NCBI GenBank assembly: GCA_015499995.1
Contig: JADNRV010000095.1
Location: 147,897 to 211,896 of the forward strand
Length of the DNA: 64,000 nt
Reading direction: 5' to 3'
Source: Flammula alnicola
Taxonomy: Eukaryota; Basidiomycota; Agaricomycetes; Agaricales; Strophariaceae
The notes under the pieces: model-generated
What the model saw: only the letters and a program-made list of their open reading frames with translations
Told to the model about the DNA's origin: nothing
Database searches by the model: none
Shown here: positions 1 to 64,000 of the stretch, piece by piece
Layout of the letters: each line of letters starts with the position of its first letter
Numbering within the stretch: position 1 is the first letter of the stretch
Program-made: the position numbers and the translations under genes

Positions 1-54
1 TGCGGTTGCGCAACGATCGAATGGACGTAACGGATCTTTTCCTCTTCGGACTTC

Positions 55-215
55 ATGTCATGATCGTGAACATGTCGCTGAAATCCTTACATTTTGCCGG
101 ACTAGTTATCTGGACGGGATGTACTAAGGACCAGGTTGGACGTATGATGTAGTAAGTCGAATCATGTTTCTTGGGATTATCTACGCCGGGCAGATTAGAT
201 TTGAACGTGGCTGTG
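55..215. repeat. Dispersed repeat fragment, inverted partner at 18,870-19,015
   Basis: Read forward, this stretch matches the reverse complement of 18,870-19,015. Shared blocks include GTCGCTGAAATCCTTAC and GCAGATTAGATTTGAACGTG. No coding potential was seen. It shows that the left edge of the window lies inside a repeat family present in both orientations in this region. Confidence 0.7.
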
Positions 216-2440
216 CATTGACAAGGAAAAGGTTATCTCTATCACGTGGCCCGGAGCTTTCCGCGAAAATCCTGCGTAGTACGATCACTGATCAGTCGAT
301 ACACCTTCCTTTGCCCTCATCAAGTGCCTCTTCAGCTCACCATCGTACCATATCTGAATGGGTGGCCTTCGCCACTATCGACATGGATCAACGCTCTCAA
401 CAGTCACTCGTCATAAACAAAGCCGATGGCTTCTTTAGCTGATATCAGGAGTGGAATCCTGTTCTACAGGGGCAAGATATGAATCAGTGAGTTGCGATCC
501 CTTCTACGGCTCCTCTTTCCATGTTCTTACTTATCTCTTTCTATAAGCTCCCCCCTACACTATCTCGTACTTTTCACCATGTGGGTGTGGCCTCCTGCAG
601 CATCTATCGAACAGGCACAGTGGTCCACCAAGAGCATGCGTGATGATCCCCTTGGATTATACAACGTGTCTCCATCCGTCCATCCTGGGCGGTGCGTCGT
701 CCTACTCTCCTACACTGCCTTCTAGTCTCGCTCCTTCTGTTTTATAGTACCTAGGGCTGCTTGACTACTTGTCGTATGAAGCCCGGGAACGCTTCTATTC
801 GTTGCTATTGCTATTTGTGCGACCGGATCTTGGGACGGTCAACAGTCTTTCTATCTTGCAGTCGTGTCTTCTGCGTAGAGTCTTGGACCCAATTTGCATT
901 CAGAGCGCTGGCAGGCGGATTCGCGGCTGTTCGCTTCATGAGTTCAAAATCCCCTCGTCGTCGAATGCGTTCTTTCCCAACCCAATTCTCAAACGTTCCT
1001 ACATGCAATAGATGCATATGCGCACCTACGCACCCATGCATGGCCTGTCCACAAAGAGCTGCAGATTGAGCCGCGTCCACAGTTGTGTTGGAGGCTTGAA
1101 ATCTTCTCGAACGCACGAACCGTTGGTATAATTGTCCTCCGTGTGACTTGGTTAAATGTTCATCTGCACACTCCTCTCTGCAGCTCTACCCTACTTATTC
1201 TACGTGCGCAGTAGGGCGTGTAGCGACGAGTTTTAATGATTTCCTTTTTCTTTTGCTTTTCCTCTTGAAGCTTAAAATTCTTCTCGATCACAGCGCCATT
1301 CCAGGCGTGAGCTTAGTTAACTGATCTGGAGTCTTACAACAGTCTAAGCTGTCCTACCTCTCAGGTATGCTATGCGTGTGGATGGTGTGTTAAATTGCGC
1401 GTTTTGGACGCCCAGTTGGGTTTTGATTTGTGGTCGGATGTCCTAGGATGGTTGTGATCTGGAACTGCTTATAACTTATATGATATTCATAGCCAGGGAC
1501 AAGCGACAGTCAGTCGAAGTCTCGATTGCGTTTTATGCGTCGGTTAAAGTCGGGCTGTCCCTTATAGTGTGTGATGATTTTGAAAGGAGAATCATGCTTA
1601 ACGTCGGTGCTATAGTCCTGAGTTCGAATCAGCCCTCGATCTTCTGGAATTTCTTTCTTTTATGCCTCCTTTCTTCTTTATGATATCCTGGGCGGGTCAT
1701 AACCATATGTCTATTCTGTTCTGTTCTCCTGCATCCATCCTCTCTTCTTCTGCTCTCATAGAATGAGAATGGCATCTGAAGCGCAAGGCTGAGAGTATGC
1801 GTGCAAGGCCCTTGCCCTCTCCTCATCAATGCATCACCATCGATCATTGGTCGATCATCCCCCATTGACCATCGTGATTCATCTCTGCAACTTACGATCG
1901 TGGCACATCGATATAGTGGCCGTATTCCCAGTTAGAATTATTTTCGACTCCACCATGGACATTGATTTTCCCCGTGCGAGCTTCGCTAAAGATGGCTAAC
2001 TCGTAATTTGTAAGACGCTTCCCAACTGCAGCTCAATGTGCGTGGGGCACGGATATCAGATACGCACGCTCTACACCATTCAATCCCACACATGCACCTT
2101 CGCGAGAAGGAGAGAGATGTGGGCGTCTATAGCATGCAATAGCAGCATCAATAAGCTAGATACTATTGATATACGGTCATTTATATATTTTACAATGTCC
2201 ATTAAAATAAGGAGAAAATGAGAGGACGAAGCGGATCTGCCGAGGTATGTAGTTCTGCAGTTTCTAAGGTGTTGCCAATTGCAAACGGGGTTCTTTTTTA
2301 AGAGAAAAAGTACACGATTGTCTACTTTAAAGAGCATATGTCCGGCTTATGTCCGTGGTTTTCGTGAGCGCGATGCACAATGTCGGCGTTCAAGGACTTT
2401 TCAGGACAATAAAGCTACTACTTTATGTAAGTATAATCTG
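216..2440. other. Gene-free repeat debris
   Basis: No supported gene. Short open frames here lack paired splice signals or recognisable protein features. Pyrimidine-rich blocks resembling those at 3.9-5.3, 11.0-12.0 and 13.7-14.2 kb recur. The stretch 2,070-2,260 is an inverted copy of 62,590-62,775, and 2,240-2,440 is conserved downstream of the F-box paralogues at 23.6 and 47.8 kb, so it is probably their shared 3' flank. Confidence 0.6.
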
Positions 2441-3642
2441 TCATCGGTCACGACATACAGATATCATCCCCTTCTGGGCAAGTCGAGGAACGGCGGCAAC
2501 GAAAGCAGACTCGGAAATGGATTCTAGAGAATCCAGCAACAAACGAAACTCGACGCTTCTCAACGCCGGGAAACCCGTTCCAAGTAGAAGATCTTGCAAT
2601 TCATCCCATGGGCTACCGTCTACAGGGGCATCATGTTGAAAGAACACGAGGGTGAGGCGTTGGAGATGCATATGCGCACCGATAATGAGGAGGGCCTGTA
2701 CCATCAGCTGTATCGGGGAATGCTCAGACGCGGATTCAGTGATAATGAGCCTGAGCGAGCGTAGATTGGTGGAGTGCGTCCGCACTACAGTCATTAACGA
2801 CCGCAAGTCTACTCGATAACTAGGTTAGTGATGCGGTGGCCATAGACGGAAAGGAAGAACTCACCTGCGTCGGAGGCATGATTCAAGGATCTCACCTCTA
2901 GATGCTGCAACGATTCGCCCGCTGTGATCATGTACTGGCGCACAATGGTACTGACGGTTGAGGGATCGAAGATCCAGCACGAAAAGTGCAGGCTTTGCAG
3001 CGATGAGAGAGCTGGGATGAGCCAGTCCAACACCAAAGTGTCCTGACAACACTGCACGTCCAACCTCTCCAGCAGAAATACAGGGTCGGCAACGTCGCTT
3101 TTGCTGTCAATGATTTGGTTCCGCACCCAGCATTCGTCAAAATTGATTGCTCGCAGCTTCGGGAACTGGTTTAAGAAGGTGGGGAGACCGTTATTGCCGT
3201 AGATGACGCCTGGTTGACCTTTCACGTCGTCCTCCTTCAGCGAAATCTCCTCTATGCATTTTAACCGCGACAACGAAGGAAAGTCGAAGCGGGGTTTTCC
3301 TTGCCTGCGTCTCCGGTGGAAGATATCGAGGGAAACGATGTATGGAGACAATAAGTCTAACGTGCGATGGAGCACCTCGGAGCGCCGGGTCCAACGGTTA
3401 TTAATCTCCCACAAATCGAGATGCTTGGCAAGTGTTCGAATATGAGGCATAGATTCCAATTTGGCCAGCAAAATTGTGTCCTCAGAGTGTAAGGATATGG
3501 TACGGAAAATACCAGCCTGAGCCGGTGAAAAGAGCGCTCGACACGTTAAAGCACATGCACATAATGATAGGTAGTCGTCATCTGCAGCCAGATGACTGAG
3601 AATGGCCCAAAGCAATTCTGGGGGTAATTCGTGAAAGGGCAT
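2441..3642 (-). CDS. F-box protein, paralogue 1 (intact, two exons)
   Basis: Likely substrate-recognition subunit of an SCF-type ubiquitin ligase; the substrate is unknown. Exon 1 is 2865-3642 and exon 2 is 2441-2808. The 56-nt intron 2809-2864 has donor GTGAGT, branch site CACTAAC and acceptor TAG. Splicing gives 381 aa. The N-terminus MPFHELPPELLWAILSHL is a typical F-box start, followed by a Cys-rich helix (LCACALTCRALFSPAQ). The rest is leucine-rich with weak repeats such as LERLDVQ and LQSLHFS, resembling degenerate LRRs. An upstream in-frame ATG at 3666 would add 8 residues. MPFHEL is preferred because it is shared by the paralogues. Without splicing the frame breaks exactly at the intron, so the gene is not a pseudogene. 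Paralogues lie at 23.9, 30.8, 36.9, 44.8 and 48/62 kb. Confidence 0.85.
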
Positions 3643-5909
3643 TTTGGGGGCAAGCCAGACGGTCATGCACTGGAGCTGATGTTATATCGGCATTGGTGTG
3701 TGTACCTGCCCACAGTACACTACCATGCGGAATTTCTCTTCCGTGTTGATCGCCTGAATGATGAATTAGTTCCAAGAATGATTCGACGGGATTGATGGAG
3801 CCCGTCTGCTTAGGTATATTGAGATCAGGTCAGATATGCAGATAATCCGAATATTCTTCGCCTACCGAAGTGTGTGTACCTACCCACAATAGATGGCCGG
3901 TCCCTTGGCTTTATACATTATAATGCGTCCAGGCTGCATCAACGATGGTGGTTAACAGCTCTCCTTACTCTCCTATTCTACCTTCAATATTGTCGAGCGC
4001 AGCACGATCTGTTCGCCTTGCGAGCTGCACTCGTGCGTGGCTAACTGGTGAGTTGTTCATATGCAGCTCTACATGCGTGAGGCGTAGACATCCACATCTT
4101 ATATCATCCTATTCTGAGATCCACACGCACACGCGCGAGAGGAAATGACCTCCAGGGATAGGAGATCATGCCAGTGGGCAGGTGTCCAGGAAAGGGAGAA
4201 TTATGTCATCTGAGCAAATCAGGACGTGAGGTTCGTTTCTCATCCTCGCACCTCGATCATCGTTTCTTCGGGTCGTCATCGCGGCACATCGATACAACCT
4301 GCCTCTACCGCTATCAACAGATATCAACTCTTGCAGCACTCGCTCACCATCTACGCAGCGGATGTCGTCGTAGGAACACGAGACTGCTATGCTGTGGGTA
4401 GAAAATTGCTCAGTTGCTCGATGTGGCCTAGGTACGGGTTATCTCTGTTCCTTCTTCTTTGTTTCTTATTGGCCTCTTCTTATATACTCCTAGGCTTCGT
4501 TGTACTGTCTTGCTCGCTTTATACGACGCGTCCAAGCTGCTTGACGGGCCCACTTGGTGCGCCGTCTACTCCCTCTGCAGTTCTTCCTTCTATCCGTTTC
4601 TCCTCTCTTCCTGCTTACCCTTCCGTCCACATACTCGAAGTCCTCTTGTCCACATCGATGGATAGGCTTTCCCTCTTCTGCATGCACGCGCCCACGAACT
4701 TCCGTCCACGGAGAGCTGCACATGCAGTCATATCCAGCTAGCTCCAGTCCCCTTGAGCGCGACACACCCATTGTCTTTCTGCGTGTGAACTGTGCTCGAG
4801 GGCGGCTAGCTTCATTTATCATTTTCGAGATGGGCTCTCCGCGCGTTTGGGAGGGACGGTGTGCTGCGTGTAGCGATGAGAACGTTGAGCGGCCAACGCA
4901 ATGTCTGATATTTTCTTTTCTACAACAAAACACTCTGGCTGTCTCTCGAACATACGTGATCTTTCCTCTTCCAAGGATCCACTCCATGGATGCATGTATC
5001 ATGCATGTATGTTCGCACTATACCCCCTCAACCCTATCCTTGCACGCGTGGAAGAGAAGGAAGGAAAATCGGAGATGTATTCGCAACTAGCCATGCTTGC
5101 AGCTTAGAGTCTTCTCGACCTCAGCGCAGCATAACCGTTACGGCGCCTTCTCAAACGGTTCGCTTTCTTCTTCCTTTAATCTAATCTACCTGCGTGCATG
5201 GATGGGGTGTTAACTTGCGCGTTTCGGATGATGGGTTTGATGTGATTTGTGCGTCGACTTCCCTACATAGGACGTGCGGTTAGAGTTCAGAACGTTCAGA
5301 TCTTGAGTTTGTTTGTTATACTGGCTATCGGGCGGATGTCATAATATTTTCATGCTGAATTGGTCGGGGCGCGCTCTGTGGTGTGTAACGCGAATGAGGA
5401 TGTCGGAGTTGTCCTCGTTCTATATTCTTCCCTCCACATGTTTCCCTCTTCTGCCTTATCTACTGCAAGATTCGATTACCTTTCGACCATCTAGCATTCT
5501 AAAAGTGAATGAAGCCTCGGTGAGTCTCCTCCAAGGCTTTCTCCGAGCCGATGCCCTTTGATCTTCTCCGTCTCAAAATTTCTCAACGGAAATATTGAAT
5601 ATTGAAAAGTTCGCGTAGGGGGACAGGGGGAGACCGAGGAATGCAGTGTCGGGCCACGTTCAGCTCGTCTTGGATCGGGGATGCATAGAAGCGATGGACT
5701 CGTCGCTCCTTTCGTTCCGTTCCGTACAATGACATGCCATTTGCTTGCTTCCTCCGCGTTGCCTTCCTGGATATCTCTCAGTCCATGCTATAGTATTATC
5801 TTGGTTCTGTTGCTCGTATAGGTGACGTCCGAGTTATTATTGTCATCGCATGTCACTGGGTTGGGGGTAATATGCGTTTCCAAGATGTAAAGGATGAGCT
5901 CATGTCTAT
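3643..5909. other. F-box 5' flank and repeats
   Basis: No gene supported. 3,660-3,905 is the F-box upstream region and recurs near 25,200-25,318 and 37,560-37,775 (shared blocks such as TGTGTGTACCTACC and TGATGGAGCCCGTCT). From 3,945 the sequence is a dispersed repeat (separate entry). 5,100-5,900 shows only pyrimidine-rich tracts and short frames. Confidence 0.6.
3945..4900 (+). repeat. Dispersed repeat family R2, copy 1
   Basis: This interval is matched, in inverted orientation, by 28,620-29,720. Shared blocks include GCGAGCTGCACTCGTG, TGGTGAGTTGTTCATATG, CTATTCTGAGATCCA, CCTCCAGGGATAGGAGAT and GGAGAGCTGCACATGC, in the same order. Shorter relatives occur near 11.0-11.8 and 13.7-14.2 kb. 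No conserved reading frame was recognised, so the copies look non-coding or very degenerate. Confidence 0.7.
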
Positions 5910-5959
5910 TTATTGCTATTTTCGAAAATGATGACATTTCGAAAAAGAAAAGTTTCAAG
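5910..5959 (+). repeat. Left terminal inverted repeat of DD34E transposon
   Basis: 50 bp starting TTATTGCTATTTTCGAAAAT and ending AGTTTCAAG. It is identical over all 50 bases to the reverse complement of 8697-8746. It contains a TTTTCGAAAA palindrome that could be a transposase contact. Confidence 0.9.
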
Positions 5960-6084
5960 TGCTGACCTAAGTTTGAGCTGCTAGGGTGACGAGATGTCAC
6001 ACAGGCTCTTGAATTCGCGCTCTATCCTTGTTGCATCCTCAACGCTCCATTGTCGTCTAATTGCTGAATGTTGAACAGTGAAAC

Positions 6085-7100
6085 ATGGTATACAGAAAGA
6101 TCAGTGATGATCTCAAGGAAGCGGCTTTGCGACTGGACGCTCGTGGCCGTGATAATGTCTATGATATAGCTGCGATTACAGGGATCTCAATCCGCACGTT
6201 CTATCGTGCTCGTCGGCGAAAGCTACAAACCGGCAGTGTTGCCAAGGCAGAAGTTATTGGTCGTGGCCGACCAAGGGCGCTTCTCCGACGTGACTGCGAC
6301 TATCTTCTACGACTGGCACGCCACAAGCCCACTCTTTTCCTCGACGAATATTCTCGACGCTTGGAACGGTTCCGTGCGCTGTCTGTCTCCTTGGCCACTA
6401 TCCATCGAAGCCTTGAACGGGCTGGGCTCAATGTCAAGCATGTTCAAAAGCTCGCTGCTGAAAGGGACCCCTTTTTACGTGCTGATTTCATCCGCCGTAT
6501 TGGTCAATATCCTGCCAACTACCTCCTTCCGATTGATGAGGTTTCGAAGGATGACCGCACATACACCCGGCTATGGGGTAGAGCACCTATTGGGAAGCGG
6601 GTTGAACAGCATGACCCTTTTGTTCGCCGACGCAGGTATTCTATGATCGCAGCCCTGGCTCTTGATGAAGGGATTGTTGCGTCAAGGGTTCTTGAAGGAT
6701 CGTTCAAGCATGATACATTCCTCGAATATCTCCGTGATGATGTGGTATGTAACCTATATCCTTCAGCAGTAAAAATTCTAATACTTTATCTCAGCTCCCT
6801 CTTACAACTCCCTTCCCTGGGCCCCGTAGTGTGCTTCTTCTCGACAATGCCCGAATTCATCACTCCGAGGAGGTCACAGCCTTGGTTCACAGCTTTGGCT
6901 GTATTATCGAATACCTACCTCCATATTCTCCAGACTTCCAACCAATCGAGCTCGCTTTTTCAGTCATCAAGTCACATCTTCGACGCTGCGGGCTCTCATT
7001 CTATACGTACAATTCCCATTACTATGAGTTGTATAAAGCTTGTGAAGAGATCACACCAGAGATGACGTGGGGATTTTTTCGACACACGGGTTATATATGA
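6085..7100 (+). CDS. DD34E transposase (IS630/Tc1/mariner-like), intact
   Basis: Cut-and-paste transposase. Exon 1 is 6085-6744 and exon 2 is 6795-7100, joined across a 50-nt GTATGT...CAG intron at 6745-6794, giving 321 aa. Residues 1-55 are a helix-turn-helix region (AAITGISIRTFYRARRRK). The catalytic triad is visible: D151 in LLPIDEVSKDDRTY, D237 in VLLLDNARIHHS and E272 in YSPDFQPIELAFS. D237 and E272 are separated by 34 residues (DD34E). No stop or frameshift is present, and length is usual for fungal DDE_3-type endonucleases. It lies inside 50-bp inverted repeats and is convergent with the accessory gene. The start ATG is preceded by ACAGTGAAAC. The frame after the intron depends on that splice. 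Confidence 0.88.
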
Positions 7101-7189
7101 TTGATACTGTACACAAACTGTCCGTAGGTATCATTTCCGAAGCAAAGAGCAAGTGATAGTCAGCATGAAGGCAGTAAATGAGTAGTAAG

Positions 7190-8572
7190 CTAGGCTGGAT
7201 TTGCAAGAGCGTGAGTCCATCGGAGCTGTGCGTCACGAACAGAGGCCAGCTCTCCAATTGACAGTCTTCCTTCGCCTCGAAGATCAGTATCAGAAATAAG
7301 CCGGAGGACATGTGGTCCGGCAATTTGTATAGCGTCAAGTTTTCCTCTGATTTCCTCTGAGAGCTCGTAACGATGACAGAAGCTGTCCAATTTCATAGGC
7401 GGTGGAGGAACGCGATGGCGCGGCGAGTTTGCCGGAGCAGCTGTAGCAGGATTTACTGGAGCTAGAGGAGGCGCATTCGGAGCTCGGAAAACATCTGCAA
7501 ATCCAGGAAAGTTGACAGTGATGGCAGGAGCAACAGCGTCACGGTTTTGTGCTAATCGACGCTTGGCGAGCAATGCAACATCATCTATATTGTGTTTATT
7601 AGTCGGGTCAAACATCTTGGCATTTGGCGGGTTTTCTTGGTCGACTCCTTCGATCTTCCCATCCTAAAGCAATGACAGTGTTAGTGACTGGAGGACAATA
7701 TATATATAGGGCATGGATACAACAATTGCGGCCGCCCAGGTACGTAAATGCATATGCGTTAGGTGAATATGTTCTGCATTCGCACCCGCAACATAGCAGG
7801 GTGTCTTCCCACACTGCCTGTCTTCACAACGGTGACGGCGTTCGAGCTCTTGTATAATTTTCGCCTGCGCAGTCTCTTCTTTCGAAGGTAGACTGGTCTA
7901 GACAAGTTCAGGGAATACATATGAGTCAAAATGCACCTAAAAATGTACCGTACCTTTTGTTTCTTTCGAGATCCTGTCGCTTCTTCATGTTCAGCCTCCT
8001 CCTCAGAATTATCGTCCCCATTTCCAGTCTATATCAAGGAATTATAAGGTGAAGAACCAAGAGAAATCAAAGCGACAGACCTTGTTCTCAACAACATAGA
8101 GCTTCACCTCAAAAGGAGACTTGTTTGAAGCCTCTTCTACCATTTGCTTGTAGTCTTTCTCATTAACGACGACAACCTGGTCAGTTACACGTCGTGGAAT
8201 GGTATAGGACAGAGAGAACGAATCGGCGTCATCGAGTTCCTGGCCTTGAAAAAGCCATGAGCATTCAAAAAGGTCCTCGCGCTTGAGGGACGTCAGGGCT
8301 TTGATCAAAAAGTCGCGCAAAGGAACATCTTCGTGGAAATGATCAATCCTCGTCATGACGGGTGGCTTTGCATTGGCCCTGCGCTTCTTCCCAGGTTCCA
8401 GAGGTGCAATGAGGGGCGTGAAAAGAAGAGTCATCTTGATGCCTTTGCCATTGTTGTAAAGGCTGGGACCCCCTGCAAGCCTAATGTGTTAGCAATTTCG
8501 TGCACAAGCTCAGTACCTACAGCCTTCATTCTCCTCTTCTGAGTCTTCATGGTCAGTGTCATAATCAGGCAT
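7190..8572 (-). CDS. Transposon-borne accessory protein, five exons, 389 aa
   Basis: Exons: 8521-8572, 8081-8472, 7954-8028, 7721-7897, 7190-7663. The four introns are 48-57 nt, several with CTAAC branch sites; phases agree throughout and there are 389 codons plus stop. Function unknown. Order: an acidic N-terminus (MPDYDTDHEDSEEENEG); a region with alternating hydrophobic strands around residues 40-140; an acidic and basic linker; a Cys/His segment (HRCEDRQCGKTPC) that could bind zinc, followed by LRTWAAAIV; a Pro/Ala-rich linker; and a C-terminal helical region (LDSFCHRYELSEEIRGKL) that resembles a SAM-like fold. I recall similar SAM-tailed proteins being widespread in Agaricomycetes but cannot name the family. 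Its place inside the inverted repeats implies a role in transposition or its control. Confidence 0.78.
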
Positions 8573-8696
8573 GGTTTGTGGGCAGTAGTAAGATCAAATT
8601 GCGAAGGAGGATGTACTCTGAAAGACGGAATCGACGCGCTGGGTTGACTGGAGGCGTCACAGAATGTGACTTCTCACGGTCTAACAGCCAACACAA

Positions 8697-8746
8697 CTTG
8701 AAACTTTTCTTTTTCGAAATGTCATCATTTTCGAAAATAGCAATAA
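8697..8746 (-). repeat. Right terminal inverted repeat of DD34E transposon
   Basis: The reverse complement is identical over 50 bp to 5910-5959. It lies 125 bp upstream of the accessory gene start, so it could also contribute to that gene's promoter. Confidence 0.9.
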
Positions 8747-9429
8747 TCATTAATGGGTAAATAAATACGATTGTGTCTTTTCTCACCTTGGAATCCACTA
8801 ATCTCTGTTTGTATCGGCCCCCAGGCCCTCCAGATTCATCGCCCAGCGACGTTCTAACGCTTGTGTAGAGCTTTGTCACTTTGGAGTTTCGCCTCTCGCC
8901 GGACAGTCTCACGATAATTAGTCTATATCTCTGTCCTATTTCAAATGACCTGTTACGACAAGAATCTCATATGATGTTCTATCAAATAGTAGCCCCCGGG
9001 TATTTTAATTCAAATCGGCTTCGAGCAATATTCTCCAAGGACAGAAACCAAAAATGATTACTATGAGCCTGATAAGGCAAATCATCACGTTATGACAATG
9101 GTCCGTGCGCGGGTATATATGTAGCCTACGAGACGTCACCACTTCATTTTTTTCCTTCTCTCTTCTCCCCCCCCACGTATTTGAGGCATCTATTATCGAT
9201 TCACTGGATGGATTCAGACGAGGCCCGTCAGCACTGTTATATCTTGCAGACATGATGCACATGGTCATACGGACCCCCGTATTAGATCAATGTGAATGCA
9301 TGCAGTTTGAATCTAACGGCGCCTCCTCTCCTCCCATCAGTTGCAGATCTTTGCTCTCCTCCATCACTCATGCCTCTGAGTTCAATATCTTTGCGCTTCG
9401 AGCAGCTCGACGGGTGACTCCTTCGCTTT
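8747..9429. other. Intergenic, nothing recognised
   Basis: No gene or RNA seen. It contains a pyrimidine tract and a run of C near 9,165, then grades into the repeat at 9,430. Confidence 0.5.
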
Positions 9430-9690
9430 CTTGATGATTGGCTCATGTTTCGTGGACGGATGCAGCGCATATATCTCAGCGCGTTTTTCTCTTTGTCCGC
9501 TTTACTGTTTCTTTGTCTCTTTCGACGTGCGCTGCTTGCCTTTTCGTCCCAGGTTTAGTTACCAGTCACCCGGGCGCCTTGCTTTTGTTTTGCTTTTGTC
9601 CCTGTATTCGTGGTCTTGGTGGCTTTGAGCCTTTGGACATCGGAGGGTGTTGATGACTGTGATCTTGATCCGGGTGACCAGAGACCAGGG
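9430..9690 (-). repeat. Dispersed repeat family R1, inverted fragment
   Basis: The forward sequence matches the reverse complement of 38,680-38,890 and 46,210-46,420 (shared elements: CGTGGAC, GATGCAG, ATATTTCTCAGCG-like block, then a GATGACTG block). Similar pyrimidine-rich sequence continues to about 10,040. No intact frame is shared by the copies, although all of them are rich in Leu/Phe codons on the strand represented here, which may be a degraded membrane-protein gene. Confidence 0.6.
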
Positions 9691-10289
9691 ACGATTGGCC
9701 TCTACACCACCATGACGAAGAGTACATCCCTCTTTATTTCTTCCTCTGAAGACCTCGGAGACATCATCGCGTGCGGTCAGTCGGCCGTGGCACTGGCGAT
9801 ATTTCACATATGTGGCTCTCCTCTCTCTCTTCGTATTTGAGCTCCTCATCTCTTTCGCCAATTTTCCCTTCTCATAAGAATTTAGTGCCCTGCACGAAGC
9901 TCGTAGTCATGCAACTGCGGAGGGTCCGGTCGGTGTATCATGTCGTACCATGGAAAGAGTTGCCGGTGTTCTATGATGCACCGCAATTCTGTGAGCCTCG
10001 AGGGTTAACATCGTTTTTCCTGCTGCGGTTCTACAAATGAACACTCCCAAGACCCTCCTCATAGTATAAACTTACGGCTCGCGCAGTGGAAGATTTGTAA
10101 CATTTGCTTTCCTTTTGTTCAGATTTACCGGATTTAAATTTCGTGCTTGGGCTCGGATTAGTCCAGCCCCGTGTCGTTGACATGATTGGGCGTGTTTACT
10201 CGGGCCAGCAGACGCAAAACATGGACAAATTTTTTGGGTTGTACTAATTAGAACACATACGAACTAACCTTCCAACACAACCGTTTTCA

Positions 10290-10726
10290 ACATGCTTCGA
10301 CCTCTAACTCGCCGTCTAACGCACAACCTCAAACATCATACCCGAGGGGTCCATCTCCGAAGAATCCACCTCGATTATCCATCGTGGGCGGCTACTTGAT
10401 CGATAATGCCACCTGCGTAGCCTGGGGCTCTCGCATCATGGAAAAGCCGCTGAATCCTGAAGTGCAGAATGATTCGCTCGCTGCTCTTTGTCGCATTATG
10501 CGGACGGTTGGAGAAAAGCCATACTGTGCTCGCTTTATTGTATGAGGCCATTTCCTGGATGGATCCTGAATTGATACGCAAATTTGAAGAGGGAGAACGC
10601 GAGGCTGTCGCCAGCGAGCTTCTTAAGGCGCACGGTGGGCTTACTTACGCTTCTATTCAACTTCACGCTTTCAACACCCGATTCGCAGGTATCACTCGAT
10701 ATAAATTCAAAACGAAGTCACATTAG
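10290..10726 (+). pseudogene. Unrecognised coding remnant
   Basis: Three adjacent stretches in different frames look coding. They are an Arg-rich N-terminus from ATG 10,290 (MLRPLTRRLTHNLKHH), a middle piece containing LIDNATCVAWGSRIMEKPL, and a C-terminal piece ending KFKTKSH at 10,726 (with PELIRKFEEGEREAVAS). I found no convincing introns to join them, so this is more likely a frameshifted remnant than a working gene. Family unknown. Confidence 0.25.
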
Positions 10727-10739
10727 TCCGAATCTCGGA

Positions 10740-12048
10740 ATACGGTGATGGATGATGATGTATTCGTCTCTCATGGGATCAGGTTAGCATTGTGATTGGG
10801 GTTCGCTTGGGGTAGGCAGGGAGGGAGAGACGTCGGAGGTCCATTCGGTAGAACTAAGTGGTGCGGAAACCCCCTGCTACGTGACACCGTTTTTACTTCT
10901 GAGGCTGTACTCAATCCATTTCATTTTTCGTCTTGTACCAACTAAATATGTATCTCGAAACCAATCGCAATTGAACCTTTTCGGAAAGCAGGCCCTCTCT
11001 CTCCTATCATCATCGACCATCCCCCACCTCGATCACCGTACCTGCAACTTACGATCCTCGCACATCAATATGGGGTGCTTCGCTACTATCGATGGGTCTC
11101 AATCCTCTCTGCGATAGCTCGACATCTACACGGCGGATGACTTTTCAGCCACCTACAGCCTACTTACTAGCTGGTGCCAGTGAGAGGCCAGTGAGGCTGC
11201 TCAGAGGGAACTGGGTCAGTCGCGCGATGCAGTGGCTGTCTCCTTAGTCCCCTCTGCTGATTGACGCGCTGTTGTTCAAAACCCTCTCGCTGCCCGTGAT
11301 GTTCTGCAACACCTACGTTCACGGTTTCAGCAGGCAATCGCGATCGTCCCATGGATATCGTAGTGGCCTTAGCTTATGGACCTCATCCCGGTAGATTTCG
11401 TCCTTCATCCTATTCTCTTAATCTACCTTCCAGATAACCTTTGCTGTTCTAGTGGAGGATTGGTTTGTTATGTCATGTCGCACCTAGGGATGTGCAGTAA
11501 GGTGCGCTTCTACATATTGCTATTGCCATTATGTGGCTCCTGACTCTTGTTCAGTGCTTCTCCATCGCAAGCTAATTCATGAAAAGCACCGCAAGATGGC
11601 TCTATGTGTGTGAGGCGTGGACGCGTGGACATCCACACTCCGCATCATCCAATTCTGCAAGCACACGAGAGAAGGAGGGAGAATCACAGAGCCAGACGCA
11701 GCTAGCCACTAGCATTGTTGACATTTGGAGTCTTCTAATCGAGCGCAGCGTCACCAGCACAGGTATCAGGGCGGCTTGGCTATCCCACGATTGCACTCTG
11801 ATTCTCTTTCCTCTATTAGATTGCGCTGTGCTGCATCCGTGGATGTGATTTCCCGCATTCTGGGCGACGAGTTTGGTTTGTGGGTCCGATGTCCTAAGCC
11901 CGGCTTCTCAATTTTGACGGTATTAAATCAGCGCCAGCTGTCACCGCCTTCCTCGACTTAGCCAGCTCTGTCGGAGTCTTGAGCTTCACACACAGCCTTT
12001 ATCTGGCATTCAGATCACAATAATATTGTTGCCGCGAGACGTTGAAAT
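10740..12048. other. Intergenic with R2-like repeat fragments
   Basis: No gene supported. 11,020-11,860 contains blocks related to the R2 repeat (CATCTACACGGCGGATG, GAGGCGTGGAC...CATCCACAC), probably a diverged copy. The last 200 bp form the promoter side of the kinase-like gene at 12,049. Confidence 0.5.
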
Positions 12049-13321
12049 ATGGAGATGGAGCAAGCTTGCTCCCCAACTTCTATGATGTCCATCTTCCCTG
12101 AAGAACAACTCGACTCAACAGTAGGCTATTTCCCAGCTCAGCTCGGCCAAACCCTCAAGGATGGCCAATGGACGATAGCCCGCAAGCTTGGATGGGGCCC
12201 GCGATCATCCACCTGGCTCGCACTCAACAATAGAGCAAGTATACTCTCTTACGACGCGATCAAGATCTTGACTGTTGCCGCAACTGAGGACTCGACAGGC
12301 AACAGTGAGCGCAACATCCTCCTCGGTCCTGTGAAGAACATATCAATAGGCATTCCCGAAATGCGGAGCTACTTTTACGAACACGATACCCAAGGGAAGA
12401 GGCATCTTTGTCTCGTCTTTCACGTATATGGAACTTCAGTTGAGGATCTTCGCCTTACCAACACCTACAACGGGGAGTATTTGCCTCTCTATACTGTCCA
12501 AAAGGTTGTAGGCGACGTATCGGAAAGACTGGCCGAACTTGCTGAGTACAAGATCATTCACGGTGGTGGGCATAATCAAGTATTATATTTCACTCTAGCA
12601 CTGATTTTTTGTATTCCTTTGCAGGTGTTACCGCTGATAATTTCCTCTTCTCGTGTGTTCAAACCGGTGATGCTATTCGGAAGGTACTTTGGCAGTCCAA
12701 GACCAAGAGATCGGAGAAGATCGTGGGCAGCGATGGTGTCACATACCCCTCTGTCATATCTCAGCCCATCCCGCACGGCTTCACATGGGATTGTCCGGAA
12801 GACCATATTGACTGTGCAACGATCTACTTGAGCAATTTCGCACACAGTATGTATCCCGCTCATCTTCGAATTTACAAACTTAGCGATAGATATTCTAGCA
12901 CATCCGATAGGAGGTGCCAGGACCTCATACGCGCGCAAGGACTTCCTTGCCCCGGAAGTGCTCCAAAAGGGAAATGGAAGGATTGAAAGCAAATCCGATG
13001 TATGGATGTTGGGATGCACCGTGAGTGTCTCGTTTCACTTTTTCGCTTTCGCTACAGGCTTATTATCATCATCAACAGACATATCTTCTATTGACAGGGC
13101 GCCCACTTTTCTCCGATTCATACATCTCCTCGCCGGTCGCGACGGCAAGATGGACGCGTGGGAAGCTCGAGAGTCTACTCACTGAATGCGGAAAGATACC
13201 AGAGAAAGATGTCTCTCCCACCGCTTCGTTCCTGAGATCGTGTCTTGCGATCAAGCCCACAGACAGGGCAAGTGCTAAGGAGATCATGAACGGCGGCTGG
13301 GCCAAGAGTGGCTGGTCATGA
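12049..13321 (+). CDS. SRPK-like protein kinase homologue, probable pseudokinase
   Basis: Exons 12049-12565, 12625-12846, 12899-13020 and 13079-13321 give 367 aa. Introns are 52-59 nt with donors GTGGGC, GTATGT and GTGAGT. The fold is that of the Ser/Arg protein kinase group: a glycine-rich loop (RKLGWGPRSSTWLA), a lysine strand (DAIKIL), an activation-segment APE (FLAPEVL), SDVWMLGCT in helix F and a conserved C-lobe (KPTDRASAKEIM). The catalytic loop reads HGGVTADNFLF, where an HxD with Asp is expected. The metal-binding DFG is replaced by SNF in YLSNFAH. Both losses argue against normal phosphotransfer, so a scaffold or regulatory role is inferred. The frame is otherwise intact. The first splice could be read one codon differently, which would not restore the Asp. 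Confidence 0.8.
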
Positions 13322-14804
13322 GGATGGTGGGGTTGAAATCAGATCCTATTCACAGCTTTGTACAGTATTATCATTCTGCATTTTCCCTCTGTAAAATTAA
13401 ATACTGCGTTTATTTTATAAACAAATCTGACTCCGAAGAGGACATTGGCAGGCTGAATGGAGTCGCAGTCGGTGTTGTGGACGGAATGATATGATATCCC
13501 CAGGAGGTCACAAATGGAGATTACAAAAGGGCTAGAGGGCTCGAGAGCGATTCAGCCAAACATTTAGTTTTCCTAGTTCGAGTTTGGACCCACACCACAC
13601 TGATGGAAATGTGCGAGGTGTTCATAAGGCCCTGAAAGAATCAAGATAGAAAAGTCTGAGGCGCACGCTGAATCGTGTTGCGAGGGCACTACTTACTGGA
13701 GAGACAAAAGCAACGCCAAATTTTTGGCCGCCCATCACCATTAGTCGTCTCTTTGATTTTTCATCGTGTCACATCGGTATGATGTGCCTTCACCGCTATC
13801 GAAATGTCTAAATTTTCACTCACGGCGCTTGTTCGTCATCTACGCTGCTGATATCTTCCTAGCCAGCCTGTGAGGAGAACAGGGAATGTGCTGTTTTGGA
13901 GGCGCTAACGTCCTCTCTCTGTCTCCTTTCGCCGTCTTCTCACTAAATTTAGGGCGATGTGCTGCGTACGCGGATAGGATTGACTGAGTTTAGTACGACG
14001 AATTTGACTTGAGGACCAGATGTCCTGGGACGGTTGAGATCCCGATCACTCACTTTTTTCCTTTCCTTCCTTCCTTCTTTATTAACCCTTGGTCGTGTTT
14101 TCCATTCGAGGAATCAAATTTCAGACAGGAAATAGAAACGCTGGCTTTGCCTGCTCGGTTACTCGGCGTTCCTGGAGCTGTTTTGTTCTACGCACCGGAG
14201 GATAGCTGTGGAGGGACACGTGACGTCATTGCGGCATGACCGCGGTCCGCACGCATAAAAAAGACCCAAAGTGTTGCGTGCGCCTTTGTTCTGCCAACAC
14301 ATCGTGTGGCTTGCGGACAGGCTCATTTGTCGGTCCAACAAATCCACAGGTCTCAAATAGTTTCACAGCACCACTGACAAGTGTTTCACTGAAAGATATG
14401 CCTGAAGATATGCCGCATGCGGCTCGACGAATAGAATGAATGTATGTGCAAATGGGCTCTGGTGAGAAGGGTCATTGATGACCATAATCGCCCTTTGCTC
14501 GTCTCCTAATCAGCAGAAATACAAGTCTTTCCTTGAAGACCAACTAGAATTGCTTGCCGTCCTCGACCTGATTTGCCTTTGCCCTGCTCCTCTCTTGCGG
14601 TAACCGTACGTCGACGGGACCCACGGCGGATGAATGGCATTATTTTGTCATTCTCGCTATTCCTCATTCTCTAGAGGTATTAGGGTACCAAAATCTCAGT
14701 ACGTTCACCCCTACGGTCCCCTATCCTGGTGTAGAAACAACTTTTTCTTTTCTCATGCGACGTGATATATCCCTGTGCTATTGCTCAGTCGAAGTGCCGT
14801 CAAT
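13322..14804. other. Intergenic with R2-like fragments
   Basis: No gene supported. The kinase 3' region follows the stop (an A/T-rich AAATTAAATAC near 13,396). 13,735-14,060 carries R2-related blocks (CATCTACGCTGCTGAT and GGATGTCCTGGGACGGTTG-like). The rest shows no recognisable feature. Confidence 0.5.
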
Positions 14805-14897
14805 GCCCGCCTAGCTCAATCGGATAGAGCGTCAGACTTTTACGGACGAGAAACTTCTTCAATCTGAAGGCTGCGAGTTCGACTCTCGCGGTGGGCT
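14805..14897 (+). tRNA. tRNA-Lys(UUU) with 19-nt intron
   Basis: It folds as a complete tRNA. The acceptor stem GCCCGCC (14805) pairs with GGTGGGC (14890-14896), with one G-U pair. The D arm is TAGCTCAATCGGATAGAGC. The anticodon stem TCAGA/TCTGA encloses loop CTTTTAA with anticodon TTT. The T arm is GCGAG-TTCGACT-CTCGC. Bases 14843-14861 interrupt the loop one base 3' of the anticodon, the canonical position 37/38 for a nuclear tRNA intron. The intron can pair with the anticodon region, as expected for tRNA splicing endonuclease. The mature length is 74 nt before CCA addition. The discriminator base T is unusual. Confidence 0.92.
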
Positions 14898-15420
14898 ACT
14901 GAGTCACCTCTGCCATAATACTGATTTGTTGTTGAATTTTTCCTGCGTCATATCATATCTTGACAAATTATTTTTCATCATACAGCAGCCACTACGATTT
15001 TATTCGATTCGATGCGATCTACGGCCGGCATTGAGTGTGGGATTAAGCACCCGACTCACACAACGCATCTCTGCTTGGCAGAACAATGCAATCATGTCAA
15101 GCTGGTTTTATCATTAAAACACATCGCCGAGGATGAATTCTTAGGATTGTATTTATTTCAGTTATCGATGCAATATCTACCATGGGGTTGGACATCGGCT
15201 TCCGGTCACGTCCTGGTGTGTTTCTGCAAATCTCTGGAAATGACTCAACGTTCTGCCAGGCATAACAGATGGTTTTTGCGCTTCCGCTCCCGCTACATTC
15301 AAACTTTGTCTCTCATACATTGGTCATTGTGAATGCATGTTATCTTTCATGTTAGCCTTTTGATTGTGGTGGAGGATACAAGTGACCCAAACTGGTATTT
15401 TAAATAATTTATCTATCTTC
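14898..15420. other. Intergenic, nothing recognised
   Basis: A/T-rich sequence between the tRNA and the 3' end of the sedolisin gene. No open frame with support. The T/A-rich stretch at 15,395-15,420 is probably the sedolisin 3' untranslated region on the minus strand. Confidence 0.5.
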
Positions 15421-17377
15421 TTACAAACCCACTGCCGTCAGGAGTTTCGCGAAGTTGGGTGTACCGAGACCAGTGACGGGATCCCACCCTGCCTTGGCCG
15501 GGAAACCATTGGTGTTGCATCCCGGGTTGTCTCCTGTTAATAAATATATGATGAGTTACGGTGTTACACCCCAGGCATGAAACAAAACGTACCGGTGGTA
15601 ATGTCGTTGAGGGCAGCGGCGCCAGCGGCGGAGTACAAGAATGGGTTCAAGAATCCAAGGGGTGATTTGCCTGCAGCAATGAGGCGATCGTTCAACAGGG
15701 AGATGACGCTCGCGAAGATGGGGCTCGAGCAGCTCGTTCCTGCTACGGTCCCAGCCGTTCCGTCAACGACGATCTCGACATTCTCTCCCTGGGCAGAAAC
15801 GTCGGGGAACCCGCGTCCAGTTTTGTTGAATTTTCCAGAGTTGGTGCTTCCGAGAGCAGTAAGGTAGGATGACACGGCGGAAGCTTGGTATGAAGGCTGA
15901 GCGAAGAAGTTGGAGAAACCGCCACCCGAGAATGTTGCGGCGGTCTCTGTGGTACCTGTGGTAGCACCGACAGAGGTCATGAAAGGGCATCCGGACGGGA
16001 AGGTGGGAAGGAAGGTTGTGCAGCGGCCGGATTGAGAGCCGGAGACACCACCATCTCCAGAAGCGAAGAGGATAGAAGTCCCACGAGCACCGAGTTGCGC
16101 ATATGCGTTGCAAAGTTGGCTATGGGAAAGGGAGATAAGTCGACCTTGGGCTAATGAAACGATAACCGTGGACGTACTTTGCAAGAGCGCTAGAAATGGT
16201 GTTCTCGTTCTGGCCGTAAGAAGTGGTGAGAACATGCGGGGGATTGGTCTCTGCGAGCAAGAAGTTGATGATGTCCAGGAAGCCTTCGAGTGCACCGTCC
16301 TGGAAGTTGTTTCCCACAGAGATGAAAGTAGTCGGGACACCCGAAGCGATGCTAACGGTCATTTGGGTATCCAAGTTGGCTTCAACACCGGCCTCGCTGG
16401 GGGTCTGAGGGTTGGAACCGCCGTCGAGGGTTTGGAGGGCGAATGTAGTTGCAGCGCCGGTGAGGTCAGGACGCCTGGACTTGAGGAATAGCGTCAAGTC
16501 GGCCTGATTAGCGAATTGATCGATGAATCCAGAGACTCCGAGGGTGTTTGAGCTTTGGGTGGCAAGGGTGGTGGGGATGCCGTAGAATGCTTGCAGACAA
16601 GCAGGGGTGACTACAGTACCACATGAGGAGGGGACGGCGCGACTTTCGATGGTCGATTCGGCCTCTCTCTTCGTAGCCGTCAAGTCCTTAGGAGTCGAAA
16701 CGACTGGCAGATGAGCGAAAGGATTATCGAAGCTATAAATCAAGCCTATTATTTAACTGTCTTCCCCTAATATTAGATGAATAACTAACGTGATAGTGGG
16801 GTGAACAAGGTCGACGTGGCCTTTCAGCGCCGCAGGGATGGAGTAGGAAAGAGTGCGCGTGAACTGCTTTCCCGTTTGAGAGTGGGTGAAGACGGTGAAG
16901 TCAGCGTTGAGTAGTGTGTTGGCCTTGCTAGTCGGAATGGAGAATTGCAGCCAATCGCCGGCAGGTGAGATAGTCTTGGCAGTGATATTGTTGGCCGAGA
17001 GCCATTCTTGGACTAGGGTAACGGATTCCGGAGCGGGCGCCACGAACACTTCGACCTATAACATGAACACATCAGCAAATGACATTTGAAATTTAGCGCC
17101 GATGGAAACGGTGATGTACCTCTTCCTTGGTCAAATGCTGGCCATACAACGCGCTTCCTGGAGTGCTGACATCGAACAAAGCCTTCTCGAGACCGGCAGG
17201 ATCGCTCTGAGTGAGTGCGATACGGAGGTTGAGAACGTTGTCGGCCGGGGCCGCGGCAGCCTTGACGAAGCCATCAGGAATAGCGTCACGCTGTTCGTGT
17301 ACCAGAAGGTCACGGAAAGCAGGACTTCCTGCGACTGCTGTCACGAACGCTGCAAGGAGAAGGAATCCAGTACGCAT
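15421..17377 (-). CDS. Secreted sedolisin (S53, tripeptidyl-peptidase-like)
   Basis: Acid serine-carboxyl protease, probably secreted. Exons 17120-17377, 16790-17055, 16178-16732, 15593-16119 and 15421-15533 give 572 aa, the usual prepro-length. All introns are 57-64 nt and phase-consistent. The N-terminus MRTGFLLLAAFVTAVAGS is a signal peptide. Residues to about 200 form the activation prodomain (LRIALTQSDPAGLEKALFDV). The catalytic domain shows the Glu/Asp pair in VEANLDTQMTV, the oxyanion Asp in FASGDGGVSG and the nucleophile in GTSCSSP. A calcium-site Asp lies in GWDPVTGLGTP near the C-terminus. All catalytic residues are present, so it should be active. A TATA-like box sits 56 nt upstream. 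The neighbourhood is repeats, so there is no obvious co-regulated partner. Confidence 0.95.
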
Positions 17378-17432
17378 GTCGATCGAACAAAACCTGTATG
17401 GTTCACAAAGTTTACTAGCAATAACAAGAGCA

Positions 17433-17439
17433 TTTTATA
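17433..17439 (-). promoter_or_regulatory. TATA box of sedolisin gene
   Basis: TATAAAA on the minus strand, 56 nt upstream of the sedolisin ATG, in the context AGTATAAAATGC. Confidence 0.6.
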
Positions 17440-20400
17440 CTTTACTCGATGTATTTCCGCACACATGGTCCGTTATCAAGGTCGATGGTGGATATTGGTT
17501 ACAGCGATGTCCAAACGCCAAGTCATGCGGTCCGTAGCCAAGAAATTTCGGCTAATGCTATACCACAACGTGCAGAGGTCACTCTCTGCTGCTTCTCATC
17601 TAAGTATACGTCTCCTGACCACACGCATCGATGGTATCACATTAGGTGTATTCCGGAGGTCTGCCGTCTCTATTTTTCGCGCTTCGATATCAAATGGTAT
17701 AAAGGCACTTTTCTTCTTCTCGTCAATGAAGCGTGGTTACGCTTCGACAAGAATGGGGTCGTACACATGAGCGCGTCTATTTTTTGTTCGACTAGTCTTA
17801 ATCTATAAATAGAACGAGTGATTTCTATGCCAGCATTGTCAGGAACTCTGATAGGCAATTAGATTTCCGTCGATAACCGGTTTCTTTCTCAAATATACCT
17901 TTGTCTGGGGAATAAAAATAAGTAAACACACGAGTTACTAAGTATCAAGCACCTGCCTCCTAACAATGAAACATGCTGCCGCGCTCGGAGGCGCGGCGTA
18001 GAATGACAAATGACAGAAACACCTACTTCGAAGTGGAAGAGAGCTCCGAGGGCGCCCATTGCACGGCGACCTTGCGGCCAAATAGCCTTGTCGACTTTGT
18101 TCTCCGTCTACGACACCCACTCATACGAACAAAAAAAACTTACGAGCAAAAGGAAACTGGATGTCGATGAGCGTGAAAGCAGCGATAAGTGTGATTCATC
18201 GAACTAGGGAAAGAAAAAGCTAAATAGGCAGGTTTGTGTCTTCGTCATGATCGATATTGGTCGTCCGCCTTTGTAGATCCAGCGGCCCGTAGTAGATTCA
18301 ACTCTCCGTCATCTATGAGCTTAGAATGCGGTCCAAAGAAGTGGCAGGTGACTAACATGAGGAAACTATGCTCGACAGCGACCGGTTGAAGAGCCGTGAG
18401 GGTAAGAGGTCTGCGCTGGCAATTAGCGGCACGCGTTTACGAAGGCGAGGATGATCAACAAAAATGGTGGCCGCAAGTACACGATAGATAGGCGTGGAAT
18501 GCTTAAATAGATTTTCCATTAAGCTGTTCCCAATCCAAGGAAGTCTTCTTCGCAATCATCCACAGCAAGGGGACAAACGCCAGCATTGAAGCAAAGATAA
18601 CGAATGAAGTGCCAATCGGCAAAGAGAGAGGAGGCAGGAAGAGTTCAAATGTTGAGCAATGAGTATACGTAGTAAACGGAGTGGAGTTGCAGTGACCATG
18701 TAGCTATAATGTACGCTGCCCATCACAGACAAGGTCGCGATGTTACCACCTGAAACTAGGCAGATATTCAATGGCCCAGCGACGGAAATAGTCCCCCAAG
18801 AGGTGCGTGTGCGAGTAAACCAGCATCACGCGGTGCGAAAGGTGTGCGCTGGCACGGTACCCATCAATTTGTACAGCCACGTTCAAATCTAATCTGTCCC
18901 GCTTGCTACATCAAACGTCCAGCCGGGTCCTTAGTCGTTATTAAAGACATCCCGTCCAAATAGCTAGTCCCACTAGATGTAAGGATTTCAGCGACGTGTT
19001 CACGATCACGGAGTGAAAGCAAAAAGAAGTTTAAAACGCAATTACATACTGTCGTGTCCGAAGAGGAAAAGATCTCTCGCTACGTCCATTTGATCTTGCA
19101 CAACCGCAGCAACCCGCCGAGCGAAGCACAAAACACAGAAAGATTGAAAAGATTGAAAACCTTTGCTGGGGCGAGCTATAATAACTCCCGACAGACTAAC
19201 GTGGGTCCCAAGGTCGAGGCCGATTTCTTAGAAGGGCCAGAAGAAAATACAAAATATCAAGGATAAATTGCAATGCAACCAGAACATGGCAACCAGCACT
19301 GCAACTGAAACATGGTCTACCTGCATGACCTTTCGCAGCCGCCGAGTTCTATGAGCATCGAACTGGATTCGTTCGTACGCAACACTGATCCACAAGCCAT
19401 CAAAGCGAGAAATAGAGAACCTAGAAAGAGAAGAGGATGGGGTTGCCGGAGCCAATGAAGGTTGAAAAGAGCCGAGTCTCTTTACACAAAAGAAAACAAT
19501 CGATATCCTGCCGCTGGACCAGTGAAACCCGCCCAGCCACGTCACCACAAAGGGCTACTCTAATCCGAGTCACATAAATCCGAATAAAGGAATGAAATAA
19601 AAGTGCCAGCAGTCTTCCACTGCACGAGCTGCAGTTATACAATACGGCGTGAGGAAGGTCGAAAGAGATTCACTTTTGGAATTACGGCGGAACCGTCATG
19701 ACTGTGTAACACTGTAACAGAACGCCCACGGATGATCATATCATCCAGGCATTCAGAGCCAGAAATGGAAACGCCTTCTCGGTGTACGTCCCTGTCCCAG
19801 TCGCCGACAGCCCCGGCATCATGAGGCAAATCAAAGTCCTCGAGACCGTAGAAGTATATAGAAAATATAAAAAGAAACAAAAGTCCGGCACCGATCCAGG
19901 GGACATAAAGGTAAGCAGACCTAGGGCATTTCAAAGGAGACGAAGAAACAATAAAGCGGACAGCGACAGAATCGCGCTGCAATATATGCGCCATAATCTG
20001 TCCAAGGAACAGAGTTCAATCGTCAGGCCTACTGGAGACTAACCCATGGAGCGCCTTAGAAGGCGAGGGCGAGTAGCGGCAAGGTAGGATCCCTGAGTGA
20101 ATAAAAAGAAGTGGCAACGTCAGTGTCGCGGGGGGGACCGTATGACCACATACACCATCGAGCTGCAACATATAACCAGGCCAACGGGCGTCGTATAAAT
20201 CGATCACTGTACTCGTAATGGATGCTAAGAGACATGGGGAAGAAGAAGAGTAAGAGATACTTATCACAGGTTACATATAAAGATATCGCTGCGCACGGAC
20301 CATACACTGGTGATGATGGATGAATCGATGACGTCTTGGCTTCTTGGCCACTATCCTTCCATCACAAATTTTATTTACCAAATTGTGAAATTGTGCAGTC

Positions 20401-20989
20401 ACTACAGCGTAATAACACATCCTATGGCTACGCAAATCCTCGGTATTTATGTAGAATAGCACATGGAATGGTTTGAATACTTTGCAGAGGCCGCTGAGGG
20501 CCGATAAAATGGATTAGATGGTAAGACGGGAAAGGGCATGGATGATGGCCGTACTTATTCATAGATATGTAGACATCAGTAGCACTCTCCCCATCTTGGA
20601 AACGCTCATTCCCCCAACCTTGAGCGCCACTGGAGAAGTAAAGAGTCGCATACCCTAGCCATACAAGTAGAGGAATGAAGATAGTACAAATCGAGAGATA
20701 ACCGGGAAGATATGGCGGAGGAGATCGCCAGCGTAAAGTTTCAAATAAGCAAGAGAGCGGAACAAAATGACCGACGAGTCCATCGCTTCAGTTAATCCAT
20801 CGTCCGAGGTGGGCTCGCATACCCACCTAAATTCACCCTGTGATGAATCTCCGTAAATCTACCGAGGAAATCTGAGCGCGACATTCTCTTAATCAGAGAA
20901 TTGAAGGAAACTCGCCGGCACCTCTATAATAATAAAAAAGACATAAGAACGCCGCACAAAAAAACCATCTGCATAGCATCCATTACTCC
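17440..20989. other. Gene-free repeat-rich DNA
   Basis: No gene supported on either strand. Open frames on minus (for example 19,228-19,994) are short and lack consistent splice pairs. The stretch 18,870-19,015 is repeated inverted at the window's left end. The composition resembles the R1 repeat that follows, so this may be more of the same large decayed element. Confidence 0.55.
18870..19015. repeat. Dispersed repeat fragment (partner of 55-215)
   Basis: Inverted match to 55-215, including GTAAGGATTTCAGCGAC and GACATCCCGTCCAA. Confidence 0.7.
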
Positions 20990-23600
20990 CTGTCTGCAAA
21001 TGTTGGTCAAACCCGTCCTTAATGATCAAAAATCTCTGAGATGCGCGGTACGCAGGTGGAACAGATGAAGGTACATGCAAAGTTGAGGATAGTCGGGCCT
21101 CCAGCATAAGGCGAAGAGTCTATGGAATGGAAGTAACAGACGGAACATCTCGGAGGCTGCCGATATGTAATTCTGAAAATTAGACCGAGACTTCCATGAT
21201 GATCCATCTAACAAGAGGAAATGCCTCGCAAGTCCAGCATGCATGTAATGGCCACAAAAATTGGAAAATCGGAGCCCTGGGTTCCACCCAAATTTGACGT
21301 GGCATCTCCGGAGAGTGAAGATCCATAGAATGCGACGGCAGGGACCCCGAAAGGATGCAATTAAAGAGAAAAGGTTCACAATTCGGCTACAAATGCCGAC
21401 TTCAGAGAAGAAAGGCCACAGTGAAAATAATAGAACATTACACCGTAACGCGGCATAAAGTGTGGAGCGACTGAAGAACACCAGATACCGAGAAATGCAC
21501 AGAAGGCCAACATGCCACTGACTTCGAACACGAAGAGGGGATTGGAATTGGAATTTCAGGACAAAGCAAGTTAGGAATCGACAGATATTGTCGTTCTTGA
21601 TCACCTTTGTCCTCAGCTTGAGGCTCAAAACCAAACCCCTCTACGCATGCAGGAAAGGCATGCGCCATCCGGTGTATGGTGTTATCGGAGCGGTAGGACA
21701 AGAGGGGCGAGAAGAGGAATACAATGAGGCAGCCCAGCGAAGTAAAGCCACGAGCAAAAGGAATGTACCGCCGGACCTATCGAAGTAATATGGGAACTGG
21801 AGTATTAAAAAAATCGCACACAACATACTGATTGAAAACGATATCCACAATCTAAAACATCACTGAGGTAGCGAAACCAAGATCAGCAGGAGAGGACCGT
21901 CGCGGCGATGACTGATGTAGGACACGATTACGAGCGCTTAAGCATTCCCAGTTGCTACATGTGTGATGCTGAGTAAGAGGTGAGCCCAAGGATGATCGAT
22001 GATCGATGATCGATACTGAATCGAAGTTATCGAACTGACCCCCATTCTACGCTAAGCACTGTTCCTTGACTCGAGGCGTGGGCTTTGAGTAGAGAACTTG
22101 ACGCTGGCTATGTGATATGGCTACGTACGAGGATGGTGCGACGTTGGAATGAGAAAGGGGCAACCAAAACGTATGCAAGCTGGGTCAAGGGTTTGTGTCT
22201 CCGGGCCGGGGTAGCGTGTACATGTATTTCCTAACCTGTCTTGAAGGCGCCAAAACGAGAGATATATGACAGCGAAAAAAATGGATGGCGAGGTCATCGG
22301 ACGCGATGTATGCTGAAAAGAACTGCAAGTCTGGCCGCAAAAATGAAAGGTATCAAAGTCGCTGCTGCTCGTAAACTGACCCAGCCTCGCAAATCGCCAA
22401 AATCTCGGCTAAAGGATGAGATCCAAATCGCGCACACACCAGCAACAGTCCCAACAAAGGAATGTCAACAACCATCCACTGCACGAGTTGTAATTTCCTG
22501 TATGGCCACAGTAAAAAATAACGGTATAAGTATCGACGGTTACGGAATTGTAGTGCGACGGAGCGCGATAGCAGCTCTTTCCGTGGTAGGATTTGACTCT
22601 CCACATTGGCGGGACTAAAAGGTTTCTGCAGCGCATGCAACCGCTGTGAGGAGAAAGATATTTTCATAAGGATCAGGCGGTCAAGCTCGCGAGAGAGAAG
22701 GGAGGGACATAAACATGGAGGGATACATTCTTCTTCATGGGTTCGTAGAGGTGCTTGGTCCCTTCGGTCCGTGCCCCAGTCATCGACCCCTTTTGATATC
22801 AAAAGAGGGGCTCAAAAGCGGGAGTAGAGAGATATAAAGCAAAGAAATAAAACCATGGCGCGGACATTACCAAACTAGTCTAAAGGGCAGAAACATGACT
22901 ATAGAACGTCGAATGAGATACAGAGGCTGCCAAAGAGGGAAACTCACTGCGTGCCATATATGCGCTGGCTGTCCGGCCATGGAACGCGGGAATTATCCAG
23001 CCAACTGGCGAGTCACCTATTGAACTTCTCAAAAGGGCCAAAGTCATGGAAACGTGGAGGTATGAGCGAGAAGAGAAATATCGCCAAGTGATAGATGAGA
23101 AAAGCACCGTCGCATGGATATCTATGTCACCTTACCAAGCTATACTCATATGTACACATTGGATGGGATGTGCACTAATTTCGTGAGCCGTACGAAGAGA
23201 CCCAGGATCCAAAGAATCCGTCTGGGGCCTGGACGATGAGCGGACTAAGATAGCGCATTGCAACGAGACGAAGAAATAGGATATACTAGCAAGGATGGAT
23301 TTCCAGCAGCGCACTCGGCTCTTCCATTCACGGGTATGACGGTCGGATATCGCCCTCAGGCTGGGTCGTGCCGTCCGTCGAATACGTACCGCAAAGGTCA
23401 GGGCATCAAGACATCGAGGCGGTCAACAACGTCGGCCTGAGTCGTGATGCACGATGCATGACCATGAAGCCTACTGGATACTTGTGTCTAGAAGTTGCTG
23501 ACCTTTGCAAGGTATTGCCCATAGGGATCCGCGGCTGAGTATTTTTGCAGAACCAATTAAATACTTACACGGTCAATCTAATCAGTAGTGACATGACCAT
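20990..23600 (+). repeat. Dispersed repeat family R1, copy 1
   Basis: Shares ordered blocks with 38.7-39.7 kb and 46.2-47.2 kb: a GTCAAA(C/T)CCGTCC block, an AGGACAA...AAGTTAG block, a GATCACCT(C/T)TGTCCTC block, and a CAACTGGCGA(G/A)TCACC(T/C)ATTG block near 23,000. 21,960-22,445 and 23,400-23,470 match 62,800-63,770 and 63,895-63,960 (for example GACTCGAGGCGTGGG, CTGACCCAGCCTCGCAAATCG). No intact frame persists across the copies. On the minus strand the copies share Leu/Phe-rich, GT..AG-punctuated segments, which could be a decayed multi-exon membrane-protein gene or a long non-autonomous transposon. Confidence 0.65.
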
Positions 23601-23850
23601 GAAGACCGAGCGGATCTGGAGTTTCGTAAGGTGTTGCTAATTGCAAAGGGATAAACGTTCAATTTTTGTACGAGAAAAACTACAAGATTATCGATACCAT
23701 AAAAAAAGGATTATGAATGTTGTTACTCTGACTACGGGGCACTACCTACAAAGAGCCTATGTCCGTGGTTTACGTGAGCGGGATGCACAACGTCGGCGTC
23801 CAAGGAAATTTCAGGAATGACCAGGCTACTACTCTCGGTACAATCTATCA

Positions 23851-25047
23851 TCACCCATGACATACAAATATCATGCCCTTCTGGGAAAGTCGAGGAACGG
23901 CGGCAACGAAAGCAGACGCGTGAAGGGAATCCTGAGAATTCAGCAACAAACGAAACTCGACCCTTCTCAACGCCGGGAAACCCGTCCCAAGTAGAAGGTC
24001 TTGCAGTTCATCCCATGGGCTACCGTCGATAGGGGCATGGTATTGATAGAACTCCATGGTGAGGTGTTGGAGACGCATATGTGCACCGATAATGAGAAGG
24101 GACTGTACCACGACCTGTATCGGGGGATGCTCAGATGTGGGTCCAGTGATCACGAGCCTGAGAGAGCGTAGATTGGTGGTGTGCGTCCGCACTGCAGTCA
24201 TTAGCGACCGCAAATCTACTCGATAACTGGTTAGTGAGGAGGCAGCCGTAGCAGAAAGGAACATCAGACCTGAATTAGAGGCATCATTCAAGTATCTCAC
24301 TTCTAGATGTTGCAATGATTCACCAGCTGTGATCATGAACTGGGGCACAATGGTACTGATAATTGAGGGATATGAGGCCCAGTACGAAATGTGCAGTGTT
24401 TGCAGCGATGAGAGAGCCGGGATGAGCCAGTCCAATGCCAGAGTGTCGCGACAAAACTGTAAGTCCAACCTCTCCAGCCGAAATACAGGGGCGGCAACGT
24501 CACTTTTGCCGTCAATGGTTTGGTTCCGCACCAAGCACTCGTAGAAAGTGATTGCTCGCAGCTTCGGGAACTGGTTTAAGAAAGCGGGGAGAGCGTTATT
24601 GCCGTACATGATCCTTGGCAGAGCGCCCATCTCCTCCTCCCTCAGCGAAATCTCCTCTAGGCGTTTTAACTGCGACAACGAAGAAAACTCGAAGCGGGGT
24701 TTTCCTGGCTTGCGTCTCCGCTGGTGGATATCGAGGGAAACGATGTACGGAGACAATAAGTCTAACGTGTGAATCAGCACCTCGGAGTGCTGGATCCAAG
24801 GCCTATGAATCTCGACCAATCGTAGATGCTTGGTAAACTCCCGAATATGAGGTATAGATTCCAATTTGGCCAGCAAAATGGGGTCCTCGGAGTATTGGGA
24901 TACGGTACGGAAAATACCAGCTTGCGCGGGTGAAACGAACGCTCTACACGTTAAAGCACATGCACATAACGATCGGTAGTCGTCCTCTGAATCCAGATGA
25001 CTGAGAATGGCGCAAAGCAATTCTGGGGGCAATTGGTGAAAGGGCAT
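23851..25047 (-). CDS. F-box protein, paralogue 2
   Basis: Same architecture as the gene at 2441-3642: F-box MPFHQLPPELLCAILSHL, LCACALTCRAFVSPAQ, then degenerate leucine-rich segments. Reading straight through gives 398 aa from this ATG; a slightly longer start at 25065 would add six residues. At the position of the family intron (24216-24269) the sequence keeps the CACTAAC branch site and TAG acceptor. The donor is now GTCTGA rather than GTGAGT or GTCAGT, and the segment is exactly 54 nt with no stop. The intron may therefore be retained as 18 extra codons, or spliced inefficiently to give 380 aa. No other damage was seen. Confidence 0.82.
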   Translation of the reverse strand: MPFHQLPPELLCAILSHLDSEDDYRSLCACALTCRAFVSPAQAGIFRTVSQYSEDPILLAKLESIPHIREFTKHLRLVEIHRPWIQHSEVLIHTLDLLSPYIVSLDIHQRRRKPGKPRFEFSSLSQLKRLEEISLREEEMGALPRIMYGNNALPAFLNQFPKLRAITFYECLVRNQTIDGKSDVAAPVFRLERLDLQFCRDTLALDWLIPALSSLQTLHISYWASYPSIISTIVPQFMITAGESLQHLEVRYLNDASNSGLMFLSATAASSLTSYRVDLRSLMTAVRTHTTNLRSLRLVITGPTSEHPPIQVVVQSLLIIGAHMRLQHLTMEFYQYHAPIDGSPWDELQDLLLGTGFPALRRVEFRLLLNSQDSLHASAFVAAVPRLSQKGMIFVCHG

Positions 25048-25329
25048 TTTGTGGGCAACACACACTGGAGCTGATGTTATATCGGCGTTCGCTAGTGCGT
25101 TCTCGTCAGCCGATTTCGTACATATGAATCCTGATGGATGATGGATGATGCGTCGAAACGCTCATCAACTGAATTGAAATGTTGATATCGATGTGAAAAT
25201 AAATTTAAAAGATGCTTCGCCTACCGAAGTGTGTGTACCTACCTACCCACAATACACTGCCATGCGGAATTCCTCTTCCGTGTTGATCACCTAAATCAGC
25301 TCCCAAAATGATTCGACGCGTTTCCTATA

Positions 25330-25403
25330 CTCGGTTGGTCTCGGATACCCTTCCTCTCTGTGCACCGGTGCACAGAGAGGAAGGGTATCCGAGACCAACC
25401 GAG
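25330..25403. repeat. 74-bp perfect palindrome
   Basis: Two 37-bp arms, no spacer, no mismatch; the centre is GTGCACCGGTGCAC. It sits where similarity to the F-box 5' flank stops (about 25,318), so it may mark the end of an insertion. Such palindromes extrude cruciforms and are easily lost or created during cloning and assembly. Confidence 0.9.
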
Positions 25404-26633
25404 CACCCTTCAAGGGACCCAAATTGGGAAGGGTGCCCAGAGCAGGCCCCAGGCATCCAAGACTACGGGATTCTCCGGGTTAGATGTAACGACAACATCA
25501 ATCATTCAATGCGTCATTCAAATTGACGGCATGCAAATTGGGTCTTGACGGCATGCACCAATGACGCCTCGGCATCGTGGCACTTGACAACAATTCGGAA
25601 AATGTGCTGGGGAGTTCGGGCGCGGCCTCTCGAGCATCCACTCCGTCGATATCTGGCAACGATACTGTATTTGGACGATAGGACTCAGTTAATCCATCAA
25701 GTATTCATACGTTTTCGTGCTAGCTGTACTCATGAGTCATGAGTGAGAGCTCAACACTAGTTTTTGCTTTACTATTATTTGAGTCTTCTCCTGATAAATT
25801 TCGGGCCTATTCGATGCCATAAGCTTGTAAAGAATGTACAATTGCAAGCATATCTACTTGTCTGTTCCGATGTAGTTTGGGCAGTTTATGTACATACATG
25901 TGTTTTTGGGTTTACCGATCACATAAGTAAGTGGGTTGTTATCTACCATTTATCTGGCCGGCGGATTCCGTTAGTAAGATGCTATCGTCTTCCTCACCTC
26001 TGTACCTATCGTACCGTGCCCAAAATGAGGTAGGTCGTAGCTAGACTCACCTACCATGAATATGTTGATTTAAATTTTTAATGTTGTGGAGGACAATCAA
26101 CAAGCCAATATGTTATCTGCCAGACCAATTGTTGTCTGGCAGGCGCACTGCCACTCTCTCAAGGGTTACCGGTTACCTTCAATATTTCGACCTCGGTCGG
26201 GTCCGACGTCCTGCCCAAGTCCTGCAAATTGCTTATGCCACCGGCAAATTGGTCAAACGGAGAGGAATACTTTCTAGCATTTATTCAAACATCGTTACAT
26301 TGGAGTCGCGCATCGGGCGGGAATTTTCTTAAGATTTCTCTGGCTGGAAGGCGTCAAATTCCATCAACTTTAGGGAAAGTAATCATAATTTAAAACGACG
26401 GAAAGCAGGTCCATAAACGTAGAAGGAAAGTTTTAAATACTAATCAGATAATTTCTCCCTTTTCTCTCTTTTCCTTCTTTTTCGTGCTTCGGATACACAC
26501 CCATATGATCGGAAAACCAATTTTTGTGTGTCAAGCTTTTCAAGTCGTCAGCGCATCAGAAATCAGAAGAAGATTGCCCCCACAATAATTCGTGACTTGC
26601 AACGTCCCTTACCATATGTGGTTGTAAAAAACG
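25404..26633. other. Intergenic, unclassified
   Basis: No gene supported. It includes a short hairpin near 26,118-26,142 (TGCCAGAC / GTCTGGCA arms) and a duplicated ACGGCATGCA block at 25,525-25,560. The last 150 bp lead into the promoter of the gene at 26,773. Confidence 0.5.
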
Positions 26634-26640
26634 TATAAAT
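26634..26640 (+). promoter_or_regulatory. TATA box of secreted kinase-like gene
   Basis: TATAAAT in the context ACGTATAAATACAGG, 133 nt upstream of the ATG at 26,773. This is a plausible core promoter for a short-leader fungal gene. Confidence 0.55.
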
Positions 26641-26772
26641 ACAGGCTCGTCCTCTCGACTTGTTTCCTCAGGCTGGTCCTCTAGAGTTGAACTCTTCTAC
26701 ATACCATAATATTTCTCTGCGACTTCTTGCACTTCACGAACCCCGAATCCTTCTCCTGCCACTGACGACATC

Positions 26773-28281
26773 ATGCGGGCAATTTCCCGTCTTTTCTCTC
26801 TTCAACACTTCGTCGTTTATCTGGCGTCCATCAGCGCTCTAGCGGGTGCCTATGCTGTCCCTCTCCGGTCAGACTACATGACAGTTGCCCGTCGTGCCAA
26901 TACTCGCAACGTCAATGGAAAGGTCGCAGAGCTAGGCAAAGAGTTAACTACTTCATTCCACGACAAGTCAACAGTGCATCGCCTCAGTAAGCCGTCTCTT
27001 AAATTCTCAGTGAACATAATCACTGATGCCTGGAATACAGCCAAGTGGGACGGTGAAGCCGACCCAGGCCATGTCATCAAGGTCTACAGAACCAGAAAAG
27101 TGGGGGCCAAGGAGGTCCAAGGTCTGAAAGCTGCTGGCCAATATATCGCCTCCGATGACAGCGCCGTGGTCATGAAGGAAGTAAAAGGGACACCGTTGGC
27201 TCATATTGTGGCACATATGCCCCGCGACCAGCGAAAGGCATTCGTGAATGGATTGAAGCCCAAAGTCGCAGCAAAAGCTGCACATATTGCTTCGTCCACG
27301 GGCATTTTACATGGGTATGTCTCTGCCTTTGTTTTTCAGCGGTGTACTAATGTTGATATCGTCGTTAATAGTGACATAAATATGGAAAATGTAAGATGAA
27401 ATCCCTTGCTATATTCTCCGATTCAAGTACCAACACCACGCTTTAGGTCATCGTACATCACGATCACGTCAATTTGGTCGACTGGGAGCATTTCCACGTG
27501 CCGGCTGATAAAAAGGTAAGACCCATCGCTCTCTGTCTCATCCATCATTGTTGGTTCTCATACCCCCTAGTATTTCACGACTGACCCGAAGAAGATTGCA
27601 CAGCACTTGGACACGGTTTGGGACTCCACTGGGACGCCCCCCGGTGTACCCAGGAAGAGTCGGTCGGCCAGCCCTGGTGCATCGGGCAGGAGTCGATTGC
27701 CAAGCTCTAGCGCATCCAGCAGGAGTCGGTCGGCCAGCTCTGGTGCGTCCAGCAGGAGTCGATCGTTGAGCTCTATTGCATCCAGTAGGAGTCGGTCGCC
27801 AAGCTCTAGCGCATCCAGCAGGGGTCGGTCGCCAAGCTCTGGTGCGTCCAGCAGGAGTCGGTCGCTAAGCTCTATCGCATCCAGCAGGAGTCGGTCGCCC
27901 AGCTCGGGTGTGTCCTCCAGTGCACCCAGCAGGGGTCGGTCGCCCAGCTCTGGCGCATCCAGCAGGAGTAGGTCTGCCAGCTTCAGTACGTTGAGCAGTA
28001 TTCGGTCAGCGAGCTCTGGTGCGTCCAGCAGGAGTCAATCAGCCAGCACTCGTGCATCCAGCAAAAGTCGGTCAGCCAGCTCTGGCGCATCCAGCAGGAG
28101 TAGGTCTGCCAGCTTCAGTACGTTGAGCAGTATTCGGTCGGCGAGCTCTGGTGCGTCCAGCAGGAGTCAATCAGCCAGGACTGGTGCATCCAGCAAAAGT
28201 CGGTCGGCCAGCGCACGCACCTCGAAGTCGGGATCCCACAAACGCCGGAGCCTTCGCAGTCGGGAGGTTTTCTCTGACTGA
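26773..28281 (+). CDS. Secreted phosphotransferase-like protein with Arg-Ser repeat tail
   Basis: Exons 26773-27314, 27372-27390 (19 nt), 27447-27515 and 27571-28281 give 446 aa with consistent phases. The N-terminus (MRAISRLFSLQHFVVYLASISALAGAYA, written here only in part as ISALAGAYA) has a signal-peptide core. The middle has a small kinase/aminoglycoside-phosphotransferase-like fold: a lysine strand HVIKVYRTRK, the catalytic loop HGDINMENVIVHHD and the metal-binding VNLVDWEHF. HxDxxxxN and DWE are both present, so activity is possible. From residue about 238 to the end is a low-complexity tail of 10-residue units (SSRSRSxSSxA) with an RS-domain character, closing in KRRSLRSREVFSD. A secreted protein with an RS tail is unusual, because RS tails are normally nuclear. 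The substrate is unknown. Confidence 0.75.
27650..28240 (+). repeat. In-frame 30-bp tandem repeat encoding RS tail
   Basis: About 19 imperfect 30-bp units built on GCATCCAGCAGGAGTCGGTC. A higher-order unit of about 120 bp (containing the AGCTTCAGTACGTTGAGCAG block) is duplicated at about 27,980 and 28,100. All length variation is in frame, which suggests selection for the encoded tail. Confidence 0.85.
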
Positions 28282-28619
28282 AGAGAGTCTTGTATCATAT
28301 GTATGTGCAGTGATCGGATTCATTACAAGTACCTTTAGGGAGTCGTTCTTATAAATCAAGAGTTTTAAACGGGTAATTCGCCACTGGAAATTATGGCACT
28401 GTATATGGATGACGGGGCCACATGCTAAGCATCTTCAGGAACGCATTTTTGAGGAGAATTCAATGCGACTAGGTCGCGCTGCAAACCTTCCGTTCTGGGA
28501 AGTTATCCTGGATTTATCTGGTTTCAGGTTTATGGAACAGGCCACAGCGCGTGGCATAAGTGTATCCTCGTGCCCACAAAAAAGGCGCGCACACAAAAAA
28601 ATCGGGCAGATCTAGCGTG
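28282..28619. other. 3' flank of the RS-tail gene
   Basis: No gene recognised. It carries the 3' untranslated region of the preceding gene and then A-rich sequence (CAAAAAAGG, CACAAAAAAATCG) near 28,575-28,605. Confidence 0.45.
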
Positions 28620-29720
28620 AGTCATATCTGACTCTCCGAGTCTAAGGGCCAGAATGCCAATTAGCATCGCCACAGTGATGCCTTGAAACAGAAACGCCGA
28701 CATAACTCTCCACAGCCTCTAGAGTCAACGAGCTCGGCACTGGATCCATTCAGGGATATCCCAAGGTGGCAAACGAGAGATACATGACCGTGGACCGAGA
28801 CGTCATCGAGAGCGTTTTGTTGTAGAAAAGAGACTATCTCGACGACGGAAGAAAAGGCAAGAAAACTGGCGACGTCAATGGCATTGTGTTGGCTGCTCAA
28901 CGTTCTCATGGCTACAAGCACCACCCACGCGCGGCGCCGCTCTGAAAAGCACGGAGAGCCAATCCCAAAAATCATGGATGAAACTAGCCGCCCTCAAGCA
29001 CCGATCACACGCAGAAAGATAATGGGTGTGTTGCGCTCAAGAAGACTGCAGCTAACTGAATATGACCGCATGTGTAGCTCTCCGTGGACGGAAGTTTGTG
29101 CAGACGAGCGAAAATCTATCCATCGACGCATCCGACTATACGGACGGAAACGGAGAGATAAACAGAAAGACAGACCTAAACCACATCGAGCTTTCCACAC
29201 GCAGCATAGCAACCACGGTTCTACTATCCGCTGCGTAGATGGGAAGTGCTGCCAGAGTTGATACATGTTGATAGCTGTGGAGGCAGGCGTTATCGGTGTG
29301 CCGCGATGACAACTTGAAGAGACGATGACCGAGGTGCGAGTCGGAGGATGAGGGAAAAGAAAAAACGAACCTCGTGTCCCCATTTTCTCGGAAATTTCCG
29401 ATCATTCTCCCACCCTCGCTCATCTCCTATCCCTGGAGGTCGCGCGTGTGCGTATGGATCTCAGAATAGGGTGATATAGAGTGCGCATGTCCACGCCCAC
29501 GTATGTAGAGCATATGAACAATTCACCAGCTATCCACCCACGAGTGCAGCTCGCAAGGCAAACTGATTGTGCTGCGCGTTACAAGACCGAGGCTAACCGC
29601 ATATGAGGGTACCCAGCCGGATATGCAGCTCTCGGTAGAAAAGGCTATTGGACGATATCCACCGAGATGGAGGGGCAAAGAGGAAGACGGGAGATTGAAG
29701 GTAGAGTAGGAGAGTAAGCG
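28620..29720 (-). repeat. Dispersed repeat family R2, copy 2 (inverted)
   Basis: The reverse complement matches 3,945-4,900 block by block (see that entry). The pair are diverged but collinear. No frame is conserved between them. Confidence 0.7.
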
Positions 29721-30797
29721 GAGCCGCGCACCAACTGTAATCAATGAAACAGCTTGGACGCATAATAAATCATGTCTGCTTACAGTAAGCAATTCCATCT
29801 CGCGGGCGGTGGATACCATAACTGAGCAGCCTATAAAAAGAGGCGGGGAGCAAGAAGACAGCGAAGGAATAGGAGACACAAAGTGGATCCACGTACGCAG
29901 CTAGAGTAGATAAACTTTACATCATTTCGTGGGCTCGCATGGTGAGTGAGCACGCAACCGAACGTACGTGTCCGCATGCGTGTATTGCAAAGAAGCACTT
30001 CAAAGCCACCTTTAGTTAGCGCTCTGAGGCCGACATGCACAGAAAGTTTGCAACTGCGAGACTCAAATACCATCCATACTCAAATACCATCCATCCATTC
30101 CGTACGTATCCAGCCAGAGTAACATCCAATAGCAATAGTATAATGTACCTCGGACTGACACCCCAAGTACGTCAGACGGACCTACATCACCACCACAACG
30201 GAAACGAGCCAATGAGGTAGCGTACGTAGGAAAGTAGGAGGATGAACTAAACAGAATAGAGAGGCGAGGACGCACGAATGCCAAGGCAAGCGAAGAATTA
30301 TCAGTGTTGTAGGATCGCATGGCAAGATGACAAACGTGACAGTTTAGCGAAGGAAGAGAGAAGGCGAGAGAAATCCTATGCCGCCCGGATGGTATATTTC
30401 GAGCAAAGGAGAGAGGGTCGAGTCGATTTGGGTGATGATGATGAAAGAGCAAGAGCAAAGATGACAGTTATAGCTATGACATCATAACCCCTCTATTGCG
30501 TTCGAAACACCTCGCATTTCACACCGCGGTCTCTTGTTGTATGTACTATACGTAGCTAGTGGTAGATTAGCAGCAGCAGTTATCATTTCACAGAGCGCCA
30601 TCATGCATCGTTCCTTGAGAGTTGTGGAAGGGGCGGCGGATTTCGTTATTTCAAAATCCATGATTCCATTTGATAAGCGTTTCGACACATCGATATCGAT
30701 ATCATGACATCAGGGTTTCATACGAAGTCTGAACGCACTAGCCAAGTTCGCCGATATAACAACAGCTCCAGTGCACGATTGTGTGCGTTGCCCCAAA
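29721..30797. other. Intergenic and F-box 5' flank
   Basis: No gene supported. It contains a directly repeated ACTCAAATACCATCCAT motif at 30,061-30,095. The last 100 bp share similarity with the upstream regions of the other F-box genes (CGATATAAC, AGCTCCAGTGCA). Confidence 0.5.
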
Positions 30798-31999
30798 ATG
30801 CCCTTTCACGAATTGCCCCCAGAATTACTTTGGGCCGTTGTCAGTCATCTGGCTGCAGAGGGAGACTACCCATCGCTATATGCGTGTGCTTTGACGTGTA
30901 GAGCGCTCGTTTCACCCGCTCAGGCTGGTATTTTCCATACCATATCGATGCACCTCGAGGACCCCTTTGTCCTTGCCAAATTGGAATCTACGCCTCACAT
31001 TCGGACACTTACCAAGCATCTAGATTTGTGGGAGATTCACAAGCCTTGGATCCAGCATTCCGAGGTGCTACATCGCATGTTAGACATATTGTCTCCATAC
31101 ATCGTTTCCTTCCACATTTTCCAGCGGAGAAGCAGGCCAGGAAAACCCCGCTTCAACTTTCCTTCGTTGTCACAGTTAACACGCCTAGAGGAGATTTCGC
31201 TGAGGGAGGAGGAGTGGGGCAGTCGAGGAATCCTGTACGGCAATAATGCTCTCCCCACTTTCTTTAACCAGTTCCCGAATCTGCGAGCAATCACCTTTGA
31301 CTATTGCTTGGTTAAGAACCAAACCATTGACGGCAAAAGTGACGTTGCCGCTCCTGTATTTCGGCTGGAGAGGTTGGACGTGCTGGGTTGTGGGGATACT
31401 TTGGTGTTGGAGTGGCTCATCCCGGCTCTCTCATCGTTGCGAAGACTTCACTTTTCGTACCATGCCTCAAATGCCTCAGTTCTGAGCACTATTGTGCCCC
31501 AGTTCATGATCACAGCCGGCGAATCATTGCAACATCTAGAGGTGAGATGCTTCCATGTTGCCTCAAATGCAGGTCAGTTGTTCCATTACCCTACAGCTGC
31601 CGCCTCACTAACCGAGTTATCGAGTACTTAGACTTACGGTCAACAATGACTGCAGTGCGGACGCACGCCACCAATCTACGCTCACTCAGCCTCATGATCA
31701 CCGGATCCGCATCTCATTCTGCGATACAAGTCGTGGTACAATCCTTTCTCCTTATCGGTGCACATCCGCATCTCCAACACCTCACCATCGTGTTCCATCA
31801 AAGTGATGCCCCTGTAGACGGTAGCCCATGGGGTGAACTGCAAGACCTTTTACTTGGGACGGGTTTCCCAGAATTGAGAAGCGTCGAGCTTCGGTTGTTG
31901 GTCAATTCGGAATCCAATCTCGTGTCTACTGAGCCTTTCGTTGCCGCCGTTCCCCGACTTGCCCAGAGGAGAATGATATCTGTACGTCATGAGCGATGA
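30798..31999 (+). CDS. F-box protein, paralogue 3 (intact, two exons)
   Basis: Exon 1 is 30798-31572 and exon 2 is 31632-31999, giving 380 aa. The intron 31573-31631 is 59 nt (GTCAGT donor, CACTAAC branch, TAG acceptor) and contains an in-frame stop, so splicing is required. F-box MPFHELPPELLWAVVSHL at the N-terminus, then LYACALTCRALVSPAQ and leucine-rich segments (LRRLHFS, LQHLTIVF). An upstream in-frame ATG at 30771 would add nine residues. It is the only plus-strand copy. Role inferred as SCF substrate adaptor. Confidence 0.85.
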
Positions 32000-32992
32000 C
32001 GGAGATGAATAAGTAGGTATGCCACACCATATCATGGTCCGCAAATAACCTTCTTGTGACGAACTGCACGGAGAATGAATTCATTACGTAGAATTGGAGG
32101 TATCGCGGAGTGGCCATTCAAAGGGGGGTATCAAAAGTACTATAATATCTAAAAGTCGTCGTTTCCCTGAAGCAATAGGACCCCGGTAGAATTACTGTAG
32201 GATACTATTCAAAGCGCCATCATATAAATCGAACGTAGCAAGCTGGAATGATAGGATTGCCATCGAGTAAATTCTACATGCACTGTAATAACATAGAATG
32301 CGGCCTCAAGTAACTAGTAACTCCTCACTGAAGCAAATGATAGAGTTAGAATAGGATACATTAAAATCCACTCACATAAAATGAAGCCAAATTCAGTCTA
32401 AAATCAATTCTATCGGCCGTTGAAATCGTTGATAGAATCAATTCTACGACATGCGGTAGGTGCTCTCGTGGTGATCGTCTCGCTCTGATGGCGGAGGTAG
32501 GTGGATCACGAAGTTTAGAACGTTTTGTACATGAACTCAAATGCAAGTCATTCAAGGCAATGCTCCCTCAATATCGAGTAGGCGTGTAGGAGAGCCTGAG
32601 ACCATGGTGCTTCCTGATTCCCTCTCTTGAGAACGGCCTTTCAAGCTCGCGACCAAATGTCCGTAGCAGGTGGATCACGAAGTTCAGAACGGGGTGCATG
32701 TCCTTGGTGCAGTGATATTGGCACCTTGTTCGGAACCACGTCACCTTCCAGAGCGCTCACGGGGAAACCTTTACGTTCAAGGGAATGGTCCGGACTCCAG
32801 AGGCAAGGTCCGATAGAAAACGCATAAATACCTGTCCCTCTGGAGCCTTTTCACTCAGCTCCTCTTCCTACATTCGATCAGGTTAGCATCCGGGCCCTTC
32901 TTTCCAAGCCTCCTGTTCATTATCCTGTCGTATAACCTTCAACTCACTCCACCTTTTTTTCGGTCATTTAGAAGCTACGCCATCTCACCATA
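32000..32992. other. Intergenic; promoter of small secreted protein
   Basis: No gene supported to 32,800. The motif TGGATCACGAAGTT(T/C)AGAACG occurs twice (about 32,499 and 32,671). A TATA-like CATAAATAC lies at 32,822, and a possible 5'-leader intron runs from GTTAGC (32,882) to ATTTAG (32,971) just before the ATG at 32,993. Confidence 0.5.
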
Positions 32993-33379
32993 ATGCAATT
33001 CAACGTTGTCTTCATCGCCACCGCTCTCCTCGCTTCCGCCTCTCTGGCGATGTCGGCCACAATCACTGGCTTCGCCGGGGCGGACTGCACTGGCACTGAG
33101 GGTGAGAGTTTCGGAGTGTCGTCTAGAGAATGTTTCAGTTTGGGAGGCGGCTCGACGAGGTCAATCAGCTATTCTGGTGTCCCCAGTGAAATCGAGTTCT
33201 ACATTTCTGGTGGTGGCCACGATTCTTGCACCAATGGTGCGAGCTTGGTCCTTGGTGGCGGCTCTGGATGTGCAACCGCGCCTGCCGGGTAAGCTCTCTG
33301 AGTGAACTTTTTTGATGGGGTGGAACTAATGCCGTTTATTGGTGGCAGAGTTAATTGGGAGAGCATTGCGGTCTTTTAA
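32993..33379 (+). CDS. Small secreted cysteine-containing protein
   Basis: Exons 32993-33288 and 33349-33379 (60-nt GTAAGC...CAG intron) give 108 aa. The signal peptide core is VVFIATALLASASLAMS. The mature part is Gly/Ser-rich with four Cys (GADCTGTEG, SRECFSL, HDSCTNG, GSGCATAP) and ends GVNWESIAVF. The spacing resembles small secreted proteins of basidiomycetes with a beta-gamma-crystallin-like or related beta fold, but I cannot name the family. An AATAAA signal follows at about 33,485. Probably an extracellular or effector-type protein; function unknown. Confidence 0.8.
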
Positions 33380-34740
33380 ATCTCTAGTGGTAGTAGCGAC
33401 AGAGACAGCTCTCGGTTCCATCAGTCTTGATATGTGAAGCGATGTGTATCGAATTGTAATCGCTCCAAGGGATTTTTCAAAGTCAAATAAAACTGTTTTT
33501 GAGATATGACGCTATTGGACGCCAGCATTATGCACATCCCGCTGAAGAATCCACGTAAATAAGCTCTTTAGACAATCGTCTATTTGTAGATAGTTCTAAA
33601 CTAACGATTTAAATTTGGATTCTCTACTATTCAATCCTTGGTTTTCTTCGGACTTTTAGCCCGTGGTTTGGGCCGTTCTTTATTTTCTTACCGAAGTGGC
33701 TTTGCCTTTTCACATTCAGTACGACAGTATTAATGAAAGACGTTTATCCAGTTGGCGAATGCGAAATGGTCTGGGACGAAGACGGTACGGCGACGACCAG
33801 CATCCGAGCACCCGCATTTCAACTTCTCCGTCATCATGACGCCGCCAAATTCCCTCGAGCCATACCGTCATTGTCGTTGTCGCCAACGTAGGACTAGACC
33901 TTGAGCTCGCTCTCGGTCATGGCTTGCTGAACTGACTGGTGCGGTGGGGTGCGACTTTTTCCCACCTCCGAGGCTTGCACCATGTTCGAAGAAGTAAGTG
34001 TAAATATGATCCTGAAACGGTACGCCTCGGTTGTTGGCTTGCTTTTTCCATCCTTTCGAGGCTCATCGAGGCAATATCAGCGCCTCGGAATATTCCCTTG
34101 AAGCGTGAAGTCTGGAAATGTGACAGTGTGATTTTATGTCGATTGGACGTCGGAGGGAACGGAAACCGAAAGGCGACGTGGAAAGAACCAAAGAAAGGAG
34201 TGAAGCAGAGGTGCACATGCCTACGCCCCGGTAATGATGTTGCGTTACATTTATCATGATGGATTATATTTGAAAACGTCGAAGGGCTAATCGTCGCCCA
34301 TTTCTGAGCGTTCATCGAAGCTGAGCGAAGCTAGCATTGGGTTCAAGACCCCAGGACGATCATGAGCGGTCTCTTAATATGCCATTGATCGATATATTGA
34401 TCGATGATCCGTAATGATAGGTACTTCTCTGCCACAGCTCCTCAGAAGCCCTCTAGGCCTAGGCTAGCACGTTGCGCATCATGTGTCTCCTTCCTCAGAT
34501 GCCTTTGCGTGTTCATACTCATTCTGATTATGGAACCGTAACTGTACTATCGCGGGAATAACACATTTGAATCCTCCTGCCTCGACGCCAATGGTGATCA
34601 ACACGAGAACCCGATTTTTCAAGGGTCCTTCTTCTTACTTCAAACGAGATAAAGAGGGGGAAGTTCTCTTCAGGACTTCAAGCTCACTCGACTCGATAGA
34701 CCAAGAAGCGCTTTTTACAAACCTCAATCTCATCCCACAA
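33380..34740. other. Intergenic, nothing recognised
   Basis: No gene supported. Short frames overlap on both strands at 33,917-34,315 without splice logic. A GATCGATATATTGATCGAT imperfect palindrome lies near 34,387. The region before 34,741 is the promoter of the next gene. Confidence 0.45.
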
Positions 34741-35236
34741 ATGTACTTTACCACCAAGTTTGCCGGTCTGCTTTCTATTGTCGCAGCCTCTGTAGTCTCT
34801 GCCCAGGAGGCGACTATCGCCGCTCGCGTAAGATTCAATTTGTGTTTGCCTGTCATGCTTTCCGCTCATTATCGGCTCCACTATCCTCCAGAATGAGCTC
34901 GCAGAACTGTCTGTCATTTTCTACGCCAATGTCAACTTGACAGGTGCAAGCTTCTCTCCCAGTAACCTCGTTCAGGGGGTATGCAACACCCTCCCTTGTT
35001 GTTGGCTGGACAGAGCCGAGAGTGTTGTGATCGGCCCAGGTTACGCATGCACATTCTTTGTGTGCGTATCAATACCATGAGGGCATTCTTATATCATGTA
35101 ACTAATCACTTGATCTTCTAGGTATCAGGGATGCGAGGGTAATGGGACGACGCTTTCCAAGCAGGTTGACTCACTCCCCGCCCTATCTCTTTACAGTAAC
35201 ATCGAATCTTTCATCTGCGACAAGCAGATTTCTTAA
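34741..35236 (+). CDS. Small secreted protein, crystallin-like, paralogue A
   Basis: Exons 34741-34827, 34892-35061 and 35122-35236 give 123 aa. Introns are 64 and 60 nt with donors GTAAGA and GTGCGT. Signal peptide MYFTTKFAGLLSIVAASVVS followed by QEATIAAR. The mature domain has paired beta-type motifs (LSVIFYANVNLTGASFS, AESVVIGPGYACTFF) and six Cys (VCNTLPCC, YACTFF, QGCEG, FICDK). It is a close paralogue of the gene at 36202 with the same intron positions, so the pair arose by local duplication. The pattern recalls beta-gamma-crystallin-like secreted proteins; this is similarity of pattern only. Probably extracellular. Confidence 0.8.
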
Positions 35237-36104
35237 ATGAGTAGTTGTTTGCATAGGCCTTGTATTCGCTCGATTTGTTGGTCCGTGCTCGCAATACAAA
35301 CTAGTTGGTGTTTTTATAATACCAGTGTCTGCGAATATGTGCCCTATTCAATATGTGGAAATACTATTTTTGAAGTCAGACTCAGAATCTCTGTTAAACC
35401 GTATTTTGTCGATGTCCGACAACTAAGATTGCGACCTTAATCGGTTAATTGCGAAATCCGAGGTATTTTTATTCCTAATATGCGCCCCTATTCCCCACAT
35501 TCAGTCCTGGGACTACGCCTTCGATCCATTCCAGAGAGGAGGTTCGAGTGATTTAGCCACCTGAAAATAGTTATATACTTTACTTCTTCAGGTAGAAGGT
35601 GTTTGTCCTTTCCGCTATGCTTTGTCACTTCAAGCTCCTTCCAATTCCCATCGGTCGGTCCTTCCAACGACCGACCGTCTTTGATGGGCGTCTATTTTGA
35701 ACAAGTGCCTATATTTAGCACCCAGGTTTGGCCAGAAAGTTTCTAACACAATTAGAAGAATGGACGAAATTGACAGATGAGGTAGAAGGGACTAAATCAC
35801 GAGGCAAGCCCTCTCAAATGACTAGTACTCATTCTGAAGCCAGCATGGCGCGTGTAAGGTGCCGCGCAGGATGGAAAGCTCAAGTACAAAATCAGACAAA
35901 GTGGATGGTAGGCTGACCACACCGTCATTACAGATTACTAGGTGTAGCCAGCTTCTCGGACGCCTCTGCTTATCATCCTCATATCGACGTTAAAATGGAA
36001 CTCGTCACGGGAATTTCATTTGCCATTTTTCCTCGGTCAACGTCAAGAATCGTGAGTATGGTGGTGAATATATTTTTCAAATTCCTCCCTGCTACTTCAA
36101 ATGG
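35237..36104. other. Intergenic between secreted-protein paralogues
   Basis: No gene supported. A 62-codon open frame at 35,728-35,916 has no paralogue or splice support. A small GGTCGGTCC...CGACCGACC hairpin lies near 35,650. Confidence 0.45.
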
Positions 36105-36112
36105 TATAAAAA
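36105..36112 (+). promoter_or_regulatory. TATA box of secreted-protein paralogue B
   Basis: TATAAAAA, 97 nt upstream of the ATG at 36,202, in the context ATGGTATAAAAAGGGG. Confidence 0.6.
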
Positions 36113-36201
36113 GGGGATCGACTTGACTTCAGAACTTCAGCAGCTCAATTGACTCGCTAACCAACAAGCTCGTTTACAACTCTCAATCTCGTCTCACCAC
36201 C

Positions 36202-36704
36202 ATGCACTTCACCGCCAAGTTCACAAGCCTCCTTTTGGCCATCGCCGCCTCTGCGCTCTCTGCTCAGGCAGCTGTCGTCGCTCGCGTAAGATTACATTTA
36301 TGTCCCTCTCGCGGTTAAATTCAACTCATCATTCCCTCTACCACCCCCCAGCATGAGCTCGCCGAGCTGTCTGTCGTTTTCTTCGACGATGTTAGTTTGA
36401 CCGGGGCAAGCTTCTCTCCCGATAACCTCGTGCAGGGTGTATGCAACACCCTCCCTGGTACCTGGCTGGACAGAGCCGAGAGTGTCGAAATCGGCCCAGG
36501 TTTCGCGTGCACATTCTTCCAGTGCGTATTAGTACTCTTATTTTGGGGTATGGGTATGCTTGTGCCATGTATCTCATCATTCGCTTTTCTAGACTTCAAG
36601 GATGCGCGGGTTCTGGGAGTACGTTCTCTGGAACCGTTAACGTACTCCCTATGCCATCTCTTTACGACAACACCGAGTCTTTCACCTGCAGCAAGCAAGT
36701 TTAA
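36202..36704 (+). CDS. Small secreted protein, crystallin-like, paralogue B
   Basis: Exons 36202-36285, 36352-36521 and 36593-36704 give 121 aa. Introns are 66 and 71 nt with the same donors (GTAAGA, GTGCGT) and positions as paralogue A. Signal peptide MHFTAKFTSLLLAIAASALS, then VVARHELAELSVVFF. Cys are conserved at VCNTLP, FACTFF, QGCAG and FTCSK, but the second Cys of the CC pair in A is replaced (PGTWLD). The last exon is shared with a segmental duplication: its final codons reappear at 44,545-44,561 joined to a different gene. Confidence 0.82.
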
Positions 36705-39700
36705 TCTCGCAAGAGCTTGAATCTGCTGAAGTCTGCTCTGGTATTGCTCGACTTTTCATCCGTGTCTCTTGAAAGAAATTATACCAATGGCAATCTCGGC
36801 ATCGTATATAAATTGGGACAGCGTCGTAGTTAGAAAAATCAGTTCAATAACAAGTATCCCCACAACCCGTCCAATGTCTCCAGCCGAAATACAGGAGCGG
36901 CGGCAATGTCGCTTTTGCAATCAATGGTTTGGTTCTTCGCTAAGCAATAGTTGTGATCGCGCTCGGCTTTGGGAACTGGTCTAAGAAAGTAGAGAGAGCA
37001 TTATTGCAGTACATGATCATTGCTCGACCTCTCACCTCTTCCTCCCTCAGCGAAATCTCTTCTACGCATTTCAACTGCGACAACGAAGAAAAGTCGAAGC
37101 GGGGTTTTTCTGGCTTGCATCTCCGCTGGAGGACATCGAGGGAAGCGATGTATGGAGACAATAAGTCTAACGTGTGATGCAGCACCTCGGAGCGCTGAAT
37201 CCAAGGCTTATGAATCTCGCGCAAATATAGACGCCTGGCAAACGTTCGGATATAGGGCGTAGACTCCAACTTGGCCAGCACAGTAGGCAGCCCGAGGACC
37301 TTGCCGGATAGGGATATGGTACGGAAAATATCAGCCTGAGCGGGCGAAACGAGCGCTCTACACGTTAAAGCACATGCACGCAATGATTAGTGGTCTTCCT
37401 CTGCAGCCAGATGACTGAGAATGGAGCAAAGCCATTCTGGCGTCAATTCGTGAAAGGGCATTTTGTGGGCAACACAGACAGTCGTGCACGAGCTGATGTT
37501 ATATCGGCATTGGCTAGAGTGTTCTCGTCAGCAGTCTTCGTATTAATCCCGACCAAAGTGTGTGTAGTACCTACCCACCATACACTGCCATGCGGAATTC
37601 CTCTCGACTCTTCCGTGTTGGTCGCCTGAATGATGAATCAGCTCCAAGCATGATTCGGGATTGATGGAGCCCGTCTGATGAAATATGCCGAGACCAGCTC
37701 AGATAAGCAGATAGTTCGAATATTGTTTGCCTAGCGAAGTGTATGTACCAAATGTGTACTACCCACAATAGAAGGGGTCGATGATAGAGCCAAGGGCGAA
37801 AAGTGATGCACGATCATTGATGTATGTCAGCGACTACGTTGTTAAATCCCTTGAGATGCTTCTGCGGTGGAGCGGTGAACAATTTCAGGAGGTCAACCAC
37901 CAAGTAATAATGTGCTCGCGAAATAGCCATGGCGGCGTGGCGGCTCCAACGTGCCGCGCCGCGCGTCTCTGAGCTCTGAGCCCAAAATATGGCTAGCTGC
38001 ATCATGATATACATCTCCAATTCTCCCTCCTCGCGAGCGGGCAAGGATTGGGATTGGGACTGGGTGCACAGTATGCACATGGGATACCCGCGCTCCTTGT
38101 ACGTAGAGCCGAAAATCAACCAACCTGTACCCAGTTAGCCATCCTCGAGCATAATTTGCACAGAGAAAATCAATGGCCGTGGTGCGCTCGAAAAAATTGA
38201 CGATAATTGGTATATAATGACATGGGCAGCTCTTGGTGGGCTAAAAGGCCGCCGCATATGGGGGAGAAGGATTCGAGGACATGGACTGGGGAAAACAGGA
38301 AGAGAGAGATGTCAAGATTGGAAAGAGGACGGAGGTGCATAGAAAAATGCAGAAAATAGAAAGAGAACCGTGGTAAGAATAAAGGGTATCGACAAAGGGC
38401 GAGGATAACACCAACATCCCTTCTACCTCCCGAGTCTCCACATCGCACACACTCTCATTGATATCGATCGACAGTCCGTCGTGAATTTAACATTCTCCCT
38501 TGCCATGTTCCGTGGTAGGACATGATACACCGAAGGCCCTCCGCAGTCGAAGGACGACGAGCTTCGCACTGTGTACTAAACCGGTGTCAGGAGAAAGGTG
38601 GAAAAAATGAGACGAGGATACCAAAATTGGCGGAACACCTTCTTGGTAGGTTTGGGAGACGCTAGGTTCCTTGGGTCCATATTGCAGTCATCGATGCCCT
38701 GCAATCTCAAGGGGCGACTCAAGCATTCGAGACCACGGATTTACAGGAAATAAACTCGGCATGACCAGTCTAAAAGACAAAAGGCAAGAAGAGAATGCCG
38801 AATGATGCAAAAAACTATGAAGCAGACAAAGGGAGAAGCTCGCTGAGAAATATGGACTGCATCTGTCCACGAATTATGAGCCAGTTATCAAGTCAACTGG
38901 CGAATCACCCATTGGGTTTCTCAAAAGGCAAAGAGAGAACGTGAGGATAAGAAGAAAAGAAAAAAAGAAAATAAAGATGTATGCGTGATGGTTGAGCAGA
39001 GGCGGCACTATCGCACGGTATGTTTCCGCCTAGATGGTCGACATACCGCATCGAGGATACTCCATGTCCATAAAGTTAGTCAAATCCGTCCACGACCAAC
39101 GCATTCTCTGGGATGCGCACGTGAAATGCGCGAAGTTGCTTTGGAGGTAAGGAGGTAAGGATCGCCGTCCTTCCAAATAGAAGTAAAAGAAAGAATGTTA
39201 GAACGAACGTAAGCCTGGCACCTCCTTAAGGGCGTAAAATCGGAAATTAGGGCCCTGCCTAAGCTCGACGTAGCATCTCCGGAAGATCAAGGCGTATCAA
39301 AATGGACAGCACCAGCAAATAATAGGTCCCAAGACCCAGGAGCCATCAACAATTCACCAAGAACGGCCATAGTGAAAAAATGGGCGAACGTGATACCGCA
39401 ACGCGACATACAGCCTTGAACGCCTGAAGATTACCAGGTACCGAGGTCAGGGAGATGCATAGGAAGGCAACATGCTGCTGAGTCTAAAAAAGAAGAGGGC
39501 AGCCAGCTGTCAATGCACTGTATATCAGGACAAGGCGAGTTAGAAAGGCATCGATAGATACCATTGTCGCTGATCACCTCTTGTCCTCATATGAAGCTCA
39601 TAACCGAAGCCCTCTACGTGATCAAGAACAGCATGGTCGACGGGTTATAATGGGAGGCACGAAAAAAGGAGTGGGTCAAGGCAGAGGAAATGGAAAGAGA

Positions 39701-40170
39701 GGGGCCACCGAGGCGAAGCTATGAGGAAAAGAGATGTGCTGATAGATCTCTGGTTTCAACGGATAGTATCAGAATCTAGAGTGCAAAAAAATCTCGCATG
39801 CAACATACCAGTGAGCGAAACAGTATTGACAATCCGACACACTACTGAGGTGCTGCGACCAAGTCGGACAGCAGAGGACCTCAGAAGGGGTGGCACGACT
39901 GCCATAGAACGAGTGCCAGACCTGCGTTTCCGGTCAAGAGATGAGCCCAGTGACGCTCGGTACTTAACTGGACTGAACCACACTCACGAAGGCCCATTGA
40001 CACGTACGTTCAACATCACGTTGCCTTTGAGATCGAGTAGAGCGCTTGAAAGGCTAGGCTGCATACGAGAAGGGCGGGATGTTTGGCGCCAGAGCAGAGT
40101 AGGGATGAGGGAGAGCGCAGGCACTGCAGGGCATAGGGTTTGGGTCGGATACCGGGCCGGGAAACAGCCA
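36687..40170 (+). repeat. Segmental duplication, copy A
   Basis: Direct copy of 44,545-47,700. It starts inside the 3' end of the secreted-protein gene (GCAGCAAGCAAGTTTAATCTC in 20-nt-scale identity at both sites), then covers an F-box pseudogene and about 2 kb of R1 repeat (38,160-40,150 matching 45,720-47,690). 37,633-37,891 is inverted relative to 45,434-45,682. Copy A has about 230 bp (37,891-38,120) that copy B lacks. The identity has not been computed. Confidence 0.85.
36868..37461 (-). pseudogene. F-box pseudogene, copy 5 (in segmental duplication A)
   Basis: The F-box start MPFHELTPEWLCSILSHL is followed by an in-frame TAA after EEDH. The family sequence then continues as SLRACALTCRALVSPAQ. 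A few residues are inserted (SLSGKVLGLPTV). The frame is lost again after FPKPSAIT, and the 3' third of the gene (leucine-rich end, intron and exon 2) is missing. Copy 6 at 44,785 shares the inserted residues, so both derive from one damaged ancestor. Confidence 0.85.
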
Positions 40171-40804
40171 CCTCAGTAGATACTGTACCAATTAAACATT
40201 CTTTTACCATGGAGTGATCCCTGCTCTGGACCAAATCATACCGTCGTCGAGTCCCAATCAACCTCAAAATACATGCGGCGCGCGTCTTCGAGCTCGACTG
40301 GCCTCGGAGTGGCATTATGGCTGCATAAAGTTGGCGGCGAGAATCTGGGGTACCGTACGTCGTGTAAGTACACGTTATTCTTCTACTTCTTCCGCTTCCA
40401 ATCGTCATACAACCATTTCATCCACTACAACCCGTCCCATACCTATTTCCCTTCCTTCTAACCTTACATTCATTGTGCCTACCCTATCACCTTCATCCAA
40501 ACTCCGTGTATCAATTCTGTAGTCGACTCTTCTTCGTTTCATCTCTGGCTTCTCTTTTATGCTGTAGCTTAACTTCTACATTTTCCCGCATTTTATCACG
40601 ATGAGCTGGCGAGGTCGCTATATAGTCATAGTTACCTGAGTTGCTTATGTAACGTAGCCAGCCAATTTGATTCTCAATTCACGGACGCCCCTGGACGCCC
40701 ACGACTTTTGTCATGTACCCCATTACATCCAACTTCTTTCCAGTGACACTTCTTGTACTCACACCGCATGATCTAAGAAACTGGGAATACTAAATCGCGT
40801 CTTG
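37462..40804. other. Gene-free R1 repeat and flank
   Basis: No gene supported. 37,560-37,890 is F-box 5' flank. 38,160-40,150 is the R1 part of duplication A; the open frame 39,721-40,179 lies inside the repeat and is broken in copy B. 40,180-40,804 carries pyrimidine-rich sequence, probably the upstream region of the Nudix fragment. Confidence 0.55.
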
Positions 40805-41161
40805 ATGGCGAGTACAAGCAACAACACTGGCCGGCTGTCGTCGATTTTCTCTTTTGGGCGAGCACCTCTACGCCCACTGCAACCACAGCCGCCACCGCAA
40901 CCGTCATTATCAGAATTTTCAACACGCTCTGTAGCAGATAGCGCTTGGTCATCTATGGACTATATGTTAGGCGCGGGGATGGCCATCATCCAGCAGAACA
41001 CACATAAGATCGTCGTCATCTATGAAACGAAGCGGAAGTACTGGTTCCGAGTCTTTCCGCGTGGGAGGAAGGATATCGGCGAGTCTTTGGAGCAGACGGC
41101 CTTGAGAGAAGCGTACGAGGAAGTGAGCTCTCCTCTCGATGCTTCCGAACGCGTGTTCTAA
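40805..41161 (+). pseudogene. Truncated Nudix hydrolase fragment
   Basis: The N-terminal part of a Nudix (MutT-like) hydrolase: a Pro-rich leader, a strand GAGMAIIQQNTHKIVVIYE, then KYWFRVFPRGRKDIGES. The Nudix helix follows, with G(X5)E(X7)REAYEE, and the frame ends 14 residues later. A GTGAGC donor sits directly after the EE codons (41,121), so an exon probably ended there. No downstream exon carrying the rest of the fold was found before the transposable element at 41,608. The catalytic box lacks its final Gly-containing part. Either a broken gene or one with exons I could not recognise. Confidence 0.6.
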
Positions 41162-41607
41162 TGGAATACTTTACTGCCAAAAGTCATTGGACGAAATTTT
41201 TGAATAATCATGAGAAATCTTCTCCCTTTTCACTCTTTTTCAACCCAAATTTAGGCTTACTATCATACGAGGCACGAGATATTTTTAACGACAGACAATA
41301 TCTTCGCCAGCGATTGTCCGAAAGATGGTTTAGATGTTACAATAATATGACGGCATGCATGGATAGTATGAATTTCATCAAGGACGTTGGTCATCAGAGT
41401 TCGCGATTGACGGCAGAAAGAAATCTGTTCCTTGGGTCCTCAAGCACAAGTCGTTCGCAGTACATCAGCTCTGCAGAACTTTCGTAGGATCAGACGGAGG
41501 CTGTGGAGAAGATCGGATGGAACCACAACAAAATATATCTATATCTTGTCGCTATCTTAACGGTGGATACGGAATGTTGATGGAATGTCCAAAACCTTGA
41601 GAGAAGC
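41162..41607. other. Nudix 3' flank
   Basis: No gene recognised. At 41,594-41,607 the motif CCTTGAGAGAAGC repeats part of the Nudix-box coding sequence (41,104-41,116), directly at the left edge of the hAT-like element. Confidence 0.4.
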
Positions 41608-42928
41608 TAGTGTTGCCGTCGAGGCGAGTTGACCTCGAGTTGGAACTCGACTTGCCTCGAAATCAGGGCAACTCGTATCAACTCGTTGGCAACGAGAGGA
41701 CCTCGGTTAATCGGCTAAGAGGTCAGATAGCAGAATTGCCTTATATGGTCATCTCGGGTGGACAAAAAGCGAGACAATGGGCCATTGGTGAACCCGTTTT
41801 GGGAATAATGTCGGGATTTCGAGCGGAACCGGGCCTTTTGCTCCAAAACAAGTAATTTGGCCTCCAAGATCCCCTCCCAAAGGCCGGTTATTGCCGAAAT
41901 CGGCGCCGGGTGGACCATATCTGACCTCTTAGCCGATTAACCGAGGTCCTGCAACGAGTTGCCTCAAGTTGACACGAAGTGGCATCAGAGCACACACGTG
42001 ATGCTGCCGCGCACCGGACCAGAATGCGTCTCGTTGCGTTCAAGCCATTGCTCCTTCCACTGGTTGCACATTATTCGTACCTGCTAATCTACTTTATGTT
42101 ATTGAATATATTTCTCGACCTTTTAAAACCACGACGTACTTCACCATCACGAACCATCCCGCAAACACCGCTTTGTCAAGAAACTTCTGCACAGCTAGTA
42201 CCTGCCACAAACAGTCAAGAACTTGCAGAAGATAAAGCCATTGTCGAGCATGAGTTGGCTAGGTACGAGGCGGTGGGTATTGTTCCCTCATCCCAAAAAA
42301 GTGCCAGGTGAATATTGTCGAGTTCATTGACCAATCCTTATTTCCAGGCCCACCAATAAAATATGAGTATCCATACTTGTTTCGAGTGGCAAATTGCAAT
42401 GGACGTACAGTTACTTCCTGCACAAGCATCCGTGGATCCATGCAAGAGGATTTTTTCCTGGAGCAAAGAGACCTCCACTCTCCGTCGAAACCGAGTCTCA
42501 CAGGTACTTTTTGAGGTTCTTCAAGTCCTCAAGTTCTCGGAGTATGTACCGATCAGAGAAACTTTCATTCGTTAAAGATCTGATTGCAAACTTGAACACG
42601 ATCGACGGTCAAATGGAATTAGCTATCAACAAGCTTGTGGCCACTGGAAAATTTGAATAACTCAATGAATTGATTCAGAATATGCATTCGGAATCCTAAC
42701 CTACTAATCTGCTCTCTCTGTCGTTGTATTTATCAAGTCTACATTGCTTTAATCCACAGTAGCGTCCTAATCTACAGTCACCTGCCGTGAGATCAAACTC
42801 AGTTACCATCTTATTGGATGGAAACAAGATCACGGCAATTACCGACCTCGCGAGGTGGCTCAAGGCACAACTCGACTCAACTCGAAATTTCGAGTTGTCC
42901 ACCTCACCTCGCCTCGGCGACAACACTA
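41608..42928. mobile_element. hAT-like non-autonomous element
   Basis: 1,321 bp with ends TAGTGTTG...CAACACTA. An imperfect inverted repeat extends inward (GCCGTCGAGGCGAG against the complement of CTCGCCTCGGCGAC). Flanking 8-bp sequences AGAGAAGC (41,600-41,607) and CGAGAAGC (42,929-42,936) match at 7 of 8 positions, as expected for a hAT-type target duplication. Short frames inside (for example 42,394-42,660) are not recognisable as a hAT transposase, so it is probably non-autonomous. Repeated CAACTCG/CGAGTTG motifs crowd both ends. Confidence 0.65.
41697..41950. repeat. Nested inverted repeat (33-bp perfect arms)
   Basis: 41,697-41,729 and 41,918-41,950 are exact reverse complements (core ACCTCGGTTAATCGGCTAAG). 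They lie inside the hAT-like element and are separated by 188 bp. This could be a nested MITE or a foldback structure. Confidence 0.85.
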
Positions 42929-43057
42929 CGAGAAGCTCAGCAATATCGGAAATAATCAATCGGCAAGTTATGTTTAGATCATTGTTATATTTTTAGCATA
43001 TGCCTGTAGTAGGAAAGATTGAGTGTTCAACAAATTTACTATAGCACAACGAAAAGG

Positions 43058-43065
43058 TATTTAAG
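43058..43065 (+). promoter_or_regulatory. TATA-like box of secreted protein gene
   Basis: TATTTAAG, 109 nt upstream of the ATG at 43,174. Confidence 0.45.
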
Positions 43066-43173
43066 AGACGAGGAAATCACGTTGGAAAGGCAGACATCGA
43101 GTCAACACACATCCAGCTTAAACAACTCTTCAGCTTACCAGCTCTCTACTCAACCTCTTTGCATTTAACCAAC

Positions 43174-43707
43174 ATGCAGCTCAAATTCGCCACCATGCTC
43201 TCTGCAGTCTCTGCGGCTCTCCTCGCAGCATCTGCCCTCGCTCAGTCCGTCCAATACGAGGCGTACGCCGACACCACCTCATGCAGCGGCTCCTCCTTTG
43301 GCTGCACTGATGGCGGTGCCGTATGCTGCACCTTCCCTACTGAGTTCGGATTTTCCGTCCAGTTCAAAAACTTGCCCTCCGGTTCTCAGGGCCAGGGATA
43401 CACCGATGGCGACTGCACAAGCTTCCTCTTCTCCTTATTCGGTCCCGGCACCAAGTGCTGGAACGGCGGAGGAGCCAGAGCGAGCACCATGAACTGGTTC
43501 CACTCCCCGCAAGGCCGTCGGGAGGTCGTTGCAGCCAGATCGAATGCGAAGGCCAACTGCTCCACCCCTGCGTATTTCAAATACGAGGACGCATCTGGTG
43601 AGACGAAGACGATCGCGGTCCCCGCTGGGGAGAACGCTGCGCAGAACATTGCCGATTTGTACACGGCAAAGAACTACACTGCTCTCGCTCAGTACCAGGC
43701 TTACTAA
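43174..43707 (+). CDS. Secreted cysteine-rich protein, single exon
   Basis: 177 aa, no intron. Signal peptide MQLKFATMLSAVSAALLAAS with cleavage near ALAQS. The mature part has a Cys-rich N-terminal half (TTSCSGSSFGCTDGGAVCC, DGDCTS, GTKCWNGG) and a C-terminal segment with two NxS/T sites (NCST, NYTA). Eight Cys in all could form four disulphides. The CC pair and Gly-rich spacing recall small secreted proteins, but it is not a hydrophobin (the Cys pattern differs). An in-frame TTG upstream was not used as start. Function unknown; extracellular location likely. Confidence 0.82.
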   Translation: MQLKFATMLSAVSAALLAASALAQSVQYEAYADTTSCSGSSFGCTDGGAVCCTFPTEFGFSVQFKNLPSGSQGQGYTDGDCTSFLFSLFGPGTKCWNGGGARASTMNWFHSPQGRREVVAARSNAKANCSTPAYFKYEDASGETKTIAVPAGENAAQNIADLYTAKNYTALAQYQAY

Positions 43708-44160
43708 ATGGTAAGGTCAATTCAAATACTGTTTTACTTTCACTTATAACTTTCTGAGTACAGATATTGCAGCAATATACAAAGAAGAGGAAGCGGAGGG
43801 ACAATTTATTTGCCAAGAATCAAATTTCGTCTATGGTCGCTAACTAGATTATATACAGATTGACTCTTCTCGCTCAATACTTATCTCTTCACGAACTTAT
43901 CCGTCATTTTATGTATAGTATATTGTGTACTGTATGTATGGTTGTGTTTTATATGATCCACCTATGCATTAAACTTCTCCGATCGAGACACTCTGAACGA
44001 TTCATCGTTTTCACGATGCCATTGTGATGCAGCATGCTCAGTAAAAGCAAAGTCGGGCAACTTGAAAGTCAAGCAAATTCAGACAAAAGTGGACAAAAGC
44101 CATACTATAGTCATAGAATCAAGGACTTGAAACGAATGAGTGGACTCGGGCTTATTACAA
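43708..44160. other. Intergenic, A/T-rich
   Basis: 3' flank of the secreted-protein gene, followed by A/T-rich sequence. No gene seen. Confidence 0.5.
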
Positions 44161-44169
44161 CTTGAACTT

Positions 44170-44561
44170 GCCCTCATCGTCGTCTCAACCACTTCGTCTG
44201 TTCTATCTCTGGGTGAAATCACGGCGTGGACGCTCTGCTATATGGTGTGTTTTCTTCCTTAGTTACCTTTTTCTGTGCTATGAACCCTCTTTCTTTGCAG
44301 TGCCGCCCCGGATATGCACTATTCAGTTACTCAGCGCCGCGCCAAAGGTTCGGAGGGCTCTTGAAACGCAGGCATGTACCCCTCCTTTTAATCTCTAACA
44401 CCCACTCATCCTTCCTTCAGGCTTCAAATTCCGTTCTTTACAGCGCCATCTCTGGAAAACCGGGTGAATGCACGATTCCCATCATTCACGTTGGGGACTT
44501 ACTCGACTTCCTCCTCTTTTCTTACAAATGCACACCACCCAGGCGCAGCAAGCAAGTTTAA
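44170..44561 (+). pseudogene. Unrecognised gene fragment with captured 3' end
   Basis: Three segments join in frame across plausible introns: 44170-44244 (donor GTGTGT), 44301-44375 (donor GTACCC) and 44421-44561. The product reads LALIVVSTTSSVLSLGEITAW..., then CRPGYALFSYSAPRQRFG, then SGKPGECTIPIIHVGDLL and ends SKQV. No ATG is in frame upstream. The final codons (from about 44,545) are the 3' end of secreted-protein paralogue B, brought in by the segmental duplication, so the reading frame is a chimera. Protein family not recognised. Confidence 0.35.
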
Positions 44562-47500
44562 TCTCGCAAGAGCTTGAATCTGCTGTCTTTGATTAAGTCT
44601 GGTCTGGTATTGCTCGACTTTTCATCCGTGTCTCTTGAAAGAAATTATGCCAATGGCAATCTCGGACTGAATATCGGTAGTTTACGAAGTCTGCCTACGG
44701 GAGACTAAATCTCGGCATGGTATATAAATTGGGACAGCGTCTTAGTTAGAAAAATCAATTCAATAAAAAGTATCCCCACAACCCGTCCAACGTCTGCAGC
44801 CGAAATACAGGAGCGGCAATGTCGCTTTTGCCATCAATGGTTTGGTTCTTCGCCAAGCAATAGTTGTGATTGCACTCGACTTTGGGAACTGGTGTAAGAA
44901 AGTAGAGAGAGCATTACTGCAGTACATGATCATTGCTCGACCTCTCACCTCTTCCTCCCTCAGCGAAATCTCTTCCACGTATTTCAACTGCGACAACGAA
45001 GAAAAGTTGAAGCGGGAGTTTTCTGGCTTGCGTCTCCGCTGGAAGATATGGAGGGAAACGATGTATGGAGACAATAAGTCTAACGTGCGATACAGCATCT
45101 CGGAGTGCTGGATCCAAGGCTTGTGAATCTCGCGCAAATGTAGACGCTTGATAAACGTCCGCATATCAGGCGTAGACTCCAACTTGGCGAGCACAGTGGG
45201 CAGCCCGAGGACCTCGCCGGATAGGGATACGGTACAGAAAATATCGGCCTGAGGGCGCTCTACACGTTAAAGCACATGCACGCAATGATTGGTGGTCTTC
45301 CTCTGTAGGCAGATGACTGACAATGGCGCAAAGCAATTCTGGCAGCAATTGGTGAAAGGCAATTTTGTGGGCAAACAGACAGTCGTGCACGAGCTGATGT
45401 TATATCGGCATTGGCTAGAGTGTTCTCATCAGCTGAAATTGTTCAACGCTCTACGGCAGAAGCATGGTAAGGAATTTAACAACGTGATCATACCAATGAT
45501 CATGCATCATTTGTCGCCCTTGGCTCTACCATCGATCCCTTCTATTGTGGGTAGTACACATTTGGTACATACACTTCGCTAGGCAAAGAATATTCGAACT
45601 ATCTGCTTATCTGAGCTGGTCTTATCATATTTCATTAGATGGGCTCCATCAGTCCCGAATCATCCTGGAGCTGATTCATCAAATCAACCAACTGTACCCA
45701 GTTGGCCATCCTCGAGCACAAGTCACACGAAGAAAATTAGTGGCCGCGGTGCGCTCAAAAAGACAGACGATAACTGGTATATGATGACATCGGCAGCTCT
45801 TGGTGGGCGAAAAGGCTGCCGCATATGGGGGAGAAGGATTCGAGGACATGGACTGGGGAAAACAGGAAGAGAGAGATGTCAAGAATGGAAAGAGGACGGA
45901 GGTGCATAGAAAAATGCAGAAAATAGAAAGAGAACTGTGGTAAGAATAAAGGTTATCGACAAAGGGCAAGGACGAAGGGCAAGGATAACACCAACACCAA
46001 CACCAACATCCCCTCTATCCCCGATCTCCACATCGCACACACTTTCATTGATATCGATCGACTGTACCACCTCCGGCGTGAATATAACAAACAAAAATTT
46101 TCTCCCTCGCCATCCTGAGATGACCCTCCAAACCCAACTCGTCATTCAAAGCGCGCGACTCAATACCCCATCCACGCGTAATGCGCATGCTTGGTAGGTT
46201 TGGGAGACGCTAGGTTCCTTGGTTCCATGTTGCAGTCATCAATGCCCTCCGATCTCAGGGGCGACTCAGTACTCGAGACCATGATGTAGAGAAAATAAAC
46301 TCGGCAGGACCGAACTAGTCTCAAAGACGAAAGCAACAAGAGAATGCCAAATGTGGAAAAGAAACGACGACGCAGACCAGGGAGAAGCTCGCTGAGAAAT
46401 ATGCACTGCATCTGTCCACGAATCATGAGCCAGTTATCAAGCGAACTGGCGAATCACCCATTGGGCTTCTCAAAAAGCAAAGAGAGAACGTGAGGATAGG
46501 AAGAAAAGAAAAAAGAAAAAAAAGATGTAGGCGTAATGGTTGAGCAGAGGTGGTACTATCGCACGGTATGTTTCCGCCTAGATGGTCGACATACTGCATC
46601 CAGGATACTCCACGTCCATAAAGTTAGTCAAATCCGTCCACGACCAACGCATTCTCTGGGATGCGCACGTGAAATGCGCGAAGTTGTTTTGGGGCGAAGG
46701 AGGTAAGGATAGCCGTTCCTCCAAATATAAGTAAAAGAGAGAATGCTACAACGAACGCACGTCCCTAAGGGCGTAAAAGCCATGAAAATCAAAAATAGGA
46801 CCCCCCTAAGCTCGACGTAGCATCTCCGGAGGATCGAGGTCAATATAAGGGTGTCAAAATGGACAGCAACTGCCATAGCGAAAGAATGGGCAAACATGAT
46901 ATCGCAACGCGACATACAGCCTTGAACGCCTGAAGAAAACCAGGTACCGAGGTCAGGGAGATGCATAGGAAGGCAACATGCTGCTGAGTCTAAACAAGAA
47001 GAGGGCAGCCAGCTTGTCAATGCACTTTATATCAGGACAAGGTGAGTTAGAAAGGCATCGACAGATACCATTGTCGCTGATCACCTCTTGTCCTCGTATG
47101 AAGCCCATAACCAAAGCCCTCTACGTGATCAAGAATAGCCACGATCGACGGGTTATAATGGGAGGTATGAAAAAAGGAGAGGGCCAAGGCAGAGGGAATG
47201 GAAAGAGAGGGGCCACCGAGGCGAAGCTATGAGGAGACGAGACGTGCTGATCGATCTCTGGTTTCAATGGCTATTATCAGAAAAAATTCTCGCATGCAAC
47301 GTATCAGCGAGTAAAGACAATATTGACAACCCGACACATTACTGAGGTGCTGCGACCGAGTCAGGCAGCAGAGGACTGCGGAAGGGGCGACACGACTCGC
47401 ATAGAACGAGTGCAAGACCTGCGTTTCTGGTGAAGAGATGAGCCCAATGGCGATCGATAGTTAACTGGACTGAACCACACTCACTAAGGCCCATTCACAC

Positions 47501-47700
47501 TTAGTACGTTCAACATCACGTCGCCTTTGGCATCGAGTAGAGCGCTTGCAAGAGGCCAGGTTACATACGAGAAGGCGGGGATGTTGCCACCAGAGCAGAG
47601 TAGGGATGAGGGAGCTCGAGAGCGCAGGCACTGCAGGGCATAGGGTTCGTGTCGGATACCGGGCCGGGAAGCTTCACTTCAGTGGATACGTCCGACTCGG
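44545..47700 (+). repeat. Segmental duplication, copy B
   Basis: Direct copy of 36,687-40,170 (see that entry). It carries F-box pseudogene copy 6, an inverted flank segment (45,434-45,682) and an R1 repeat with several deletions relative to copy A (for example around 46,860 and 47,280). Confidence 0.85.
44785..45378 (-). pseudogene. F-box pseudogene, copy 6 (in segmental duplication B)
   Basis: The start codon is lost (IAFHQLLPELLCAIVSHL, ATG changed to ATT). A deletion after LTCRAP shifts the frame. The insert between SL and LAKLES seen in copy 5 is present. The frame shifts again near FPKSSAIT, and the 3' third is absent. An upstream ATG (MHDCLFAHK) could still initiate translation but runs into the frameshift. 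Confidence 0.85.
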
Positions 47701-47957
47701 AAGACAGCATTGTACATCGAAATTTAATTCCGACCATCGATGACATTCACTGTATTTAATCCGTTGCGTATCACTTGAATCGTCCTAATTGTATTTACTA
47801 CTGTCAATGACGGCTGCCTGGTACCCCTTTGAAGGGAAAATGACACGATTATCTACAAAGACCTTTTGTCCGTGGTTTCCGTGAGCGGGATGCACAACGT
47901 CGGCGTCTAAGAACTGTTCAGGAATAACGAGACTACTACCATAGGTACAATCTGTCA
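45379..47957. other. Gene-free duplication B and F-box 3' flank
   Basis: No gene supported. It holds the inverted flank segment, the R1 repeat, and from about 47,800 the conserved 3' flank of the F-box family (TCCGTGGTTTCCGTGAGCGG; compare 23,760 and 2,355). Confidence 0.55.
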
Positions 47958-48819
47958 TCAGCCATGACATACCGATATCATCTTCTTCTGGGCAAGTCGA
48001 GGGACGGCGGCAACGAAAGTAGACGCGGGAATGGCTTCAGGAGAATTGAGCAACAAACGAAACTCGACGCTTCTCAATGCCGGAAAACCCTTTCCAAGTA
48101 GAAGATCTTGCAGTTCATCCCATGGGCTACCGTCGAGAGGGGCATCATGTTGATAGAAAACGATGGTAAGGTGTTGGAGATGCGTATGTGCATCAATAAA
48201 GAGAAGGGACTGTACCACCACCTGTATCGCGGAATGCTCAGATGTGGATCCGGTGATTATGAGTCTGAGCGAGCGTAGATTAGTGGAGTGCGTCCGCACT
48301 GCAATCATTAGCGACCGCAAGTCTAATCGATACATGGGTTAGTGACGCGGCGGCCGTAGACGGAAAGGAGCAACTGACCGGCATTGGAGGCATCATTCAA
48401 GTCTTCCACCTCTAGATGCTGCAATGATCCGCCAGCTGTGATCATGAACTGGAGTACAATGGTACTAAAATTTGAGGCATTGGAAGCCGGGTACAAAAAG
48501 TACAGTCTTCGCAGCGATGAGAGAGCTGGAATGAGCCAGTCCAATACCACAGTATCCTCACACCACTGCAGGTGCAACGTCTCCAGCCGAAATATAGGAG
48601 CGGCAACGTCGCTTTTGCTGTCAATGATTTGGTTCTCCACCAAGCACTGGTCGAAGGTGATTGCTCGCAGCTTCGGGAACTGGTTTAAGAAAGTGGGGAG
48701 AGCGTTATTGCCGTACAGGATCCTTGCTCGACCTGACATCTCCTCCTCCCTCAGCGACATCTCCTCCAGGCCTTTTAACTGCGACAACGAAGAAAACTCG
48801 AAGCGGGGGTTTTCTGGCT
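47958..48819 (-). pseudogene. F-box gene, 3' part, split by KDZ element
   Basis: The 3' part of an F-box gene: the rest of exon 1 (48379-48819), a 56-nt intron 48323-48378 (GTCAGT donor, CACTAAC branch, TAG acceptor) and exon 2 (47958-48322). The sequence runs from KPENPRF through LSQLKGLEEMSL to AQKKMISVCHG. Homology stops exactly at the element boundary. The missing 5' part is at 61,928-62,271. Joining the two parts and counting the 7-bp duplication once gives a 778-nt exon 1, equal to the paralogues at 2441 and 23851, with no frameshift. The insertion alone therefore broke an otherwise intact gene. Confidence 0.93.
48813..48819 (+). repeat. Target site duplication, left
   Basis: TCTGGCT, repeated exactly at 61,928-61,934. 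Seven bases match; an 8-bp duplication with one mismatch is equally consistent. Confidence 0.85.
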
Positions 48820-48845
48820 GAGTCGATAACGGTATTTACGTGCAC
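48820..48845 (+). repeat. KDZ element left terminus
   Basis: Starts GAGTCGATAACGG and ends at the first GTGCAC. Compared with the reverse complement of 61,902-61,927, positions 6-9 (GATA) and 21-26 (GTGCAC) match in register; other positions are diverged. Two further GTGCAC copies follow at 48,876 and 48,912. Confidence 0.65.
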
Positions 48846-49039
48846 GACAGTACTCTAAATTAGAGTCGAACGGCTGTGCACAATTTACTTTAGTTAGAGT
48901 TATGACTCGCCGTGCACGCCCTTAGAGTGGACCATCTCACTTGTTGCTCCGGCAGCTACGGCCACTATTTTGCCCAAATATGGTCCATTCGGGACAGCCT
49001 TTCGGCCATCAGCGGTTCCTCAGCACGCTCGCTGCTGCC

Positions 49040-49395
49040 CACAGCCATCAAAATGCTTGATCGATGTATCAAACAGCGATCAAAGCTCTTCCTTTTAGGG
49101 AATACTTATGCCGGTCAGGTTCCATCATCATCAATGACAATCAAATTGCTTGATCGCTGCTCCTAACAGCAATCAAAGCTCTTCCTTTTAGGGATATTGC
49201 CATATCTACATGCCGGTCGCTTTCCATAGCGATCAACTTGCTTGATCACTGTCGGGAATAGCGATCAAAACTCTTCCTTTTAGGGATACTGCCATATTTA
49301 TCATGCCAGTTGCTTTCCCTCGTCATCAATGGCGATTAAGATGTTTTGATTGCTGTCCCTGAGCGCGATCAGAGCTCTTCCTTTAGAAGGTACAT
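49040..49395 (+). repeat. Subterminal tandem repeat, about 4 x 95 bp
   Basis: Four diverged units, each ending in a GCTCTTCCTTTTAGGGA-type block (near 49,083, 49,177, 49,269 and 49,370) and containing TTGATCGCTG and GATCAA motifs. It lies between the left terminus and the first cargo gene. Such arrays are common transposase-binding regions. Confidence 0.75.
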
Positions 49396-49537
49396 TTAGT
49401 TACAGCTCTCAAGATGAATTCTATGATTTCAATTAATTTTTGAGGCACCTTGCGACAATGTGCGGGAGATGGTCACATGTTTGATAAGATAAGATGGAAG
49501 TTGGACTTGCAATTTCGGGCAATGATAGTGGGGTCGG

Positions 49538-49853
49538 GGAGGTGAATTGCCGTGCCGAGAATGCCAGTGAATTTCGCTTCCATAAGAGGTTGGTGGCTGT
49601 GTTGGGCCCATGTATGACTTTGAAAATTGAGATAACTGTAACTGGTGGGTATTTTATGAAGGGGATAGTTTTCCATTGTAGATATGGATGAAAGCAATTA
49701 TTCTCTCTGCCAGAAAAAACATTTAGTCAGTAGAATATGTCTGGACAACCTGAATATGGCGTGAATACCCTAGACTGAGGTGAATTGCCGTGCCGAGAAT
49801 GCCGGTGGATTTGCCGCACGTCGAGGTTGGTGGCTGTGTTGGGCCCATGACTT
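49538..49853 (+). repeat. Direct repeat pair inside KDZ element
   Basis: About 76 bp at 49,538-49,613 recur at 49,778-49,853 (GAGGTGAATTGCCGTGCCGA ... GGTTGGTGGCTGTGTTGGG). A TGATAAGATAAGATGG motif near each copy is also duplicated (49,482 and 49,892). Confidence 0.8.
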
Positions 49854-49971
49854 ATGCGACATGTTTCATTTTCAAGCCCAAGTCAAGTGTATGATAAGAT
49901 AAGATGGTTATGATAAGCACCATAAGTTCTTTGCAAAAAGTCAAACGGTCTAGACTAAGACATAATGTCTA

Positions 49972-52091
49972 CTATCCTCTGACCTTTTTCCCCTTGTTGC
50001 TCCGTTTCTTGGTTTTCCCTTCAGGCGTCTTAGTGGGGTCGAATCTCTCAGGGGGACGGATGACACGGCGAGCTCGTTGACCATCAACCGGGGTTGGTTC
50101 ATTCTCCACCTCAGCATGCTTACGCTTAAGTTTGTTAGCGGCCATGGTCCGACGTCTCTTCTCTTGCGCAGAAAGTACTTCTTCACCGGTCTCGGCGATG
50201 GTGGGAGTCGTGGTGGCAGCCATGGATAGCATGTTTGTGGTAGCGCTCATAATTGGTCTCGGCTGTAATTGAACCACGTGATCCAGGGCCTGAGTTGAGG
50301 ATCCTTCATAGATCCGTGCACCGGGAACTGTATAGTCCGAAGTGTCCAATGACGCCTGAGGGTGCTGGGACTCCAAAGGTGGCAGAGGAGTCGTGTCCAA
50401 ACCAGGGATAGCGGTATCAAGTAGGGCTGGATCAATTATAGCTTCATTGCCTGGGGGCGTAGGTGCGGTTGGATGAATAGAAAGCGAGACATTTGTGCCA
50501 ACGTCGGTAGTGCTGATAACAGGAATGTCAATTGGTGGGAAATTGTCATCGTTGTGAGGTTCATTGACAGCAGGGGTAACCGAAGGAGGAATTGTTGCAG
50601 CCATTCGCGCAAACGCAAATTCAATTGGCTCTGTTGGTGCTCCATCATTTCCAGGCATGTCGTCAGGTTCAGAACCAGCAAGTAAAGGGGAAGAAACAGC
50701 TGGCGTTTGGAGTCCAATGCCTAAACTAGCACTGGCGGCGGTGGAGTTATCTCCTGGTCCGAAAATAGGCGTATTCGAAGTCGTGTTGATACTGATTGGC
50801 GCATTGCTGGTGCTAAAAATAGAATCCTGATCCGAAGGAGATTGAGGCGGTGCACGGCTGTTCCGAAGTCCTGAGATCAGTCCTGCGAGCAGTTCCTCAT
50901 CGTCTTCATCGTCGTCAAGGTTCTCCACACTAACTGCCTGAGCTTCTGATTCTGTCGACAACTCTGTGTCCTTTGTTGCATTTTTCAATACCCGAGACGC
51001 TCGAACATCCGGGGCTGAAGAAACAATTAGTCAATTATCTGGCAATATCTATAAGTGACTTACGGAAACAATTTCGAACATGGTTCGAGAACGGCTGAAG
51101 AAAGTTTTTATGGAAGTCTGGATACGCCTCTCGGAAAGTGTGATCCGCCGCATTAGTTGGACCAGCATAAAAACTAGGTATGTAAGTGTTCAGCAACAAT
51201 TATTGTTACAAAACATAACGACCTACTCTTGCAGCCATATTTCACCATTTTCTAGGGCATGAGGACCCGCAGCAACGGCATAAATGACCCAGCCGGCCTC
51301 ATCAGCACAGGCTTTCAACGCGTTTGGCAAAATACGAGTTAGTGCCATTACAGCGCTGTTATCGTCCATTAGCAATGTTCATTGAGAATGAAAGAACGTA
51401 CTTATGGTATTCATCGGCTGTTTTCGTTCCATCCCCTTCATCGCCTTCGCTCTCGAGTAGCTTCTTTTCGTGAGACGCCCTCCACTTCGCAAGTTCTTCG
51501 TCAATCTCCTTCTGAACCTGAGGTCCCTCGGCTGCCAACATTCTCTGGGTAACATTGCGCCGAACTGCTAGTTTGGCCTCTCTAGTGGTGACTCCCTCTT
51601 GAGCAACTGCCTCGTCAACTGCTTTCTTGGTTTTTTCGGAATATAACCTTTGGTAAACGACGACACGTTGTGGGAGGCGCTCTGTCGATTTGGCAGATTT
51701 CCCTTTCTCTGGGAACTCAAGGGCTTTGACAAAACGCGCCGCGTCTCGTGTCTTCGAATGCCTAGTTGGGTTACCATTCCATTGGAACCACCATACAAGT
51801 TGCTACAACGGTCATCAGTCTCGTAAAACGCGTCCTAATTAAATAATGACGTACTTTTTTGCGCTCGGAAACTGCACTGTCGACTGCTGCCTTTTCGTCA
51901 GTAGTGAGAGGCTCCGTCTCTGGCTTGTCTGGAAAGAGCTCATTGCGCATCGGCCAGGCTTGGAACCATGCTGATTGACATGCGCTGTTGAATCTGCTGA
52001 CTGTCTTCTTCTTCTGAGCCTCGTGATAGTCCGCTATCTTCTTCCTCAACCACTCCAGCTGCTCAGGGCTGCTTGTCCAGTGTTTTCCCAT
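49972..52091 (-). CDS. KDZ cargo protein 1, 639 aa, unknown function
   Basis: Five exons: 51855-52091, 51402-51802, 51227-51355, 51064-51173 and 49972-51014. Introns are 46-53 nt and all phases agree. The N-terminal domain is helical and aromatic (HWTSSPEQLEWLRKKIADY, WFQAWP, QLVWWFQWNGNP), suggesting a DNA-binding or structural fold. A charged helical middle follows (KAVDEAVAQEG, EELAKWRASHEKK), then a conserved-looking block (GWVIYAVAAGPHALENGEIW). The C-terminal half is Ser/Thr/Pro-rich and disordered, ending in a Lys/Arg-rich tail (KKRSNKGKKVRG) that may be a nuclear signal. The frame also extends upstream from a TTG at 52145; ATG 52091 is the first Met. I recognise the N-terminal pattern as recurring in Agaricomycete repeat-linked proteins but cannot assign a function. 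Confidence 0.78.
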
Positions 52092-52159
52092 GCTTTGAAT
52101 AGTCGCGCGTAATGTTGATAAGCGTGCGTCGTTGTGAGCGGCCAAGATACTACAGTATT

Positions 52160-52491
52160 GTGCACAGCGGGAAGAGGGAGAACTTGAATGGGTTTACTCT
52201 AGCTGCGTGCACAGTATTGTTTTACTCTAGTACCATGCACCACATGCGCTACTGAGTGCCGTGCACAGTGCTTTCAAATTTGTGCCTATGCACTACCAAT
52301 GCTTATGCGCTACCTTTGCCGTGCACAGCGCTTTCAAATTGCGGTTTATCGCTGTCTTAGTCCCGTGCACCGCACATTCAAATTCATCTCGATTTCCTGA
52401 CGATCCAAATCACTCTTTCTAATTCTGGTTATACTATTCATTCTGATTATCAGCACTGCTACGCAATTTTCTACAGTCGTTCACCGTGCAC
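52160..52491. promoter_or_regulatory. GTGCAC cluster in divergent promoter
   Basis: Six copies of the palindrome GTGCAC at 52,160, 52,207, 52,261, 52,321, 52,365 and 52,486, most in the context CCGTGCAC(A/G)G followed by CTTTCAAATT. ACTCTAG motifs like those at both element ends also occur. It lies between cargo gene 1 (minus, start 52,091) and cargo gene 2 (plus, start 52,738). The same motif is found three times at each terminus, so a transposon-encoded regulator probably binds here. Confidence 0.65.
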
Positions 52492-52737
52492 GGTACTCCC
52501 AATTCAGTGATTCATCCCTGTTTCGAACTGGCAAGCCGAACCGTGTCTTCCGATCCTATTTCCAATATTTCTTGATAAGCTTATGCTTCTGATTTTTCTT
52601 CGGGCCGTTTCTAGGCATTGTGCGCAAATGGCATAGATTCTTGGTTGATTATTTTAAGATTGATCGTCACTCTCCACTGAGGGCCATATAAGCGCGTCCA
52701 TGTTCTCTGAACCGCCATCAGTACTTGCCCTCGTATC

Positions 52738-53541
52738 ATGGTCTCCTCTAACCAGCCCACCGATCTGTCTGAGGTCCCCAGCTCAGAGATGTCGTTGGGT
52801 GCTTTCCTCAGGGACCTATCTTCCTCGCTTCGTGAGCTTAATGGCTGTAAGTTACTTCCGTTATCATATTCATAGACTTATCTTACATTCCTATCAACCT
52901 AGCGGTCGTTCTTATGGCACAATCCATGGTCGATGGGGTTGTTACCGAAGGTATTTTTTTTTCTTCCGCTTGTTCCTTTGATTCTAATATACAATTTTAT
53001 TTTCGTGCAGCGCTGCAGTCCGCTGCTGATACCGATGCCTTTGTTGTGGTTCCTGAATCTATGGCTCCTGTGACTACTGCCTCTGCAGATGCACCCGCAA
53101 CTGCTGCTATTGCGAATCCGCCTATGGCCGCTGTTACTGCAGCCTCTCAGACTAGTGAGTTTCCACTTGTTGCCATATATTTTCTAGTCTCATTTGCTTG
53201 TAGGCAATCTAGACCCTGTCGATATGTCTGTTCATACTGGCACTCCCCCTGAGTCTCGTTGGTACGCCATAACGGTGGGCCGCAATCCCGGTATTTTTCA
53301 AGGATCGTAAGTTATTATTTACATTCCACCTTCTTTCCAGAGCTCTAATGAATGATTTAGCCAGTACGTTACTTCCAACATCGAACGCATTCCGGGTGGA
53401 CAGGCTGTGAGATGTGAAAATGAATCGCAGGCGAGGAATGTGTTCGATCACCATCTGCGTTCTGGGCTTGTCAAGCAGGTTGAGTTTATCGTCAATGAGA
53501 CCCCTATAACTTTTGATGATTACCATTCCACCCACCAGTAG
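52738..53541 (+). CDS. KDZ cargo protein 2 with RNase H1 N-terminal/viroplasmin-like domain
   Basis: Exons 52738-52846, 52903-52950, 53011-53154, 53204-53306 and 53361-53541 give 194 aa; introns are 49-60 nt. The N-terminal 120 residues are Ser/Ala/Thr-rich and probably flexible. The C-terminal part starts RWYAITVGRNPGIFQGSQYV and continues IERIPGGQAVRCENESQARNVF. This matches the pattern of the small RNase H1 N-terminal domain (also in caulimovirus viroplasmin), which binds RNA-DNA hybrids: Y-A-x-x-x-G-R-x-P-G-I-[FY], a following strand, then an acidic Ser/Glu-rich helix start. There is no RNase H catalytic domain. A nucleic-acid-binding helper role in transposition is inferred. It is transcribed divergently from cargo gene 1. 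Confidence 0.72.
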
Positions 53542-53658
53542 ATTGCCCGCTCGTTATCAGTTGTACTTGATGATATCTTAAAATAGAGTTGATCATATCT
53601 TGAAATAGAGTGTTTGCCACATTCTCCATAAATGCAAAGCTTACCCCTTAAGTATTAT

Positions 53659-53801
53659 TTCCAATAATCATCCGAAACCCATCAGGAAGTTATCCTATGC
53701 ATAGCGAGCCGTGATAACGGAATGGCACCATTTCCAATAATCGTCCGTGAAACCCATCAGGAAGTTATCCTATGCATAGCCGGCCATGATAACAGAACGG
53801 A
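53659..53801 (+). repeat. Tandem duplication, about 72 bp x 2
   Basis: TTTCCAATAATC...CCATCAGGAAGTTATCC...GATAAC(G/A)GAA occurs twice in tandem, between convergent cargo genes 2 and 3. It could act as a shared terminator region. Confidence 0.85.
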
Positions 53802-53977
53802 ACCGTTTTATTGCGTGATTGCACCCAATGCCCATGTATCGGAAGCATGAGTTATTGACATGGTTAGTTCGAAAAAGAAAAATTGCTGATGATACGTTCA
53901 CCTCGTCTAATTGTGCAACCATACAGATAAGTGTGAAAACATGCGGCTACTTTGGAATATGCACAACCAACTCATCC

Positions 53978-54700
53978 TCAGTCGTCCTCGAAGCCCCTGC
54001 CCTCCATCTCTAGCTCCTCCCTCTCTAGCTCCTCCAGGTGTTCCAGATCGTCACTAAGTGTATCCAATGCCATCCTATCCTCATCCGTAGTAAACCTGCT
54101 TCGTTCATTCGACATAAGTCTCATGTTCCCGTACAATCCCAGCATCTGGTTTAAGACGCTATTCCACATCTCACGATGCCTTTCGATATCACGAGATAGC
54201 TCACGCAAGAGCTTCCTCCCTTGCTCGACTACTTCGCCCATGTTATTGTAGGCCTTATTTACCTGCTTAGTGGCCTCGAGGCGTTCAGAATCCTGGGCCG
54301 TATTTAGACAGTCCATAGTATAATCGCCATATTCCGCAGCGCCAAGAACACGAAGACTGAATATTTGATATCGCGTCTTGGTGTCTGTTTTCATACTGCG
54401 AGGTGGAGTCTTCTGGTTCACTCCAGCCTCCTTCCTGTGAAACAAATAGAACATTAATCCCTTAATAATATACAAGTCTTAGAAAGGAAAGAAATATTTA
54501 CAATCTTTTCCTGGCTGCTGCAATACGCTCTCTATTTCCAGCATACGCTTTGGCCTTCTTCTCAGGTCTATGAACGTGGCCAGTGAGGTTCAGCTCTTAA
54601 AATATATGTAAAACACGTACTTCAGCAAGTAGCGCTGTTGTTTTGTAAGTCCATCCGGTCCAACCTTTCGCTTTGCGAATTTCCTTGTGTCTGGTGCCAT
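53978..54700 (-). CDS. KDZ cargo protein 3, 200-aa charged helical protein
   Basis: Exons 54621-54700, 54502-54567 and 53978-54434; introns 53 and 67 nt; phases agree. The N-terminus is strongly basic (MAPDTRKFAKRKVGPDGLTK; KPEKKAKAYAGNRERIAAA), consistent with nucleic-acid binding. The C-terminal 130 residues are helical with heptad-like leucines (LLRELSRDIERHREMWNSVL, TLSDDLEHLEELEREELEM) and end in an acidic patch (GRGFEDD). Likely a coiled-coil dimer. Family not recognised. It converges with cargo gene 2. Confidence 0.7.
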
Positions 54701-55498
54701 TGAGAGCAAGCAGTCAAAGAGGACTGATGGGAGCGACACTGTGTTGCTGATGGGAGCGACGCCGTGTTGCTATCAATGCCTATCATCTTGTCCAAGCTAA
54801 AAATAGAGTGTATGCGACGATGTATGTGACCCATATGTATGCGACTCTATTTTGGATATGTATGTGACCCTAGAGCGTACAGAATTTTGAAAGATTGACT
54901 GCACATATAGAATAAGATAGCTGGAGAATAGTTAGATCATATTTTTAAGAACTAAATACAGGAGGTATGAGCAAAATTCATACGTACAAGAGTTCAACGT
55001 TCAGGAAGGAGTCGGGTTTAGTTTCATTAGCATATGTACTTAATTCGAAACTTGTACCGCCTTGGAAGATATTACATGTCATACTCTTAGCAAAATTCAT
55101 ATCTGTAAATTAAAAACAGGTGCATTCAGACTGTATTAGAAGGTTACTTTGTATATTTTCGAGGACATATGCCTGCTGTGCGTTCTTCCCAGCGCAAAGG
55201 TCAGGTCACATACTACGTCAATTCTGGGTCGCACACACTCAGTGGTTCCTAGGGGCTCCTTTCTCGAATTCTCGCCTTTGCGAAACGGCGGCAACGTATC
55301 CGACGATCATCCGACAGCACCCCACTTCCTTAGTCGTACGGTTACCCTCATCGACCTCGCCATAATGTCTGGGAGCACACCGACGATGTGATGCCAGCAC
55401 AACCAATTTCGGAAGGTAGAACATGGACTTAATCTCTCGGTAACACTCGCAGATGTAAATAAAAAATAGGGTATCCTCGATAGAAAGTTCCGTCTTAA
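54701..55498. other. KDZ interior, nothing recognised
   Basis: A/T-rich sequence without a supported gene. AAAATAGAGTGTATGCGAC-type motifs recur at 54,800-54,850 and near 53,600. Confidence 0.45.
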
Positions 55499-56059
55499 TT
55501 AAAGTGAATACGAAGTACATATTCTTCGCTCGAGAAACATATGGAAGTTCGCCCTTTCACCTACCAGTGCACTGAATCGAAACTGCACTGTTCTTATAAC
55601 CAGGATTACGAATTCTTTATGAAGATCAGAATTAATAAATTGGTGGCCTGAGTATAAAATATGTTGCTCACCTTTCACTTGGTTTGCGAAGCGGAAAGCC
55701 GTGCTTGTCTTTTCTGATGCGCCTAATAGAAACGGCACTATTCCTATAACTAGGATGATGAATTCTTTTAGGAGTTGTTTGAATAAATCATGAATGTAAG
55801 AATACAAACGAGTTATTTACCTTTTACTAGGCTTGCGAAGCAGCAAGCATTTCTTTGTTGCAGTAGAAGCCTTGACACATGAACGTTCACTGCTTTCGGT
55901 TTCCGGTGCTGATTGGTCAAGAAACCTATAATTTGTTGCAGCTTCGACCGAAAGGATAGCTGAAATAATAATGGACTGGGGGAGAAGCTTGCCATATTCG
56001 AAAGGGATGAGTTTGAAGTCAGCAGGCATGCTCTCAGGAAGATTCGAGGAGCTGGCCAT
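55499..56059 (-). CDS. Doubtful KDZ cargo gene with exon duplication
   Basis: Possible exons 55821-56059, 55672-55722 and 55499-55553 would give 114 aa. The first exon (MASSSNLPESMPADFKLIPF) ends CLLLRKPSK and the second ends GFPLRKPSE, each followed by a GT donor. The introns (98 and 118 nt) share a 3' region (AATTC(A/G)T(A/C)ATCCT(A/G)GTTATA), so an exon plus intron was duplicated. The last acceptor (GTGAAAG) is weak, and introns are twice the local norm. It could be a real gene or a decaying one. Confidence 0.35.
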
Positions 56060-56285
56060 TCCGTTTCCTTGGTGGTGAGCAGGCTAGGAGGTGGTACTCA
56101 GATGCATTTCTGCTTGTGTAATGGCATATGGAGTGTCAGAAAAGGTGTGTCACATACTTACAGTGTCCGACTCGGATAGACCATCATCTTGCATATCTCG
56201 GAGCGACTGGTCTAGCAAAGGTGCGGTGTAATTTCCCCATGTACATGTGCTTATCGCTCATATCAAAACTTCTCTCTTTATGCCA

Positions 56286-56620
56286 CTATTTGAATTTACT
56301 GGCTGTTCTTTCTGGCGTGCATGCGTGCACTCCGTATCCGCTCAACGAATTCTAAAATATTTCGATATGGTGTACAGTCACTTGATGCCGCTATTTGAAT
56401 TTACTGGCTGTTTTTTCTGGTGTGCGTGCACTCTATACTTTATGCTGCTATTTGAATTTACTGGCTGTTCTTTTTGGCGTGCATGCACTCCGTATCCGCT
56501 CTACAATTCGTAAAAACTATTTCGAAATTGAGTTGCCTCCAGGCCTATTTGAATTTACTGGCTGTTATTTTTGGCGTGCATGCAATCCGCGAAACTATTT
56601 CGAAATTGAGTTTCCTCCAG
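56286..56620 (+). repeat. Repeat array inside KDZ element, four units
   Basis: The core TTTGAATTTACTGGCTGTT followed by (C/T)TTTTGGCGTGCATGCA(C/A)TCCG recurs starting at about 56,286, 56,391, 56,448 and 56,545. A second motif ACTATTTCGAAATTGAGTT occurs twice in the last part. The spacing is irregular (57-105 bp). Confidence 0.8.
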
Positions 56621-56736
56621 GCATAACCAGATGCAGTACTCTGCTGGTCATAGCTTGGAATCCTACAAATGGCTCCGAAGAGCCATTTCTCAGAGATTAG
56701 TGTTCTATGCTATAAAAGGAATCGGCGCCACTTGAA

Positions 56737-56892
56737 GCGAAGATCAATGATATTGGGAACTCGCTTAAGAGATCTGCAGGGATTTAAGCTTTAAGGCTGA
56801 CTGCAAAGCGAAGATCAATGATATTGGGTTCAATTCCCTTATAGAAACTCGCTTAAGAGATCTGCAGGGATTTAAGCTTTAAGGCTGACTGA
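56737..56892 (+). repeat. Tandem duplication near cargo gene 4 promoter
   Basis: A unit beginning GCGAAGATCAATGATATTGG and containing AACTCGCTTAAGAGATCTGC and TTTAAGCTTTAAGGCTGACT is present twice; the second has an 18-bp insertion. It ends 28 bp before the ATG at 56,920, so it likely includes promoter sequence. Confidence 0.85.
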
Positions 56893-56919
56893 CTGCACAG
56901 AAAATTCCTCACTAAGATC

Positions 56920-57598
56920 ATGTGTTTCTGCAACGTTGGTAGGCAGGTCGAAAAAGTCCTCACCTCATCCACCGATGCCGATCTGCTTGAATTCAAGCGT
57001 GAGATCCTCCGTATGTTTTGCGTTGCAATATGGCATCTATTTCATACTAATCACATAACTGTTATTATGCCAGACCTCTCGGATGAACTTTGTTCTCATC
57101 CATTCTTCTCATATGAGAACCGGTTCAATTGGGTAGTTCGAGAACATTTCAAGGAGTTCATCAATGGACACCTTGCTCAGAGTGGAAGAAAGTAAGTGAC
57201 TAAACATTTTATCATCCTAGTACGTCTATTCATTTCATATCTTCCATTTCAGAAGGAAAGCCGAAGACACCGATATCAACAAGGATGATGAATTGGATGC
57301 CAGTGGTTCGGACAGCGGTAGTTCTGACATGGCAACATACGCCACACAAGGCACGAGTTCACCATATGCCGAACCAGGTCCCTCGACTCCGAAAAGGTCA
57401 CGCACCAGGTCCATCGTTGACCCCCCCATCGCACATAGGTACACCGTCGACTCTGACGATGTGGTTATCGTACAATCCAGCGATATGATTTTGAAGACCA
57501 AGAAGGAATATGTCCTCATCGACCTGACCTGCTCTCCAGCTGTCGAAGGGAAACTTGTGAGGCTCACTGATAGTGTATTTGTCGATCTCTGTGGCTAG
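56920..57598 (+). CDS. KDZ cargo protein 4, 184 aa
   Basis: Exons 56920-57010, 57074-57191 and 57253-57598; introns 63 and 61 nt; phases agree. The N-terminal half is compact and aromatic (MCFCNVGRQVEKVL; SHPFFSYENRFNWVVREHF; EFINGHLAQSG). A basic/acidic linker (KRKAEDTDINKDDELD) and a Ser/Pro-rich segment follow (GPSTPKRSRTRSIVDPP). The C-terminal strand-rich stretch reads DDVVIVQSSDMILKTKKEYV. No known family recognised. It lies 202 bp upstream of the transposase start in the same direction and may be coordinated with it. Confidence 0.7.
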
Positions 57599-57800
57599 TT
57601 TAGATAATGTCTCAACGAGCATATGATAAGTAGTCTAGACAATTTTGATAGAACATAAGTTCCGGTAGAGATCTCGCCGCCATGTGCTCACCAATAACCG
57701 GGTGTTTGGTCTGAACTTACACGGCAGCGCAATGCATTTGTGTCTAAGTTAGTTCTCTGTTGATTCCTGCTCTTTCACCCCAAAAATCCACGCCCTTGCT

Positions 57801-60800
57801 ATGAAGCGTCGACATCTAAAAGTTGGCGTTATGGAACGCCTTCCTGGTCCTGAGGAGCTTGTAGAGAATGATCAGTCCAAAAACACCGTTGAGTCTCGCT
57901 CAACTGAGTTTCGAATCTTACCAGATGGCCGCATTTCCTCCCGCTCAGCTTATGTCTCTGTTGAGAACCTCGATGAATTGGGCGCTTTACCTTCGAATAA
58001 TTCCTCCTCCATACAAGACGATTTCAGTGATCATCCTGTCAATGACTGGAATGCTCTTCCAGGAGACCCGAGCGAACACGATGAGCAGACAGCTTTCAAG
58101 AAGCGGCGCCCAGTAAGTTATTCCTTCGAACTCATGGTATTTCGGCCATTAAATTTAATAAATAGGAACATCCTCTTCTCGACTGGGTCCAGGATCGAGA
58201 GCAGTTCATCTCTGAAGTTTTGAGATTGGAAGGAAGAGGCGGCTTTTCAAGCGCCTGTCTACGTTGCCGATCTGGCGCTGTTGCAGAGTACAGATGCCCA
58301 GACTGCGATGGAATGGACTTGGTCTGTCAAGAATGCATCCTGAGCTTGCACGAGCGGTGTGGGCTTCACCGACCCGAGGTTTGATCAAACATTCTTAATG
58401 ATGTGTATTCGCTGACAACCCACCACACCGTTAGAAGTGGTTCCACTCTGAAGGATACTTCAAACGCATTGACCTCATGTCCCTGGGACACCGCTTTCAG
58501 CTTGGCCATGCATTCGGCGAACCATGTCCTTCTCCGGTTTCAGCATTCGGGGCGCTTTCACTCTCCTCGATTTGAACGGCATTCATACTGTGAACGTGCT
58601 CTTTTGCGATTGTGAGAAAGCGCTTCCGACCTTTATTCAACTTCTTCGATTTGGATGGTTTCCGGCAACTGTTGGCTTTCCACGCACAGCAGTCACATTT
58701 CGTCTCCTGCGGTTTTTCCAACTCTTGTCATTCGAGTCAAAATCGACTGTCTTCGAGTTTCACAAAACCCTTTCAAGGCTGACAGATAATACTGGGACGA
58801 AAAGACCAAAGGTAAGAGTTTAATTGAACATCCTTTCGAAATATTTTATTTGATTGTGTTCTAGAATCGATATGCTACGCTTCTTAGAGTAGTACGTGAA
58901 TACGGCCACATGTCGATGCTGAAACGAGGTGGGAGAGGACATGATCGGACGGGTGCAGCTGGGACACGCCATGGCGAGTTGGCATTATTATGTCCTGCTT
59001 GCCCGCAAGTTGGGATAAATTTGCCTGATGGATGGGAGAATACCCCAAAGTCGAAGCAGTAAGCTCATATCTGTATCATATGTCAATGTCCACTTACAGT
59101 TCTGTAGATTTTTGTATGGCCTCTTCATCGGCCTTGATGCGAACTTCCGTTTGAAGCGGAAGATTGTGTCAAGTCATTTGGCAGACCCAGGTTTGTCGCA
59201 AGGATGGGCCTATTTTGTTGAGGAAGACGGATTCAAGAGTTACCTCCAAACTTTCGGAACATTGATTTTGCAGGAGGTATGTGGTTTTGACTTTTAGAAG
59301 TCACGTCAAACCTGACGAGTTCATAAGCCCAGTACATGCTCCAATCATAATGCTGTCAATAAAGAGCGTGCGATGGAAGGGTACGCCGCCTCTGGGGCTG
59401 GTACATGTGATTGTACGCGACATGACATGAAGCGACCCAATGGTGTAGGTGACTTACAGAAAGGCGAACGGTTAGTGGAATTATTACACTGCCGTTCCAT
59501 TCACTGAATCAAAAAATAGCTATATTAATATGGACTATATATTTTTTAATAGTCTAAAGCTACGACCTAATGTCCCTTTTATAACCGTTTCATACGATAT
59601 CGCCTGCCAGTGGAGCATCCATTTGTGGGATCGAATGAAGATATATCCAACCTCTCTCCAGTTTGACCCCGAAACAATGCCAGTATTCCGCTTTCTCATA
59701 CCGAAGTTCCACCTTCGCGCTCATATTATGGCATGCCAAACAATCTATTCACTCAACTACAACAAGGGATGCGCGAGGACAGATGGCGAAGGTGTGGAAA
59801 GGGGATGGGACCACATCAATCCCGTTGCGACTAGCACACGCGAGATGGGTCCCGGGAATCGCCGCGATACAGTCGATGGTCATTTTGGTGATTTCAATTG
59901 GCGAAAGACGTCCTCAATGGGTAAGTAGGCTTAATTTTATCATTGACTGGTATTGATATTGAGACATTTTTATAGGAACATTTTTGCTCTGTCAAATTAA
60001 GGAAGCCGTCCTTGAATTGGCGGAGAAGTCACGTCTTCACGTTGAGTTCTCGCACGGTCTACCCGAAGAAGATGTTGCTGAGTGGACAGCTCAATTGGAT
60101 GCTTGGGAAGATGATCATTCCAAGCCAAATCCATTTGAAGCATCATTGAAAGGTGAGCAGTGATCTATATTTATTTTACAATAAATCTGACTACATATCA
60201 GGGCTATCACAACAGGCCGTCCGCCGTCAGCTCGCTGATGAGGAAACGAAGTCTTTAAAAGACGGAACAGGATTTAATATGCATGAAGACGTATCTGCGA
60301 GTCAGCTAGTTACAGTGGGCCTCGAGTTGGAGAATCAACAGTAAGTCCATTTCATCGTTCATGCCCGTCTTGATCTCACTTGCCACTTAGACATCGCCTC
60401 AAAGTGGATCAAGAATTGCTAGGAATACATGCGACTGACGATCAGAAGGCCAAGTTGACCCTGCGATCAAACTCGTTGAAACGAAAAATTGACGCTTGAT
60501 AGAAAATCGAGCATATGTACATTCCAAGTCTACACCTTCTACGATCTCGTGCAGTCGACGCCAAGGAGCCTCAAGAGCCATCGCCTTCTGATATTCCCCT
60601 GTTTTTGCCGTCATCCATCCCCTCCCAGACACCATGTGACGTTCGCTTGAAGCATATAGAATGGCGGCTACGTTATGCTCAGTGTGGCGACGCGCTTGAC
60701 GACCTGCGAGATGCGCTATGCATGAGGTCTTTCGTCCTCATTGACAAGAAAGATTTCAGCGGGGGCAGCGGCGGAATACACGGTCTCAAGGAATTGTTCA

Positions 60801-61509
60801 GCGCATTCAGGCCAAAGTTAACACCGCAGTTAAGAAATATCGCACTGCACGAACGGCGCTTTCAGAGCTCGCTCCTGTGATTCAGCAGGTTGGATGGGAT
60901 ATCAGTCTCCCAGTTCTAAACGACGTGGACGTTAGGCCGCTAACACCAGAAGAAACAAAGCAAGGAAAAGGTAAGAAGAATGCGAAAGGTAAGAAATCAT
61001 CGACCACTTCGGAAGGTCGAAGGACGATATCATGGATTTGGACTCGCCTAGGAGGAGAGGTTGATTTTAATGAAGATGAACGACTCACGAAAGTATGTTT
61101 TCTTGTTTGTCTACGATACCTTCTAGCTAAATATTTTACAGGCCTTAGGATTGAGTGGTGCAAAAGCCGTGCTCGGCGAGATCGCTGGCATGAAGAGGTC
61201 GAACTTCTTCAAGAAGAAATGCGCCGGGTGCTGACTTACTTCCAGTACAAATCTACCGAGTGGGAGGAGCGCGCTAGCAGAGGTGGAGAGCCGTGGGGCC
61301 TTCCTGGCGTCCTGTGGGATGATGCATCAGTTGAGGGGAGGGTAGCGTATGCGCGTGAGCAGTCGGCGCAGTTTCTGGCGATGAAAAATCATTGTCTTGA
61401 AGTTTGGAAGAACGTTGAGGAATATGTCCGGAGATCTGGTCAAACGGTCGAGCTTGCGATGAAGGCATTGGAGGCAGACGAAGACGAGGACAATGATGTA
61501 GAAAATTAG
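57801..61509 (+). pseudogene. KDZ transposase with CxC2 cluster, damaged
   Basis: Exons seen: 57801-58112, 58166-58378, 58435-58811, 58865-59058, 59108-59276, 59328-59470, 59520-59920, 59976-60152, 60202-60340 and 60391 onward. The cysteine cluster is LRCRSGAVAEYRCPDCDG ... CQECILSLHERCGLH (58,250-58,376), the CxC2 type linked to KDZ transposases. The core follows: NGIHTVNVLFCDC, QLLRFGWFPATV, DANFRLKRKI, VSYDIACQWSIHLWDRM, GEGVERGWDHINPVA and GDFNWRK, with Asp/Asp/Glu candidates in place. Lesions: a frameshift between CPSP and GAFTLLDL (about 58,530-58,565), tandem TGA-TAG at 60,497-60,502 inside an otherwise conserved block, and another frameshift near 60,740-60,760. The last exon splice (61,093-61,141) is uncertain. 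This copy probably cannot make full-length enzyme. Confidence 0.88.
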
Positions 61510-61801
61510 GTTCATGATTGAATGAATTTATTTTCTTATTTTTTGGAGGCAGACGACGACGACAATGGTAATACACACTTATGAGTAGACGAATAAATAT
61601 TATTTTTGTATGGTTTATTTCCATCAGACACAAGTCCGAAGTGTGGGAATTCCTCATAAAAAGGAATTCACCTATCACAGATTTATTTGGAATGCGCCCT
61701 GGCGCATGGGCGGGAGGCGGGACCGGGGCGCATAGGTGGGATGGCGCTGCGACCTGCCGAAGGTGGCACGGGGAGCCCACGGAGGGTACATGCCAAATGT
61801 G
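61510..61801. other. KDZ element, 3' non-coding
   Basis: 3' flank of the transposase, with a GACGACGACAATG copy echoing the coding sequence just upstream and a G/C-rich patch at 61,690-61,790. No gene. Confidence 0.5.
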
Positions 61802-61901
61802 GACATAGAACTCTACTCTAGCTAGAGTAGAAGTGTGCACGGTCAGTACTCCAGGCTAGAATAAAATGTGCACAGTGCTTTTACTGTAATTAGAGTCAAC
61901 T

Positions 61902-61927
61902 GTGCACACCTACTACAGTATCAGGTG
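61902..61927 (-). repeat. KDZ element right terminus
   Basis: The reverse complement begins CACCTGATACTG and ends at GTGCAC. GATA and GTGCAC are in register with the left terminus. Further GTGCAC copies lie at 61,835 and 61,868, with CTCTA/TAGAG motifs between them. Confidence 0.65.
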
Positions 61928-62271
61928 TCTGGCTTGCGTCTTCGCTGGAGTATAGCGAGGGAAACAATGTAAGGAGACAATAAGTCTAATGTGTGATGCA
62001 GCAGCTCGGAGCGCTGGATCCAAGGCCTATGAATCTCGACCAATCGTAGATGCTTGGTAAACGTCCGAATATGAGGTATAGATTCCAATTTGGCCAGCAA
62101 AATGGGGTCCTCGGAGTATTGGGATATGGTACGGAAAATGCCAGCCTGAGCGGGTGAAACGAGCGCTCTACACGTTAAAGCACATGCACATAACGATCGG
62201 TAGTCGTCCTCTGAATCCAGATGACTGAGAATGGCGCAAAGCAATTCTGGGGGCAATTGGTGAAAGGGCAT
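61928..62271 (-). pseudogene. F-box gene, 5' part, split by KDZ element
   Basis: Encodes MPFHQLPPELLCAILSHL, LCACALTCRALVSPAQ, and on to LQRRRKP, where the element begins; two chance codons and a stop follow. It continues at 48,819. An upstream extension of the frame to 62,508 contains no family-conserved residues apart from CVAHK just before MPF. It includes the right-hand 7-bp duplication at 61,928-61,934. The transcript would now read into the transposon terminus, giving a truncated F-box-only protein that could still bind Skp1. Confidence 0.92.
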
Positions 62272-62589
62272 TTTGTGGGCAACACACACGGTCGTGTACT
62301 GGGCTGTTGTTATATCGGCGTTGGCTAGGGCGTTCTCGTCAGCAGATTTCGTATAAATCCTGATGCGTGATGTGCTAAAACGCTTATCAAATTCATTTTG
62401 AAACAACAAAATCCAGTCACAGCCTTCAACGATTCTCACAGAAGGAATCACGATGGCGCTCTGTGGCATTATCAACTCCTGTTGGATGCTATGTAGACAA
62501 GGAGTCATAACTCAGGTCTGAGCTGACAATAAAAATAAACAAATGGTTCTAAATCTTAATCCCCTTCCGACTTTACATGTTTTGTCTGA
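62272..62589. other. F-box 5' flank
   Basis: Upstream region of the split F-box gene. It shares GTTATATCGGCGTTGGCTAG-type sequence with the flanks at 25,080, 37,500 and 45,400. No separate gene. Confidence 0.5.
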
Positions 62590-62775
62590 TTATTGTCTGG
62601 CAACACCTCCAGAACTACATATCTCGACACATGCGGTCGGTCCTCTCATTTTCTCCATATTTTAATGGTCATCATTGTAGAATATATATGTGACCGTATA
62701 TCAATAGTATCTAGCTTCCTTGATTCCAGTGGGCACTGCTGTTGCATGCTATAGACGCCCACATGTGTGCAATTT
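62590..62775 (-). repeat. Repeat inverted relative to 2,070-2,260
   Basis: The reverse complement matches 2,070-2,260, including TGTGGGCGTCTATAGCATGC and GATACTATTGATATACGGTC. Confidence 0.75.
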
Positions 62776-62779
62776 GCGT

Positions 62780-64000
62780 GGTACGCGTGAAAAAACCCAA
62801 AGATGATCAATGATCGATACTGAATCGCACTCACCAGACCCATTCGCCACTAAGCACTCTGATATTTGACTCGAGGCGTGGGTTTTAGTAGAGAATTTGA
62901 CGCTGGCTGTGATATGCTACGTACGAGGATGGTATGTTGGAATGAGAACAAAGAAAGGAGCCAAGGGTGTGCACCGGCAATTGCCGGCATACAGCCTAGG
63001 GAGGGGGGGTCCCGTCATGGCTTATCCAAATAAAAATTTGAAGTAAATTTTTGGCAGAATAACACATCTAGAGGGTTCCTGCAAAGTATTATACACTGTT
63101 TCCATGAATTTACGGCCCACATGAGCTGCCTGTGGCTCAACAGCAAGAATGTGTCCAGATTTGGACACATTATGTCAGCAGTCAGATCGGCCCGAACACG
63201 GTTACGTAGCAGATCAGTCTTAGTTAGGAAGATCTGATCAGGCACGTGACAATTTATTTCCTTTTTTGGAATGGCTAAGGGGGTTAACAAACCCTTATCC
63301 AAATAAAAGTACCTCGTATATCTGAAAAAAAAAATTGCATACCCCTTGAAAGGAGCAGCCAAAATGGGTCAAGGGTTTTCGCGTCCGGGCCGGGTACCCT
63401 CCATGACGTCACACGTTCCGCTTTCTTTTACTTCGAAAGTTGCAGTAAAGAGGCAATAAGCAAGCGCCACTCCAGATAATAATATGTGCTCAAGCGAGTC
63501 GATGCAATGAATGAATGAAAGATATATGACTATCTGAAGGTGGTACTCCCACGTAATGTATTCCTTCGTTCACCAAGGCGCCAAAATGACCGCGAAAAAA
63601 AGGATGGCGCGGTTTGGGCGCGGTCGTACGATGAACGTTGAACAGAAGTCCATGGCTGGGCACAAAAATGGAAAGGAACCAAAATGGCTGCTCGTAAACT
63701 GACCCAGCCTCGCAAATCGCACAAATCTCGGCAAAAGGATGAAATCCAAATCGCGCACACAACAACGACAGTCCAAACAAAGAAATGACAACGATCATGC
63801 ACTGCACGAGCTATAATTCTACGGGACGAGGAGGGTTTGCGAGGAATTCTTGTACAATCACAGTAAAAAGAACGATGTGAGGTCAAGGCGCCAAGACGTC
63901 GAGGTTGTTAAGAACGTCAGCGTAAGTGCTGAAGCGCTGACGCACGATGCGTGACCATGAAGATACTGGGTACTTTTGCCGAGGAAATTGGTGAGCTTTG
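62780..64000 (+). repeat. Dispersed repeat family R1, copy 4 (runs off window)
   Basis: Collinear with 21,960-23,470: GATCGATACTGAATCG, GACTCGAGGCGTGGG, CTACGTACGAGGATGGT, CTGACCCAGCCTCGCAAATCG, and a GACGCACGATGCGTGACCAT block near the end. 63,010-63,360 is absent from the first copy and may be a nested insertion: ATCCAAATAAAA occurs near both of its ends (63,027 and 63,298). No gene supported. Confidence 0.65.

Follow-up and report, generated by a model that had tools for sequence, protein, structure and literature searches.

A Kyakuja-like KDZ DNA transposon with defined ends in an F-box gene of Flammula alnicola

The two parts of an F-box gene lie on either side of a KDZ transposase gene and its neighbours in a 64,000-nt stretch of the Flammula alnicola genome, hereafter the window (G000:C857:147897-211896; the window edge is the contig end). 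The question is whether one gene was cut in two by a mobile element, and if so by which kind, or whether the two parts were brought together in some other way. The answer to which we assign a probability of roughly 0.93 is that a KDZ cut-and-paste transposon of the autonomous type, with Kyakuja as its closest counterpart, entered exon 1 of the F-box gene in one of the two nuclei of the dikaryon. The assembly comprises 74.4 Mb in 861 contigs, among them those named here (C22, C29, C83, C160, C307, C334, C568, C649, and C857), and two haplotypes are present at this locus: the window matches C568 at 96.9% over 27748-37684 and at 98.6% over 37826-48819. The features are collected in Table 1; the gene models are hand-checked or regional.

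Table 1. Features of the element and of its target site, in window positions, followed by the gene pairs of Gymnopilus with their contig sizes.
Feature	Position	Strand	Basis or remark
Split F-box gene, 3' part of exon 1	48361..48812	-	alignment, reading of the joined frame
Left TSD copy, TCTGGCT	48813..48819	.	sequence, alignment of F-box copies, comparison of element copies
KDZ (Kyakuja-like) DNA transposon, 13,108 bp	48820..61927	+	identical terminal bases in the full copy in C160 (99.78%)
Left end, imperfect terminal inverted repeat, GTGCAC at 21, 57, and 93	48820..48917	+	alignment score 31
Subterminal tandem repeat, units of ~92 nt	49038..49386	.	repeat analysis
Gene B, 5 exons, 639 aa, no Pfam family	49972..52091	-	model identical to BDZ97DRAFT_1761962
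Gene F, predicted only, 4 exons, 218 aa	52738..53541	+	weak RNase H1 N-terminal-like match (Cauli_VI), E 0.017, below cut-off
Gene C, 3 exons, 200 aa	53978..54700	-	model identical to BDZ97DRAFT_2046829
Gene D, predicted only, 2 exons, 205 aa, no Pfam family	56920..57598	+	gene model
KDZ transposase with CxC2 zinc cluster, 11 exons, 1065 aa (from C307)	57801..61509	+	gene model, profile matches
Right end, matching imperfect repeat, GTGCAC at 21, 55, and 88 from the end	61835..61927	-	GTGCAC count against controls
Right TSD copy, TCTGGCT	61928..61934	.	sequence, alignment of F-box copies, comparison of element copies
Split F-box gene, 5' part with F-box domain and start codon	61935..62511	-	F-box-like, E 4e-8
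Gymnopilus gene B/KDZ pair CVT26_004584/CVT26_004585	contig of 16,251 bases		
Gymnopilus gene B/KDZ pair CPB84DRAFT_1853466/1853471	contig of 64,426 bases		
Gymnopilus gene B/KDZ pair CPB84DRAFT_1743358/1743352	contig of 750,486 bases		

The divided F-box gene and its relatives

An earlier note on this DNA had placed the end of F-box similarity at 48819 and its restart at 61928, with TCTGGCT on both sides, and the alignment confirms this; its proposal of a KDZ transposon of ~13.1 kb with both ends defined, which split the F-box gene by a base-precise insertion, is likewise supported. The joined flanks form an open frame with the 778-nt exon 1 described there: the stretch from Met to a shared Gly codon comprises 260 residues, as in the paralogues at 24 kb and 3 kb, and the presumed splice site, a G/GT donor at this codon present in both the split gene and the 24-kb paralogue, gives 259 codons plus 1 nt. 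When the joined flanks were aligned to the paralogues, all 15 other F-box copies, several allelic pairs among them, crossed the junction ungapped for 30 nt on either side (C83:107862-108076, whose contig ends before the junction, was dropped); six of the 15 carry a single TCTGGCT. In the filled gene the reading frame stops two residues into the element, after the F-box domain, and the gene is therefore knocked out in that nucleus.

F-box paralogues form a cluster in the window (2244-3696, 23758-25121, 30571-31991 on the minus strand, 36852-37552, 44767-45436, and 47828-48819 with 61928-62505); they are 75-90% alike, with a mosaic pattern of similarity, and further copies are found in C83, C568, and C307. 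A duplicated block of ~3.5 kb (~84-85%; 36688-40160 and 44545-47689), seen via its cross-matches to C568, includes an F-box copy, and in haplotype A an additional intact F-box gene lies next to the split one (C307:27636-29193).

An empty allele with a single TCTGGCT, which the earlier note had named as support for the insertion, was obtained only in part. By gene order C568 matches the window up to 48819 and then C307 beyond the F-box gene, and it is syntenic and unfilled, but its target site reads TCGGGCT, one base off TCTGGCT, and its F-box gene is a mosaic of paralogues, resembling the split gene in its left part (92-100% from -975 to -150) and the copy C307_b in its right part (95-99% in most of the intervals compared). 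For these two reasons C568 was rejected as a clean pre-insertion allele, and it is better regarded as an unfilled relative than as a clean ancestor.

The same mosaic bears on another reading, in which the element was present in each of two F-box paralogues and its copies recombined, bringing together the left half of one gene and the right half of the other. The left half of the split gene is indeed nearest to the C568 copy (C568_26k) over the interval given above, its right half is nearest to the 24-kb copy (95-99% from +75 to +375), and the C568 gene itself is nearest to C307_b in its right part. However, C568 ceases to be the nearest relative of the split gene about 150 nt to the left of the insertion, where C307_b takes over, and some 75 nt to the right of it the 24-kb copy follows; as the change does not fall at the insertion point, one gene was apparently cut in two, rather than two genes paired by recombination. 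The latter would also require that two genes were hit independently at the same base, and the F-box family is mosaic in its unfilled copies too. The pairing of two filled genes is thus considered extremely unlikely, and a single divided gene is preferred.

Other copies, insertion sites, and contig joins

A search of the assembly for the end patterns with up to three mismatches, advised in the earlier note, was productive: four left ends (C22, C160, C649, and C857) and three right ends (C160, C307, and C857) were found, of which those in C160 bound a full copy, and the reversed control patterns gave no match in the same search. The copy number obtained in this way is that of copies with recognisable ends, since diverged or end-less ones would escape; a DNA search with the whole element was unsuited to counting, as known copies were missed, the window itself included. 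The second full-length copy, in C160, has the same first and last base and is 99.78% identical over 13,115 columns, the differences being two substitutions, 25 single-base indels, and one misaligned block of five columns. Twenty of the 25 indels are clustered at 54.1-56.1 kb, indicating that the C160 sequence is poor there. The insertion looks real and precisely bounded, and, because the C160 and window copies are near-identical, recent.

Three insertion sites can be distinguished: F (the window), Y (C22 and the right side of C160), and X (the left side of C160 and C649). At site Y, AGATGGT is found before the left end in C22, at the start of the right flank in C160, and once in the unfilled C29, which matches the left flank in C22 at 99.9% over 1297 nt and the right flank in C160 at 95% over ~2.5 kb. 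As this heptamer is present twice when the site is filled and once in C29, the element generates 7-bp duplications; a clean empty site was thus found for the copy at site Y, not for that at site F. The sequence preceding the element at site X belongs to a dispersed repeat, continuous in C334, and the right flank of this site was not found in the assembly. The element ends and the length of the duplication hold without the F-box argument, because the C160 copy and the AGATGGT site show them independently. With the ends fixed in this way by independent copies, the chance of a 7-bp match of the flanks is ~4^-7 per site, and since the match is present at two sites it is beyond chance.

The earlier note had also raised the worry of a false assembly join, which proved justified for other copies of the element. 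C160, over 56800-71000, carries site X sequence to the left of the element and site Y sequence to its right, and was therefore rejected as a single true insertion, its flanks deriving from two sites. C22:1 and C307:43564 abut exactly at window 49727/49728, as if a contig joining the left side of Y to the right side of F had been cut inside the element. Both cases are read as wrong contig paths across a long repeat with almost identical copies, real recombination of element copies being a possible alternative. C307 itself is 99.87% identical to the window over 49728-64000 (14 single-base indels, two substitutions, and one five-column block), as would be expected of one locus assembled twice.

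Because contig paths through the other copies are chimeric, the assembly alone is insufficient for the F-box join, and the two F-box halves might likewise be linked only through the repeated element without being neighbours in the genome. Against such an artefact, no complete join other than that at site F in C857 has matching 7-bp duplications within one contig; the halves are complementary to the base, with the frame intact; and C568 is collinear with both flanks, with the window to the left (98.6%) and with C307 to the right. Furthermore, both sides of the junction favour one paralogue group, that of C307_b and the 24-kb copy, although the interval from 0 to +75 is weakly discriminating (89% vs 87%). 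The F-box join is supported by its biology, that is, by the duplication and the frame, and not by the assembly alone; an artefact at this site is considered very unlikely, and a true insertion is retained.

Transposase, termini, and other genes of the element

The transposase frame is open only in the C307 copy, from which a protein of 1065 aa with no stop is encoded in 11 exons separated by ten GT-AG introns of 49-56 nt. The window copy has single-base indels, e.g., at 58548, 60745, and 61085, where C307 and C160 agree with each other, and these are likely to be consensus errors rather than mutations; the transposase model deposited for the window has 761 aa. The C307-derived model matches the KDZ domain PF18758 (E 1.2e-61, profile positions 2-217 of 217), with a CxC2 cluster upstream of it (E 1.9e-37) and a CxC1 match on an overlapping stretch (1.1e-6). 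Among ten aligned relatives, at the positions which we take to be the catalytic D/D/E, D2 and E are kept in all ten and D1 in nine, with a gap in P0016. A KDZ protein of Laccaria bicolor, its clade unlabelled, is 47% identical over 93%, and a PDB search with the Gymnopilus transposase gave no match.

A DNA transposon of another superfamily might merely hold a KDZ gene, and hAT7 of rust fungi also makes 7-bp TSDs, according to PMC12730594. However, no other transposase family reached the cut-off in the gene models and ORFs scanned, and the KDZ gene lies on one side of the element, near one end and within both termini. This is the least credible of the alternatives, and a KDZ transposon remains the preferred reading.

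The termini of the element are GA..TG. The outer 130 nt of its two ends pair as an imperfect inverted repeat of ~95 bp, with similarity from 6 nt inwards, and the alignment score of 31 was reached by none of 2000 random pairs (maximum 18). GTGCAC occurs six times in the outer 2 x 130 nt, compared with a control mean of 0.13 and with none of 5000 controls reaching six; 11 further occurrences lie elsewhere inside the element. The arrays of three GTGCAC are putative transposase binding sites. A 54-nt repeat, present four times, is located between genes C and D (window 56275-56587).

The description of the element as cargo-carrying in the earlier note could not be upheld, as neither a host-type gene nor a TET/JBP gene was recognised in the gene models and ORFs scanned (7 models and 20 ORFs for TET/JBP), and gene B has relatives beside KDZ transposases in Gymnopilus. 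Of the genes other than the transposase, gene B has the best support. Among 7990 scored candidates five relatives of gene B were found, all in Gymnopilus; three of the five share a contig with a KDZ transposase, as judged by equal contig size (Table 1), and for P0002 and P0003 no KDZ match on the same contig was seen among the best 120 of 1994. Because the contig is shared at three loci, gene B looks like a gene of the element rather than cargo. Its predicted structure has a mean pLDDT of 47.9, residues ~10-90 and ~120-190 being better modelled and all helix; none of the 25 Foldseek matches listed had E <= 0.001, and a PDB sequence search gave matches only at E 0.15-0.78. For gene C, the 666 candidates included no relative other than the gene itself.

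From these features a course of transposition can be suggested. The DDE transposase, with its KDZ and CxC2 domains, would probably bind the three GTGCAC repeats at each end, excise the element, and join it to target cuts staggered by 7 nt, the repair of which would give rise to the 7-bp duplication; gene B may encode a helper of this process, as the shared contigs suggest.

Relation to known KDZ elements and implications

The KDZ groups were reportedly named by Iyer et al. in 2014. The Flammula element combines a KDZ domain, an upstream CxC cluster, and mobility as a unit with the same ends at different sites, flanked by TSDs. The view expressed earlier that such elements are poorly characterised is not supported, since two papers already describe complete KDZ elements together with their ends and TSDs (PMC12730594; PMC12810828). 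In the first of them, by Kojima (2025), complete Kyakuja elements have 7-bp TSDs, CA..TG ends, and no TIRs. The element of F. alnicola is like Kyakuja-1_LB and Kyakuja-2_LB of Laccaria bicolor in its KDZ transposase, its 7-bp TSD (TCTGGCT at site F and AGATGGT at site Y), its right end in TG, and its occurrence in Agaricomycetes. It differs from them in that they have a TET/JBP gene, CA..TG termini, and no inverted repeats, whereas in the Flammula element TET/JBP was not recognised in the models and ORFs scanned, the left end is GA, and imperfect inverted repeats of ~95 bp with three GTGCAC each are present. The 8-bp TSD given there for Zisupton and Dileera (PMC12730594) is unlike the 7 bp seen here at two sites.

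Yet other relatives are KDZ1, KDZ2, and KDZ3 of Cryptococcus neoformans, active elements of ~9-11 kb with TIRs, TSDs, and defined ends, whose insertion was observed experimentally (PMC12810828). According to the same text they have long TIRs of 139-241 bp, TSDs of 4-8 bp, and CxC1, while the Flammula element has CxC2. In Gymnopilus dilepis and G. junonius, transposases 53-67% identical to the present one are matched by gene B relatives whose contigs are equal in size and whose locus tags are near-consecutive. In the collection of papers searched, none was found on Flammula alnicola and transposable elements. Judging from its sequence, the element can thus be considered a new member of the KDZ family, apparently Kyakuja-like by its TSD, which differs in its ends and is without a recognised TET/JBP gene.

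It may tentatively be proposed, though the proposal invites more doubt than confidence, that the element represents a KDZ lineage without TET/JBP that has kept gene B as a fast-evolving partner, inherited together with the transposase in Flammula and Gymnopilus. On this view gene B would assist transposition or the evasion of silencing, and members of the lineage would end in arrays of three repeats instead of plain termini. In such a partner gene the structure model would correspond to a helical N-terminal part of ~200 residues followed by a long disordered tail.

The chimeric contig paths are a warning that contig joins through such elements can mislead. At the locus itself, a member of a multi-copy F-box family is disrupted in one nucleus. 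For the Agaricales, there is now a complete and apparently recent KDZ element whose proven ends, three insertion sites, unfilled allele, and candidate partner gene make its end recognition and mobility testable.
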